Source of the DNA: Terebella lapidaria
Taxonomy: Eukaryota > Annelida > Polychaeta > Terebellida > Terebellidae
Direction: 5' to 3'
DNA: 64,000 nucleotides
Assembly: GCA_949152475.1 (NCBI GenBank)
Contig: OX424568.1
Span: 7,787,667-7,851,666, forward strand
Position numbers and translations under genes: made by a program. The notes below the pieces were generated by a model. The model ran no database searches and was not told the origin of the DNA. It worked only from the letters and a program-made list of their open reading frames with translations. Positions 1 to 64,000 of this stretch are shown in pieces (position 1 is the first letter of the stretch; each line of letters begins with the position of its first letter).

Positions 1-1485
1 GTATTGGCTTCGACCAATGATTTTATGGTTAAAACTTCCATATAGTAAATATATCTCAATGCATTTGAATGGAGAAGACTCTGAGCTTCGTTCACATATG
101 GAATATGTATATATTTGTCCAGTACAAACAAATCATACGGAGGATATAACATCAAAAACACCGAAAAAGTTTTTTTCCACTCGGCAGTACATGGCTGACA
201 GAAACGTCATACATGACGTAATTTTTTGTGACGTCATTGTTTTGATAGATGTCTCGACAGGCGGCTTGACTGGAACCAAAGATGCTGGAAGTGCTCCGTT
301 GCCCGAGGCATCATCAAAGCAATGACGTCATCGTTTGTTACTCATTCATTCTCCCCAGTTGGAGGACGTGGCCTGCTAGTTTAGTTTCTTTCGATTTTAC
401 ATTCGATAGTAGTTTTAAAAATCTCTTCGATTTTGAAGTCATCTGAATGAAAACTTCATGTGCGTGAAACTCATATGTTACCAAATTGTGTTTGAATTTG
501 ATAGGAAGTCCTCCTTTAAGGTACATATCGCCTAAAACACCTGACATATTATGGCTTAATAATATTCATAATATCTTTACCATCTGGTACCCACCTCGTC
601 ACCGACATCTACAACGCTCAACTGAATTGGCGTTACTTGTCATCAAATCCGTCGGCGTTACGATAGTAGAGCGGTATTTTTTATTCTCTAAATATTAGAA
701 AGAAACAAGCTTTTCCGTCGTTGCAGAGTACCATAATGGCTGTATATTGAGAAGTACCACCGCATTTGGTTACCGTTGAAACATGACAGTTGATATATAC
801 GTCATTTCAACTAGAAATAGACAATTCGACATTTACCTTCCGCCATCTTGACAACTACCGTAAAGAGGCGTTACGGTAGTAGGGTATCGAGAGTCTGTTG
901 GCACCTGAGGGAAACCAGGTTCTCTATATATGTATGAAGGAATATCTAAATATATTTATATATATACAATAAAGATAATATATATATGCATTTATTTCAT
1001 TTTTTTCTCTCATACTCTTGGCGTGAAGATCAATTAATCATCGATAAAAAACGCTATAAAATGTGAGAGGTGTTTCTAACACAAACTTTCCTCAGAAGAT
1101 CGCTTGAACAATAGAATCAACCCTATGGACCGTCCACAGTGGCTGATATTTCACAAGTGACTAGTGGTAGCGACTTGCTAGGTCGATAGAAGGCAATATA
1201 TAATTCTATTTCCAGTGACAATCGATGTTATCAGTTGCCTGTCAAACGGAATCACTGAATGTGACCTGAATAATATATGTTACTTGTGTGGCGAGTAGAA
1301 TAAAATAACACCGTCCTCGACCACAACTGATGTCCACAGTGATTGCAGAGGTGGGTCGATTGATTCAATGTGTTTGATTATCGATGTCAACGAAAGGTGA
1401 AATACACGCGTCTATGGGTGGGTTCAAACAGGTGTACAAACTAGGTTATTGAGTTCTAAATAAAGGTCGTGGTGTTTTTCTTTTT
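1..1485. other. AT-rich stretch, no gene recognised
   Basis: Only short reading frames without recognisable domains occur here. Two TGACGTCA palindromes (229-236 and 323-330) are the CRE consensus but stand alone. The part from about 1130 to 1300 weakly resembles the segment near 5470-5640 of the tandem units (shared wording around GTCAAACGGAATCACT), so it may be the edge of a further decayed unit. Confidence 0.4.
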
Positions 1486-1514
1486 AGGTTACCGGACCTA
1501 TGGTCCGATAACCT
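1486..1514. repeat. 29-bp imperfect palindrome at left end of element
   Basis: The two 14-base arms match at 12 positions around a single central base. The same palindrome recurs at 45531-45559 and 55130-55158, so it is a family hallmark and probably a terminal recognition structure. Confidence 0.8.
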
Positions 1515-1530
1515 ATTGGCATGGCGTTGC

Positions 1531-1575
1531 GTCCGTCGTCCGTCGTCCGTCGTCGTCCGTCGTCCGTCGTCGTCC
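1531..1575 (+). repeat. GTCCGTC/CGTCGTCC simple repeat
   Basis: Short irregular CGTC/CGTCC iterations follow the terminal palindrome in all three Helentron-like copies, at different lengths in each. Confidence 0.8.
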
Positions 1576-2339
1576 ACATTTTTATCTTTTTTGTTTACGG
1601 GCGAATTTTTCTGAAATTTTGCACAAAAATACTTAAAAATAATTCAAGAAGGAGGTATTTTTTAGTTTTTTGATTTTCGCATTTTTTTCAAAATGGCGGC
1701 CGTTTTCGACGAAAAATGCCTGATTTTGGATTTTGGCGGCCATTTTCTCAAAATCTGTTCAGTAACTTTTTTTCTTTTTGATACATAAGACTCCTCGTAT
1801 GTACTTCTATGATGTCTATAAATTTCGTTGCGCTTGAATCGCTCGAAGTGGGCCATTTTGGCCCAAACTCGGCCCGAATGGGACTTTCCCATGTTAAATT
1901 CTCCTATGGTTTATAATGGGACACATTAAAGCCTAATATCTCACTTAATATTGAGAATAGAGACTAGGAATCAATTGTGGACATATAGGAAATGATATAT
2001 GCTGAATATTGTCGTGACCTTGAATTTGACCTCTGACCTTGGTTTCAAGGTCAGAGCGGCCGTTTTCGTCGAAAAATGGCCAATTTTGGACTTCGACGGT
2101 CGTTTTCTCAAAATCTGTTCAGTAACTTTTTTTCTTATTGATGCATGACACTCCTCCTATGTACCCCTGTGACATGTATAAATTTCGTTGCCCTTGAATC
2201 GCTCGAAGTGGACCATTTTGGGCCCAAACTCAGCCCAAATGGGACTTTCCCATGTTAAATTCTCCTATGCTTTATAATGGGACACATTAAGCCTAATATC
2301 TCACTTAATATTGAAATTAGAGACTAGGAATGAATTGTG

Positions 2340-3720
2340 GACATATAGGAAATGATATATGCTGAATATTCTCGTGACCTTGAATTTGACTTTTGACCTC
2401 ATTTTCAAGGTCACAGGACAAAATGGCTAATATCTCGCTTATTATCGACTTTACAGCTTAGGAATCAGTTGTGAACATATAGGAAATGATATATGCTGAA
2501 TATTCTTGTGACCTTGAATTTGACCTTTGACCTCATTTTCAAGGTCACATGACAAAATGGCTAATATCTCGCTTATTATCGACCTTACAGTTTAGGAATC
2601 AATTATGAACATATAGGAAATGATATATGCTGAAAATTCTCGTGACCTTGAATTTGACCTTTGACCTCATTTTCAAGGTCACAGTACAAAATGGCTAATA
2701 TCTCGCTTATTATCGACTTTACAGCTTAGGAATCAGTTGTGAACATATAGGAAATGATATATGCTGAATATTCTCATGACCTTGAATTTGACCTTTGACC
2801 TCATTTTCAAGGTCACAGGACAAATTGGCCAATATCTTGCTTATTAGCGACTTTACAGCTTAGGAATCAATTGTGAACATATAGGAAATGATATATGCTG
2901 AAAATTCTTGTGACCTTGAATTTGACCTTTGACCTCATTTTCAAGGTCACAGGACAAAATGGCCAATATCTTGCTTATCAGCGACTTAACAGCTTAGAAA
3001 TCAATTGTGAACATATAGGAAATGATATATGCTGAAAATTCTCATGACCTTGAATTTGACCTTTGACCTCATTTTGAAGGTCACATGACAAAATGGCTAA
3101 AATCTCGCTTATTATCGACTTTACAGCTTAGGAATCAATTGTGAACATATAGGAAATGATATACGCAGAATATTCTCATGACCTTGAATTTGACCTTTGA
3201 CCTCATTTCCAAGGTCACAGGACAAAATTGCTGGTATCTCGCTTATTATCGACTTTACAGCTTAGGAATCAATTGTGAACATATGAGTAATGATATATGC
3301 TGAATATTCTCGTGACCTTGAATTTGACCTTTGACCTCATTTTCAAGGTCACAGGACAAAATGGCCAATATCTTGCTTATTAGCGACTTTACAGCTCAGG
3401 AATCAATTGTGAACATATAGGAAATGATATATGCTGAAAATGCTCGTGACCTTGAATTTGACCTTTGACCTATTTTCAAGGTCACAGGACAAAATGGCCA
3501 ATATCTTGCTTATTAGCGACTTTACAGCTTATGAATTAATTGTGAACATATAGGAAATGATATATGCTGAAAATTCTCATGATCTTAAATTTGACCTTTG
3601 ACCTCATTTTCAAGGTCAACAGGACAAAATGGCTAATATCTTGCTTATTATCGACTTTACAGCTTAGGAATCAATTGTGAACATATAGGAAATGATATAT
3701 TCTGAATATTTTAATGATAG
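2340..3720 (+). repeat. ~134-bp minisatellite rich in AGGTCA/TGACCT half-sites
   Basis: The phrase GATATATGCTGAA recurs about every 134 bp from about 2353 to 3690, giving about eleven units. Most units contain TGACCTTTGACCT, whose complement is a perfect DR1 (two AGGTCA half-sites one base apart), and two TCAAGGTCA extended half-sites on opposite strands (one written as TGACCTTGA). Units near the left edge are more divergent. This is the core array of the surrounding element. Confidence 0.9.
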
Positions 3721-3885
3721 GAAATGATGTATGCTGAATAGTTTGGTGATCTAGAATTTAACCTTTGATCCCAATTTCACGGTTAGAGATTTGGCGATTT
3801 AAGTGGTCACCTTGAATTTGACTTTCAACTTTCTCGGCTTAACTCTGTATATTTCTCCGGTAACCTTACTAGCCCATTGGGCTAA

Positions 3886-4289
3886 TTTTTTCTATATTCT
3901 ACCTGCCTGTTAATCCCCATGACAGACAAACTGTGTACAGGCTCAATGGTGAAGTTCCGCACACAACATACAACAACGGCCAGCTGGCCCGCATTTCAGC
4001 GATAACCTTTATCAATTTTCCTATCACCAGGTAACCTATTACCATCATATTGCGTTTCATGAAAACTTTATTAAAATTTGTGTAGAAGTAGAGTGGTTCG
4101 CGCGTGAAAACTGACATATATCGCCTGATTGGAAAGTCAGATAGGCATTTATGCATGACTAGATGATGTCAATTCGTGTCGTTGTATGCCTATTATTGTT
4201 TTCACAGCATATTGAGATATGGTTTTCAGTTTTGGACATTTTAAAACATTTCCCAATGGAAGTTCCTTTCTTGATTGATTCATAATTAA
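3886..4289. other. Unique AT-rich spacer
   Basis: No domain-bearing frame, repeat or RNA gene is recognised between the end of the Helentron-like element and the first tandem-unit relic. Confidence 0.4.
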
Positions 4290-5157
4290 TTGTGATGGTT
4301 CGAGGCAAATGAATTTGACGATTCCGATATACCACCTGTTTCCATACCCTCTATCTACTTCCGATTAACGGGGGCACCAGATGTATGGGACATGCGTACG
4401 GTTCTCCATCTTTTTTTCTACTAATTCAAGATAAGTCTCATAGTTCATTCCACTGCGAAGACCTCAATAAAACCAAACACAATAACAATGCAAATTCCAC
4501 ATTATGCTCAATGGCAAAATTCTATGACAGCATCAACATTGCAAACGTCATGAAAACTGATAAAGTTCTTGGTGGAGAATCCAAATCATCGATATTCCAG
4601 AAAAATGGCTGACAAAATCAAGTAGTTTCATATCCTGGCAAGTCTTATATTCTATTGGGAAGTAACTTAATCCATTCGTTATTTTACACATATTAGCCAA
4701 AATGCAAAGCCGAGTTAATTACCGCCAGTCATAGCGGTGTTTTGTAACGTTATGTTAATGATATATTAATGAGTAGATTGTGGTTGCGTGAAATACTCAT
4801 ATTTACAGCATAAGTATAGTAATTAGTATTTCACATAATTTGCGGCATCAACAACAAACGTTACCTGTTGATGATCAGTTCGTTGAGTTCCTTGTAAAAA
4901 TGATTATCTCCCAGTATGAAGCCATTGTATATATAATTTCCATGTGTAATCTCTCTCCTGTTGTGAAATATACAAAATTACATAATCACCTAATACAAGT
5001 GTGTCTTTGATCAAGATTGGATGGTACGACACGGTGGAGTTCACTAAGTTGAAACCGTATATCTTGTCTGCATTCAGTATAGTCCACTAGGGCAGTTATT
5101 TTCAGACAGCATCATGGAACACTGTCTTTGTCACACAATGTTAATACATTGTAGTTA

Positions 5158-5259
5158 CACCTCATTGGCAGGCATCACATGATCCCCAGCCAATGCGTAT
5201 TGCCTAACTCGTCTGAAAGCTTCATTGATTTCACACAGTCCCACAGAGTAACACCACTT
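5158..5259 (-). pseudogene. Recurrent exon-like frame, copy A
   Basis: The minus frame contains LCEINEAFRRVRQYALAGDH followed by VMPANEV and a stop. Related frames lie at the corresponding place in unit 2 (about 21000-21110, broken by stops) and unit 3 (25531-25650). The residue pattern FRRVxQYxLxxDHVxxxNE resembles the first strand of PAN/Apple-type domains, but the match is too short to trust. Its conservation above the surrounding DNA suggests a former exon of a tandemly duplicated gene. Function unknown. Confidence 0.3.
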
Positions 5260-5373
5260 TTTGGATTTTGTGGTGGAAATTGTATGACCCAGTGTAATAT
5301 AGCAGATTCTGAGGTGAACCAGATTATATACATACACAGGTTTTGTATATACTTATGTATCTATACGTTTTGT

Positions 5374-5397
5374 TGTTGTTGTTGTTGTTTTTGTTAT
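5374..5397 (+). repeat. (GTT)n microsatellite
   Basis: About six GTT iterations with one interruption. Confidence 0.8.
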
Positions 5398-6029
5398 TTG
5401 CGGGAACCTTGTTGTGAAGATTATGATCTTTCATCGAAATATCACCAGGACAATATATTTAACCCTGCTGATCGTCTATATTGGCTTACATATCACCATT
5501 GACTATTGGTAGCGATTTATTAGGTAAATAGAAGTGAAGTATGGAATTCTATTCACAGCTCGATAGGAGCTTCGCCAGGGAAAATTGATGTTATCAGCTG
5601 TCTGTCAAACGGAATCACTAAACGTGAACTGAATAAGGTGTGGAGTAGAAGAGAAGCACCACAAAATATCCTACATAATCACATTTTGCTACATACCAAG
5701 TCATTGGTTGTCATGATTCGCGCGTTCCAGGAATACCTAAAAGTATAATCATTAATTGTGAAAGTAGCATTGCTAAAGAGGAAACAAACACACGGAAACA
5801 GGAACACGCAGTCTGGAACAACAGTTCATAGAGAACATATTATACACAAAATATTGTTACTAATCTAAACATATGATATCTCTATGGTGAGGTATGAATG
5901 GATAATACTTGTACCACATCATGCTTGCCAATAGAGCTTGCATTTATGGGGCGGCAATGGGGCAAAATATTCAGCTTTATTTATTCCATAAGTGCATACA
6001 ATGAATAACGATTTTACATCTGCATAGAT

Positions 6030-6868
6030 ATTCATACCACTGAGTCGGCTTTGTTTCTATTGCAAAATGTTGTATTTTACGTTTGTTATTGGAATCATCA
6101 AAATTTGGCTGTATCGGTGGTAATAGATTGATACTTACATTCATACCACTGAGTCCACTGCTGGTGGACGTTAAGTCTGTCCCCGAGGATACCATCAACT
6201 CAGTAGCCTTTTGGTTTGTGATTAGGTACTTATGTACTTGTCATATATCTATTCAATGGCGGTTTGTTTCGGATTTCTAAATTATTTTCATAAGTTGTTG
6301 GGCAGTTGTATGGTTATTCCATCAGGTGTACAGTAGAAACAACTACATTTACCACACTGTCTGCCCCTGATGACGCCAGTGTGTCTTTTGATAAAGTATT
6401 TGGTCGGGCTTTCTTTCTATTGCAAAATGTTGTATTTTACGTTTGTTATTGGAATCATCACAATTTGGCTGTATCGGTGGTAATAGATTGATACTTACAT
6501 TCATAGCACTGAGTCGGTGTCACTGCTGGTGGACGTTAAGTCTGTCCCCGAGGATACCATCAACTCGGTAGCCTTTTGGCTTGTGATTAGGTACTTAAGT
6601 ACTTGTCATATATCTATTCCATGGGGTTTGTTTCGGATTTCTAAATTATTTTCATAAGCTGTTGGGCAGTTGTATAGTAATTCCATCAGGTGTACAGTAG
6701 AAACAACTACACTTACCACACTGTCTGTCCCTGATGACACCAGTGTGTCTTTTGATTAAGTATTTGATCGGGCTTTGTTTATATTGCAAAATGTTGTATT
6801 TTATGTTTGTCATTGGAATCATCAAAATTTGGCTGTATCGGTGGTAATAGATTGATACTTACATCCAT
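6030..6868 (-). repeat. ~360-bp dispersed repeat, partial tandem array
   Basis: The segment ending TTTGGCTGTATCGGTGG...GATACTTACAT occurs three times, near 6104-6142, 6464-6503 and 6826-6866, about 360 bp apart. Related copies lie at 22523-22834, 50395-50693, 53847-54420 (opposite orientation) and, degenerate, near 25035-25080. On the minus strand each copy starts sharply at GTAAGTATCAATC and keeps an open frame with VSINLLPPIQPNFDDSNN. Collinearity with the other units shows that this array was inserted into unit 1. Probably a mobile-element fragment; class unknown. Confidence 0.75.
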
Positions 6869-7008
6869 ATATGGTTGCGTCTGGGCCAATAAATCCGCAA
6901 CTGCTACTTCTGACGTTGTCACAACAACCGAACGTAAGTGTTTAGATAGCACTTTATATCAAGTTTATGCTACCAGAAACGTATTAAGATAGATTCAAAC
7001 TATCCAAA

Positions 7009-7738
7009 TAGTCAGGAGGAAATTTCACACAGGGTGGAAACGTAGTACAGACTTTTTCTGTCGATTGATATGGCTTCATAATGGTCTAAGACAACCTTTT
7101 TCAAAGGGTGTGTAAAATTTTTTCCCGGGCTAACTTTTTTATGGCCTTTTTCAAAATGGCCGACATCGAAAATTTGGTATTTTAGGAAAAAAAAACAAAA
7201 TTATCCTCCCGGCATGATGCTTTTGGTCTATTGGGGTGACATTTAGTTACATGGAGATATATTCTTCATAACAATACTAATAATACCGATTCAAACGCTC
7301 CGAAAATGGGAAAAATCCAAGATGGCCACCAAATTCTCGCCATTTTTACACAAATGTTCATAACTTCCTGCCAAATTGAGATGGGAAGCCAATTTTGGTG
7401 TCTAACCCTGGGTTTTGGGGTATGAGGATTTCAAATATATAACCAGTTTTGTGTTTGGATGGTTTGAAGCTGCTCAGAATCCAAGATGGCTGTCAAATTT
7501 TAGCCCGAATTTGCAAATAAGCACCAATGATCGTCATATATATCAAGATGACAAGCCAACTCTGGTGGCCAGTCCTGGGCTTTGGGGTATGAGGGTGCTA
7601 CTTGAAGAAATACTCTTGTGTGTAGATGGTAACTGGCCAATTTATAGGTGTTCAAAGGCGAAGATAACCATTAATTAATGTGAAACATGTAAACGAACCC
7701 GTCTAATAGCACCCACTCGCACAAAATCAACAGAATCA
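7009..7738 (+). repeat. Left ~730-bp inverted repeat
   Basis: Aligns with the complement of 14446-15184 over its whole length, from AGTCAGGAGGAA through a GGCCGACATCGAAAATT block to a TAATAGCACYCACTC block at the inner end, with small indels. Open frames inside it are not coding. Confidence 0.85.
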
Positions 7739-7739
7739 A

Positions 7740-9999
7740 CCACTATCAGACAGAAAAATAATATTTCTGAGCCAACTCTTCGGGAGGTCTGACCAGACTC
7801 TCACCAGACCATCCTCTACATTGGGATTGCTCATCATAGTCACCATGGAGCCCTTACAGAGTGTAACATTAGCAGAAAGATTGCATTCATTAAGTACAGG
7901 TGTTGTATTCTTCTTCAAGCCAGATATATTCTCGATAACATTCACAGCCACAATCTTCGATTTCTGTCTGTTCAAAGAATCAGTCTGCAGCAGCAACTTT
8001 CTGGAAAGGAAACACATGAAGTACATCTGCTTGGATCTGTGATCCTTAAGCATCTCCTAATTTTCAGAGCTCTATGATTCAACATCTCCGAAAACGATTT
8101 GTCACTTTTTTGTCTCATTATATCGGTCAAAGTAGTAACCTTGAAGTCGTCCCAAGGCTCTGCAAGGGCAGCTGGGTCTCAGTATTTGTCCTCTTACATG
8201 CGGCAGTGGATAAAATCACTGACTGCCAGAATCATGAAGAACTTTTGTTTCTCATGAGTTGATCCAGACGACCTCTGATGAAATTCCGCAAGCCTCTGCT
8301 GAGATCTCATCAATGATTATCAGCTCGAGGTTTTGATGCCCAACCTTTGGGGGCAGTGATGAGCTCTTCAGCAAGTAGTATATACTTTTGTCCCACACCC
8401 CTTTGCATGGAAGCATGGTTCCGCCACTGATGGTAAATGCTTCTTTGCCAGTTGGAGCCACACATCAGAGCTTTGATGATATAAAACTTTCCTTTACCAA
8501 TATATTGAAAGTCCCCAGACATTTTCCATTCATCTTATCGATGCACCACTAGCGAGTATGAATGAAGACTTTCCCTTGCATATTGTTCATGCACTGTATG
8601 AGAACTTGAGCCTGATTCTATGGGATTGCCAAGATGCTGTGCTCTACTGACAACTGAGCCCATCTTGGTGTTGGAGCTCCGAGGCAGGCCACTCAATCTG
8701 GCAGGTCTTCCAAACTGATGTCCTCGAGGTAAGCGTCATCTAGGTTGGCTTTTGTTTCCAAGCGTCCAGCCGCCACTTGCTGGGGCAATGTGTGCCAAGG
8801 CATCTTCTACAAGATGATTTTCTCGGATCTCTTCATGGCTACTTCAACCTCTTTGATATTATTTCCAAATAGCGCTTGCTTTTCTCTGGTAATGTTGCTG
8901 ATGCTTGTCCTTTTGCCATAGTAGGAAATGCTCCCACTCATTTAAATCCATTTCAAAGTGGTTAAGATAAAGAACCATGAGATTCTGATAATGTTTCTCA
9001 CTGTCCCTACAGATGTGCAAGCTTTACTGAAAGATTTCCGTCTTCAGATCCATCATTTATTCCCAGCCAACTTCGATGAAGCATATGGAACATTGGACTG
9101 GTTGTCGTTGTTATGGGTAGAATTTGGTTCATAATCTCTACCTGGTTTACTATCAACATTGAAGAGGCATACAATTTCAACCAGACAGGTCTCTGAGAAT
9201 ATCTACAGGAGGGCGTGCATAGTACATGTACATGTCTAGTACAGATATACAGTGTAGCTACACGTAATCAATGCCTGAATCTCAGTGACCCAGCAGTAAG
9301 AATGGAAGTGTCAGTCTGGTACTTGTGATCTGCAAGTATCCAAACAATATCCCGACTACAGTTTTTGAGAGGTGTGCCTGTGGCCTTGTAAATAGCCTCC
9401 ATGACACTCATCTCCCTGTTGGTCAGGTATGTTTTGCCTAGTCATTGTAGCTTATCGTCTGTCTTATCCCAGCATATTGTGCTCTGCATGGTTCTTCATG
9501 AAGGAGCGGACCATCTTCACTCTGCTTCTTGTTGCAATAATATGACACAATATATCGAATGCAGGCGTATGCATCAACAACATATTGTAAGTCAAAATTA
9601 GGATTCCAGGCTTTCAAAGGGTTTTGATTTGCACTGACTTACCCATCAGTCTTTGTGTTTATGTTTATGTACAACCATTTTCGTGGAGGCTATAATGTCC
9701 CAGGCTTGTTCTTCAGCAGCGTTTTTTCACTCACCTGGATCAGTGTCTGCTGGGATGGCACATAAAGGTCTGACAAGAAGGTGGATAACCTGAACCTGTA
9801 GGTCCTGTTACCCTTCTTGCATGACCTTGTATAATTCTTGAAATGAAGCTGAACATCATTTATAATGTCATGTAACTTGCTGTATCTCGTCTAATCAACG
9901 TCCTCTGTGTTGATATATTTGTTAATAACGTCAACAACTTCCTCATCAAGTTATTTGTCCAGCTTAGGAGGATTTTATACTCCGAAAAGGCAGTGAATG
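7740..9999 (-). pseudogene. Helitron-type Rep/Pif1 helicase relic
   Basis: Reading leftwards on the minus strand, conserved blocks come in family order in shifting frames. The HUH motif block (WPHIHCLF, split by the LTR element at 9997-10001) is followed by DEEVVDVINKYINTEDVD. Next come a NYTRSCKKGN block near 9800, AWNPNFDLQYVVDAYAC near 9600 and a REMSVMEAIYKATGTPLKNC block near 9400. The helicase Walker A-like remnant is near 8500, then APTGKEAF, LELIIIDEIS (Walker B, near 8300) and CKGSMVTMMSNPNVEDGLV near 7850. Many frameshifts and stops show it is dead. The upstream portion, 14241-14330, lies beyond the LTR element. Such proteins nick and unwind DNA for rolling-circle transposition. Confidence 0.7.
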
Positions 10000-10001
10000 T
10001 G
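9997..10001 (+). repeat. Target-site duplication ATGTG (left)
   Basis: ATGTG directly precedes the 5' LTR and recurs at 14236-14240 after the 3' LTR. It falls within the first His codon of the HUH motif of the host helicase relic. Confidence 0.85.
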
Positions 10002-10546
10002 TGACAGTGAGTGTTGGTGTTGCCACCTAGTGGTTTTGAATGTGTATGAATGTGTGTGTGTGCTGCCACCTGTAGAGTGAATGTTTGTGTCTGGTCTCAC
10101 TTTTACTTAGTTACTGTTTGTTTATTGTTGATCACATGACTATGTGATATTTTGGCGGGAGTTTTTACTTTGTTCACTTGCACTTTGAAAGTCAGAGAGG
10201 AAACATCTGATCGATTTTCCTCGTTACTTTATATGTTGCACTGTGCCATCATTTTACAAACCATCAACGATCATTACATCATTGATCATTACTTCATTCA
10301 TCTTTATTTGGATCATCACACGTTTGATCAGGTCAGTTCATTCTCATGCTCATAATGTATTTTAATGCTATTCATTATCATATTTTACTCGTAGAAGGTT
10401 AGGGGAATTAGATTTCATTTATATGTGTAGTGGTTGTTCGATTATCAACCATTCTGCATTATTTCATTGCAGGCTGTATTATACACGAATAAACCCTCGA
10501 ATCGAATCAAGCAAGTGTTTGTTATTACAACACCACCGCTATTACA
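10002..10546 (+). repeat. 5' LTR of gypsy-1
   Basis: 545 bp, begins TGACAGTGAG and ends ATTACA. Aligns without gaps to 13691-14235. I noticed one substitution (GCACTGTGCC here, GCACTGCGCC in the 3' copy). Confidence 0.95.
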
Positions 10547-10548
10547 AC

Positions 10549-10594
10549 TGGCGCCCAATGTGGGGCTCGAACCCACGACCCTGGGATTAAGAGT
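10549..10594 (+). other. Primer-binding site with extended 46-nt tRNA-Lys complementarity
   Basis: Two bases after the LTR comes TGGCGCCCAATGTGGGGC. The complement continues past the normal 18 nt through the T arm and variable region into the anticodon stem-loop (CTCTTAATC) of an animal tRNA-Lys(CUU), with one mismatch against the sequence I remember. A normal PBS stops at the methylated A58 of the tRNA; this one is far longer. Confidence 0.85.
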
Positions 10595-10612
10595 GTAACT
10601 CTTTAAAAGAAA

Positions 10613-11728
10613 TTGTGGGGTTTGTGTAACTCTCCAGCTAGTTTCCAGAGGCTCATGCATCTCTGCATGCATGATGTGGACAACTGCCTAATGTATTTGG
10701 ACGACATTATTGTCTACTCATCATCATACGAGGATCATCTTGTCAGGCTCGGTAAAGTTTTCGATCGGCTTCGGGAGTTCGGTTTGAAATTGAATCCCAA
10801 AAAATGTCAGTTTTTGCGGAAGAAGGTCAAATATCTTGGTCATGTCGTGTCCGCCGCTGGAATCGAGGTTGATCCAGACAAGGTTTCGGCCGTCAGGAAC
10901 ATGAAACCCCCAAAGGACATTGAGGAGCTACAACGGTTTCTCGGATTCATTGGTTTCCAGAGGAGGTTTATTCCCAACCTGTCCAAAGTGGCCAAACCTT
11001 TGACTGATCTTCTGAAAGGCCATGATGTGACAAAGAAACATCGACGTAAGGTTGTGAGTCCTGTTCCATTTGTTTGGGGTGATTCGCAGCAATCCGCATT
11101 CGAACAGCTGATCCAACTTTGTACTTCTGCTCCAATTTTGGCGTATGCAGATTATTCCCTTCCTTTTGAACTCCACGTGGATGCCAGCATGTCTGGTTTG
11201 GGTGCTGTTTTGTATCAGTCCCAGAGTGGTCAGCGTCGAGTTATCGCCTATGCAAGTAGAGGTTTGACACCTTCTGAGTCCAGATATCCTATACACAAGT
11301 TGGAGTTTCTTGCTCTGAAATGGGCAGTAACAGACAAGTTTTATGACTACTTGTATGGTCATACCTTTAAAGTTTGGACTGACAACAATCCTCTTACGTA
11401 TGTCCTTTCTTCAGCCAAGTTGGATGCGACAGGTCACCGGTGGTTGGCTGCGTTGTCTGCTTTTGACTTCTCTGTGTCGTACAAGCCAGGAGCTCACAAT
11501 TGTGATGCAGATATGTTGTCCAGGCTGCCGAGGCAGGAGGATTCAGAAGAGGTTGTTCGGGCTGTCATGCAGTTGAAGGATCAGGAGGCCTATGTTCACT
11601 CCTTGTGTGTCAGTGGTTCGGTGGTTGAGGTTCTCGGTGAAATCCCGGTTATGGATTCAGTCGATGTTCTGAAGCTCCAGCATGAAGACCCAGTTCTTGG
11701 GAAGGTTATTGGGAAGGACATCCAGTGA
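10613..11728 (+). pseudogene. pol: gypsy-1 pol: partial RT and RNase H
   Basis: The frame opens at the RT motif GLCNSPASFQRLM and contains the catalytic YLDDII (about residue 28), the RT thumb/connection, an RNase H domain (ELHVDASMSGLGAVL near residue 185, a conserved Glu in KLEFLALKWA, TDNNPLTY) and the tail SYKPGAHNCDADMLSRLP. The RT fingers and first palm motifs, protease and gag are absent, so it cannot act alone. The direct repeat GTGTAACTCT at 10593 and 10624 marks the deletion area. The frame ends at a TGA in the first copy of the 89-bp duplication. Confidence 0.9.
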
Positions 11729-11857
11729 AAAACCTTCTGATTTGGACTTGACACAACTGGATAAGGATGCATGAAGACCCAGTTCTTGGGAAGGTTATTG
11801 GGAAGGACATCCAGTGAAAAACCTTCTGATTTGGACTTGACACAACTGGATAAGGAT
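11680..11857 (+). repeat. 89-bp tandem duplication in pol
   Basis: 11680-11768 and 11769-11857 look identical. 89 is not a multiple of three, so the duplication shifts the reading frame between RNase H and integrase. A further one-base change is needed to join the two frames, because the RNase H frame meets TGA while the other continues SSEKPSDLDL. Confidence 0.9.
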
Positions 11858-13587
11858 GTTGTTTTGTTATTGCGTCAATGGGACAAGTTGCATCTTCGGA
11901 ATGGTGTTCTGTTTCGTACAATTCAGAATGAAGGCCATGGGATGGATCAGCTTGTGGTCCCACGTCAGTGTCGATCAATGGTTTTGAGATCTTTGCATGA
12001 TGACATGGCTCATATTGGAAGAGACAGAACTGCAGATTTGCTCCGATCCCGTTTCTACTGGCCTGGTATGTTTGTGGATGTCGAGGAGTATGTCAAGAAC
12101 TGTACTCGGTGTATATGTCGTAAGGTTCCTGGTGATAAGGCTCCGTTGATTTCTATGACTTCTTCATACCCTATGGAGTTGGTCTGTATTGATTTCTTGA
12201 CTGTAGAACCTTCCAAGGGGTACGAAAACATCTTGGTCATGACTGATCACTTCTCGAAGTTTTCTCAAGCGTACCCAACAAGAAATCAATCAGCCAAGAC
12301 AACAGCTCGGGTTCTGTTTGATCAGTTCGTGGTGCATTATGGTGTTCCTGCAAAGTTGCACAGTGATCAAGGACGGAATTTTGAATCCCGAGTGATCAAG
12401 GAGTTGTGTCACCTTATGGGCATTAGTAAATCCAGGACTACTCCATATCATGCCATGGGGAATGGTATCGTTGAACGGTTCAACAGGACTTTGTTGCAAA
12501 TGCTTGGTACATTGGAGTCCGACAAGAAGAAGAACTGGAAGGACTACCTACCATCTGTCGTACACTCGTACAATTGTACCAAACACCCATCTTCGGGTTT
12601 TTCTCCCTACAAACTTATGTTTGGTCGTGACCCTAAGCTCCCTGTCGATCTTCAGTTCGGTTTGTCTCCGGATGGTGAAACCCAGAGTTTCAGCAAGTTT
12701 GTGGAAGATCTGGATGAGCAGTTACGGTATTCCTGGGAATTGGCAGCAAAGAATCAGCAGGTTGCGTCGGGTAGACAGAAGGATCACTATGATCAGAAAC
12801 AACGTGGTGTTATGCTGCAGGTTGGTGATCGGGTTCTCATCAGGAATGTTGGGTTGAAAGTCGTCACAAGCTTGCGGATAAGTGGCAGGATGTGGTCTAT
12901 GTTGTGCAAGGGCAACCAAATTCTGAGATCCCTGTGTTCCGTGTCTCTCCAGAGGGGGGAGGAAAGTGTAAGGTTTTACATCGGAATTTATTGCTTCCCA
13001 TCTCTTCTAAGGTGGAAACCGGGACAAGACCCATCGCTACTCCACGTGTTACCCGTCGTAAGACCAGGCAGTCTATTCCATTAGTCGGTTCAGGATCTGA
13101 GTCCTCTGAGTCTGAATCGTCAGACGAAGATTTTGTTGTTCTGGTTCCTGTGGTTGCTCCAGCAGATGAGGCCAGACTTGAGTCTTCTAACTCAGAGTCC
13201 GAAATGATTGAGGATCCTGTGTTGTCAGATGGTCAGCTTTCACCAGTTCCTTTAGTTCAGGATAGCCCTGTCGGCAGTGTGGCTTCACCACAGCTGGTCG
13301 ATATTAGCCCTGTTGGCAGTGTGGCTTCACCTCAACTGGTCGATCAGCAGTCTGATCCAGAGGACAGTCCTGTCCCAATTCCACAACCTCGTCGTAGTGT
13401 CCGGGAGCGCAAGCCACCAGCACGGTTCCAGTCGGATGGATGGATTTTAAACCACACTAACACTTCGGCACCTTCTGCTCCTGAGTGGATGCAGAAAGCA
13501 CAATTTCTTTTAAATGTTGCCATTAACTACTCACATTTGCCTGAATCGGTGTTGTTGGAAGTTATTTCCATGGTTAAGGGCACATAG
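11771..13587 (+). pseudogene. pol: gypsy-1 pol: integrase and C-terminal tail
   Basis: The zinc-binding HHCC region (HDDMAHIGRDRTADLL ... NCTRCICRK) is followed by a catalytic core with D in LVCIDF, D in HSDQGRNF and E in GIVERFNRTLL. Around 12860, after VLIRNVGLK, one base is missing: the original frame resumes as HKLADKWQDVVYVVQGQP and stays open to MVKGT at 13587. The tail is Ser/Glu/Pro-rich and contains a duplicated SPVGSVASPQLVD. Integrase would insert the cDNA in the nucleus; this copy would yield a truncated protein. Confidence 0.9.
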
Positions 13588-13677
13588 GTTTTTGCGACTA
13601 ACATATTGGCACCGTTACTTCAGGGATTAATCTTAATTCTCATTTATTATGGGAATATGTAATTAAGATTTAATTTG

Positions 13678-13690
13678 GTGAGGGAGGATG
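13678..13690 (+). promoter_or_regulatory. Polypurine tract of gypsy-1
   Basis: GGTGAGGGAGGATG directly abuts the 3' LTR, as expected for the plus-strand primer. Confidence 0.8.
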
Positions 13691-14235
13691 TGACAGTGAG
13701 TGTTGGTGTTGCCACCTAGTGGTTTTGAATGTGTATGAATGTGTGTGTGTGCTGCCACCTGTAGAGTGAATGTTTGTGTCTGGTCTCACTTTTACTTAGT
13801 TACTGTTTGTTTATTGTTGATCACATGACTATGTGATATTTTGGCGGGAGTTTTTACTTTGTTCACTTGCACTTTGAAAGTCAGAGAGGAAACATCTGAT
13901 CGATTTTCCTCGTTACTTTATATGTTGCACTGCGCCATCATTTTACAAACCATCAACGATCATTACATCATTGATCATTACTTCATTCATCTTTATTTGG
14001 ATCATCACACGTTTGATCAGGTCAGTTCATTCTCATGCTCATAATGTATTTTAATGCTATTCATTATCATATTTTACTCGTAGAAGGTTAGGGGAATTAG
14101 ATTTCATTTATATGTGTAGTGGTTGTTCGATTATCAACCATTCTGCATTATTTCATTGCAGGCTGTATTATACACGAATAAACCCTCGAATCGAATCAAG
14201 CAAGTGTTTGTTATTACAACACCACCGCTATTACA
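13691..14235 (+). repeat. 3' LTR of gypsy-1
   Basis: 545-bp copy of 10002-10546, followed by the target duplication ATGTG (14236-14240). Confidence 0.95.
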
Positions 14236-14445
14236 ATGTGAGGCCAATCTCCTCGTAGAAACCCAATTGAAACAAAGTAGTCACAGACTTTGCCAATTTG
14301 ATTTGATGGTGAAGTGATCATCAATTTCAAGGCAGCTGTTATATGGTTTTAAATGCCTAATATAATATACTTGGTATTGATATGCCTGATATAATATACT
14401 TGGGTTTGATTGCTCGGAACAAAAATTATGCCTGGTAGTGGTACT
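14236..14445 (-). pseudogene. Start of the Helitron-type Rep relic, upstream of the LTR insertion
   Basis: On the minus strand the block YFVSIGFLRGDWP reads directly into the target duplication and, across the LTR element, into HIHCLF at 9999. Nothing recognisable lies between this block and the inner end of the right inverted repeat, so the protein's N-terminus is already lost. Confidence 0.5.
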
Positions 14446-15184
14446 GTTTATTTTAAAGTGTGAGTGAGTGCTATTAAACAGGTTTGTTTGCATGTGTTTT
14501 ATTAATTAGTCCTTATCTTGGCTTTTGGACAGTTGGATAGCTTTAAACTGGCCAATCACCATCTACACACAAAAGTATTTCTTCAGGTAGCACTCTCATA
14601 CCCCAAACCCCAGGAATGGCCACCAAAATTGCCTTCTTATTTTGAATATGTGATGGTTATTGGCGCTTATTTGCGAAATCGAGCTATCGTTTGGCAGCCA
14701 TCTTGGATTCTGAGCATCTTCGAACCATCCAATCATGAAACTGGTTATTAATTTGGAATCCTCATACCCCAAAACCCAGGGTTAGACACCAAAATTGGTT
14801 TCCTATCTCAATTTGGCAGGAAGTTATGAGCATTCATGTAAAAATGGCGAGAATTTGGCGGCCATCTTGGATTTTTTCCATTTTCGGGACGTTTGAATTG
14901 GTATTATTAGTATTGTTATGAAGAATATATCTCCATATAACTAAATGTCACCTTAATAGACCAAAAGCATCATGCCGGGAGGATAATTTTTTTTCCCCTA
15001 AAATACCTAATTTTCGATGTCGGCCATTTTGAAAAAGGCCATAAAAAAGTTAGCCCGGGAGAAAATTTTACACACCCTCTGAAAAAGGTTGTCTTAGACC
15101 ATCATGAAGCCATATCAATCGATAGAAAAAGTCTGTACTACATTTCCACCCTGAGTGCCATATGCTCAATATTCCTCCTGACTA
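14446..15184 (-). repeat. Right ~730-bp inverted repeat
   Basis: Inverted partner of 7009-7738. Its outer end carries an extra ATATTGAGCATATGGCACTC-type stretch between TCAGGAGGAA and CAGGGTGG relative to the left arm. Confidence 0.85.
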
Positions 15185-17214
15185 ATACGTACTCATACGT
15201 GATCACCAGCAATCCTAAGTGCTAACGTTAATGCCTGATATGCTTCAACAGATAAACATGAGAGAATACGTGTACATAGCATTGATTGTTATCGTATCCG
15301 ATACTACAGTGTCTGATAAAGCTGTCGAATTATGGGTGTCATGAAAAGATCAAGATACTTGACCAGTTTGATTGATATTATGTAATAATATAATGTAATG
15401 TAATTTTCACCCTCGAGTACACCATGCAAGTACCATTACTGACTTTTTAGAGGTTAACTACTTAAGTAGAAGTAACTAAATTGTTTGGTACCCATTGTCT
15501 GTATGTTTTAAAGTTTAACCAGAATGATTTTTTTATTTAGTGTCATTATCAAAGACGGGGGTCTGGGGAGCATGTCTGTTTTCACAAAACTCAAATATCT
15601 TGAATAGTTACTATTACAGGCTCTGTAAGTCTCGTTCGTCTTATGTCGTCAAATAACATAATTGGGTACGTAATCTAGTACATCCGGATCCAAACAATGC
15701 CACGTGGTCACTTTTGCCGGATTTCCGTGGGTTCAGAAGCACCGCAGAAAAAGATGATTTGGAATAGAATAATAAACCTTTTTATTTTCCATGAAATGGC
15801 TCTCTGTTACTTATTTGTGTTGAATATAGGAGGATAGATATTATTTGAATAACTCACATTGCCTCTTTATATTAGCATAGTGTTTGAAATTGATAGTGCG
15901 ATTTTCGACCCTTAGATTGCTGATGATTAAATTTTACTGGTGATGTTATGATATAAATGGTGCCAAAAAATACACAACAACACGTGCGGCTCATGAAACT
16001 GTTGATAAGTAGTATACTACTACAGTCCATAAAAGATACTGTGTCTAAAATATACAAACACAGCATATTCACGCTCTGTAATGAGCAGGAAATATTCGAT
16101 GAAACTATAAAAATAGACCAGTTCAAACCAACTAGTATCTGTTGAAATTTGTGAAGTGAGTTTCTTGTGTATTCCCGATAAATTGCTTTTATATAGTGTC
16201 AAACCGCGTGTATCCAACTTACATGATTGGGCCGAAAATTTGGCGGGAAATTCGAATGGTCCCAAAATTACGAAATAACGCAAAATAGCGTGACGTTTTA
16301 AATCTCGCTTACAGACCCTATACGATGGTTTGTTTATGATACGTCCCATTGACCTTTCAGGGTCATATGCAAGTGTGCAAATCAACACATGATGACGTCA
16401 TAGGAGCCACTCAAACATAATGAGCTCATTCTAACTAGTACTGCATAATATTCGCGAACGCAAACACAATTATTTTTTCCATGAAATGATTGAATACGGA
16501 AAATATTCAAATTCAAAAAATATTCTTTGGTGGCATGGCGAACAGAATCGGAATATGGCCCTTAGCAACCATGTTGCTATGGGGATTATGTTGCGAACTA
16601 CTCATAATTCCACATTATTTCTCAAATTTTGTTAGATTATGATCCTTCTAAAAACTGTTAACAGAAAGCAGCATATTGACAACTGGTTGCTATGGTGAAT
16701 TGGTGATGCTAGGTCTGACTGTGTACCCTTGACAACATGCTCGCATGACATAGAAATGACTATGCATTACCACGAAACAAAGCAGTAGCTGGTGGGATTC
16801 TTCATTTATAATGTAAGCATTGCATAATTAAGGTTAGGATGGCTAATTATAATGTTTGAATCCTATGACGTAACTAATATATAATTATAATAAAAGAGGT
16901 CCACGAAAATGCAGATAGATTGAAAAAAGTAATTCACAAAGATGATATCTCGGGTTGTGATTGAGATTTTCGAATTTTGTAAAAATCCAAAATGATCAAT
17001 GTAATTATCTGCACGATATAGATACATAAATATGATACGTTCTGGTTAGGTTGAATATGGTGAACATTGTATTTTCATGTTATAATTCCTGACATTGAAT
17101 TGCAGGGTACGTATGGTGTGAAAACGTAGATCCACTGGTATTATATATTGTTTTGACAATGTAAAATTATAAGAAAAATTTCAACTCCAGGCTGATAGCA
17201 CAGGCTTATTCTAA

Positions 17215-17622
17215 TTATGATGAAATAATTCGTGGTGAATGCCTCAGCTCTGCCAAGGAAGGTCCAGTGCAATGCTGCAAATTTTCACCTTCCTTTATCA
17301 AATGACATACATACACGTGCACGTTCGATCCTCGACTTTCTTCGAAATTTCTTGATTCCATGAAAAACGTTTCGACAAGATGACACGATATTTTAGTAAC
17401 CCTCAATTTGAACGCAGTCACGACTTTGCAAACGATGGGATTGCAGACATAAAGTTCCGGTGCCCCTCTGAGGCATAAATAGTGTCCAAATTGCTGTGTA
17501 ATTTGATCTACGCACTGCAACTCACTGGTGTTGTTATGATATAAATGCAAACCAGACATGGACAAAACTGTTCCAGCTGTCCTGCAGTCATCATTCCCCG
17601 ATAATATGTTTGCGTGATGCAT
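17215..17622 (-). CDS. Hypothetical 135-residue frame
   Basis: An open frame with nine cysteines, including DQITQQFGHYLCLRGAPELY followed by VCNPIVCKVV. The corresponding DNA in unit 4 (about 49110-49330) reads CKDRITQQFEH...PCKMVV with an internal stop, and unit 3 retains only ITQQL. The partial similarity suggests an old exon, but no family is recognised and there is no signal peptide. It may be chance. Confidence 0.2.
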   Translation of the reverse strand: MHHANILSGNDDCRTAGTVLSMSGLHLYHNNTSELQCVDQITQQFGHYLCLRGAPELYVCNPIVCKVVTAFKLRVTKISCHLVETFFMESRNFEESRGSNVHVYVCHLIKEGENLQHCTGPSLAELRHSPRIISS

Positions 17623-20600
17623 ATTTCATACTGGTCAAAACTAGCTTACACCAACAATATAGCGAACTGGAACTGACAACGCTCTTTACAATATCCTGTA
17701 AATATTATAGCGTTATTCTATAGACGTTAATAATGGAATGAATACGTGATCCTATGACCGAACATCCAAACGATGTTAACTAGTAGTCAAATATCTAAAA
17801 TATCTACCCAATATAAATACGGGTTGTTACGACTGAACAAGAAGCGGGAACACTACACTACATGCAGCATGTCGGGTAGGATGTTATATTTATAATTATA
17901 GTCTTCTAAAATAATAAGTTAAAATTATCATTACCAACATTATTGTCCAAGATTCTTTGCATTTGACTAGCAATAGAAGAGCAAGCGAAGAACACAAAAC
18001 CTGACCACATGTTAGATTCACACCGTGTGTAGACTTCTGGGACATAGGAATCTTTGCCATATTCTACCTTTGTGTGAACCTCAACCCACCTGGGGCCAGA
18101 AAAGTTTCCATAGGATCAAATTGTAGCAATGTACCCTGTAATTCGAGGTCCAAAGTATCAAACTGAACAGTAGGTGTCAGATGAAGCACCAGATTTTCTG
18201 AAAATCTATTTCTCGCTATCGCTCTCCTGACATTAGAATAACTATTTATAACCAGTTATCCCAGATTTATCTGAATTAGATCGACCAGACAGGTATCATA
18301 ATAAACAGTGGGCTGAAGTGTTCATACACATGATCAGAATTAGCACACAGCAGCATTGGCATGGGTATCTACGTGTATGCGTGCATCTGCAGAGCCACAA
18401 ATCACAACTAAACCAATAATAAGCGTCAGTTTTTTTAGATGAAATTAGGATGATTATGTCGTGTCTACAATAACGGTTCTCAGTACAACTGAGAAACCCT
18501 GATAAGATGTGCTTGCGAAATGAAAGCATAAACCCATTACGACCACTGCCACATGATTTTGATGATACCAATAAAAAGGATAGGATGAAACAATTTTTGG
18601 ACTGGAAACAACTGCAGACCAAATCGTTTTTCAACAAGAGACACACTAGCGAACGATGTTGCATGTGCTCTCAAAGATAGAACATGACCATTTTCTCCGT
18701 GAGTCAGGTAGTGTCGATAATTTCAATATAATATGAAATCAGATTATGTACAATACCGAAGAGGATCAAATGGAAACAAGTTCCATAAAATGTTCTCGAT
18801 TTTGCCTGACACCGGACTCGGTTTTGTTTCCTTGGACACTTTACTCCTGGGTTCCATATTTTTTCTGAAATCTGAACATTGTCTGGAAATAATACAAACA
18901 ACATGTCAAACAACATGTTTGTTTTGCCCAGTTCATATGATTGTTTGCTCAATTTAAACGATTTTGATTAACCATATGTTGCACACATGACAAGCAGCCA
19001 CCAGAAGTACAAAATGGAGCTAGTTTCATAGCACGGTTAGTTTCACAACATATTAGGCACATACCTATGAATGAACAGTCATGGTATTCCATTAATTCCC
19101 AAACCTTTGCAATCAAAAATGCAATACACATTTAGAATGTAGTTTCTCATTGCTACATTCCTATATACACATGAATTATTATCACACAAAAATGTTTACC
19201 TGTTGGTGACCAATTTGTTGAGTTCATGGTCTCGACTCACCTGCTGGGACTCTTTTCTCACACCATATAATGTTGTCTAGGTAACCGAAATCGACTGTAA
19301 TCTGCATTTTTATGACATGTGATTTCCATTGATCACAATGGCAGCTAACGACTCTACTCGTCCAAACTATCAATTCATACACGTGCGGTTCAATAAGAGA
19401 TTAACTAGATATCAAATTGTATGCAACAGATGAATCATGGATACGTCCATTGTGTCTGCATTCGTTATTGCACTAGGGCAGATATTTCCAGATACTCTCA
19501 CCTGATGATGATCATCACACCTCGTGAAAAGTCAGCACATGATACCTTGAACTATGCATATTGCCCAGCACGTCTGACAGCTTAATGGACCCCGCACAGT
19601 CGTAAAATCACTGCCCTGATTTCCAATGGACCACACATAGTCGTAAAAATCACTGTACTGATTTTCAACGTATCTGGTGGAAAAACGAAACTACGACTCA
19701 TTGTATGACACCTGAAGGGAAGGTTTATCTATATATGAGCCTGTATTTTTATATTTATTGTATACACAAATAGATAATATATATGTACTTATTTAGATTG
19801 TTTCATGATCCTGGTGTGAAGTTCATGATGATCATCAAGAACAACTTCGGAGTACGTGTTGTGTTCACAAACATGTTCAGAAATAAGACACTTGGATGAT
19901 CTTGAGATAACCATAAGGTATATATCGTAACACGTGATAACAAGCAAAACTTTGGAAGCCCGACAAAGTTATTCGATGAGTTTATACTTGTAGTGAAATA
20001 AAATACGATTTCCAGCTTATAGACATTTTTTTCAAACATATTTGATTGCTTGATCGCTTCATATTCAAACATATTTTATTTCAGAGTTTTACGATTCTGA
20101 TATACCACCTGTTCCCATACCCGATATCAGCTGGATGGAGCACACCAGATGTATGGGACATGCACTCACTTTTCTATCTCTTCTCAACTAATCCAATAAG
20201 AAGTTCATATTTCATTTCACTGCGAAGAATGACCCCAATTAAACCTAGTTATGTAGCGGATTGAATGAATATGATGTTCATAGTTCAACTGGACAAATGG
20301 AAATGCAAATTCCACATTTTGTTCATACACGTAGCAGCATCAGTATTGCTAACGTCATGAAAACTGATAGATGTAGTCTCTAGTGGAGAATCCAGATTAT
20401 CAATATGTCAGTGTTACCTCTGACCGAAAAAATAAAACGAGTAGAGTCATATCCTGGCTAGCATTATATCTTATTGGGAAGTTCTAACTCAATTTATCCA
20501 ATTATGCACAAAAACTAGCAAAGCCGATATAGAACACATACATCATTCCATAGCCGACGATAAGACAATTCTGACATTCGCCAGAGTGTGCTTTTGTTAT

Positions 20601-20999
20601 ATTTTAAATTTTAGCAATAGTTTCTAGTTGCATGAAATATTCATATTTGCGGGATCAAAAGCTAATTTTTACCATCGATTATTAGAACGTTGAATTCCTG
20701 GTAAAAATGATCGTTTCCCATTGTACAGCCATCGTGTATTTTTCATAATATGTAATCCATTCAACTCCAGTGTCATTGAACGACATTTGTTTTGCAATAT
20801 ACAGCCATTACAACATCCCCGCGCAGATTCCTTGATCGAGATGGGATGGTCCTCGCGGATGAGCTAATTTGATATAAAACTATGCAATAGATAAATCATG
20901 GACACATGTCATGTACTCTGTCTGCATCCATTACTCCACTAGGATAGTTATTTCTAGATGGCAATACCTAATACTGCAACCATCACCTAATATTGACCA

Positions 21000-21110
21000 C
21001 AACACTTCATTGACATGCAGCACATGATCCTCTACCAATCCATATTGTCTAACTCGTCTGAAGCTCCATCGGTTTCACACAGTCCCATAAAGTCATGACA
21101 CAGTGCATGG
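21000..21110 (-). pseudogene. Recurrent exon-like frame, copy B
   Basis: Carries QMPCT then, after a stop and a frame change, FRRVRQYGLVEDHVLHVNEV. Aligns with the frames at 5158-5259 and 25531-25650. Broken by stops, hence a relic. Confidence 0.3.
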
Positions 21111-22522
21111 CATCTGAGGTTGAACCAGGTCGTCTACATACAATGTTTGTGTGTACACATATATCTATATAAATATATTTCCCTTAATTTTGCGGGAAAG
21201 GTCACCAGGACAATATATTTAACCCTGCTGATCGTCTACATTGCCTCACATATCACCAATGAGTAGTAGTGGTAGTGACTCGATAAGTCAATAGAGGGGC
21301 AGTATGGAATTCTGGAGCCTGTCAGAGACAATCGTTGTTATCAACTCTCTGTCAAACGAAATCGCAAAACGTGACCTTAAAAAAATCTACTGCTCGTGTG
21401 GAGAGTGCCAAAATAGTACTACGAAATATACTGCATACATTCTGCTACATATGAAGTAATTAGTCGTTGTGATGATTAACTGTGAAGGTAACACTGACAC
21501 AGAGGAAACATACGCACCGAAACAGAAACACACAGAGTCTGACGCGCCAGTTATTAGAGTATGCACGAAATATTGTTAATATTCTACACATGCTGCGATA
21601 TGTGGTGTTATGTTTACTGTGATTGGTTAATACTGAATTTTGGAATGATTGTGGTTGACTGACATATCATAGAAATGTATATAGAAATGTATAGTACATT
21701 TGTGTGTGAAAAGTCGTCACACAGGCAAGAGTGTGGTCAGTTTCAGTGCTAGGACCGCAGCACGCTTGCGATAGAGAGCGTGCACTTTATGGGGCGGGAT
21801 CAATATCCTCAGCTCTATTCCAATATACAGTATATAATACCATCTTTTCATCAACAGATGGCGTCACAGTCATTTTCCAACGATGCTACTCTTACTAATC
21901 TCACTCTGGTATAGAGAATACATGTTAATTCACCTTTAGGATGTGGTAAGAGTTAAAGACATTTCCGAGACTGGAAAGGCGTAGAAAATGTGATATTTTG
22001 TAGTTTTTGGAAATGCAACACTTGGTGCATAGCTCATGTTGGTTACTTTACAACCAATTTTCGAAATTCATCAATGCATTTACGATGGATTCTGTTCGCA
22101 TTACATTTACTTTCGTGGAAAGGTATATTGCAATAGATTCACATGCATATTATATTTTGATGTAAGATGAAAGGCAGGGTGTGTGTAATGAATAACGATT
22201 TTACATCGCTGTAGATATCATTGCATCTGGTTGTGTCTGGACCAATGAATCGGCGATTATGATTACTTTCCTTATCAAACAACCCCAACTTGATATCAAC
22301 TTTGCAACAACTAGGCAGGTATTTCATAGTGATTTTTATTCAATAAGTTTACCACTTAGGAGCAAAAATACTTTTCTGTTGTGTAACTATTATTTCACTG
22401 TTGCTCAGCTTTGTGAACATCCATGAATATACAGCCGCATCAAAACTAAAACGGGATGCATGATATACTTCAACAGTAAAACAGGAAAGAAGTATAACAT
22501 TTAATGTTATTATGTCGGATAT

Positions 22523-22834
22523 TACAATGTTGAGGATACCATCGACTCGGTAGCCTTTTGGCTTGCGATTAGGTACTTATGTACTTGTCATAAATCTATT
22601 CCATAGGGTTTGTTTCGGATCTCTGAATTATTTTCATAGGTTGTTGGGCAGTTGTATACTAATTCCATTAGGTGTACAGTAGAAACAACTACATTTACCA
22701 CACTGCCCTGATGACGCCAGTGTGTCTTTTGATAAAGTGGCTTCGTTTCTATTGCAAAATGTTGTATTTTATGTTTGTTATTGGAATCATCAAAAATTGG
22801 CTGTATTAGTGGTAATAGATTGATACTTACATTT
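22523..22834 (-). repeat. ~360-bp dispersed repeat, single copy
   Basis: Homologous to 6030-6868. It interrupts a tandem-unit landmark, and the flanks TTACAATGT and TTACAGTGT look like a 9-bp target duplication with one change. This supports a transposable origin. Confidence 0.7.
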
Positions 22835-24324
22835 ACAGTGTCCGACAATTGCGTCGAGTTGCAGGCATGACATGATATGAACATTTGAGAAATTTTGTTG
22901 AATATTACATTATGTTATCTGGATATGTTTGCATAATATATTATCCACCCCAAGAGGTGTCACTATTGACTTTTAAGAGATTACTAGCTACGCTGCCTAC
23001 TTCGTAATGACAAACCTAGTTTCATATCTGTATCTCTGTACTTTCATATCTGCATTTTTTGTTCGGCTCAGTTATATTAACAATGGACATGTTCATTTGT
23101 AGCATATTATTCTCGATATATTTATTCAGTGTCTGACGTTGAGGACGCAGATACTACGGTATTTTTGAAAGTATGAAATTAGAAAACAAAATGCGAGACT
23201 TATAACACTGACTTATTCTGATTGAGATGAAATCTGACTGTTCTGCACATGCGTATCAAAACATCAAATTTGAATATCGGACATTGTGAACAACTTGACA
23301 GACACTCATTTATCATGTTTATTGGCGTGACTATGCGAGGTATCAGTTACATAAAATGACATACATAAAATGTATGCCAGGGTTTCCAGGGTGACGTACG
23401 TGTGTAGGCTAGTGTCTGAAATTCCTCTGAGTTGCTGTGTTATCCATATCATTTATCAGTCTAAACACCGTCACAGAGTGGAGTTGTGTTTATTTGATGG
23501 AAATTCAATCCGATCATAAATAAAAGTCAGCAATAGACTGCAGCGATCATATCTTGGCAAAATTAGCTTCAAGCATAATCCATTCTAATAAAAAACGAAA
23601 ATGCTACTGACAACACCCTTCATAATATCCAGTACTATTTTAGCATTATGTTATCGTCCCTCATAATCCAATAGGTATGTGATCATATGAATGACTCAAC
23701 ATGCCATCAAGTAGTAAAAAAAAAATGGCTATTCGTCATCTGATACTGGATATGACAACTCAACAAAGTGCAGGGAGACTACACCAGTATGAATATAGTG
23801 ATATGTATCATTCCATGATGTAGTTACAAATCTGATAAATGATAAAATCTGATATAATGGTACAGCACTACCTGCATTTAATGAAAACTGATAATGGTGC
23901 AGCGAGCAGCAAAACACAAACCCCATGACATGTTTGGTTCACATCGAGTGGATACTTCGGACACACATGAATCATATTATAAATAATATATTTTTACTTG
24001 TGCCTCAAGGTTTCTGAGGTGAGACGCCGATTCATTGAGTTTTAGCATTGCACTCTGTAATCCAAGGTCCAAAGTATCAAACAGAACAGTAGCACCATAC
24101 TTTCTAAGAAAATGCCAATGCGAGCAAAATTATCCCTGGGTTATCACTTTCCTAACATTAGAATATAGATTTCTAATTTTGTGGCCGATCGAAAGAGGTT
24201 CGAACAGACGATTATCATGTTCGTGCACATGTGCAGTATTTGAACAAATCAACATTGACACGCATCTATGTATGCGTTTCAGAATCACATACCACAACTA
24301 CACCAATACCAAGCGTCATTTTTC

Positions 24325-24505
24325 AACGACCTAAACGCTTGTATCCAGATATATCTTTGTATTATGAACATAATAGAAAATCAAATGCCGCAAACATATA
24401 TTTAATGGTGACATTGAAGTTCACACAGATGACCTTGATTGGTAAATCTCAAGGTCGGTTACCTGCCATGGCCAACCCAAAATTGTTCAGTTCATGGACA
24501 TTTTC
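24325..24505 (+). repeat. Fragment shared with Helentron-like copy 2
   Basis: The stretch from CCAGATATATCTTTGTATTATG to CCCAAAATTGTTCAG matches 46350-46540 near the right end of the element at 45531-46568. The left part of the element is absent. Confidence 0.6.
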
Positions 24506-25530
24506 GATCATTATTCAACAAAACATTTTCGATTTATAAGTAAACTATTTCGGGGAGGAAGGAATTTATATCCCGATATACCACCTGTTTCCATACCCTT
24601 TATCAACTTCCGACTAACGAGGATGGAGCACACCAGATGTATGAGACATGCGTACGTTTCTCCATCCTTTTTCTACTAATTCGAGGTGAAGCTCATAACT
24701 CATTCAACTGCAAAGAAATCACCCCAATGAAACCTGACCATGTTGCCAATCGAACAAATGCGATGCCCATAGATCTACTTGCCAAATAGAAATGCAAAAT
24801 CTATTTTTTGTTCAATGGCAAAATTTTATAGCAGCCTAAATATTGTAAACTGATATATATGATAGTCCTTGGTGCATAATCTAGATTATTGATATTTCAG
24901 ACTTATGGCTGACAAAAAAAGTAGTTTCATATCCTGGTTAGTCGTATATCCTATTGACACGTTATAACCAAATCCAGTAGCTCTTGTGCATAAAGTTGCA
25001 AAAATGCAAAGTCCATTATGGAATACATGTATAGCATTCATCAAAATCTGGTTGTATTGGTGTAATGGGTTGATACTCACAGTCTATAGTTTATGGCAAA
25101 TCATCCAGAATTTCTGTCATCCAAAGCAGTGTTTTTTTTTAAACTTTATACAATAACTAAATAACGAATGGGTTGTGGTTACCTAAAACATTAATGTTTG
25201 CAGCATCAAAAGCTGATGTTTACCTATTGATGATCAGTTTCTTGAGTACCTAGTAGAACTGATTGTCTCCCAGTATACAACTCTCATATAATCATCACGT
25301 GTAATGTATCGTAACTGTCATGTAAATGAAGGCCTCCATTGGTTGTGCAATATACAGCCAATTCAATATCACCTGAAACAATAACAATTTTTGGTCAAAA
25401 TGGGATGGTATTCTGCATATATGTTCACACGATATAAAAATGTATTCCTTGTCCGCATCCACGCTTCCACTAGGGCTGTTATTTCTAGACGCAAAGACCT
25501 AATGCTGCCACCATCACATAGTGTTGATCA

Positions 25531-25650
25531 CGACAGTTCATTGTCAGGCAGTACATGATCCCCAACCAATGAATATTGCCCAACTCGTCTAAACGCTTCA
25601 TCGATTTCACACAGTTCCACAGAGTCGTATGATCCGGTGCATGGCATCTG
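25531..25650 (-). pseudogene. Recurrent exon-like frame, copy C (best preserved)
   Basis: A 40-codon open stretch from QMPCTGSYDSVELC through EIDEAFRRVGQYSLVGDHV to LPDNELS, then TGA. It aligns with copies A and B. The pattern is weakly PAN/Apple-like; function unknown. No splice sites are certain. Confidence 0.35.
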
Positions 25651-26262
25651 TGGTGAACCAGGTCACCTACATAATCCATGTTTTTTTATATATATATCTA
25701 CATAATATATATTATATATTCTTCATTTTTGCAGGAATCCTGTCGTGCGGAAAATGAACTTTTCCAGGGCAATACACTTAACCTTGCTGATCGCCCATGC
25801 TGTCTTGCATATTACCATTGACTAGTGGTAGCGAATCATTATGTCAATAGAAGTAAGTATGGTATTCTATTCACATCTCGATAGGAGCTCTGCCAGGGAC
25901 AATCGCTGCTATCAGCTGTCTGTCAATGTCAAACGGAATCACTAATTGTGAACTGAATAAATCTGAATAAATAAAACTGAATAAATGAGGGAAAGTGCAT
26001 CTAGTTGAGCTCAGCATTGTTGTGCTATATGATAATTTATTGTGGTTAAAACTGGTATCACTTCATATTTATGCATTATAATAGAGGCTGCATTTATTGG
26101 GCGGGAGCAATAGAATCAGCTATATTTATTCCACAAATGCATGCAATAACTAACGATTTTACATCGCCGTAGAAATTATGGTATATAGTTGCGCCTCGGC
26201 CAATATATCGACAACTGCGATTACTAACGTTGCTACAACAACCGAATGTAGGTTTTGAGATG

Positions 26263-26292
26263 GACACAGACAGACAGACAGACAGACAGGGA
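26263..26292 (+). repeat. (ACAG)n microsatellite
   Basis: About seven ACAG iterations. Confidence 0.9.
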
Positions 26293-26892
26293 GACATCCG
26301 TTTTATTAGATCACATATAGTATATACATGGAGTTGATATATTGATAAAATTAGGTGGCTGTAATCAGTGTAATAAATTGAATATAGATAACAGAAAAAT
26401 ACATGTAATATGGATCTAAAGAGACCAAGTAAAGACTTATGGCTGAATTACACTTGACCTCAGTTCGAGATATAAAAAATTTCATACGTTTTGCAAGATT
26501 ATGAATGGTGCAAAAAACAATAAACCTATAAACTCGATAGTGGGTAAGCTTTACACTGTGGGTGGAACAGGAACGGGACACGATGGAAAAAAAACGCCGA
26601 GTGATTGGTATTATGATATGAAATTTCAGGGCAAGAACGTGGCTGAATTTCGACTGACTTCATAGTATTTAGATATATCTGATACGTTTTTGAAAATATA
26701 TCAAATAATGACTCACGAGACCAGCTGATATTCCAGGACATGAATAATAAAGCAAAACGATCAAAATGGTTACAGCAGGCATATCGCTAATTGTGATGTG
26801 TCATAACGTCCAGAAAGATTGAATCAGACAGGAAAACAATCTCGACACATAGGGTTATTGCAACGAACGAGATTGACATATGATTCCAAGAT
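26293..26892. other. AT-rich spacer, nothing recognised
   Basis: Only short unsupported frames between unit 3 and the LINE relic. Confidence 0.4.
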
Positions 26893-28330
26893 TTAATGTT
26901 TTATTTTCTTTTTTAATTGGGCCACTGACAATATATTGATATTTGCAATTTTGGAAAACCAATTGTTCCATACTCGTGGAAATTTAAATAAAGAAAATTT
27001 ACTTACAAATTCAGAATTTGGGTATCTAACTGCAACTAGATCAGATTGTCGTTTGCGGATCTGGTTGTATTTATTTAAATAAACTTTATATTTGCTAATA
27101 TTGTTGTTAGTCGGGTTATTTAATTTCTTTTTGTATAGTTTGTTCTTCCTTCTTAGTGAGGTGAGAAGGCCTATTGTGACCCAGGACTCACGCTTGATGA
27201 ATTTGTCATCTATCTTGGTAGATACAGTTGGAAAAGATTTCAAAAGATTTGTCGAAGAAAATGTTATATGCTAATTCAGGGCAATTAATATTAAGAATAT
27301 TGCGAAGTCAACTTGATTAAGAAGGTTGTTAAATTTGTTGATATTAGGTTCACTGAAGATCCTTTTGACAGTTGGTATAATTGTCAAATTTTGTTGTTGG
27401 ATGGTATCAACAATGTGAAATATGCCAAAATGGTCAGCGACATCTGTAATAACAATACCACTCATGCTATTTGATTTGGATATATTAGAATAGATATGAT
27501 CGATTAATGTCGCTGAGCTAGAAGTTATTCGAGTGGGCTATAAAATCTTGGGAATATATGACCTAGCTATTATGTTGTCAATATACTGGTTAGTGAATGA
27601 GTGTTCATTATATTTGAGCAAGTCTATATTCATATCTCCTAAAATAATATATTTCTTATTTTCACCATTGATTATGTCCATGGTCTCGTAAAGATTTTGG
27701 GCAAATATGTCAGTATCTGCTCGTGGCAATGTATTTGGTCGGTATATAACATCAACGATATATTTCGACATAGACGACGGCACTCTATCTGATGACACTT
27801 CAACAAACAGGGATTCATAAGTGCGCGGGATCATCACACTAAGATCATGTCTAATCTTGAAATTGATATTGTTCTTTACGAACAAAGCTACACCGCTTCG
27901 ATGGTCATCGTCCCGGGCTTGTACAAGTATATCATGGTACCCCACTAAGGACAATCTGGTATCTCTACTGCATTCAAAAGCTTCACTGATACCGACAAAA
28001 ATCAAATTGAAAAGATTCGCATGATATTTCATTTATGAGTTCTGTGAAAGATTCCCAATTAGCAGACAAACTTCTGCAGTTCAAGTAAAAATACGAAATA
28101 TTTGAGTTTGTTGCTCCAAGGACCTTGAGAGCCTCTTCTGGATCATAATATTTATTGTCACCATGGGTAGTAAGAGGTGGGTCTGTGTCATTGTCACACC
28201 AATAGTCAGACACATTATAAACGTATTCAAAATTGCGAATGATGTCAGTGCCAGTCACATTATCACGATCATTAGCCATTATCAAACGGTGATTCAATGA
28301 TGTCCCAGTTCCCGCTGCTCCACCCACAGC
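26893..28330 (-). pseudogene. Non-LTR retrotransposon relic: endonuclease present, RT missing
   Basis: Reading leftwards, the frame near 28330-28030 ends in YFYLNCRSLSANWESF, the start of an apurinic-type endonuclease. 28032-27538 continues with GISEAF, RSGVALFVKNN, FVEVSS, YRPN and YIILGDMNIDLL, the usual endonuclease motifs. 27465-27271 has SGIVITDVADHFGIFHIV (SDH-type end of the domain). 27243-26893 holds the linker RESWVTIGLLTSLRRKNKLY and then directly SKFSLFKFPRVWNNWF, typical of the extreme C-terminus. The whole RT is therefore absent. Several frameshifts make it non-functional. The EN type suggests a CR1/Jockey-like clade. Confidence 0.8.
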
Positions 28331-28499
28331 ACAAAACGAACAAACATAAATCTATCATACCAACATGTATGAGGGTTTGGCAATGCATAAAAAATGGTCC
28401 TATGCAATTGACAGAATGATTATTCATACAACGAGCATTTCAGGTCGCAGCTTCTAATTCGACTCATCTCACAAATTCACACCCTTCCACACAACAATG

Positions 28500-28623
28500 G
28501 GCCCAAGTACCGTACACTGCTCCTTAATACTACTCGTCCACTTAAAACATACCATTTAATCCGTCTCGCACCTTTTTAATCCTTATTGAATATAGAAGAA
28601 GGCGCAGTGTATGATACTTGGGC
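28500..28623. mobile_element. 124-bp MITE
   Basis: The ends GGCCCAAGTACCGTACACTGC and GCAGTGTATGATACTTGGGC are inverted copies of about 20 bp. The flanks ACAACAATG and ACAACAGTG look like a 9-bp target duplication. A related element with the same ends and interior (TTTTTAATC...TTGAAT.TAGAAGAA) lies at 58566-58693. Non-coding; a 9-bp duplication fits Mutator-like elements, but the superfamily is inferred. Confidence 0.75.
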
Positions 28624-28642
28624 ACAACAGTGTTCAAAACAA

Positions 28643-28938
28643 TGAAGTGAAATCCGTTTACCTTAATTCTGTGCTGTATTGCGTTGATCTCTCTGCTGAT
28701 CGTCGGCCGATCCAGCAGACAGGTGAGTTGACGGCCGCCGGTGTGTGTGTCGATGTCAGGGTCCAATGCCTCTGTACTCGGTGAAAGCCAACGGTCAACT
28801 GACGCTCTTGCCCAGTCGAAGCTCCCTCCCAGGCACCAGCAGGTCACGTGCAGCCTCCCATTAATCCAATTGGGTTGCGCGGTACCACACTACCACGTAT
28901 ACAGCTTACTCAAGTTAAGTTACGTCATTTTCACTACA
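28643..28938 (-). repeat. 3' LTR of gypsy-2
   Basis: 296 bp; on the minus strand it begins TGTAGTGAAAATGACG and ends in TTCA. No difference from 41199-41494 was noticed by eye. Confidence 0.95.
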
Positions 28939-28952
28939 TCCTCCCCTGTTTT
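28939..28952 (-). promoter_or_regulatory. Polypurine tract of gypsy-2
   Basis: On the minus strand AAAACAGGGGAGGA directly precedes the 3' LTR. Confidence 0.85.
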
Positions 28953-29250
28953 AAAGAGCCCCACATGTTAAGAACTCCTCCCGATAATTCCGATACCCAA
29001 TAGCCACAGAATGCTAACAGCAACTGCGAACCACCAGGTACAAGCAAATGCCAAATATGTATAAAACCCAGATAAAATTCTTTATCGTGAAAGTGGGACA
29101 TGAAAACGATTTAGAGTTCTTGGCGTCAAATGGATTCAGCACCAGTAGCTGCAGAAAACCAACGGTTACTACGACCACGGGTGCAAAAACCACCCAAGGC
29201 CAAAAATAGTCAAATGGGCGCGGGACAAAATAACTAATTCTCCACTCAGT

Positions 29251-30995
29251 CTATCTCCAGGAGTGCAGGCTCGGGGTCCACTCCAGTCCGAAGAACTGAC
29301 GAGCGTTGCGGGTCGTCATGGCCATCACTACATCCCGTGGCAGGTTCTTGACAGTTCCGATCGCACGGCACAGCGGGCCAAGGGCCCAAGGGCTACGTCC
29401 AATGTACGGTGCGTCCGTCTCCAGTAGAACGTCGGCCAGATCCATTCGACGCAGGGTTTCTTCCATAGCACCTCGGAAAGCTGGCCGACGCAGTAGCTCA
29501 TTCAACCCGGACACTGTCTTTTTGGACAGCCGCTTCCAGGACACGACATCCTCTAACAGTGGACATACACTGGGTAATTACGGGGTATCACCTTGCGAAG
29601 CACCTCCTGGCATTCGTCCCGAGCATCAGAGTTGCCCTCAGCAGATCGGCAGTGTAGAACTAAGGGCTTGCCCAGCTCCACAGCCAAGGCTGCTGCACGT
29701 TCGAGGTACTCACGCTGTGCTGTCCTCTCCTCTTGCGAATGATGCGACTTGTAGTCCAGGCCGATTTCACCCACAGCGACAAAGCGTGGCTCTTGCAGAT
29801 TTTGACGCAGTTCCATTATGGCCTGTCCGGTCTCTGCCTCCGTCCTGCAGACGCTGGCTTCATGAGGATGCAAGCCCATGGTGAAAACTATCCTCTCCTC
29901 CTTCATCAATCGTTCCAGCCAATGCTGCGATTTCCTGAAGTTCAGCGAGCACACGATGTAACGGAGGGGTAGTGAATTTTGCCACTGGCACATCGCCCCG
30001 AGCTCTGCCATGACTGACTGATTGTCCTCTACCAGTAGCAGGTGCCGCTTCTGCAGAATCTGGTCCACATGGCAGTGGGCGTCGATGACGACTTCCTCAG
30101 GTGATGCAACTTCTTGGTCTACTGAGAAAACCCGCACTGCCTCCTGTTGCTCCGGGGAGAGACCCTCCATTAGTGATGCCAATGCTGCCCAGTGAGTGAA
30201 AACACTCACGGAGTTGGGTGGCCTCAGTGTGTAATCAACCCGGGGAACCACCCCCCACGCTCGGTCGTAAGAGCTCATCAACGCTTGCTGCAGAGGGCTG
30301 AGCACGAAAGTTGGATCTTGAGGAAACAACTTCTTCTCCACCACGTAGGCGAGCAACCCATCATCATGACCACACCCCAAACATTTCATCACAAACTCCA
30401 TCACGCCCCTCATTAAGCCCAACCACTTCCGGAGGTTGTGGTTGTCGAATCCACTATGGCAATCATGCCCAGGAACCTCCCAACTATGCTGGTTTACAAT
30501 GTAGCCGCTTGAGTCCTCCACCACGTGGCAAGTCCAGCAACACCGATCAGGGCTGGTGTACCACGGCAGGTGCTCCGAGCTCACGTGGCGCCGCATCTTC
30601 TCCGCCACGATTACACCGCACAGGCGACAAGCCTTCGGGTTCTTCTTAGACGGACCCGGGACACCGGGTGGAGACACTTCCCGCTTCCTTTTGCTTCCCT
30701 CTGACCAGGGAACAACTTGAACGGTCCGACGCTCCTCCGGCTCCTCGCTCGCGACCGCTCCATCATTGCCTGCTTTTCCTGCTTCCACAGTGCTCGCCAC
30801 CCCTCCGATGGCAACCATCTTCTCACATGACACAGTCCGTGTCTCGTTGCCACCCGCCACAGTCACTCGCAGCTCCTCTCCTTTCCTCACCACCACTTCC
30901 CTCGGCTCCCTAGCCACTCCCAATCCTGACTCCTCCACCTCTTCCTCCTGAGCCTCTTAATAATCCGGCACAAAATCACCCTCCGACTCGCTCAT
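29251..30995 (-). pseudogene. gypsy-2 ORF3: C2H2 finger plus TatD-family nuclease
   Basis: Starts 72 nt after the pol stop at an ATG (30995) reading MSESEGDFVPDY, meets a premature TAA at 30957-30959, then stays open to 29553. Near residues 95-150 is a C2H2 finger (CRLCGVIVAEKMRRHVSSEH) and a second Cys/His cluster (CCWTCHV...HSWEVPGH). From about residue 300 a TatD metal-dependent hydrolase follows with HxH in DAHCHVD, GLHPHEA, the metal-binding Glu in AVGEIGLDY, His in LVLHCR and in VYVHC, and, after a small frameshifting loss near 29552, Asp in LLETDAPY and the tail RNARQFFGL. TatD proteins are 3'-5' DNases. All metal-ligand motifs are kept, so the ancestral ORF was probably active. Role in the element is unknown. 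Confidence 0.9.
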
Positions 30996-31067
30996 ATTCC
31001 TAGGAGAAAACAATTCATAGTTTTTAATATAGTCCTTCCCCCTCCCCCTACTTAATTAGGAATGGCC

Positions 31068-34000
31068 CTAATCCCGAACAAAGTCTTTTAAACACGCTGG
31101 GGTCTTCAGATTTCGGCCACTCCGGCTCCGCTTCGGAGTCTGAGTAACACTCTTCGACTCCTCCACACCAATGTCTGGATTTTGTGAAGACGACTCCGTC
31201 CTGGCTTCTTCCACTTGTTCCTTGTTGGAAGGTCGACTCTCGGAAGGACTCTCGGTAGGATTCCCGGGAGGAATGGGTGGCAAGAAAAACAAATCTGTCA
31301 ATCCCAGTTCGTCTAAGGCTTTCTCCCTATCTTTCGTCTCAGTGTTCGGATTATCCAGCAACTGCAGTTGGTGTCGCTTACGGCGGACCCACAGAGGGAT
31401 ATCTCGGTCTCTGCAAAGCCTCAGCCGATCGTGATGAACTACTTGAGACTTCTTGCGACCTTGTATTCGATACAGGGCTGGTGACAACCTTTCCAGAACT
31501 ATATAGGGCCCTATGCAGACCGGACGTAGTTTGTTGCTATGACCCACTTTTGTTGCAGAATCGATTTTATACACTAAGTCGCCTACATCATACTGTCGGA
31601 AATTGAGCCGTTCATTGTAGGTGGACTGTTGTCTCTGTTGGCTCTGCCTAATGTGTTTACGAGCCTCATCATGAGCTTTCTTCATGTTAGCCGTCAATGA
31701 CACGACGTACTCCGGTATCCCACTATGACCATCATTTTCCAATGCCACGCCGAACAGATGATCTGGCAATGACACCTCCCGACCAAGCATCAAGTAGTTC
31801 GGTGTATACCCAGTGTTCCTATTAATCATACTACGCATCGCCATCCCCAGTAAAGGAAGATGGACGTCCCATAACTTCTGGTCATCTCCAATGTAACTAC
31901 GAATCGCCTGAAGTAGCGTTCTATTATACCGTTCAACCTGACCGTTTGAGCTGGGGTGGTAAGGGGTCGTACGTGTTTTGGTGATTTCTAAGGCATCACA
32001 CAGCTCTCGAAAGAGGTTACCATCGAAATTCCTTCCCTGGTCAGTGTGTATCTGGTACGGAATCCCAAAACGGCTGTTGAAGTTGTCGATCAAAGTCCTA
32101 CACACCTGCTCAGCTGATTGATCGGGTACTGCATGACATTCTATCCACTTCGTAAATTGATCTATGATCATAAGCACATACCGATTCCCACGATTACTTT
32201 CCACGAATGGTCTTAACATATCGATGTGGATCCTCTGCATCGGCATGCCAGCATGATAACTTCCCAATGCTGCCCTTGCTTTTCGATTCGCCCTTTTACT
32301 CATGCTGCACACAGCACAGGTCCCAACATAATTTTGAACGGCAAGATACAATTGCGGCCAATAAAAACTGTACTTCAGTCGCTCTCTGGTCTTGGCAATA
32401 CCATAATGGCCCGATGTCTTGTGGTCATGAGCCAACTTCAGCGCTTCCTTTTTCAGACTTTCTGGCATTACTAGTTTCAGACGACTTGGTGTCCCGCTCT
32501 CCTCCCACTGGTAATACAAAGCTTCATTTAGAACCAATTGTGCTCGATCCCTCCATAGACGCTTCACAAAAGGACTTTGCAGACTGAGTTCCGCTTGTTG
32601 GGGCTCTGTGCCCGTCTCCAACCACTTCATGATCACAGACAAATCTGGATCTTCTCTCTGAAAAGATGCTAGCTCGGCCTTAGAATAGACGCCCAACGAC
32701 AAGCACTCCGCTGTCCCTGACACGCTTCTGATGGAAATCGGAACAACGTCATCCACATCTAACTCAAACCTTTCCCACTGTCTGTGAACTCTGCTACAAT
32801 AAGCACAACCTCCACATGGTAGCGATTCTAGATGCACACCAGCTTCGTAACAGCTACAAAAGTCATTTTCTGGTTTCCGTGACAAGGCATCAGCATTGGC
32901 ATGCTTAGCCCCCTTCCTATGAACAATCTGCATGTCATATTGACTTATCTCTTCCAACCATCTCGCAAGTTGACCTTCAGGGCTTTTAAACCTCGTCAAC
33001 CACACTAGACTACTGTGATCCGTGCGAATGATGAAAAGTCTACCCAACAGGTAATACCGAAACTGTCTTGTAAAAGCGACCAACGCAAGGAGTTCTTTCC
33101 TCGTCGTACAGTACTTCCTCTGTGCTGGAGATAAACTTTTACTGGAGTATGCTATCGTCCTTTCTACACCTTCTTGAAGTTGAGACAACTCTGCCCCAAT
33201 AGCCCAGTCACTGGCATCTGTATCCAGGATGAACACATCATCTTTGTTCGGAAAGGCTAGGAACGGATGACAGCTGGTTATCTCTTTCAGCTTCTCAAAA
33301 GCTGCCTGATGATCTTGGTTCCAGACGAAATTGTCCTTGGCATGAATTCGCTTGTATAACACTTCTGTGATCTCTGCATACCTTGGGATAAACTCCCGAT
33401 GGTAATTCATGTACCCCAGGAATGATTCCAGCTCTTTCTTGTTGGTGGAGACTGGCCAGGACTGTATCGTACTGATTTTCTGATCTGTGATAGTGATGCC
33501 TTCGCGGTTAACCTTTTTGCCTAGGAAATCCACTTCAGTGCGAAATAGGCAGCACTTCTTTGGTTTCAGTTTCAAGTTAAAATGTCGAAATCGGTCAAAT
33601 ACTTCCTGTAGATTGTCAATCCCCTCTTCGAACGTCTTGGCCAGTATTATCACATCGTCTAGATACGCCAACACCCTATCCCAAGTAAGACCCTTTAGCA
33701 CCGTGTTCATGGCTCTCTGAAACGTAGCGGGCGCGTTACAAAGCCCAAACGCCATACAACGGTGTTGGAACAACCCTTGCTTCGTAATGAACGCCGTCTT
33801 GTGCCGATCATCCGGGTGGACCTCTATCTGCCAGTATCCACTGGCTAGGTCAAGCGTGCTGAACCACTGTGAGCCATGCAGCGTATCCAAACACTGACTA
33901 ATCAATGGTAACGGGAAGGCATCCTTCACCGTTCTGGCATTCAAATCACGAAAATCGACGCAGTACCGGACGGAACCATCTTTTTTCCGTACCAACACGG

Positions 34001-35048
34001 GAGCCGACGCCCACTCTGATTGCGATTCTTCAATGACTCCTGTCTTCAACATTTTTTGTAGATGAGCTGCTTCTTCCCCTTCAAAACCAATTGATGTTCG
34101 GCGCACACGATGATGAACTGGCTTCGCACCGCGGGTATCAATTCGGTGTTGCGTCCCAGCAAAGCTACCCAAATCGAAATCATGTTGTGCGAAAACATCA
34201 CCATACTGTGACAATAAGTTGCCCAGCATGACCTTCTGGTCATCACTTAGCTGTTGGCTACTACTTTCCCACAATTGCACGAGATGCTCTGGTAGCTGTG
34301 ACCGCACCGCCTCAACATCCAACAATTCTTCAGCATTGGTGACTTGGCCCACCAGTACTTCTTCAACTGGCGCCACAGGTTCCGTACCCGCTACTTGCAT
34401 TACTTCCATTGCATTTCCTACCCATCGGCCTCTCTTCATCGTCACGAATCGATCAGAAAGATTACAAAAATCCAAGGTTGCTTCCGAATTGTTACTGACC
34501 AGCGACCTAGATGCCATCAGTGGGTCATTCAACGAGATGGTTTCTATCACATGATCAGGACCTTGGTTGCAAGTACCTGCAACCGTGCAAGGAACGAGCT
34601 TATGACTCCACGGTGGTATCACTGTTCGCTTAGCCACCGTCACTCTATGTATACAAGATGAATTCTCACCAGAAGACTGGAAGCTCACCAAGTCTTTTCC
34701 AAACTGGATTGTTGCATTATTGAGATTGATTATTGCTTCTCTTGCTGTAAGCAGATCGTTGCCCAACAATATATCATCTGCGATATCGGATGCTATCAAA
34801 TCCCAGTCGAAGCTGCTCTGACCAATGGTCATCTTCACATTGCATAACAGCATACCCATCGTGCCTGGGCCCTGAAATGCCCCACTAAGTTTAATTCTTG
34901 GAGTATTCGCCGTAATAATCAGTCCACATACAGCCGCTATCCTAGTGCTAATGATAGTCGCCTGGGCCCCAGTATCAACTGTGCCCCTCAAGCAGTGACC
35001 TCCTACCATGACTGGAATGTGAATTGATATGCCTGCCTTCATTTCCAC
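31068..35048 (-). CDS. pol: gypsy-2 pol: protease, RT, RNase H, integrase
   Basis: A single 1326-codon frame. An aspartic protease (VDTGAQATIIS, near residue 25) comes first. RT follows with CVDFRDLN (~364) and the catalytic YLDDVII (~459), then RNase H with DTDASD (~609). Integrase has the zinc HHCC region (HYGIAKTRERL...CAVCSMSK), D in IHIDML (~941), D in HTDQGRNF (~1001) and E in NGQVERYNRTLL (~1036), and a GPY/F module (GPYIVLERLSPALYRI). The length is normal and no lesion is seen inside. The first codon is GTG and is not a real start: the polyprotein is expected from gag-pol translation through the frameshift at 36496-36502. In this copy the 929-bp duplication separates it from that signal. 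Confidence 0.95.
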   Translation of the reverse strand: MEMKAGISIHIPVMVGGHCLRGTVDTGAQATIISTRIAAVCGLIITANTPRIKLSGAFQGPGTMGMLLCNVKMTIGQSSFDWDLIASDIADDILLGNDLLTAREAIINLNNATIQFGKDLVSFQSSGENSSCIHRVTVAKRTVIPPWSHKLVPCTVAGTCNQGPDHVIETISLNDPLMASRSLVSNNSEATLDFCNLSDRFVTMKRGRWVGNAMEVMQVAGTEPVAPVEEVLVGQVTNAEELLDVEAVRSQLPEHLVQLWESSSQQLSDDQKVMLGNLLSQYGDVFAQHDFDLGSFAGTQHRIDTRGAKPVHHRVRRTSIGFEGEEAAHLQKMLKTGVIEESQSEWASAPVLVRKKDGSVRYCVDFRDLNARTVKDAFPLPLISQCLDTLHGSQWFSTLDLASGYWQIEVHPDDRHKTAFITKQGLFQHRCMAFGLCNAPATFQRAMNTVLKGLTWDRVLAYLDDVIILAKTFEEGIDNLQEVFDRFRHFNLKLKPKKCCLFRTEVDFLGKKVNREGITITDQKISTIQSWPVSTNKKELESFLGYMNYHREFIPRYAEITEVLYKRIHAKDNFVWNQDHQAAFEKLKEITSCHPFLAFPNKDDVFILDTDASDWAIGAELSQLQEGVERTIAYSSKSLSPAQRKYCTTRKELLALVAFTRQFRYYLLGRLFIIRTDHSSLVWLTRFKSPEGQLARWLEEISQYDMQIVHRKGAKHANADALSRKPENDFCSCYEAGVHLESLPCGGCAYCSRVHRQWERFELDVDDVVPISIRSVSGTAECLSLGVYSKAELASFQREDPDLSVIMKWLETGTEPQQAELSLQSPFVKRLWRDRAQLVLNEALYYQWEESGTPSRLKLVMPESLKKEALKLAHDHKTSGHYGIAKTRERLKYSFYWPQLYLAVQNYVGTCAVCSMSKRANRKARAALGSYHAGMPMQRIHIDMLRPFVESNRGNRYVLMIIDQFTKWIECHAVPDQSAEQVCRTLIDNFNSRFGIPYQIHTDQGRNFDGNLFRELCDALEITKTRTTPYHPSSNGQVERYNRTLLQAIRSYIGDDQKLWDVHLPLLGMAMRSMINRNTGYTPNYLMLGREVSLPDHLFGVALENDGHSGIPEYVVSLTANMKKAHDEARKHIRQSQQRQQSTYNERLNFRQYDVGDLVYKIDSATKVGHSNKLRPVCIGPYIVLERLSPALYRIQGRKKSQVVHHDRLRLCRDRDIPLWVRRKRHQLQLLDNPNTETKDREKALDELGLTDLFFLPPIPPGNPTESPSESRPSNKEQVEEARTESSSQNPDIGVEESKSVTQTPKRSRSGRNLKTPACLKDFVRD

Positions 35049-36251
35049 TGGCTGGACCTTCCCAGGTACCCCTTACTCTTCAAGTACTTGTTCAGTCTCA
35101 TCTGCAGGTGGTTGCACCAGGTGCGACGGTGTCAAACATTTGATGCCATCCAATTGGGGTGGAGTTCCTGGGCTCCCATTACACCCTACAACAATGCCTT
35201 CGGCACTCTGACTGCCCGGAGGCTGAACAAAGTGATGTGGTTCCAGGCAGATAACTCCATCCGGAATTCTACCCCCATTGTCAACACTCTTGTCTATTCC
35301 AACTGCTTGGAATCCGGATTCACTTGCATTACTTCCATTGCATTTCCTACCCATCGGCCTCTCTTCATCGTCACGAATCGATCAGAAAGATTACAAAAAT
35401 CCAAGGTTGCTTCCGAATTGTTACTGACCAGCGACCTAGATGCCATCAGTGGGTCATTCAACGAGATGGTTTCTATCACATGATCAGGACCTTGGTTGCA
35501 AGTACCTGCAACCGTGCAAGGAACGAGCTTATGACTCCACGGTGGTATCACTGTTCGCTTAGCCACCGTCACTCTATGTATACAAGATGAATTCTCACCA
35601 GAAGACTGGAAGCTCACCAAGTCTTTTCCAAACTGGATTGTTGCATTATTGAGATTGATTATTGCTTCTCTTGCTGTAAGCAGATCGTTGCCCAACAATA
35701 TATCATCTGCGATATCGGATGCTATCAAATCCCAGTCGAAGCTGCTCTGACCAATGGTCATCTTCACATTGCATAACAGCATACCCATCGTGCCTGGGCC
35801 CTGAAATGCCCCACTAAGTTTAATTCTTGGAGTATTCGCCGTAATAATCAGTCCACATACAGCCGCTATCCTAGTGCTAATGATAGTCGCCTGGGCCCCA
35901 GTATCAACTGTGCCCCTCAAGCAGTGACCTCCTACCATGACTGGAATGTGAATTGATATGCCTGCCTTCATTTCCACTGGCTGGACCTTCCCAGGTACCC
36001 CTTACTCTTCAAGTACTTGTTCAGTCTCATCTGCAGGTGGTTGCACCAGGTGCGACGGTGTCAAACATTTGATGCCATCCAATTGGGGTGGAGTTCCTGG
36101 GCTCCCATTACACCCTACAACAATGCCTTCGGCACTCTGACTGCCCGGAGGCTGAACCAAGTGATGTGGTTCCAGGCAGATAACTCCATCCGGAATTCTA
36201 CCCCCATTGTCAACACTCTTGTCTATTCCAACTGCTTGGAATCCGGATTCA
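34394..36251 (-). repeat. 929-bp tandem duplication across the gag-pol linker and protease
   Basis: 34394-35322 and 35323-36251 are nearly identical (one difference noticed, CTGAACAAAG versus CTGAACCAAG). CTTG stands at both ends and at the junction, so the duplication arose at a 4-base microhomology. 929 is not divisible by three, hence the upstream protease copy (35294-35977) runs out of frame at the junction. Confidence 0.95.
35294..35977 (-). pseudogene. pol: Upstream duplicate of the protease region
   Basis: Repeats the first about 215 residues of pol, including VDTGAQATII, then reads into NPDSKQLE and a stop caused by the junction. It is preceded by the in-frame TAA at 36002-36004, which is shared by both copies. 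Confidence 0.9.
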
Positions 36252-36538
36252 CTTGATGCCTCCCCCTGCTCAGATATGGACCCTTCCTGGATTTCCCTGT
36301 TGCCCGGACTATCCCCAGTCAAAGAGAGCTTCCGGAATGAGGTGCAAAGCTGGTCAAAATGGTCTGGTGCTTGAGGTGACTTGCCATCTCCTACACGCTT
36401 AGACTTCGTCGTTCCCACGGTTACCATTTCTTTGCTTCTGGCCACGAGGTTGAGATCTAGGGCTGAGTCTTGGCCAGTGGACTCGCCCCGCTCGAGTTTA
36501 AATGACCCCCTCTGTTTGGTGAAGTCGACCCCCGACAT
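36002..36538 (-). CDS. gypsy-2 gag-pol linker in the -1 frame
   Basis: This frame overlaps the end of the nucleocapsid frame and is the one entered by a -1 shift at UUUAAAC (SFKLERGESTG...). It encodes a hydrophilic linker with the pattern HHLVQPPGSQSAEG...SHLVQPPADETEQVLEE, then UAA. The UAA is in the same frame as the protease that follows (GVPGKVQPVEMKAG). Either it is a nonsense mutation older than the duplication, or a second recoding site. Confidence 0.7.
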   Translation of the reverse strand: MSGVDFTKQRGSFKLERGESTGQDSALDLNLVARSKEMVTVGTTKSKRVGDGKSPQAPDHFDQLCTSFRKLSLTGDSPGNREIQEGSISEQGEASSESGFQAVGIDKSVDNGGRIPDGVICLEPHHLVQPPGSQSAEGIVVGCNGSPGTPPQLDGIKCLTPSHLVQPPADETEQVLEE

Positions 36539-38341
36539 CCTTTGTTACAATCTCTTCGGAAATGACCTTCCTCGCCACAGTTGAAACAAACTAGTGACCC
36601 CGATTTCTCAGATTTCAAAGGACAGTCGGCTTGCATATGATCTCGCTTCCCACAACGGAAACATCCTCTTGGAGAAGGTGACCTGGAGTAACCCCTATTT
36701 TGTCTCAGAACATTCTGGATCTCTTGCATGTTTGTCACAAACATACCCTTCATGCTTGATGCCAGAGCTTTTGACAGCTTCTCACAGAATACATCTTCTC
36801 CAAATGATGGCAGATTCCTGATGAACACTCTTATCAGTAGCTACCAGACGTTCCCGTCCTGAACGGTCCCTTGTCACCGCTTGGCGGACTGGCACTTCCT
36901 CATACTCCTGTTCAAAATGAACCTGTCGGGTCGAGGCTGACCCCTTTGTAGAGTAACCGAAGATTTTATGGTTACAGATAGCCTTCTTCACATAAGCCAA
37001 TGCCTTGCTTATGCTCTTGGGATCCTTGTCCCCAGCATGGAATGCTGCTGATCGATCTCGGCAACCCCTCAGAAAGGCGTCCACAGCAAACTCGTTCATC
37101 ATCCTTGTACCGATCCCTGGGTATCCATCCAGAGTAAGACGATACACTCGGTCCGCAAAATCATCGAGGGACTCCTGTTCTTCCTGCATAACATGATGCA
37201 GCTGCTTCCTGAGATTCTTCGCCGTGTATCCATGTCCGTACCTCTTCTTCAGTGCCCTCAATAGCAGGTGGTAGTCATGGCGGACATGACGTGGTCGTGT
37301 GCTGACAAATGCTATCGCTTTGTCTCTCAGACATGCCATCAGGTATTCAAGGCGGGCTCTGTCGGGCAGATGGTGCGCTCTGACAGTCTGCTTGAATTGA
37401 AAGCTAAAGGCCCTCCACTGTGAGGAATCACCATTGAATGTAACCATCTTTGGGGCGGGAGGACTCCTCCTCCGTCTTCGGTGCTGATGTCCCACCGCAT
37501 GTTCCATGTCATCCTCGGATTCCTCCGTGCTGGACTCTGAGCTAACCAACTCCTCGTCACTGGAGTCACTCTCTGCAGAGGAGTAGCGTCCTCTTGGTCG
37601 TCGTATTGCTGGTGGTGAATGCTGGCGCCCTGGACGTTGTGGCTCAGGTCTTCCCCGACGATCTTCCCGCTCCAGTGGAGGGTTTTGTCTCGGTCTTCGT
37701 TGCAATGGCCCCGAACCGTTGTCCTGCTGTCGTCGTCCAGTGGGCGACTGGTACGGCCTTCCCCACTCAGCAGAATAGTCACGTGTGGGCCGCTGGAACT
37801 GGCCCTGCCCTGGAAACATGCCGTGAAGTGGTTTTCGGTCCCTAGACAATGATGGCGTCCCCACGGAACGACCTGGAACATGCTTTTCCTCCTGTCCTGA
37901 TAACCCTGATTCTGAGGGAAACTGCGGCTGACGGCGGTAAACATTAGCTATCGGGTAACAGCCCCTCATCTTGTCTGTCGGAAAAGATGATCCTCCTGAT
38001 GGTTCCATTTCTAATGATGATCTGAAGTCTTCGTACCCGGTGTTTGACTCATACTTCGCCTTTCCTGACTTCCTCTGGTCTCTCGAACAGTGCAGATCTT
38101 GCTTTTGAAGAGCTACTTCCTCCTGGTTCTTATAATACGCCAGCTCTGCCCTCAGACGCTGGAGTTCGGCCTGAGCATCAGACTCAGGGTTCCTGGAGTC
38201 GCATGTAGCACCAACGCTGGTTTCATCCTTACTGGGTGGCTTATAGCTACAGCTTTGTGGAACGCGCATTATCAGATCGTCATTGATCAGATTGGCAAAA
38301 TGCTCAGCTGGCAAGTTGGTGGCCATCACTAGAGCCTCCAT
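36457..38341 (-). pseudogene. gag: gypsy-2 Gag with two CCHC zinc knuckles
   Basis: ATG at 38341 (MEALVMATNLPAEH). A charged, low-complexity N-terminal half (Arg/Pro/Gln-rich, then a Ser/Glu acidic run) precedes a capsid-like helical region (FSFQFKQTVRAHHLPDRAR ... ALKKRYG ... LDDFADRVYRL). Near 36829 the frame breaks by one base. In the other frame the nucleocapsid continues (VFIRNLPSFGEDVF) with knuckles CFRCGKRDHMQADC and CFNCGEEGHFRRDC, ending at TAG 36457-36459. Gag forms the particle and binds RNA. The break means only a truncated Gag would be made from this copy. Confidence 0.85.
36461..36502 (-). promoter_or_regulatory. Programmed -1 ribosomal frameshift signal
   Basis: On the minus strand the heptamer U UUA AAC (36502-36496) is correctly phased with the nucleocapsid frame (CAT TTA AAC). 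Six bases later GGGGCGAGTC can pair with GACTCAGCCC around a 10-base loop, with one bulged A. The zero-frame stop TAG lies at the foot of the stem. A -1 slip leads exactly into the linker-protease frame. Confidence 0.85.
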
Positions 38342-38342
38342 G

Positions 38343-38447
38343 CTAATGGGTAGTGTAGTTTTGTAGCTGCTGGATCTCCCTTGCCCGCTTCTCCCCAATA
38401 GAAGGCAAGGTCCTGAGCTCCTCCAGGGTGGCTGTGTTGAGATCCAT
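38343..38447 (-). CDS. HhH (ComEA-like) reading frame upstream of gag
   Basis: From an ATG at 38447 the frame reads MDLNTATLEELRTLPSIGEK followed by RAREIQQLQNY and ends in TAG. It is open further upstream without ATG to about 38555. The LxxLPxIGxxxA pattern is a helix-hairpin-helix, a sequence-independent DNA-binding motif. Its TAG is one base before the gag ATG (TAGCATG). Either a one-base shift has split an HhH-Gag fusion, or the frames are coupled by termination and reinitiation. Family knowledge cannot decide here. Confidence 0.7.
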   Translation of the reverse strand: MDLNTATLEELRTLPSIGEKRAREIQQLQNYTTH

Positions 38448-41179
38448 CTTGGTAGCTATCTCAATCTCTTGTCTTACTTCTGGTGACAGGTGCACTGATA
38501 TATTGTTTAAGCCAGACCCACAGAATGTCTTAGACAACTGCCGGATTTGACCCAACTATAACAGTGGCCTATACTACAGTTAGAGCTCAGTCGTTTATCG
38601 GGAGCACGTACTGCCACACCCTCCGCAATGGACACAGAATATCTATGACAACTGTACAGTCCAATCCGAAGTTCATGGAAGTAGCACCACCACAAAAGTA
38701 ACTGCCAACCCTAATTAGCCGATGCCTGAAGCCTGAAATTAGACTCCTAGTCCTCACTCTGTATTGTCAAATTTAAAACATTAAATTTTGATTAAGACCA
38801 GGTGAACAGAATGTCAACGACAGCTGAACAAGCTGGCCTTCTAACCAGAAACTGTGCCAGATATTCAGTTACCAATTGGCTGATTACTCCTATTTACCCA
38901 CTACAAACTAAACCTAATCCTTATGCTGGAGTGTGAAGAATGCCGACGGCAGCTGCACAAACCAACACACAAATCTACTAAATATATTTAATATTATCCA
39001 GACTCAATCAAGAGAACAGAATGTCACCAACAACTGCCCCCTTAATAGAATCCCAGTTACTATTAATTTAATTTAGGCACTAGGTTGGACAATAGGCTGT
39101 CAACGACACCTATTAAATCCTATCCAGAAATTTATCACTAGGTGCTAGCCTAACTAAGTTTAAACCATTTTAAACTCAAGACCTATTAATGAAATTCTCA
39201 GCTGGTTTCCAGTTGGTCTTCTGGCTGGCTCTCGTCAATCAAGGCGTACACCCGATCCTTGATGCTGGTTCATCCAGTCGACGCCCGTTGCCAATGTTTC
39301 ATGAATTCTCCAAGATTTTCCAACGAATGCTAAGATTTCCGTGGTGCACAATCGAAGCTTGTGATCTAATCAATCACTCACACAAACACACCACACTGAC
39401 TAAACCTAGACAAGCATAAACCCCAAAATATATATATATTTTTTTTGTAGTGTATGGAAATGTAGCAAAGTGTTTATAAACATACAAATAACTCATTCAC
39501 TCAATATAGCGCGTGACCAATAGGCTGCCTTTTGTCCAACCCTGGCCAGGTGCTAAATCTGATTCACACAACAATCACACAGGAATAACCCACATCAAAC
39601 CAGGCCTACACCAGAGAACACTTAACAGCTAAACTGTTACAGAAAATGCTAAAAGCATTGACTTCAACTGGAAGCAAACGGGTTAACGTGTTATGTAACA
39701 GCTGTCAATTTTGAAAACATACTGGCCGACCACCAGTTACCGTACACGAGTAAGATTTACTGACAATACACACAATTTAGCCAACATCCAGCTGTTACAT
39801 ACTAAGACATAGAGTTTACAAGAACAATGCACAAATAACCTCCCGTCCTAGTTGTCAATTGAAAACTCGAGTAAGTCTTACATTCAAACCATTAAAGGTT
39901 GACAACTAAACGGCTGGCTAGATGTAATAAATGGTTTAGTAATAACTGACGTTACCAAAAGGCGGTGTATACTATACTACAGCAATCTAAATGACTAACA
40001 CATTGACTAGAGTGGTTAAATGATAAATTTGAAATGATAAATAAATACAACTAAAGCCTAAAATGTAGTTAAGAGTTGCCTACCAGTACCACATCAGCTC
40101 AACCTGACGGCTTACGTCACTGTCAATTTCCAATGACTAATTAATAATTTTATATCGCGATGAGAAGTCCAACGGACACTCACAACAGCTACTATTACCA
40201 AAAATTGATAACAGTTTGCCTCTAATATTCAAGCGGAAAGACCTGAAGTTTACAAGCCGAAAATAACTAATTAAGTTCGCAATGAGAATTCCAACGGAAA
40301 CTCAATGCGTAGAATTTATTTGCATTCTTTGCCTAACTTTGATCACAAAGTGCTAAGTATTTAATTCCTAGTGCAACAACTTAACCAATCAGATATTTTG
40401 TCAAAGTTTACTTTCCTGGTTAGCGGAATAATTAGTGAAACCTATTTGACTGAGCAGAGAGAATTCCTATGGAAACTCACTACTCCGCGTTTACTATAAA
40501 TTATTTTACTCAATAACTACATTTCCCAGTTGAGTACTATTAAATTCAGAATCTCGCCAATTTTTTCTAACACATAATCTGGGCTATGAAATACACGTTT
40601 ACCGAATTCTGATGCGAGAATTCCAACAGAAACTCACGACAGAATATACAACCTAGTCACTATAATCTAAGGTGATATTTATATAATCTATTTAGAGTCT
40701 AAGTCCACTACAGGAAAATATATTTAAACTGGAATCTATTGTTCAGAATTTATTATCAACCGGTCGATTTAGAATATTAGTTCACTACTGAGAGAACTCC
40801 GAAGGACACTCAAAGCAGTGGCTATTTAACCCCAGTGCCTACAATACAGCCTGCCCTAAACACAAAGTCAGAAGTTTATAAACTACGCAGTAGGCTATCT
40901 GCAATCTTAGCAGAGATTTTAGCAGAGAATTTTATTCTAGAACTGCATAACAATGTAGAATTTTTCCGATTAATCAAGTGTATTTACAACTGTATTTCCA
41001 GGAAATTCTTGACAAGTGATCACGTCACCCAACGTTCTTGACTTGACCTCAGTTCAAGCCTAGGAAAATTCCACTAGCGTGTGATCTACTGGCTCAAATT
41101 TTCCGTCAATCTCTCGCCTATTGCCCGCGAAATTTAGTTCGTTTGATGACAGATTCTAACGGATTTCCACTACTTCTTC
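38448..41179 (-). other. Long leader of gypsy-2 with recurring motifs
   Basis: No long frame is present in 2.7 kb between PBS and HhH/gag. Two families of short motifs recur (plus-strand reading). GAGAATTCCAACGGAAACTCA and variants stand near 40162, 40283, 40457, 40614 and 40790. GAATGTCAACGACAGCTG and variants stand near 38809, 38938, 39016 and 39090. These may be packaging or protein-binding sites. Confidence 0.6.
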
Positions 41180-41197
41180 ACCCTGCTCGCAGCGCCA
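41180..41197 (-). other. Primer-binding site of gypsy-2 (tRNA-Ser-like)
   Basis: One base after the LTR, the minus strand reads TGGCGCTGCGAGCAGGGT. The complement would end a tRNA as CCCTGCTCGCAGCGCCA, similar to serine tRNAs of the UGA type with one acceptor-stem difference from the human sequence I recall. Confidence 0.7.
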
Positions 41198-41198
41198 A

Positions 41199-41494
41199 TG
41201 AAGTGAAATCCGTTTACCTTAATTCTGTGCTGTATTGCGTTGATCTCTCTGCTGATCGTCGGCCGATCCAGCAGACAGGTGAGTTGACGGCCGCCGGTGT
41301 GTGTGTCGATGTCAGGGTCCAATGCCTCTGTACTCGGTGAAAGCCAACGGTCAACTGACGCTCTTGCCCAGTCGAAGCTCCCTCCCAGGCACCAGCAGGT
41401 CACGTGCAGCCTCCCATTAATCCAATTGGGTTGCGCGGTACCACACTACCACGTATACAGCTTACTCAAGTTAAGTTACGTCATTTTCACTACA
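41199..41494 (-). repeat. 5' LTR of gypsy-2
   Basis: 296-bp partner of 28643-28938, identical by eye; followed by target duplication ACAA. Confidence 0.95.
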
Positions 41495-41498
41495 ACAA

Positions 41499-42649
41499 AA
41501 ACAAAAATGTCCTTGACCAGGGGCGGATCCAGGATTTTTGAATAGGGGGGGGGGGGGGGTGCTCTTCTTAAATGTACGTAATCTTGAAAAAGTGTTAGCG
41601 AGCGAAGCCTTATCACAGTCGTCAACGTGCGCACAGGATTCCTGTAGCGCAGTTACATGAAACCTGCAAAAAGCAACAACATTATCTGAGAAAATTGATG
41701 GTAGGTGGGTATTTTTGTTTGGAAACACATCCCAAACGAGGTTCCAGCAAAGGGACTTAGCAGATAGACTAACATGATGATATTCTTTTGCGTGGTAGTT
41801 TCATTTGTTGTTGACACCTTCGTTATTATAACTATAAACACATGAAGTGAGATTATTACTCAATTATCGTCCGATTGCCTCTTTGTCTACATTTAATCAC
41901 CATATAATGGATTTTTTGCCCACTGCTAATGTGCATGGTTGGTGATTGGTTCACAGTTCAACAAATTCAAGAGTTAATGGGAGGTGGCACTCGTCTGTTT
42001 GTGTTTGTCAAGCAATTGTTTATCGTAGCACACACGAGATATGTGCTGCAGGATTCACGTAATAGGCGCTTCAGTATGCACGTTACAGACGCTTCGGTAT
42101 TCAAGTAACACCGTATGTAAAATTGCCCCAAAATATATCTTTCCATTAAATTAACTTTGTACAAATCAATATAAACATATACAAGGATCAGATTCATGGA
42201 TTGTGGATTGTACTTTCCCAGTACAAGTATATAGGCTGCGATATTCCTGGCTGGATCTCATCAACTGGCAATGCCTTTCCTTCGTTGTAAAGTAATTTAG
42301 TATGCAAGTAGCTCTAGATGAAAACTTGCCACCAAATATCTCTTTCCACTAAATTTACAGCAAAATGACTTATTATGTGTAACAACTGGAACAATATAAT
42401 AAACTGAATATACAGTGCTCATCATGTCCTCAATGATATCGGTATTGGTGTGTTGCATGGACCTAACCTATCTTACGTGTGTGGGTTTTTGTTAGCAACT
42501 TTTCCTCAGAGAATTAATATGGCTGGTGACTGTGGGTACTGCAGTTTTTCATCAGAGCAAACGGATGACATTGTACAACACTGCACCTAGTCCCACGCTG
42601 GCCCCAATACTAACCAGAGAGGTCATGATGAGCACTGCTTATATTCAGT
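41499..42649. other. Spacer with a poly-G tract
   Basis: Contains GGGGCGGATCCAGGATTTTTGA directly before a run of 14 or more G at about 41547, a phrase that looks like a dispersed repeat. Otherwise no gene or RNA is recognised. Confidence 0.4.
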
Positions 42650-42955
42650 TTATGTATAAAGTTGAAGTTATCACATTCGATTTTGCGCTCTTTTCAGCTG
42701 ATTAATCCGCTTTCAAAGGCACTTTAACCCCAGTCTGAGTGATTTACATGGAGCAGCCATACTCAAAGCGCTCTATACAACAACATTTATCAACAGGTAC
42801 CCATTTAGTCCTGGGTGAAGATAGACACATTAGTGGTAAATGCCTTGCCTTAGGAAACTAGTGAAATAGCACAGCAGTCCAGCTCGAGACTTGAACCCAT
42901 GATCTTTGGATTACGAGTACAACGCCTTATCCACCGCGCCACTCACTTCACTATG
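42650..42955 (-). mobile_element. tRNA-derived SINE
   Basis: The minus strand has an A-box-like GTGGCGCGGTGGATAAGG and B box GGGTTCAAGTCTC about 40 bases apart, resembling a tRNA with a CGT-like anticodon. It is followed by a body with AAGGCAAGGCATTTACC, CTTCACCCAGGACTAAATGG and GAGCGCTTTGAG, which is common in metazoan tRNA-SINEs. No proper acceptor stem closes it, so it is a SINE and not a tRNA gene. Confidence 0.75.
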
Positions 42956-44714
42956 CGCAGTACGCCAGTCTGAGGCTGCCGGATGACAAGAAATCAGCCA
43001 GCAATGTGAATCGAACCAATAAATCTTGAAATATGACTCCCGTTAGCAGATAATCGGTGTGAAATTGCGGCGCACACCTACAAAATAATACCTGCAATCG
43101 AAATATAAAGTCCGTTCATGCCGCACTTCGAACGTGGCCAGCGCACAGCTCGTTCGATGGTCTGACAGGGCGATGAAGGCGCGACCTCTTGAACTGTTAA
43201 CCCCTATATAGACAAGTTCAAGAGGGAGCAACGTCGGCTAACCATTCCCAGGCTGCTCTAAGGTTATTATGCACCAGACATGTTGATGGTCAATCGTATA
43301 ATAATAAAGATGGGATATAATTATCTTAAAAGTTATGCCGACATCCAGAGTTATATCCAGATTTATACAGAACCCTGTCTGAAACAAACAAGTGTGTCGG
43401 ACTAGATTCATTATTGGAGGGGGGGGGGGGGGCAACTGGTCAAGCGACCGAGCGAAGTGAGGTGGCTATAGTGGTAGGTTAAACGGCGTGGGGTCTGGGG
43501 CCCGCCCAAGGGCCCCAGAAGCCAGAGCGTTTTTCATGTTCTGTGGTTGATTCTGAGCTCTCTCTGGCTCTGATTGAGTATTTTTCATTCCACACATGCA
43601 TGTAAATATTGCTGGTATCCAAATTTATTTATCCCAAAACTACTCATTGTCACTTTACATATTATGTTATATAGCTTAAAGAGCTCATGATTAATGACAC
43701 TCAATTGCATAATTATTGACCAACGAATGTTAGGCCTATGAAACGCTGTAATGCACCTTAACATATTTCTGAGTCACTTTTGTTGAAAATATATTGTGGG
43801 GCTCTACCCCCCCCCCCCCCCCTCCAGCCCCCGTTTCCCCGGTCAAAAATATCAAAAGAGGAATATTATATTCATATTTCGTTACATGTAGGTGCATACC
43901 CACATTTCCTATAGCTTCTTCCTCTCTCTTTTTTTCTCCTTCTTTTTCTCTTGTTTTCACGGCCCAATAAGGGGGGGGGGGGGCGCGCCGGGTGACCCTG
44001 GGAGTGTTGACCCTGGGAGTCCGCATGCTATGTACAGTGCACTGACCAGTTACATGTACGGAAAGGGAAACGAGACATTGTGATAATTACACATGAGAGG
44101 GATAATTGTAAAAATAATATTCATGTCAAAAAACAAATCAGTATACAGTAGTGCATGGAATATTGAGTCATACATCCTCTATGTCTAGTGCTGAGAAGCT
44201 TTGCATTAATCATATTATACTGTGTTTTAGGTAAGATGACATCATTGTGAACAGGAAAACATAACCCTGAATTAGTAAATATATACATAAGAAGTCCAGA
44301 TAAGGACCTTGGCCCTGACATGGCCTATCATTTCACGAGTTGGCAATTTGGGATTGCTACATTTACCACACAAGATATGTACATCACACGCGTGCGTCAA
44401 GTGGGTCAGTGCTCAACTTCAAAACCAAAGCAAGAACCCTGGATGGTGCCGCATAGACTATGAACGGAATACAGATACATCGAACCGAGGCAACATACCA
44501 TATAAGTTGGGTATAGGTGATACATGATATACAAGGTACATACAAAAAAGCTAAAATTTTGTTTCTATAAGCACATATCCCTATGGACTATAGTGCATGA
44601 CTGCATGCATAACATCTGATAATTTGTTAATCATCCACCAAGAACAATTCTCAGAAACAATGACCCATGCATCAATCGGAAGAAGTGTGAATCACTTCCA
44701 CTGAATCGTACAGC
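42956..44714. other. Spacer with poly-G/poly-C tracts
   Basis: Homopolymers of 12 or more G or C stand near 43420, 43808 (as C) and 43971. GTGACCCTGGGAGTGTTGACCCTGGGAG at 43991 is a short direct repeat. No gene recognised. Confidence 0.4.
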
Positions 44715-45030
44715 AATGTACATATATATATATATATTCTACATTCACATATGTATGTACACATACATATATATATACATGCATAATAACTACATACATA
44801 CATACATACATACCGACACACACATACATATACATACAAAATACATACACACAATCATACATGCATGCTTACACACACACACCCCACACATATACACACC
44901 TATATAGATGCATACATGTGTGTAAATACATACACACACACATGCACGCATACACACACACGCACCTACACACACACATACCCCACACATATACACAACT
45001 ATATAGATACATACAATGTACATACACATG
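44715..45030 (+). repeat. TA/CA/CATA microsatellite
   Basis: Irregular TATA, CATA and CACA iterations. A segment of about 100 bp containing CCCCACACATATACACA..TATATAGAT is duplicated (near 44880 and 44982). Open frames through it are artefacts of low complexity. Confidence 0.9.
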
Positions 45031-45470
45031 TCTGCTGAAACTGCATGAATATTTACATTTCATCAACATTTAACATTTGTTCATTCAATTTGTTATTTTC
45101 GTGTTTTTTGGTTAATTTCCAACGTATATACAATATATCTTTTATACATATTATAGATGAGGTCATATGTTAACATAATGTGGGCATGTCAGCAAATATG
45201 CGGATCACGTTCGAGTGATAGAGAATACATATATAAAGAGTTGCAATATGTGATGTAAGCGACTTGACACTGAAGGTAACCGATCACCAAAGAGTTGACA
45301 AGTCAGGTAAGTAACATTGCTCACATGAAGCGATCACGTAGACATAGTTTGTCATCATAGTTGGTCAGCAGGATCAAGTACGCACATGACAAACAGGAAT
45401 GTACTAACTTATGATATTATATCAGGACAAGAGTAGAAAATACACCAGGCCAGATTATCCCAAATGTCAT
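45031..45470. other. Spacer, nothing recognised
   Basis: No frames with known domains. ORF2 of an L1-like element would be expected here on the minus strand after the NADAR stop, but none is seen. Confidence 0.4.
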
Positions 45471-45530
45471 TTAATTCTGTTGAATTAGTTCATTACGGAT
45501 GTTCTTCAGGATTCTACCAGTCATGTTTTT

Positions 45531-46568
45531 AGGTTACCGGACCTATGGTCCGATAACCTATTGGCATGGCGTTGTGTCCGGCGTCCATCCGTCCGTCCGT
45601 TGTCCGTCCACATTTTTATCTTTAAAGTTTACGGTCGAATCTTTCTGAAATTTTGCTCAAAAATAGCTAAAGATATTCCCGGGAAAGGTTTTTTTTCGTT
45701 TTTTATTTTTCGCATTTGCCTCAAAATGGCGGCCATTTTCGTTGAAAAATGCCCAATTTTGGACTTTGACGGCCATTTTCTCAAAAACTGTTCAGACAGT
45801 TTTGAGATTTTTGTTTCAAAAGATTCCCCTTATGGACCTCTGTGATGTGTATAAGTTTGGTTGCCCTTGAATCGCCGGTCTGCGTGTGGCGGCCATTTTG
45901 AATTTCTGACTAGTCGGCGAAAAATTTCCACCCCAAATCGCATTACTATCCATTTTGGGCCATTTCCAGGGGGAAAAAAAATTTCATCCTTTGAAAAAAA
46001 TTTTGGACTTAGAAAACCTTCATAATGAGAGCTGGCATAACTGTACTCATGGAACGCCTGAAGATAGAGCTTAGAAATTGGCACTTTCGAATGGAAAGTC
46101 ATATATGGCGACTTGTGTGGTGACCTTGAATTTGACCTTGGATGACCTTAAAAGGTCAAAACAGCCATTTCTGTGTCAAAAAATGCCCAGATTTGCCTCT
46201 ATAGAAATGCTTGCAGATAAAGCTTATGTTTGCATATAGGAAGACATATATGGTACAACTAATGATGACCTTGAACTTGACCTCAGATGACCTTGAGTGC
46301 CAAATGTCTGACTCGGAATGTGTACATGGGCCTGAACGGCCTATACACTTGCACCCAGACGTATCTTTGTATTTTGAACATATAGAAAATCAAATACCGC
46401 ACCCGTACATGTAATGGTGACATTGAAGTTCACATGGATGACCTTGATTGGTAAATCTCATGGTCATAATGTTCACACTGATAGCCTTGATTGATAAATC
46501 TCAAGGTCTATTACATTCCATAATCCAAACCAAAATTGTTCAGTAACCTATCTTAGCCTTTGGGCTAA
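45531..46568 (+). mobile_element. Helentron-like element, copy 2
   Basis: Begins with the same 29-bp palindrome as 1486-1514 and ends AGCCTTTGGGCTAA. Five T precede and six T follow. It has no long minisatellite but retains TGACCTTGAATTTGACCTT. The minus-strand NADAR frame continues on both sides, which fixes both ends of the insertion to within the T run. Confidence 0.8.
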
Positions 46569-47056
46569 TTTTTTCCTTTCCAAAGTGACGTTTCCAGAAC
46601 ATTCTCGTCACTTAGATGAATTCCGATGCCCCAGTTTGTATCCTTGGAGGCTTCCCCAAGTGACTTCTTTCCGGTTGTTACTAGGAAGTCGTGATATGCT
46701 GAGATTTGGGTGAATTTTGCTCGGATGCCGTTCTCCATCACTTTCGGGCCTGTGGATGACCATCTGTATGGAGTCTTCACACTGTCGCCAATTGACTTGG
46801 CCTGTTCTGGGTCACAAGAGTACAAGATTTTTTGCGCAGCAGCCTCGCCCTTGGCTACCACAGCTTTCTGGTGCTGGTGGTAGTGCTCTACTGCGTTGAA
46901 GGTGGTCCCATCTACTTCGAAGTGGCCCACAGCAAAGTTGCTCAATGGCGAGTACCTGCCGAGGAATCCCACCGATGAGGAGTCTTCTTTAGTGTGGATT
47001 GGAAATACTGGCTCTGGCTCGTCTGAACACCGGGAGGAGAATACGTCTGCGATTTG
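46569..47056 (-). pseudogene. NADAR (YbiA/DUF1768) domain frame
   Basis: Open from 47056 (after TAG) with SDEPEPVFPIHTKEDSSSVG leading into RYSPLSNF, the family's hallmark, then NAVEHYHQHQKAVVA, DSVKTPYRW, VMENGIRAKF and LWKGKN. The apparent stop is the first TTAG of the inserted repeat and is not native. No ATG begins this frame; it was fused to ORF1 upstream. Confidence 0.8.
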
Positions 47057-47638
47057 CTATTTCTGAAGGATACTGTTGGTTTATGTAGATGGCCGTTTGT
47101 GGAATTTCAATTTTTATCCTGCTGCCAGGACTGTTTGCACGTCTTGTTTGCTGGATTGTCGAGCCACAACATTTCTTGGGTAAGTGGTCTTATCTTGTTT
47201 TGCGTAGACTATGACAAACTAGGATTGATGGGGCAATGGGGCCATCTTCTTGACACTAGTGGGGCAATCTTCTTGACATTAGTGAACACATTCTTGATGG
47301 AGGTTTTGAGGATTTCTTAGGATTCATCAGGTTCATCAGTGTTAGCAATGTGTTCAGGCACGCCTGAAATAATTATGTTGCTGTCCATTGACCTGCATTC
47401 TAGATGGGAGATTCTATCCGATAATTTTTCGTTTTCCTTTTTTAACTGTTTCAGTGCGACATCCTGGGAAGTTGAATCAGCCTGAAGTCTTCAGAACTGT
47501 AGTCTTCAGAACTGCTACCGTTTTGTTCAACTCGGCGTGCGAGGTCTTGATCTCCTCGAGTGTTTTGAAAACACTCTCTTGGAATTTTATATGCCAGGCT
47601 GGAGCTACATCATCACTAGCTGGAGTTTGTTTAGGCAT

Positions 47639-48399
47639 TCTGATTTTTTTTTGGGGGGGGGAGGGGGGTGCAAGTCAATGCAGTGAAAAATTTGTATTGC
47701 GATGACACTTCACGGCCTCCGTAGTTAGGAAAATTTTCAGCGTGAGCTGTGTTTGACCATGGAAATATATCGGGCAAAAAGTGCAACACTGTCAAAAAAG
47801 TTCATCAACCAGGAGGGCAGCAGGAATGTCTTCAAAATGAGCTAGGTCAAAATTGTTTACACGGCATCCATTACCGTACTTTTACTATATGATATCAAGC
47901 TCGTGTGGCCAGAGAGGACTCAAAGATACCAGAGATAGATTCAAACAATCAAAGTGCTGGACGTACGGATCAAGTAACACTCGAAGCAATGAAGATGAGT
48001 GTGTAAACATGGGTTGGACCACGCAGGAGTGCACTGCAATCAACACAGCCTCGGATCGCTCGGATAATTCGCAAACATTAAATAGTAGATGTTGGCATAG
48101 TCTTTTCCACATACATGTATATGGTCATTTTATGGGGGGGGGGGGGGGGGCTTACACAGAGTGCATGGGGGCAGTCTCAGGTACACAACAGGATACAGCC
48201 ATACTTTCCTCTTATCTGCAATAAGTTACTTTTTATTATCTTATTTTTTGTCATTGTAGAAAAGAAATATTTTGGATTAGCTTATGAATAATTAAGTTTC
48301 TGAAAATGCTGTTTATCTAGCTTTGTATTTCCATCCATTTGTCGGTTTTCAAAGACGTATCATATCACACTTTCCAATCGCGGTATGCTTCTCATTTCT
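47639..48399. other. Spacer with two poly-G tracts
   Basis: G-rich tracts at about 47653-47668 and 48136-48151. The first directly precedes the ORF1 start on the minus strand (as poly-C). No gene recognised. Confidence 0.4.
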
Positions 48400-51300
48400 C
48401 TAGACTAATTTACCTCGAAGCTTTATTTTTTGTCATTGGTGTATACTGTGACATGAAAAATACAGGATGCAGACTGTGATCAACAGTAATTGCATTATGT
48501 GCTAACGGGAATGCGTGATATACTTACAACAAATAAATGCGAGGGAATGCATAACATTATCTTATTGAGCCCGATAGACATAACATTATCTTATAAATAG
48601 CATTATCTTGTCTGATAAAGGTGCCGAATTACATGTATGACAAGGAATGAACAACAGGCTTGACCAGCTTGGTCTGATATTAAATTATATATATCTGGAA
48701 TAGCACCACACCAGGAAAGATCCACCATTGACTTTCGAGAGATAACCAGTTATGCCGCCTATTTCGGAGTGACAAGCATATTTTCGTATCCCTCCGTTTG
48801 TAATTTTTCAACCAAGTTATCAATGGTCTTCTGAACAGATTATTCAGGAAATTTTCTATTTCAGTGTGTGACGTTGGGAATGCAGATCCTATGCTATTTT
48901 TACATGGAATACTAGGTACTGCACATTATTAACATAACGTCAAATTGAAATATTGGACATTGTGTACAACAAATGTATCAATAATAATAAATATAAAGCC
49001 TGATGTTTGTGAACATGATTGTATATAAAGCCTGGCATTGTATACAACAAATGTAGTATAATGCCTGGTTATTTTCATTGCTCTGGTAAAGAATCGTTAC
49101 AGGCTGCATATTTTCACCTTTTTATCAAATAAAACATATACACTTTCTATCCTCGACCTCCCTTCGATGCATTCCATATTCCCATGAAAGAGTTCAAATT
49201 CGATAGACGATCCTTTGTTAGTATGACCACCATTTTGCAAGGTATCAGTTAGATGAAATTGCACTCCAAGGCTTCCAGGGCGACGTGTTCAAACTGTTGT
49301 GTAATTCGATCTTTACACTCCGACAGACTTTAGCATTATTTCATTCTGATAAATAATTGTTGACATCTACGAAACAGTGAAATGGAACACTGACAAAACC
49401 GTTCATAATATCCATTAATATTTTAGCATTTTTCTATCGTCCCTCATAATCAAACATGTACGTGATCATGTGACTGACTTGACATAACAGCAAATAGTAG
49501 AAAATGGTCATTCGTCATCCGATATGGATATTGGATATGACAACTGAACAAAATACAGGAACACAACACCAGCATGAGTGTAGCGATATGTATCATATCA
49601 TAATGCACTAAGAACATAAAACCCCCACTACCAGCATTTGATCAAAACTGATAATAGTGCAATAAACAACAAGAACACAAAACCGAGTGACAAGTTTGGT
49701 GTAAACTTTGGGGATACTCGATGCACCTGGTACCAGATTTTGTTCCAATAGGATCAAATTGCTGCATCGCACCCTGTAATTCGAGCTTCAAATTTGTACT
49801 GGATTTCGAAGTTGCAAAAATGTTTCCGCGCTTAACAAAAATGCTAAAACTGTAACCGAACCGCAATTAGTCGGTCATTCAAGCCCCAATGTTTATAATA
49901 ACACGTGAAGAAGTACAACTGAGAACGCCAGATAATTGTTACAGTTACTCGTGAAGATAAGCAACTGCATGTCGATGCTTGACATCGTATTTACCTCACT
50001 TAGTTCATGAAAAAAAATTTCGATTATTCCAACAAAACCTCTCTCTTTATCAACAAGTATTCCATTTCAAAGGCAAATGAGTTCGATTGTTCTGATATAC
50101 CACCTGTTCACATATGTGCGTCACAACTACCTTTACCAGGGATGGATTACAACAGATGTACGGGATTCTTTCTTCTCCACTAATCCAACAACAAGTTCAT
50201 ATTTTTTTTCGACTGATAAGCAGAAAAAAACCTAAAAGCACTCAGTCATGAAGCTCAACTGGATGAACAAAATTGCATTTTCCATCCTTTGATAAATTAT
50301 ATTGATTCGATGGAAAATTGTAGATCAGCACCATCCATAATTTGACATTACAAATATTCTGGAAATTGTTACATATAATCATTGATTGATCATTGAGACC
50401 TGATTTGATTAGGTACTTATATACTCGTCATATATCTGTTTCATGGGGTTAGTTTCAGATTTCTAAATTATTTTCATAGGTTGTTGGGTAGTTGTATACT
50501 AATTCCATCAGGTGTACAGTAGAAACAACTACATTTACCACACTGTCTGCCCCTGATGACACCAGTTTGTCTTTTGATAAAATAATTGGTCGGGCTTTGT
50601 TTCTATTGCAAAATGTTGTATTTTATGTTTGTTATTGGAATCATCACAATTTGGCTGTATAGGTGGTAATAGATTGATACTTACAATTTCAGTGCTTGTG
50701 GAAAAGTGGTCATTTGTGATACCATACAACGTTGCCTCGTTCATGTAGAACATATGTGATAAGGCATGCTAGACGCTCAGTTTGAAAACGACTGAAGTTG
50801 AAATACATGTGCATGTACACATGAAGACACATATGCATATTAACATGATGTGTTGCAAGCGAAAGCGACAATAGCGAATCCTACTGTAAACATATTCTGT
50901 ATTAATAAAGTCTCGCTATACTTGGAGAATAATTTTGGAAAACATATTCTCAACACATTTTGTAAGAAAAGAAACTACAATTTAGAAGGAGTAGGTAATG
51001 TCAAAATCGTGTTTGGCATGAGATATCTGCTTCCACCTACGACGACCGAAGAGATATTATTATTGAGAGATCTGCTAGAATTCTTATATTCATTACGCTT
51101 TTGATAACATTTGTATAAGTAGTCGCTTCTATTCACGACTCCCGGGGACAATCGATGTGGATAACTCAACACATATGATTAATTTTGAAACGATTACAAA
51201 AGAATACATGATATTGCTATGGCATATTTTATATACCAATTTATAGCATATCAATTTGCGACACAATGCACAGAAATGTCAAAATAAGCTTTTGACGCAG

Positions 51301-51830
51301 CTATCTAAATCTCCTATTCACATATGGCGTCATAAATACTCATTATAATAGAAATGGAGCTTCAATGATTCAGTGTTCAGGTATCAAAGTTCGACACAAC
51401 ATATCTAGAGAACGAGTAAAGTTATTTTGATTCCGTAAAAACTAGCCAATTTGTGTGTGTTTTTTTTAAATTATTCCATCAAACAAAACAGGGTAATTTC
51501 GAATACATCTCGCTCACAAGTAGAAGGATTGGCAGCTTTGTTGACGGTACCGCATCATGAATTATGATAGATGTTGTATTTATGGAACGGAAGCAGTATC
51601 TTCGCTGTGTCTATCTGTACATTCTTGATGGAAGTCTCTCTATGAACAGTTGTACCAAATACAATTAGATCAACGAAACAAATGCATTATTATTATTATT
51701 ATTATTTGCATCGCCTAGAATATCACTGCATGTGGTTGCGCTTGTGCGGTGGACAAATTAATTATAAATCGCGATTGCTATCCGTGTAACCGCAACACTC
51801 CACGTTTGTATAAAAATAAACTATTATATT
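48400..51830 (+). repeat. Tandem unit 4 (paralogous block)
   Basis: Collinear with units 2 and 3: an ATACTTACAACAAATAAATG segment near 48518, CAGGCTGCATATTTTCACC near 49100, a CACCCTGTAATTCGAG segment near 49770, GATATACCACCTGTTCACAT near 50093 and GTGGTTGCGCTTGTGCGG near 51730. A ~360-bp repeat fragment lies at 50395-50693. An (ATT)n run at 51686-51706 is also present. No intact gene. Confidence 0.6.
50395..50693 (-). repeat. ~360-bp dispersed repeat, single copy
   Basis: Same family as 6030-6868; on the minus strand it begins at GTAAGTATCAATC and keeps the SINLLPPIQPNCDDSNN frame. Confidence 0.75.
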
Positions 51831-53846
51831 CTTCTCAGCATCAATTTCATATCATAATTGTGTCGTACACAAAACGATATATTGTGGCGAAGTTTTGTCC
51901 TATGTATATTTTTTTATTCTGATTCATTACTAACGTATGGAGCGCTTCACTAAATAACATTCTCAGCTATTTTCGATCAAAACCTCATACATTCATAGTT
52001 GGCTGTTTGTAATAGACGTAGAATCAATACCCAGTAATTAGTATTCTGAGCTAACAAAACAGGGTCCGTTGTCCAATCAGAATTGTCCGAATTTTTTCAA
52101 TCGATTTTTTTTCTTTAATGGTTTTTCTTTCAACGGCATTTAGTGAATCAGCCAACAACGACCCACCCAAATCGTAGCTATTGTGCGAAGATTAAACAGA
52201 GTTGACCATAAGAAAACAATGATTTATCCGATAGACCAGGTGAAGATTTGCATTGTATTGTTCAACAATAATACAAGCAATACTCTCGTTTGATTGTTAA
52301 ATAGAATGTGCGGCAGAAATGAAAAACTCCAATGGACAACAGTTCTTGGATGACAGATAGCAAGTTACGATGAGAGCGTTATGATTTTTTTTATAAGACT
52401 TGAATTTCGTCTTAGGCGCTACATAGGTTTTCCCAAGTTTAGACGACTTCCGGTCAGTGGTTGATCACAGATCAACGCCATGAACACTGAAACGAAAGGT
52501 TCTCGAAAACATATGTAAATACTAGTTACTTTCCACACACATGAACACGGTCATGATATACTGACGGTATATATGATAAAAATGTTATATTCGTATTAAC
52601 CATAACACGCTTGTTGCTTTTTCCCTCACATAGGGTCACGATTACGATCGCTGTAAAACAGTGTGCATTCCGATTGCATTCGGTACAACCACTGTCCGGA
52701 AGTGTAAATTAACTGCGGAACAGCGGAACTAGTATGCCGTTCTGTGATACAATAGTACGGCCTGACGGCCGCACAATAAAAGATAATGAATTTACATACT
52801 TGTAATACATGTAGATATCACCCAGAGTTTAAATTTCAGTCATGAGCAAAAGAATTGTTATTTCGTATTTAGCGGTTCTGTCACAATTCATTACAGGCAC
52901 ACAGAGGTGCAGTCTATAATTAGCCTGTATACTAAGTAGGTAGATACGACGAAAGCGAATATTATTTAGGAAGAAATTGCGCATAACTGGTTATACAAAT
53001 ACGTTTTAATCTAGCTGCGCATTTTCCGTAAACGAGAAAAGCCAAGTAATTGCTTGCGTAGAATTGGCGGAGATGCGAATCGTCAGGTTTCATTTGAAGC
53101 ATGGAAGAGAGAGTTGCCAAGTCAGTGAGTCTCAATTCCTTACTGAGAATAAAGCGTTCTAACGAATGATCACACCCCGTGCGATGAGAAATTGACTGAG
53201 TTCACTCACTTGGTAGGTTGGAGACACATAGGGCTCACTGAAGATGGCAATGACCCAGCCTTTTTTCGTGCTCTGATCATCTTGTCTGGCGAATCATCAA
53301 TATATCTCCAGACTAATTTATTCCAGATTTGCCTTTTGTCATTCGTATTGTTGCAGTATAAGGTTACATAGTCTATAATTCATAGGGAAATGATTCACGA
53401 GATCGGATATCGCTATTGTATGATGTGACTCACAATAACGCTTGCCGAGAAAGTCGACGGATGTTTCCTGTTATACATTTGATACAAGGTTGCTAAGTAT
53501 ATGTGATTATTTTCCATTCACTGAATAAGGGTAAGCATGGAAGAACCTGAACACTGACGTTTTCAGAAGCGTAAAAGTTAGCTATTTGTTGCAGACGCAC
53601 TATTTACTGACTCAACAGTAAAAAATTATTTGAATTGCAAATGTGGAACTAATCCATCATCTTGATAATCAAAAGGAACTGTTATAGCTTAAATGCCCGT
53701 TGTCGTCGTGACATGGCATACAATGAAATATCCACTATCAGCACGATTCTGGTCATCAATGGCTAATTATATCAACCGAACGAAGTCCCACGGATACAGT
53801 GGATTTGCGATCTGAACCGATTCTGATCATTTATTCTCATATGGAC
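51831..53846. other. AT-rich stretch, nothing recognised
   Basis: Only short frames. CGGCCTGACGGCCG near 52759 is a small palindrome of unknown meaning. Confidence 0.4.
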
Positions 53847-54420
53847 GTAAGTATTAATCTATTACCACCAATACAGCCAAATTTTGATGATTCCAATAAC
53901 AAACGTAAAATACAACATTTTGCAATAGAAACAAAGCCCGACCAAATACTTTATCAAAAGACACACTGGTGTCATCAGGGGCAGACAGTGTGGTAAATGT
54001 AGTTGTTCCTACTGTACACCTGATGGAATCAGTATACAACTGCCCAACAACCTATGAAAATAATTTACAAATCCGAAACAAACCCCATGGAATAGATATA
54101 TGACAAGTATATAAGTACCTAATCACAAGCCACAAGGCTACCGAGTTTATGGTATCCTCGGGGACAGACTTAACGTCCACCAGCAGTGACACCGGCTCAG
54201 TGGTATGAATGTAAGTATCAATCCATTACCACCAATACAGCCAAATTTTGATGATTCCAATAACCATGATAACAAACGTAAAATACAACATTTTGCAATA
54301 GAAACAAAGCCCGACCAAATACTTTATCAAAAGACACACTGGCGTCATCAGGGGCAGACAGTGTGGTAAATGTAGTTATTTCTACTGTACACCTGATGGG
54401 AATCAGTATACAACTGCCGC
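53847..54420 (+). repeat. ~360-bp dispersed repeat, two copies in inverse orientation
   Basis: GTAAGTATCAATC starts copies at about 53847 and 54210. The first runs through to the GACAGACTTAACGTCCACC segment. Both keep the PPIQPNFDDSNN frame on the plus strand. The second has an 8-base insertion and is truncated at about 54418. Confidence 0.8.
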
Positions 54421-55129
54421 ATGTCATAGGATTAGATAAACCGTTTCGGCTCACACGGCTTGTGAACTCTCTAGGGATGGTATCATTCGGGAATTGCTAC
54501 AATATCGAACATGCATGTTTGGAAATGCCCAGACATGAGACATTGTTTTCGGATAAATAATGAATAAATACTTAATAATATGAGCATTCAAGTTGTAATT
54601 TGAGAACAAATCACTGATGGGATGATATGTTTATCATATGGGAGACAGGCTCGTCGTAACCTTTAACCAGATCAGTACGACCATGAAAGTTCTTCAATGT
54701 CGGTCCCAGTCTATCTGTTACATATACCTAATTAAGCAGTTCGGGAGTCAAACCTGTGTTCTGAATATGAATTCTTGGTAGCATGAATATGCTTTTCCAT
54801 AACGTATTAACTGGGAAACGTAGTCGCCATTTTTGTCAAGATTCACCCACAGTTGCCCCTATCGTCTTTAAGTAGTTTGTATAGCGCAAACAAACCCAAA
54901 AGCGTGTTTTCGTGTGACAAATAAAGATTGTGTATATAAAATATTTTTGTTAAACAGCTTTTGCACAGTGCACAAATCTTATTGCGACCGTAACTTGTTC
55001 TGAAATTGACACTGAAAATCTAGTTTCTCAAAAATTGCACAAATTTTATTTAGACTGTAAATTGTTCTGAATTTGACAATGAAAATCTAATCTAATTTCT
55101 CAAAAACATATAGAAATTCAAACATTTTT
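54421..55129. other. AT-rich spacer
   Basis: Nothing recognised. AATTTCTCAAAAA-type short repeats near 55020-55110 only. Confidence 0.4.
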
Positions 55130-56190
55130 AGGTTACCGGACCTATGGTTCGATAACCTATAGGCATGGCGTTGTGTCCGTCGTCCGTCGTCGTCCACATG
55201 TTTATCTTCTTTGTTTACATGCATATTTTTCTGGAATTTGGCACAAAAATGCCTTCAAGGAGGTATTTATTATTTTTTTATGCTATTATTTCAAAATGGC
55301 GGCCAATTTTCTCAAAATGTCCAGTAACTTTTTTTCTTATTGATGCATAACACTTTTCATATATACTGCTGTGATTTGTATAAGTTTCGTTGACGTTGAA
55401 TCGCTCGAATTGGGCCATTTTGATCCAAATGGGACTTTCCCATGGTAAATTCTCCTATGCTTTTTAATGGGACACAATATGCCCAATATCTAACTTAATA
55501 TTGAGATTAGAAATTAGGAATCAATTTTGGACATATAGGAAATGACCTATGCTGAATATTCTCGTGACCTTGAATTTGACCTCTGACCTCAAGATCAAGA
55601 GCACAAAATGGTTAATATCTCGTTTATTATTGACTTTACAGCTTAGGAATCAATTTTGAAAATATAGAAAATGATATATTCTGAATATTGTCATGATCTT
55701 GAATTCGATCTTTCATCTCATTTCCAAGGTCAAAGGACAATATGGCTAAAATCTTGCTCCTCTATTGACTTCATGGCTTGGGAACCAATTGTGGACATAT
55801 AGAAAATGATATACACTGAATATTTTGATGACCTTTAATTTGACCTTGAACTTTTTTTCAAGGTCAGTGCACCAATTGGCTAATATCTCGCTCATTATCG
55901 ACTTTACAGCTTAGGAATCTATAGTGAACATGGAGGAAATGGTATATGCTGAATATATTGGTGACCTTGAGTTTGATCTTTGACCTCATTTTCGCTTACT
56001 ATCGACTACAGCTTAGAAATCAATTGCAAACATAGAGATTATTAATCAATTGTGGTCAAACTACGAGTGATTTATGCTGAATATTTGTGACCTCTGATAT
56101 ATTGACCATTGACTTTATTTTCAAGGTCATGGGACAAAAGGCTAATATCTAAAATATACCTGTCCGGTACCTTTCTTGGCCCTTGGCTAA
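55130..56190 (+). mobile_element. Helentron-like element, copy 3
   Basis: Starts with the 29-bp palindrome (one change) and CGTC repeats, has about five degenerate ~134-bp units with TGACCTTGAATTTGACC, and ends with CCGGTACCTTTC and GGCCCTTGGCTAA before an eight-T run. Older and more divergent than copy 1. Confidence 0.75.
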
Positions 56191-57600
56191 TTTTTTTTGA
56201 TATGTCATTGGAACCATTGTGTGCACATCCCATAGAAACCATATTTGCTAGAAGCGGTGGCTGATTTGAGATGCGGATGCACACTCGTTCCCAAATTCAC
56301 CATGTGGTTTCGAATACTATTAAATTATTTGATCGTGCTATATTTCGATTCCAAAAAGTTTTTATTTCCATCATTATTTTAAACCACAAATTTATCAAAT
56401 AATAACAGTAATTGTTTCTAGGTTATGAGTCGTCATATATGCACAAAATATTCAAATATGTATAACACGAACATTGGAATCATACTGCCACGAAGTAGCG
56501 AGGTGACGAAACGCCCTAGACAATCAAAACGAATATGGAATATAATAACTAAGTGGCCAACAGTAATGGCACACACATGCCAGCTAATAGGACTCTGACA
56601 AGTACCATCTCTTTCGTTGCTTTACAAGATATCATTACTTCCAATTCTGGTTGGGACATGCCCACCTTATGGGACATCGCAATGTTATGAAATATTCAAT
56701 GTGACATCAACAGTTGAAAATATGCTCCGTATTATGAGGGTTGGTTATGAACCACTCCTGTGTATCAAACAAAGAAAAATGAAGTGATTCGTTCAAATAT
56801 TCATAGTGTTGTGTCACTAGGATTCTAAAGTCACGGAGCAGATCTTATACATATGTTTCGTCATCATTTTTCCACTTTTTATAACGCTATTTATTGATCT
56901 ATTAACAAATAAACATCTAAAACGAGAAATATTTAAGCGAAACTAAAAAGATATCATTTCAATAATCAATATGATGCCATGTACATCACACATGTACTTA
57001 CCAGAATGCTGTTGTACCAGGAAGTTTTATATTTAGGCTCATATAAAAAGGAACATGTCACCACGTGCACGTACGCTATTGGGACATGAGTAAACCTGAT
57101 GTGGATCCACATGGTTTAGGTGGTGTATATAAATCCCGTCCATACCAAAATAAACATATTAGAGAACTAGACACCAAGATGTAATGAAAGTGAATAATGA
57201 TTCGGACGAACACAAGAATAATTAGGGATTTTTCATACAAATAGCACGATGATTAGCAAATCTTTTGTCATCTACATGGATACTTTTCTCCGACGCCACC
57301 TATGCACACTGTCTGTCCCGGCCCGTCATTCTTTGTTCTGACGTGTTTATTTAAACCTCCAGACTAATTTAGTCTCCTCTCAATAAAAAGATGTATATGG
57401 TTGCATAGGCAGTAGTTCGATTGACATGATAGAAAATGATTTGTCGGTCATATTGTAAGTCAGTCAGAAATATATGCTATGTATTCATCTTCCGAAAGGA
57501 GTGACCTGATTGTATTAATGGATATATATGTCAAGTGCATTGTATCCAAATTGATATCACTGTGGATTTGTTCCAAAAGTATTCATATTCGTTTGAAAAT
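56191..57600. other. AT-rich spacer
   Basis: No domain-bearing frame, tRNA or repeat recognised. Confidence 0.4.
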
Positions 57601-57603
57601 AAC

Positions 57604-58160
57604 TCATGAAGATATATGTTGCAGACTGTTGTGGGCAGTGTATATTGAAATCAACCGAGTCCTCCATTCATAAAGGCTTGAAGAAAGTTGTTTCGGAAAA
57701 TTCTCATGGTGGCTGGAATATTCGACACCCAAGATGAATCCAGTTGTACTGGAATTATTTGCATGGCATTTTGAGTCCAGACCACTAGGTCGCATATCAG
57801 CCTGCCTGTCAGATAGCCTTGCATTTGGTGGTAGTAGTTCATTCCTGTTTCTGTGGATATGTCCAGTTCCATAACAGTTTACTTGGCATCTGATCTCTTC
57901 AGGAAGCATTTATTTGACCGCTCAGTCATGTCTACAGATGAGTCTTGTGTGCGCTGAATTGACATTTGACCCCAATGATAGTTTGCTCATTCACAATCCC
58001 ATCGGGAAATCCACCAAATGCCCTGGACGGATGGAGCCACAAACTGCTTTCCTGGACCGTCTTCCCAGTTGCTATTTGGTAGGCTTCTATTGCAGTTTGT
58101 TCATACTGAACTCCCACTGGATTGTGGAAGATGGTAAGAATCCAACAAGGTGTTCATGCA
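57604..58160 (-). pseudogene. YqaJ-type exonuclease relic
   Basis: 58117-57932 reads GVQYEQTAIEAYQIATGKTV, LWLHPSRAFGGFPDGIV and IIGVKCQFSAH. This matches the acidic core of the YqaJ/lambda-exonuclease fold (D in PDG, ExK region as GVK here, so the Glu is replaced by Gly). 57872-57651 continues in another frame with MNYYHQMQGYLTGRLICDLVVW, the YxxQxQ and CDFVVW blocks. A frameshift region separates the two. In animals such domains are spread mostly by transposons and DNA viruses. Inactive relic. Confidence 0.7.
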
Positions 58161-58379
58161 TGACTTACTAGGTTGTCACAGCTTTTATAACGATTCCGAT
58201 TAAGGATTATTTTAATCCATGATAATTAAGGATTATTTTAATCCATGTTAATTTCTTGTGCAATAGGTCTTGTTGCTTTTCATTTCACCTGATGAAGTTG
58301 TATCGACTACAACGATGCTTGTGAACATTAAACCACAGTTAGCTACAAGCGTTATTGTTCTTTTTGAACAACACTTGGA

Positions 58380-59560
58380 CAAATAACTTTAGTTTTATTA
58401 GTTTTACTAGCTAAGTTTATTACTGAGCACAATGAAAATGGAAGACAAGAAACATTTATGTTTGGGTTCGGCAAAGTAAAGGTCCGTTTCAGCAGATATT
58501 TTATGGCTGTAGTAACATTGATATTACTGTCAGAATAAGTCAACATTAATTTTGCTGGTCAAGTCGGCCCAAATAGCGCACCTTACTCTGTTAATACTAC
58601 TCACCCACTGAATATATACCATATCTAATCCGTCTGACACATTTTTAATCTTCATTGAATTTAGAAGAAATATTAAGCTGCGCTACATGGGCCGTTAAGT
58701 GTATTACTGAATACAATAAAAATAGTTTATTATTGGGCTCAACGAGGAACATTTACTATTAGAGATAATATCTATATTTATTATATAGAGATTTTATGGT
58801 TGTAGTAACATTTTTATTAGTAAATAATTACTAACAAAACATTAATTTTGTTAGTAAATTTTATTATTGAGCACATGTAGTAATAGTTTAGGTGAGGAAT
58901 AATTTTTATTGGGGTCAGCCATGTGAAAGTTTTGTTCCATAAAGATTGTATGGCCGTAGTAACATTATATTACTGGAAAAGTTAACATGAATTTTGACAG
59001 TACAGTTTATTACCGAGTACAGTAAGAATAGTTAAGGTGGGGTGCATTCATTATTGGGCTCAATAAGGAAAATGTTCTGTCCAGTAGTGATTATATGGCT
59101 GTAGTACCATTAATATTACTGAATAAGTCAACATTAATTTGGCTAGTTAAATCTAATATTGAATATAATCAAAAAGGTAAGGCAAGGAACATTTATTGTT
59201 TGATGAGGAAAATGTTATTTCCAGTAGAAATTTAGTATCAATGTTGATATTACTGAATGAGTTGACATTATTTTGCTAGGTAAGTTTATTTTTGAGTACA
59301 ATAAAAATAGTTAAGGTGAGCAACATTAATTATTGGGATCAATGAGGAAAATGTTGTGTCCAGTAGTGATTTTATGGCTTTGCTACCAGCAATGTTACTG
59401 AATGAATTAACATCAATTGTGCTATTTAAGTCTATTGTTGAGCACAATAAAGATATTTGATGCTATTAACATGTATTTTTGTGCTCACTGAGGAAAAAGT
59501 TATATCCAGTAGTGATTTCATGGCTGTAGTACCACAGATTATACTGAAAAATTAAGATTG
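58380..59560. repeat. ~145-bp degenerate minisatellite
   Basis: The phrase TTATGGCTGTAGTAACATT..ATTACTG recurs near 58502, 58792, 58949, 59093, 59230, 59370 and 59515. It is joined to GTTAAGTTTATTATTGAGTACAATAAAAATAG-type sequence in each unit. Units differ widely. A MITE interrupts the array at 58566-58693. Confidence 0.8.
58566..58693. mobile_element. 128-bp MITE, second copy
   Basis: The ends GGCCCAAATAGCGCA and TGCGCTACATGGGCC are inverted copies. The interior matches 28500-28623. Its flanks GTCAAGTC and GTTAAGTG both derive from the minisatellite word GTTAAGT, as expected for a target duplication. Confidence 0.75.
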
Positions 59561-59651
59561 ATTTAGCTAGTTACAACATCCTGTGAACCTCTTTCATTAA
59601 TTTGACAGTTTTGAACTCAAGTAGCACATATTTTGAATAAAAATAGAAGAT

Positions 59652-59963
59652 TTATTGGACATTCTGACCCAGCTTCAATTTTATAATTTTCGATGATCCA
59701 CCACGTAACGAATACCAAACAAGGGCTGCTCCGTTTTCATCACCAAGGGAAGATGGTCGTCTCATCTTTGCTGTGAGTGCTACCTTTCCGCGAACTCTGT
59801 CACTCAAAGTCATGCGGGGAATTCCAAATTCCTTTGCAGCGGCAGATATGGATTCATTCCCAGACACGACTTCTTCATATGCTCGTGTCATATATGTCTC
59901 TGTCCAGGAGCGTTTGACTTTTGAAGCCATGCTCTCCTGACAGGTGACAACTCCCAATGCCAT
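59652..59963 (-). pseudogene. psq-type HTH fragment of a pogo-like transposase
   Basis: The frame holds KRSWTETYMTRAYEEVVSGN then ISAAAKEFGIPRMTLSDRVRGKV, a pipsqueak/CENP-B-type helix-turn-helix as found at the N-terminus of pogo and Tigger transposases and related host proteins. After about 75 residues the similarity is lost (WYSLRGGSSKIIKLK) and no DDE domain follows. It could be a first exon or a truncated element. Confidence 0.65.
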
Positions 59964-60268
59964 AGAAAGCTAACATTACGACCAAGGAGACTCAATACAT
60001 TTTATGTAGTTTTGCTCCCTTCATTTGTTGCTATGACAAAATACATTCAGGTACTCAGATCATTTACCATTGTAATTTAGGTACCATCAGATCAAAGATA
60101 AATCAAGGTATTACGTAATTTTACACATGCACTCCCCACAATACCAATGGGGGTCTGTAGAATTATAGAAGGTCTGTAATCCAGACCCGGTCCATTCAAC
60201 GAACTGTCACCAACGCTAACCATCCGGTTCCATTGGAAGAGATGACTCCAAAGTCTCGATCGACAAGT

Positions 60269-60857
60269 TCATATAGGGGGATACGTCTCACGATGGACTA
60301 TAAAATCCAGCCCAGTTTGACCACTCACTACGATTGTTGGCCTAATCCTCCGATTAGGAACGGTCCCAATCGTCACAAACATGCCCCTCGTCCGCCCCTG
60401 ATTGCTGGGCCTGACAGGTTTGATCGGGTCCGTCAGAGATGACACAGAATCCGTCGTGAGAGGAACATAAGGCTGCTCAGCAGCAGCTGGTCTCTGGTCG
60501 TGCCTGTCAAACGACTTACACCAGAGAACCCAGGACTTATAATGTGACGGGGAACGACCCCCAACACAGCAGGAACCACCTTCATACCACACGAACGGTC
60601 TAGCACGCTCCCGATGAGTCTGCCAGCCTATGTACATCACTTTGGGTTTGGAAGCCCTTGGAATAGCCCTCTGTGACAAGCATGAAGGTAGATGGGCACC
60701 ACAACCGACACAGGTTACAACTCAGGTCTTCTGTGGGCACCGAGCCAGGATCCAAGCAATTGAAACACATATATAAGGTTTCTTCCACTGACGAACGGTG
60801 TTAATCCCGCATTCGCTGATCATAAGCGCTGGTGGTCAGATTGGACTGAGACGACAT
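60269..60857 (-). pseudogene. Unknown cysteine-rich coding relic
   Basis: Begins MSSQSNLTTSAYDQRMRD and a stop near 60800, then EETLYMCFNCLDPGSVPTED, LSCNLCRLWC in one frame. A shifted frame continues SQRAIPRASKPKVMYIGWQ, RPFVWYEGGSCC and a Pro/Arg-rich tail to 60269. The spaced CxxC pairs suggest a zinc ribbon. Coding-like composition and a consistent strand support a former gene. Family not recognised. Confidence 0.35.
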
Positions 60858-61865
60858 GGTTTCTCGCAAAGGGTACAAGACAGCAACAGAGGAAGCACTT
60901 TGGCTTGTACAAAATATACTATTCTGCAGACTCAACCCATGATAACACCGGGAAAATAAATTTAAAGCTGTCAAGCAAACATGGCGGTGGACAGAAAAGT
61001 GTAGTTGCCATGATTGCACATGCACGGTTATATGTTACGGTTGGGTTGAGAAAAGGAGCGAGAATCATGCGGCATGTCTAGCACATTCTCTATCAAAAAT
61101 GATCCAAAGGATCGAAAAAGAGCATGTAGTAATTTAGATAAGGAATGTACACGAGAAAACCAATTTTCTTGCCAGGGGGCCTGTGAGTCACCTGGTGTGC
61201 TTTTACGTAACATTTCTCAGATGTGCTATTAAGGGTTAATCGGTATATTCAATTCGAATCAAAGTCCTGAGAATTCAATATTCAGAACACAGATTGTGAA
61301 ATTGGGAGGAACTTCCAGATATATGCCATACAAGGATATTGGAACTGGTCAACAAATAAACACAGTGCAGCATTCTGTCCAAAAATACTTCCTACTGCAT
61401 TATATATAGTGCTGGATTTTGTACTTTGTGTGCTTATTATATACATTTGAAGATAAATATGCAAATGTGAAGTTCATATAGATCTTATCTATTCCTTACC
61501 ATTTCCTGGGCCGCATGTATTACTACATGTACATCAATATGCCACTGCGTGCAAACACTTACCCTATGATGGATATTCGAATTGGAACTTGAGCAATGTG
61601 GCTATCGTATATATCTAAAATTTAAGATTACAAACATACACATTTTCGTTACTGTGGCAGTCATGAGTTGTTTTGTGTGATTTCGCGTGGAATATTCTGC
61701 CCAGGGCAACGTAATATAAAGCTATACACGTTAGGGGTGTAAGTAGATTGGGGTGGGTGGAATTTTATATCACATAGGAGACTATAAATATCTGGTATAT
61801 CATCTAGAATCATCTAGATCTAGAACTATATTATCTAGAACTAGAAACAAGCAGTGATCCAATGT
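60858..61865. other. AT-rich spacer
   Basis: Contains a CTAGATCTAGAAC..ATCTAGAACTAGAA palindromic stretch near 61807-61848. Otherwise nothing recognised. Confidence 0.4.
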
Positions 61866-64000
61866 CTACTTCTTTTTCTGCCTTTTGTTTGTTTTGAGTG
61901 CATTTCTCGTTGCTGGCCGCTTTCCCATGTCCCAGCATTGCGAACAAATTGGTCGTACAGTAGAAAATTCCCCTGCAAGATCCTGGAGCCCTTTGTGAGA
62001 TTGATGGTCCACAACATCTAGATCACCACAGTGGTAGTAGACTAAGGGCAGAGTTCCATCCATGCCTGTTTTAAAAGATGGAAATGAAGAAACATAGGGA
62101 TTGATATACCAAAATCTTGCTAATCAATGGGTTCAAAAATAATTTCTACGGGCTCTTGGGTGTGAATTTTGAATGTAAATATGATGCTTGAAGAATATAC
62201 TCAGTTGTCAGAAACATGGCAATTTTAAAGGAGGGTTGAGGTATTTTTTTGCAAAAAAATACCTCCATAGTAGTTCACTTCAGTTTGAGTTTGACAGTTG
62301 AGAGCTTGTCTCACGATCATTTTGTTTTGCAAATCACCGCTGTCCTCTCCAAACAGAGCATCGCCACATGTATAAATCACATCATCTTGTCGTCTTGCGA
62401 GTGCGGTCTGGTGGATCGAAAGCTGGGCACTGGAGTAGACGCAGCGACGCTTTCCACACTCGGAACATATTATGTATCCTCGAACTTTAGCTGTATCAAA
62501 AATAAAGTAAATACATGAAATGTACATGAGCATTTCAAATGATTTTTGTTTGCATTTATTATTGCATTTTGCCAAACAACCCCATGTTGATATAAAATAC
62601 ATGGTATTGAAGATGGGAAAGTTGCCATGGACTGATGGCATTATTTGCAAAAGGACCATGCATCAATTGCGTAATATTTCTCACCTGCAATAAAAATTGC
62701 TCTGTGTTGAGTATCGGGTGGGGATTGAGGCTTCTCCTGTAGACTTGGCCGCTGCATATCTGTCGTTTCCTCACCATGGGATATTGACTGGGGTGTTTCC
62801 TCATGTGCTCCAGATCGACTATGCCGTCTTCGATGAAGATGCTGAGGATATCAGCAGATTCCTGAACAGCGTCATCATCAACTCAATCATCAACTTCAAC
62901 TCCCTTGAAAGCTCCCACGTGATTACCACTGTAGGTCATACGGGCAAAGCGATGAACCACAATGTCTATGGGATCTTCCCTAGATGTGGCAAGCGCTTTC
63001 TTCAATGCATCATTTCGTTCTGCTGCTCTTCTTATAGCTTTCAAGGCGGTCAGTCGCTTTGCTGTACGTTCAAAGTGTTCTGGCATTTCTGATTTTGACA
63101 TTGATACACCCTGCAAAGGAATGTTCAGTATTGCCATACATCTTTCAGCCGGGTTCTGAAATGACTGACACGGTGCACATCTTACTGCTACATAGAAATC
63201 CAAGTCCAGCTTCACAAAGAGTGCAATTGCAGCCAACTTCACAGAGAGGAATGTCGTGATGTGGTCTGGACCTCCATCACTGTAGACGGCAAGGATCGGA
63301 ACTGCAAAATCGCTAGGGATCGTTTCATCATCGATCACTCTTTCTGTAGTGTCTTCGCTGTTTCGGCGCGATGTCTAATCGGGTTTGAGGGCTGGAAGTA
63401 CTTGTCCTTGACAGTGACTGTGAGTTTACCAGAATGGAATGAGTAATCTTTGCTCGGGGGCACAATGATGTGCAAGACGACTGATAGCACGATTCCAGCA
63501 GTGTGGTAATCATGATCCAGTGCGAGGAGTGGGGCAGAAGGAGTGACCATGCTTTGGTTATGACGACGGACATTGGTAGACACGGGATTGTTGGGTTCGC
63601 CAACTGGTATGATGGCCCTGTCATCGACAGCTACGAGGTGGCAACTCTCGTGCCAGAGTACCACAAATTCTTTCAGGTATCGCCACAGGACAGAACAGAA
63701 CTTTGAGTTCGGATGATTTACTCGTAGCAACCGTTGTTGTACTGCAAACTTGATGTTGTAACGCCCAGTGTAGTGCACAGCTGTGTGCAAGAATGGATTA
63801 CAAGGTTGGAAATTCAGATTAATCCAAGACTCGGATGGGGCCTCTGTTCCCTCAGGACACTGACGGAGAATGTCTTCTCTAAATTCTCTCATTGAAATCC
63901 ATTCTGGCATGTGTGCTGTTTCATCTTTTCGTTTCTCGTGACTGCCTTCTCATCCAGGATGGACTGTAATTTCTCCCAGAAGGTGTCATACCTTGGATCT
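61866..64000 (-). pseudogene. 3' part of a multi-exon DDE-like transposase-related gene
   Basis: Reading from the right edge, FWEKLQSILDEK precedes HMPEWISMREFREDI; the latter frame (63910-63335) contains NPFLHTAVHYTGRYNIKFAV, LWHESCHLVAVDDRAIIPVG and LTVTVKDKYFQPS. After a one-base shift, 63338-62883 has AVYSDGGPDH and SFQNPAERCMAILN. D in VDDRA, D in YSDGG and E in NPAER form a plausible DDE triad. A TGA interrupts near 62884, then MRKHPSQYPMVRK leads to a donor CAG/GTGAG at about 62696. A second exon after TTTTGATACAG (about 62495) encodes a zinc region (CSECGKRRCVYSS...YTCGDALF) ending at GGAG/GTATTT. A third after TTTTAAAACAG (about 62067) encodes CGDLDVVDH...PICSQCWDMGKRPATRNALK and a stop. 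I recall similar multicopy invertebrate proteins but no name. Confidence 0.65.
62238..62265. repeat. Perfect 28-bp palindrome
   Basis: GAGGTATTTTTTTGC and its exact complement, without spacer. It covers the putative 5' splice site of the middle exon. Confidence 0.9.

What the first reader, a model, noticed from the sequence alone, without database searches (positions are those of the whole stretch)
29251..30995. Gypsy element with a third ORF encoding a C2H2 finger and a TatD-family nuclease
Seen: between integrase and the polypurine tract, in the same orientation as pol and inside identical LTRs, lies a ~580-codon ORF with a Cys/His finger and every TatD metal-ligand motif (HxH, GEIGLDY, LHCR, VHC, ETDAPY). 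Known: gypsy elements may carry an env-like third ORF, and TatD enzymes are 3'-5' DNases. Inference: the element captured a host TatD gene. The nuclease may process cDNA ends, trim tRNA-primer remnants, degrade competing DNA or protect against nuclear sensing. I do not know of a described LTR family with this ORF.
Basis: partly seen in the sequence, partly recalled or inferred. Interest (0 to 1): 0.88.

Follow-up and report, generated by a model that had tools for sequence, protein, structure and literature searches.

The report
Jumping genes that carry a nuclease

Summary
The element is real: a 12.85-kb Ty3/gypsy element (identical 296-bp LTRs, TTGT duplication, gag, pol) with a third gene between integrase and polypurine tract. 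In this copy that gene is broken (early stop, later frame change), not an open ~580-codon ORF. It is no one-off: the genome gives 152 TatD matches (host exons and fragments included); 79 of 85 near-complete ones have the same N-terminal domain directly upstream. All 22 TatD loci fetched with long upstream flanks have gag and/or pol before them on the same strand; all 7 long two-LTR copies of the window's family carry TatD. ORF3 and pol trees share main clades, the TatD domains group beside a spliced host gene, metal ligands are kept, and dN/dS is about 0.1 in the best-preserved subfamilies (0.4-0.9 in some pairs). Best reading: one old capture, inherited under selection, perhaps expressed by splicing. 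One subfamily apparently amplified without pol but with gag and ORF3. Function is inferred: most likely a nuclease acting on the element's own replication intermediates. Separately, 12 covarying 20-nt hairpins occur, within the window, only in the element's 5' leader and 3' UTR. Closest precedent: DEDDy-exonuclease ORF3s of bdelloid LTR elements.

The parts
41199..41494 (-). 5' LTR (296 bp, TG...CA)
   Evidence: 25 genomic matches, 17 of them at 97-100% identity over the full length
28643..28938 (-). 3' LTR, identical to the 5' LTR
28639..28642 (.). target-site duplication ACAA (+ strand), other copy at 41495-41498
   Evidence: read by eye
41181..41198 (-). primer-binding-site-like stretch directly after the 5' LTR; tRNA not identified
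   Evidence: read by eye
38447..41198 (-). 2.75-kb 5' leader with 10 of the 12 hairpins (20-mers starting at 40811, 40635, 40478, 40303, 40181, 39036, 38955, 38826, 38654, 38540)
36457..38446 (-). gag, frame-broken: helix-hairpin-helix-like N-terminus (recalled motif, by eye), DUF1759 match, two zinc knuckles
31068..35042 (-). pol ORF, 1324 aa from ATG: protease, RT, RNase H, integrase
34393..36250 (-). ~929-bp tandem duplication of the protease region
   Evidence: 300-nt repeat core 100% identical; spacing 929; extent read by eye
31000..31001 (-). AG of a candidate splice acceptor; exon would start at 30999, 4 nt before the ORF3 ATG
   Evidence: rank 4 of 1022 AG in the element by a simple PWM with recalled weights; 147 of 6856 AG in the window score as high; mixed support in other families
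29251..30995 (-). ORF3: acidic N-terminus with PDY motif, Cys/His domain, TatD domain; broken by an early in-frame stop and a later frame change
29556..30086 (-). first part of the TatD domain (HxH, GEIGLDY, LHCR, VHC)
   Evidence: Pfam PF01026 profile 1-154
29254..29556 (-). last part of the TatD domain (ETDAPY), other frame
   Evidence: PF01026 profile 185-253
29007..29171 (-). two further hairpins in the 3' UTR (20-mers starting at 29171 and 29026)
28939..28950 (-). polypurine tract AACAGGGGAGGA
   Evidence: read by eye

Best explanation
This is one broken copy of a Ty3/gypsy LTR retrotransposon from a diverse group in which ORF3, a fusion of a Cys/His (zinc-ligand-like) N-terminal domain and a class II (HxH) TatD nuclease domain, was acquired once, apparently from a host TatD gene of TATDN2 type, and has since been inherited together with gag and pol under purifying selection (supported by trees, context and dN/dS; the TATDN2 assignment is recalled). 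ORF3 may be translated from a spliced subgenomic RNA whose acceptor sits just before its start codon (suggested, mixed evidence). The protein most likely works inside the element's own replication: the N-terminal domain tethers it to the element's RNA or DNA, and the TatD barrel trims 3' ends or removes RNA or damaged nucleotides from reverse-transcription intermediates (inferred from the family's known 3'-5' exonuclease and AP-endonuclease activities).
For: 152 TatD matches in the genome (216 candidates, 150 scored; host exons and fragments included), many with open frames of 494-605 codons, groups with identical scores on several chromosomes. 79 of 85 near-complete TatD places have the N-domain directly upstream, same strand. 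22 of 22 TatD loci fetched with several kb upstream have gag and/or pol on the same strand: 17 with pol (L022 and L024 only a C-terminal part), 5 with gag and only the last ~67 pol codons. LTR pairs flank the set in 13 of them. Two spliced host TatD loci taken along (L033, L034) showed no gag or pol match. In the window's own family 7 of 7 long two-LTR copies carry TatD just inside the 3' LTR. ORF3 and pol trees of 9 families share (window, L019), ((L013, L015), L020) and (L009, L010, L018); Mantel r 0.535, 104 of 20000 permutations as high. The 10 TE TatDs form one clade (0.994), next to a spliced host gene (0.927) when rooted with prokaryote sequences. HxH, Glu, both His and Asp are kept in 12 of the 13 loci aligned; L027, a decayed frame, has lost some. 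dN/dS 0.105 pooled over the 15 pairs of six copies of one subfamily, 26 synonymous-only against 10 amino-acid-changing variant codons, p 5e-10; 0.06-0.12 in another. E. coli TatD is a 3'-5' exonuclease on ssDNA and RNA (PMC4176340, abstract); human and bacterial TatDs also cut AP sites (PMC10085689, abstract).
Against: Some ORF3 pairs have dN/dS of 0.4-0.9: L002 and L004, of the same subfamily but left out of the pooled figure because their frames differ in length, with others; L010/L032; L014/L016; window/L016; L012/L025; L036/L037, as decaying copies would. No transcript or biochemical data. AlphaFold of the N-domain from two sequences failed (mean pLDDT 37.5), so its fold and ligand are unknown. 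Splice acceptors: by PWM the best AG near the ORF3 start beats 95% of random 60-nt stretches in only 2 of 10 families and 90% in 5 of 10; the simpler YAG rule (10 of 10) was set after looking. The loci fetched were chosen by distinct frame length and score, not at random. In the TatD tree the host sequences are exon pieces, branches are long, and midpoint rooting puts the root between the TE clade and all others. What the nuclease acts on is inference only.
Confidence: 0.5

Rival explanations
1. Same element group and gene, but the nuclease serves counter-defence: it degrades or disarms host nucleic acids used against the element (piRNA precursors, cytosolic DNA sensing, RNA:DNA hybrids), rather than processing the element's own intermediates.
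For: ORF3 evolves faster than pol (mostly about 30% against about 50% identity between families), as an arms-race gene might. [quoted passage not shown] recalled).
Against: dN/dS well below 1 in the youngest intact subfamilies; retention beside gag in pol-less copies fits a part of the replication machine as well or better.
Confidence: 0.25
2. ORF3 is used as a non-catalytic nucleic-acid-binding or structural protein; the TatD fold is kept for binding.
For: Catalytic loss with binding kept is known for DEDD nuclease derivatives in piRNA biogenesis (PMC5408684, passage); ORF3 identity between families falls to 27%.
Against: The metal ligands are kept in 12 of 13 loci aligned.
Confidence: 0.12
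3. The gene is a passenger: a host gene carried by chance in one lineage, without function for the element.
For: This window's copy is broken; a 3.6-kb deletion copy without ORF3 exists (L038); some pairs show relaxed dN/dS.
Against: Ten divergent families with long open frames, largely congruent trees and dN/dS near 0.1 in the best-preserved ones.
Confidence: 0.04
4. The TatD protein is mainly a host gene family, and the neighbouring gag and pol are coincidence or repeats inserted near it.
For: Annotators call such ORFs TATDN2: a giant-squid figure legend lists a putative TATDN2 among non-Hox ORFs in the Hox cluster, beside a pogo-related ORF (PMC6962438, passage).
Against: gag and/or pol before ORF3 on the same strand in 22 of 22 loci, LTR pairs of 96.97-100% identity around 13 of them, constant 348-349 bp to the 3' LTR in 5 of 7 family copies.
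Confidence: 0.01

Closest known systems
Bdelloid rotifer LTR retrotransposons (Vesta, Juno) with DEDDy-exonuclease or GDSL-esterase ORF3 (Rodriguez et al. 2017, PMC5408684; abstract and passages seen)
   Same: LTR element with a captured enzymatic ORF3 after pol; a 3'-5' nuclease that may act on RNA or ssDNA ends; authors say ORF3s typically come from spliced messages; invariant residues intact, with DEDD changed to DEED.
   Different: Unrelated nuclease fold (RNase D/DnaQ-like against a TatD TIM barrel). There the ORF was acquired at least twice and is shared with Penelope-like elements, and the authors saw no significant departure from neutrality; here the data fit one acquisition, largely pol-congruent, with purifying selection in the best-preserved subfamilies, and a fusion to a Cys/His domain.
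Orchid Ty3/gypsy elements with an AlkB m6A demethylase ORF (PMC9289625; abstract and one section read)
   Same: Ty3/gypsy lineage with a captured nucleic-acid enzyme present in many consensus sequences.
   Different: Enzyme and host differ; TatD is not among the domains named in the section I read.
TATDN2 and class II TatD nucleases (PMC10085689, PMC4176340; abstracts and one section each)
   Same: HxH motif and the other metal ligands; TE TatDs lie next to a spliced host gene of this genome. TATDN2 proteins of higher eukaryotes also have extended N-termini.
   Different: The TE proteins have their own N-domain (CxxC...H...H, CCWxC...H) and acidic PDY start motif, and are encoded in LTR elements. 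Human TATDN sequences were not in my tree.
env-bearing gypsy elements and retroviruses (recalled)
   Same: Third gene at the env position; candidate splice acceptor directly before its start.
   Different: No env-like Pfam match; a TatD enzyme instead. Transmembrane segments were not predicted.

Membership tests
Ty3/gypsy LTR retrotransposon | LTR pair TG...CA with target-site duplication | tested here: met
Ty3/gypsy LTR retrotransposon | pol order protease-RT-RNase H-integrase | tested here: met
   order of Pfam matches along window:31071-35072:-
Ty3/gypsy LTR retrotransposon | gag with capsid-like region and CCHC zinc knuckles | tested here: met
   DUF1759 7.6e-8; zf-CCHC 5.9e-14, two stretches; frame-broken in this copy
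Ty3/gypsy LTR retrotransposon | PBS matching a tRNA 3' end, and PPT | tested here: inconclusive
   PPT and a PBS-like stretch read by eye; no tRNA was compared
Ty3/gypsy LTR retrotransposon | place in a named gypsy clade by RT phylogeny | not tested
   no reference gypsy pol set was at hand
TatD nuclease, class II | TatD profile match over the whole domain | tested here: met
   (two pieces in this copy); the best genomic matches cover profile 1-253
TatD nuclease, class II | HxH plus Glu, two His and Asp metal ligands | tested here: met
   (12 of 13 loci; L027 decayed); ligand list and classes from PMC4176340 section 13 and PMC10085689 section 12
TatD nuclease, class II | nuclease activity | not testable with these tools
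   -
C2H2 zinc-finger protein | match to a C2H2 family model | tested here: not met
   no zf-C2H2 match; C-x2-C-x10-H-x4-H motif only
env-bearing gypsy element or errantivirus | env-like glycoprotein in ORF3 | tested here: not met
   ORF3 matches TatD, and AP_endonuc_2 below its cut-off; no env family. Transmembrane prediction not run
DEDDy-ORF3 elements | RNase D or DnaQ-like nuclease in ORF3 | tested here: not met

The most novel reading that the evidence does not exclude
A clade of LTR retrotransposons has made a TatD nuclease a core replication gene beside gag and pol: ORF3 acts in cis on its own RNA/cDNA complex, so that even pol-less, trans-mobilised derivatives keep gag plus ORF3. In the window's branch a repeated 20-nt hairpin in both untranslated regions is the recognition site that marks the RNA for packaging or for ORF3.
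Probability: 0.3. Interest if true: 0.85.

Novelty: new variant of a known kind. Interest (0 to 1): 0.72.

Why it matters
Third genes of LTR retrotransposons are usually env-like or of unknown use (recalled; compare PMC5408684). Here an enzyme is shared by divergent gypsy families with long open frames and measurable selection, which makes 'why would a retroelement need its own 3' nuclease?' directly testable, and suggests that ORFs annotated TATDN2 in invertebrate genomes may sometimes be retrotransposon genes. The pol-less but gag-plus-TatD elements separate what must be supplied in cis from what can be supplied in trans. The covarying hairpin array is a ready candidate for a packaging or recognition signal in a gypsy element.

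Tried and rejected
Single large intact ORF in this copy: rejected. One-off insertion: rejected. Host gene with introns: rejected for the loci examined. Relatives in IMG/VR contigs and in prokaryote genomes: none confirmed. Protein searches: one clear relative of the whole N-domain-TatD type, P0001, 298 aa on a 1062-base metagenome contig, 51% identical over 42% of the query (where the other 20 hits are ordinary TatDs; the only match). The region search found nothing, not even P0001, so its negative counts little. Fold of the N-domain: pLDDT 37.5, not used for fold searches; the second structure job and the fold searches were not used. Rfam over the element: no match up to E 5. Hairpins as a general mark of the clade: not supported. 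With model R1 they appear in the window's family and its L019/L029 relative, but not in the leaders L030/L031, nor convincingly in the other stretches searched (weak hits in L017, outside its LTRs, and L023); for several families the leader was not held. Hairpins as relics of a larger tandem unit: rejected for the window (flanks at background identity), although in L029 several copies sit in a local ~92-nt tandem array. Species: not identified.

Full report
1. The element. Exact 299-nt direct repeats lie at 28640-28938 and 41196-41494. Read as TG...CA they are 296-bp LTRs (28643-28938 and 41199-41494) with TTGT on both outer sides on the element's strand, a PBS-like stretch after the 5' LTR and a purine tract before the 3' LTR (by eye). 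The element is on the minus strand. Pol is one ORF of 1324 aa with protease, RT, RNase H and integrase in gypsy order; gag has a DUF1759 match and two CCHC knuckles and is frame-broken; a ~929-bp stretch with the protease is tandemly duplicated.

2. ORF3 in this copy. The TatD match is strong (E 3.3e-27 and, for the rest in another frame, 2.5e-6). The frame opened by the ATG at 30995 stops after 12 codons, reopens for 467 codons, and changes frame inside the TatD domain. The finger is a motif (C-x2-C-x10-H-x4-H, then CCWxC...H) without a Pfam zinc-finger match, but its Cys and His are invariant in the 15 sequences aligned (window, 13 other loci, P0001).

3. The family in the genome. The genome search was busy many times and then answered: 761.6 Mb, 438 contigs, 152 TatD matches at E <= 0.001 (216 candidates, 150 scored, so a lower bound; the number includes fragments and exon pieces of host genes), many with open frames of 494-605 codons and with identical scores on different chromosomes. 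The N-domain has 131 matches (232 candidates, 131 scored). Of 85 TatD places with near-complete profile coverage (start <= 4, end >= 209, copied's printed list, which is cut at its weak end), 79 have an N-domain match directly upstream on the same strand (I pasted about 108 of the 131 N-domain rows, leaving out short weak ones, none of which lies beside the 6 misses). The 6 others were not examined.

4. Context. I fetched 22 TatD loci with several kb upstream (L009-L020, L022-L027, L032, L035-L037), chosen from the list by frame length and score, not at random. All 22 have gag and/or pol on the same strand upstream of ORF3: 17 have pol (about 37-99% identical to the window's pol; in L022 and L024 only a C-terminal part), 5 (L012, L017, L026, L035, L037) have gag and only the last ~67 codons of pol. 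In L023 the gag match is on the other strand. LTR-like pairs flanking the set were seen in 13 loci (9 within one stretch, 4 between adjacent stretches) at 96.97-100% identity; L025 shows only an 83% pair, L010/L032, L013, L018 and L036 showed none in the stretch held, L016's pair came, and L024 and L027 were not compared. Of the eight short loci with 1.5-kb flanks (L001-L008), 6 show the end of pol upstream; L001 (same place as L009) and L002 do not. Two spliced host TatD loci (L033, L034) showed no gag or pol match.

5. The window's own family. The LTR has 25 matches, 17 at 97-100% over its length: 8 same-strand pairs and one single LTR. Seven pairs span 11.9-18.5 kb, and all 7 contain a TatD match just inside the 3' LTR: 348-349 bp away in 5, 262 in one truncated match, 615 in the window copy where only the first TatD part matched. 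The eighth pair spans 3.6 kb and has lost ORF3 and most of pol (L038). The 7 N-domain places at 86-100% identity lie in these same 7 copies. Several of these copies also have broken ORF3 frames.

6. Inheritance and selection. In 9 families ORF3 and pol trees share the groups (window, L019), ((L013, L015), L020) and (L009, L010, L018); they differ inside the last group, where ORF3 pairs L009 with L010 (0.943) and pol pairs L010 with L018 (0.600), and at a deep node (0.619 in pol, 0.838 in ORF3); Mantel r 0.535, 104 of 20000 permutations at least as high (L019 and L010 pol are partial, which distorts some identities). In a TatD tree the 10 TE domains form one clade (0.994), next to a spliced host gene on C1 (0.927) if the 12 prokaryote or metagenome TatDs are the outgroup, with another spliced host gene outside. 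Caveats: host rows are exon pieces, branches are long, midpoint rooting would put the root beside the TE clade, and calling the C1 gene TATDN2-like is my recall. dN/dS (Nei-Gojobori type): 0.105 pooled over the 15 pairs of six copies of the 501-codon subfamily (L003, L005-L009), 26 synonymous-only against 10 amino-acid-changing variant codons. L002 and L004 of the same subfamily were left out because their frames differ in length; their pairs give 0.42-0.79. Others: 0.06-0.12 for L013/L022/L023; 0.22-0.29 for L024 with these and for L020/L027; 0.4-0.9 for L010/L032, L014/L016, window/L016, window/L014 (0.47), L012/L017, L012/L025, L025/L026 and L036/L037. Pol for comparison: 0.26 (L013/L023), 0.31 (window/L014), 0.33 (window/L016), 0.71 (L010/L032). 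So the best-preserved families show purifying selection on ORF3; in the window's own family ORF3 looks less constrained than pol (0.47-0.79 against 0.31-0.33), on few changes, and two of these three copies are broken or rearranged.

7. Pol-less elements. In the 534-codon subfamily 5 of 6 sampled copies lack pol; the remaining pol match begins at the same residue in all five, which suggests one deletion. They keep a gag frame of 611-633 codons, and 3 of the 5 keep ORF3 in one 534-codon frame; LTR pairs are 99.6-100% identical. L036 is a pol-bearing relative with a 1466-codon pol frame. ORF3 differences among the three intact pol-less copies are 14:3, 14:7 and 14:6 synonymous to nonsynonymous (p 9e-7 to 5e-5 against neutral sites; pairs not independent), while three gag pairs give about 0.6-1.0; but L036 against L037 is 4:11, so recombination with pol-bearing copies cannot be excluded. 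This favours, without proving, a role of ORF3 in cis.

8. Expression. A candidate acceptor ends 4 nt before the ORF3 ATG in the window, rank 4 of 1022 AGs in the element; 147 of 6856 AGs in the window score as high (weights recalled). In the ten families compared, a YAG lies within 12 nt upstream of the start in 10 of 10 (background 0.25-0.42 per ATG), 7 of 10 with a pyrimidine tract (background 0.02-0.10). But that rule was set after looking, the families are related, and by PWM the best AG beats 95% of random 60-nt stretches in only 2 of 10 and 90% in 5 of 10. A splice donor was not established (the LTR-end candidate ranks 15 of 864). The ORF3 start carries a conserved acidic PDY motif in most families, also in P0001.

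9. Mechanism. Established for the family: 3'-5' exonuclease on ssDNA and RNA (PMC4176340, abstract) and AP-endonuclease activity (PMC10085689, abstract). A review states that TATDN2 resolves R-loops by degrading RNA (PMC12754012, passages). With the metal ligands kept in 12 of 13 loci aligned I take ORF3 to be an active nuclease, tethered by its N-domain, working on the element's reverse-transcription intermediates; the substrate is inference.

10. A second finding in the same element. A 20-nt hairpin, xAG-n-4bp-3nt-4bp-UU-CUx, occurs 12 times on the sense strand: 10 in the 5' leader and 2 between ORF3 and the PPT. A sequence-only scan (AG-N12-TTCT) found 11 sites in the leader (9 with all four stem pairs, one with three, one with one) and 2 in the 3' UTR (both with four), against 0 of 29 with four elsewhere in the window. 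On the 12: paired cells 97.6% (shuffled 76.7%), 18 double changes (shuffled 7.0) and covariation score above all 500 shuffles, but the number of pairs with double changes (42 of 500) and of further pair types (78 of 500) are not clearly above shuffles (rows were chosen partly for pairing). Flanks are at background identity. A model built from them finds these 12 in the window (E <= 1.3e-4; next hit E 0.85). It also finds the array in another copy of the family (10 in L028 and 2 in L014), in a relative with about 66% identical pol (8 in L029 at E <= 1e-3, several of them in a local tandem repeat, and a weak one, 18.2 bits, in L019's 3' UTR), and in the deletion copy L038 at both ends (6 hits, E <= 0.0041). 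It was not convincingly found in other families, for some of which the leader was not held. A packaging or recognition signal is my guess.

11. Literature. Searches for TatD with retrotransposon (14 papers), gypsy (3) and transposable (27, 25 listed), and related terms with capped listings, listed no described TatD-bearing retrotransposon; I saw listings, not the texts, of nearly all of them, and the library is open-access only. The nearest precedent is the bdelloid DEDDy ORF3 (PMC5408684, abstract and passages).

Noticed in passing
window 38540-40811 and 29007-29171 (minus strand); L028, L014, L029, L019, L038: A covarying 20-nt hairpin repeated 12 times, within the window only in the element's 5' leader and 3' UTR; also in a relative with about 66% identical pol and in a deletion copy.
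   Followed up: yes
window 34393-36250; L016: A ~929-bp tandem duplication of the protease region in the window copy; L016 has a pol piece 5' of gag. Both may be template-switch rearrangements.
   Followed up: partly
L012, L017, L026, L035, L037: Non-autonomous elements that lost pol but keep gag and ORF3, with nearly identical LTRs.
   Followed up: yes
L038 (G000:C14:21713250-21716920): A 3.6-kb deletion copy with LTRs, leader and 3' UTR hairpins and part of gag but no ORF3.
   Followed up: partly
PMC6962438, Hox cluster legend: A putative TATDN2 and a pogo-related ORF are listed among non-Hox ORFs in the giant squid Hox cluster; perhaps copies of such an element.
   Followed up: no
window 10607-13587 (+): A second gypsy-like pol fragment (RT, RNase H, integrase by reading) without a TatD ORF seen.
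   Followed up: no
window 27538-28351 (-): LINE-like endonuclease reading frames (by eye) close to the element's 3' LTR.
   Followed up: no
window 46568-47056 (-): ORF with a NADAR domain (Pfam E 2.5e-25).
   Followed up: no
L019 1799-2667: An antisense gag piece lies inside the end of the TatD gene of this copy.
   Followed up: no
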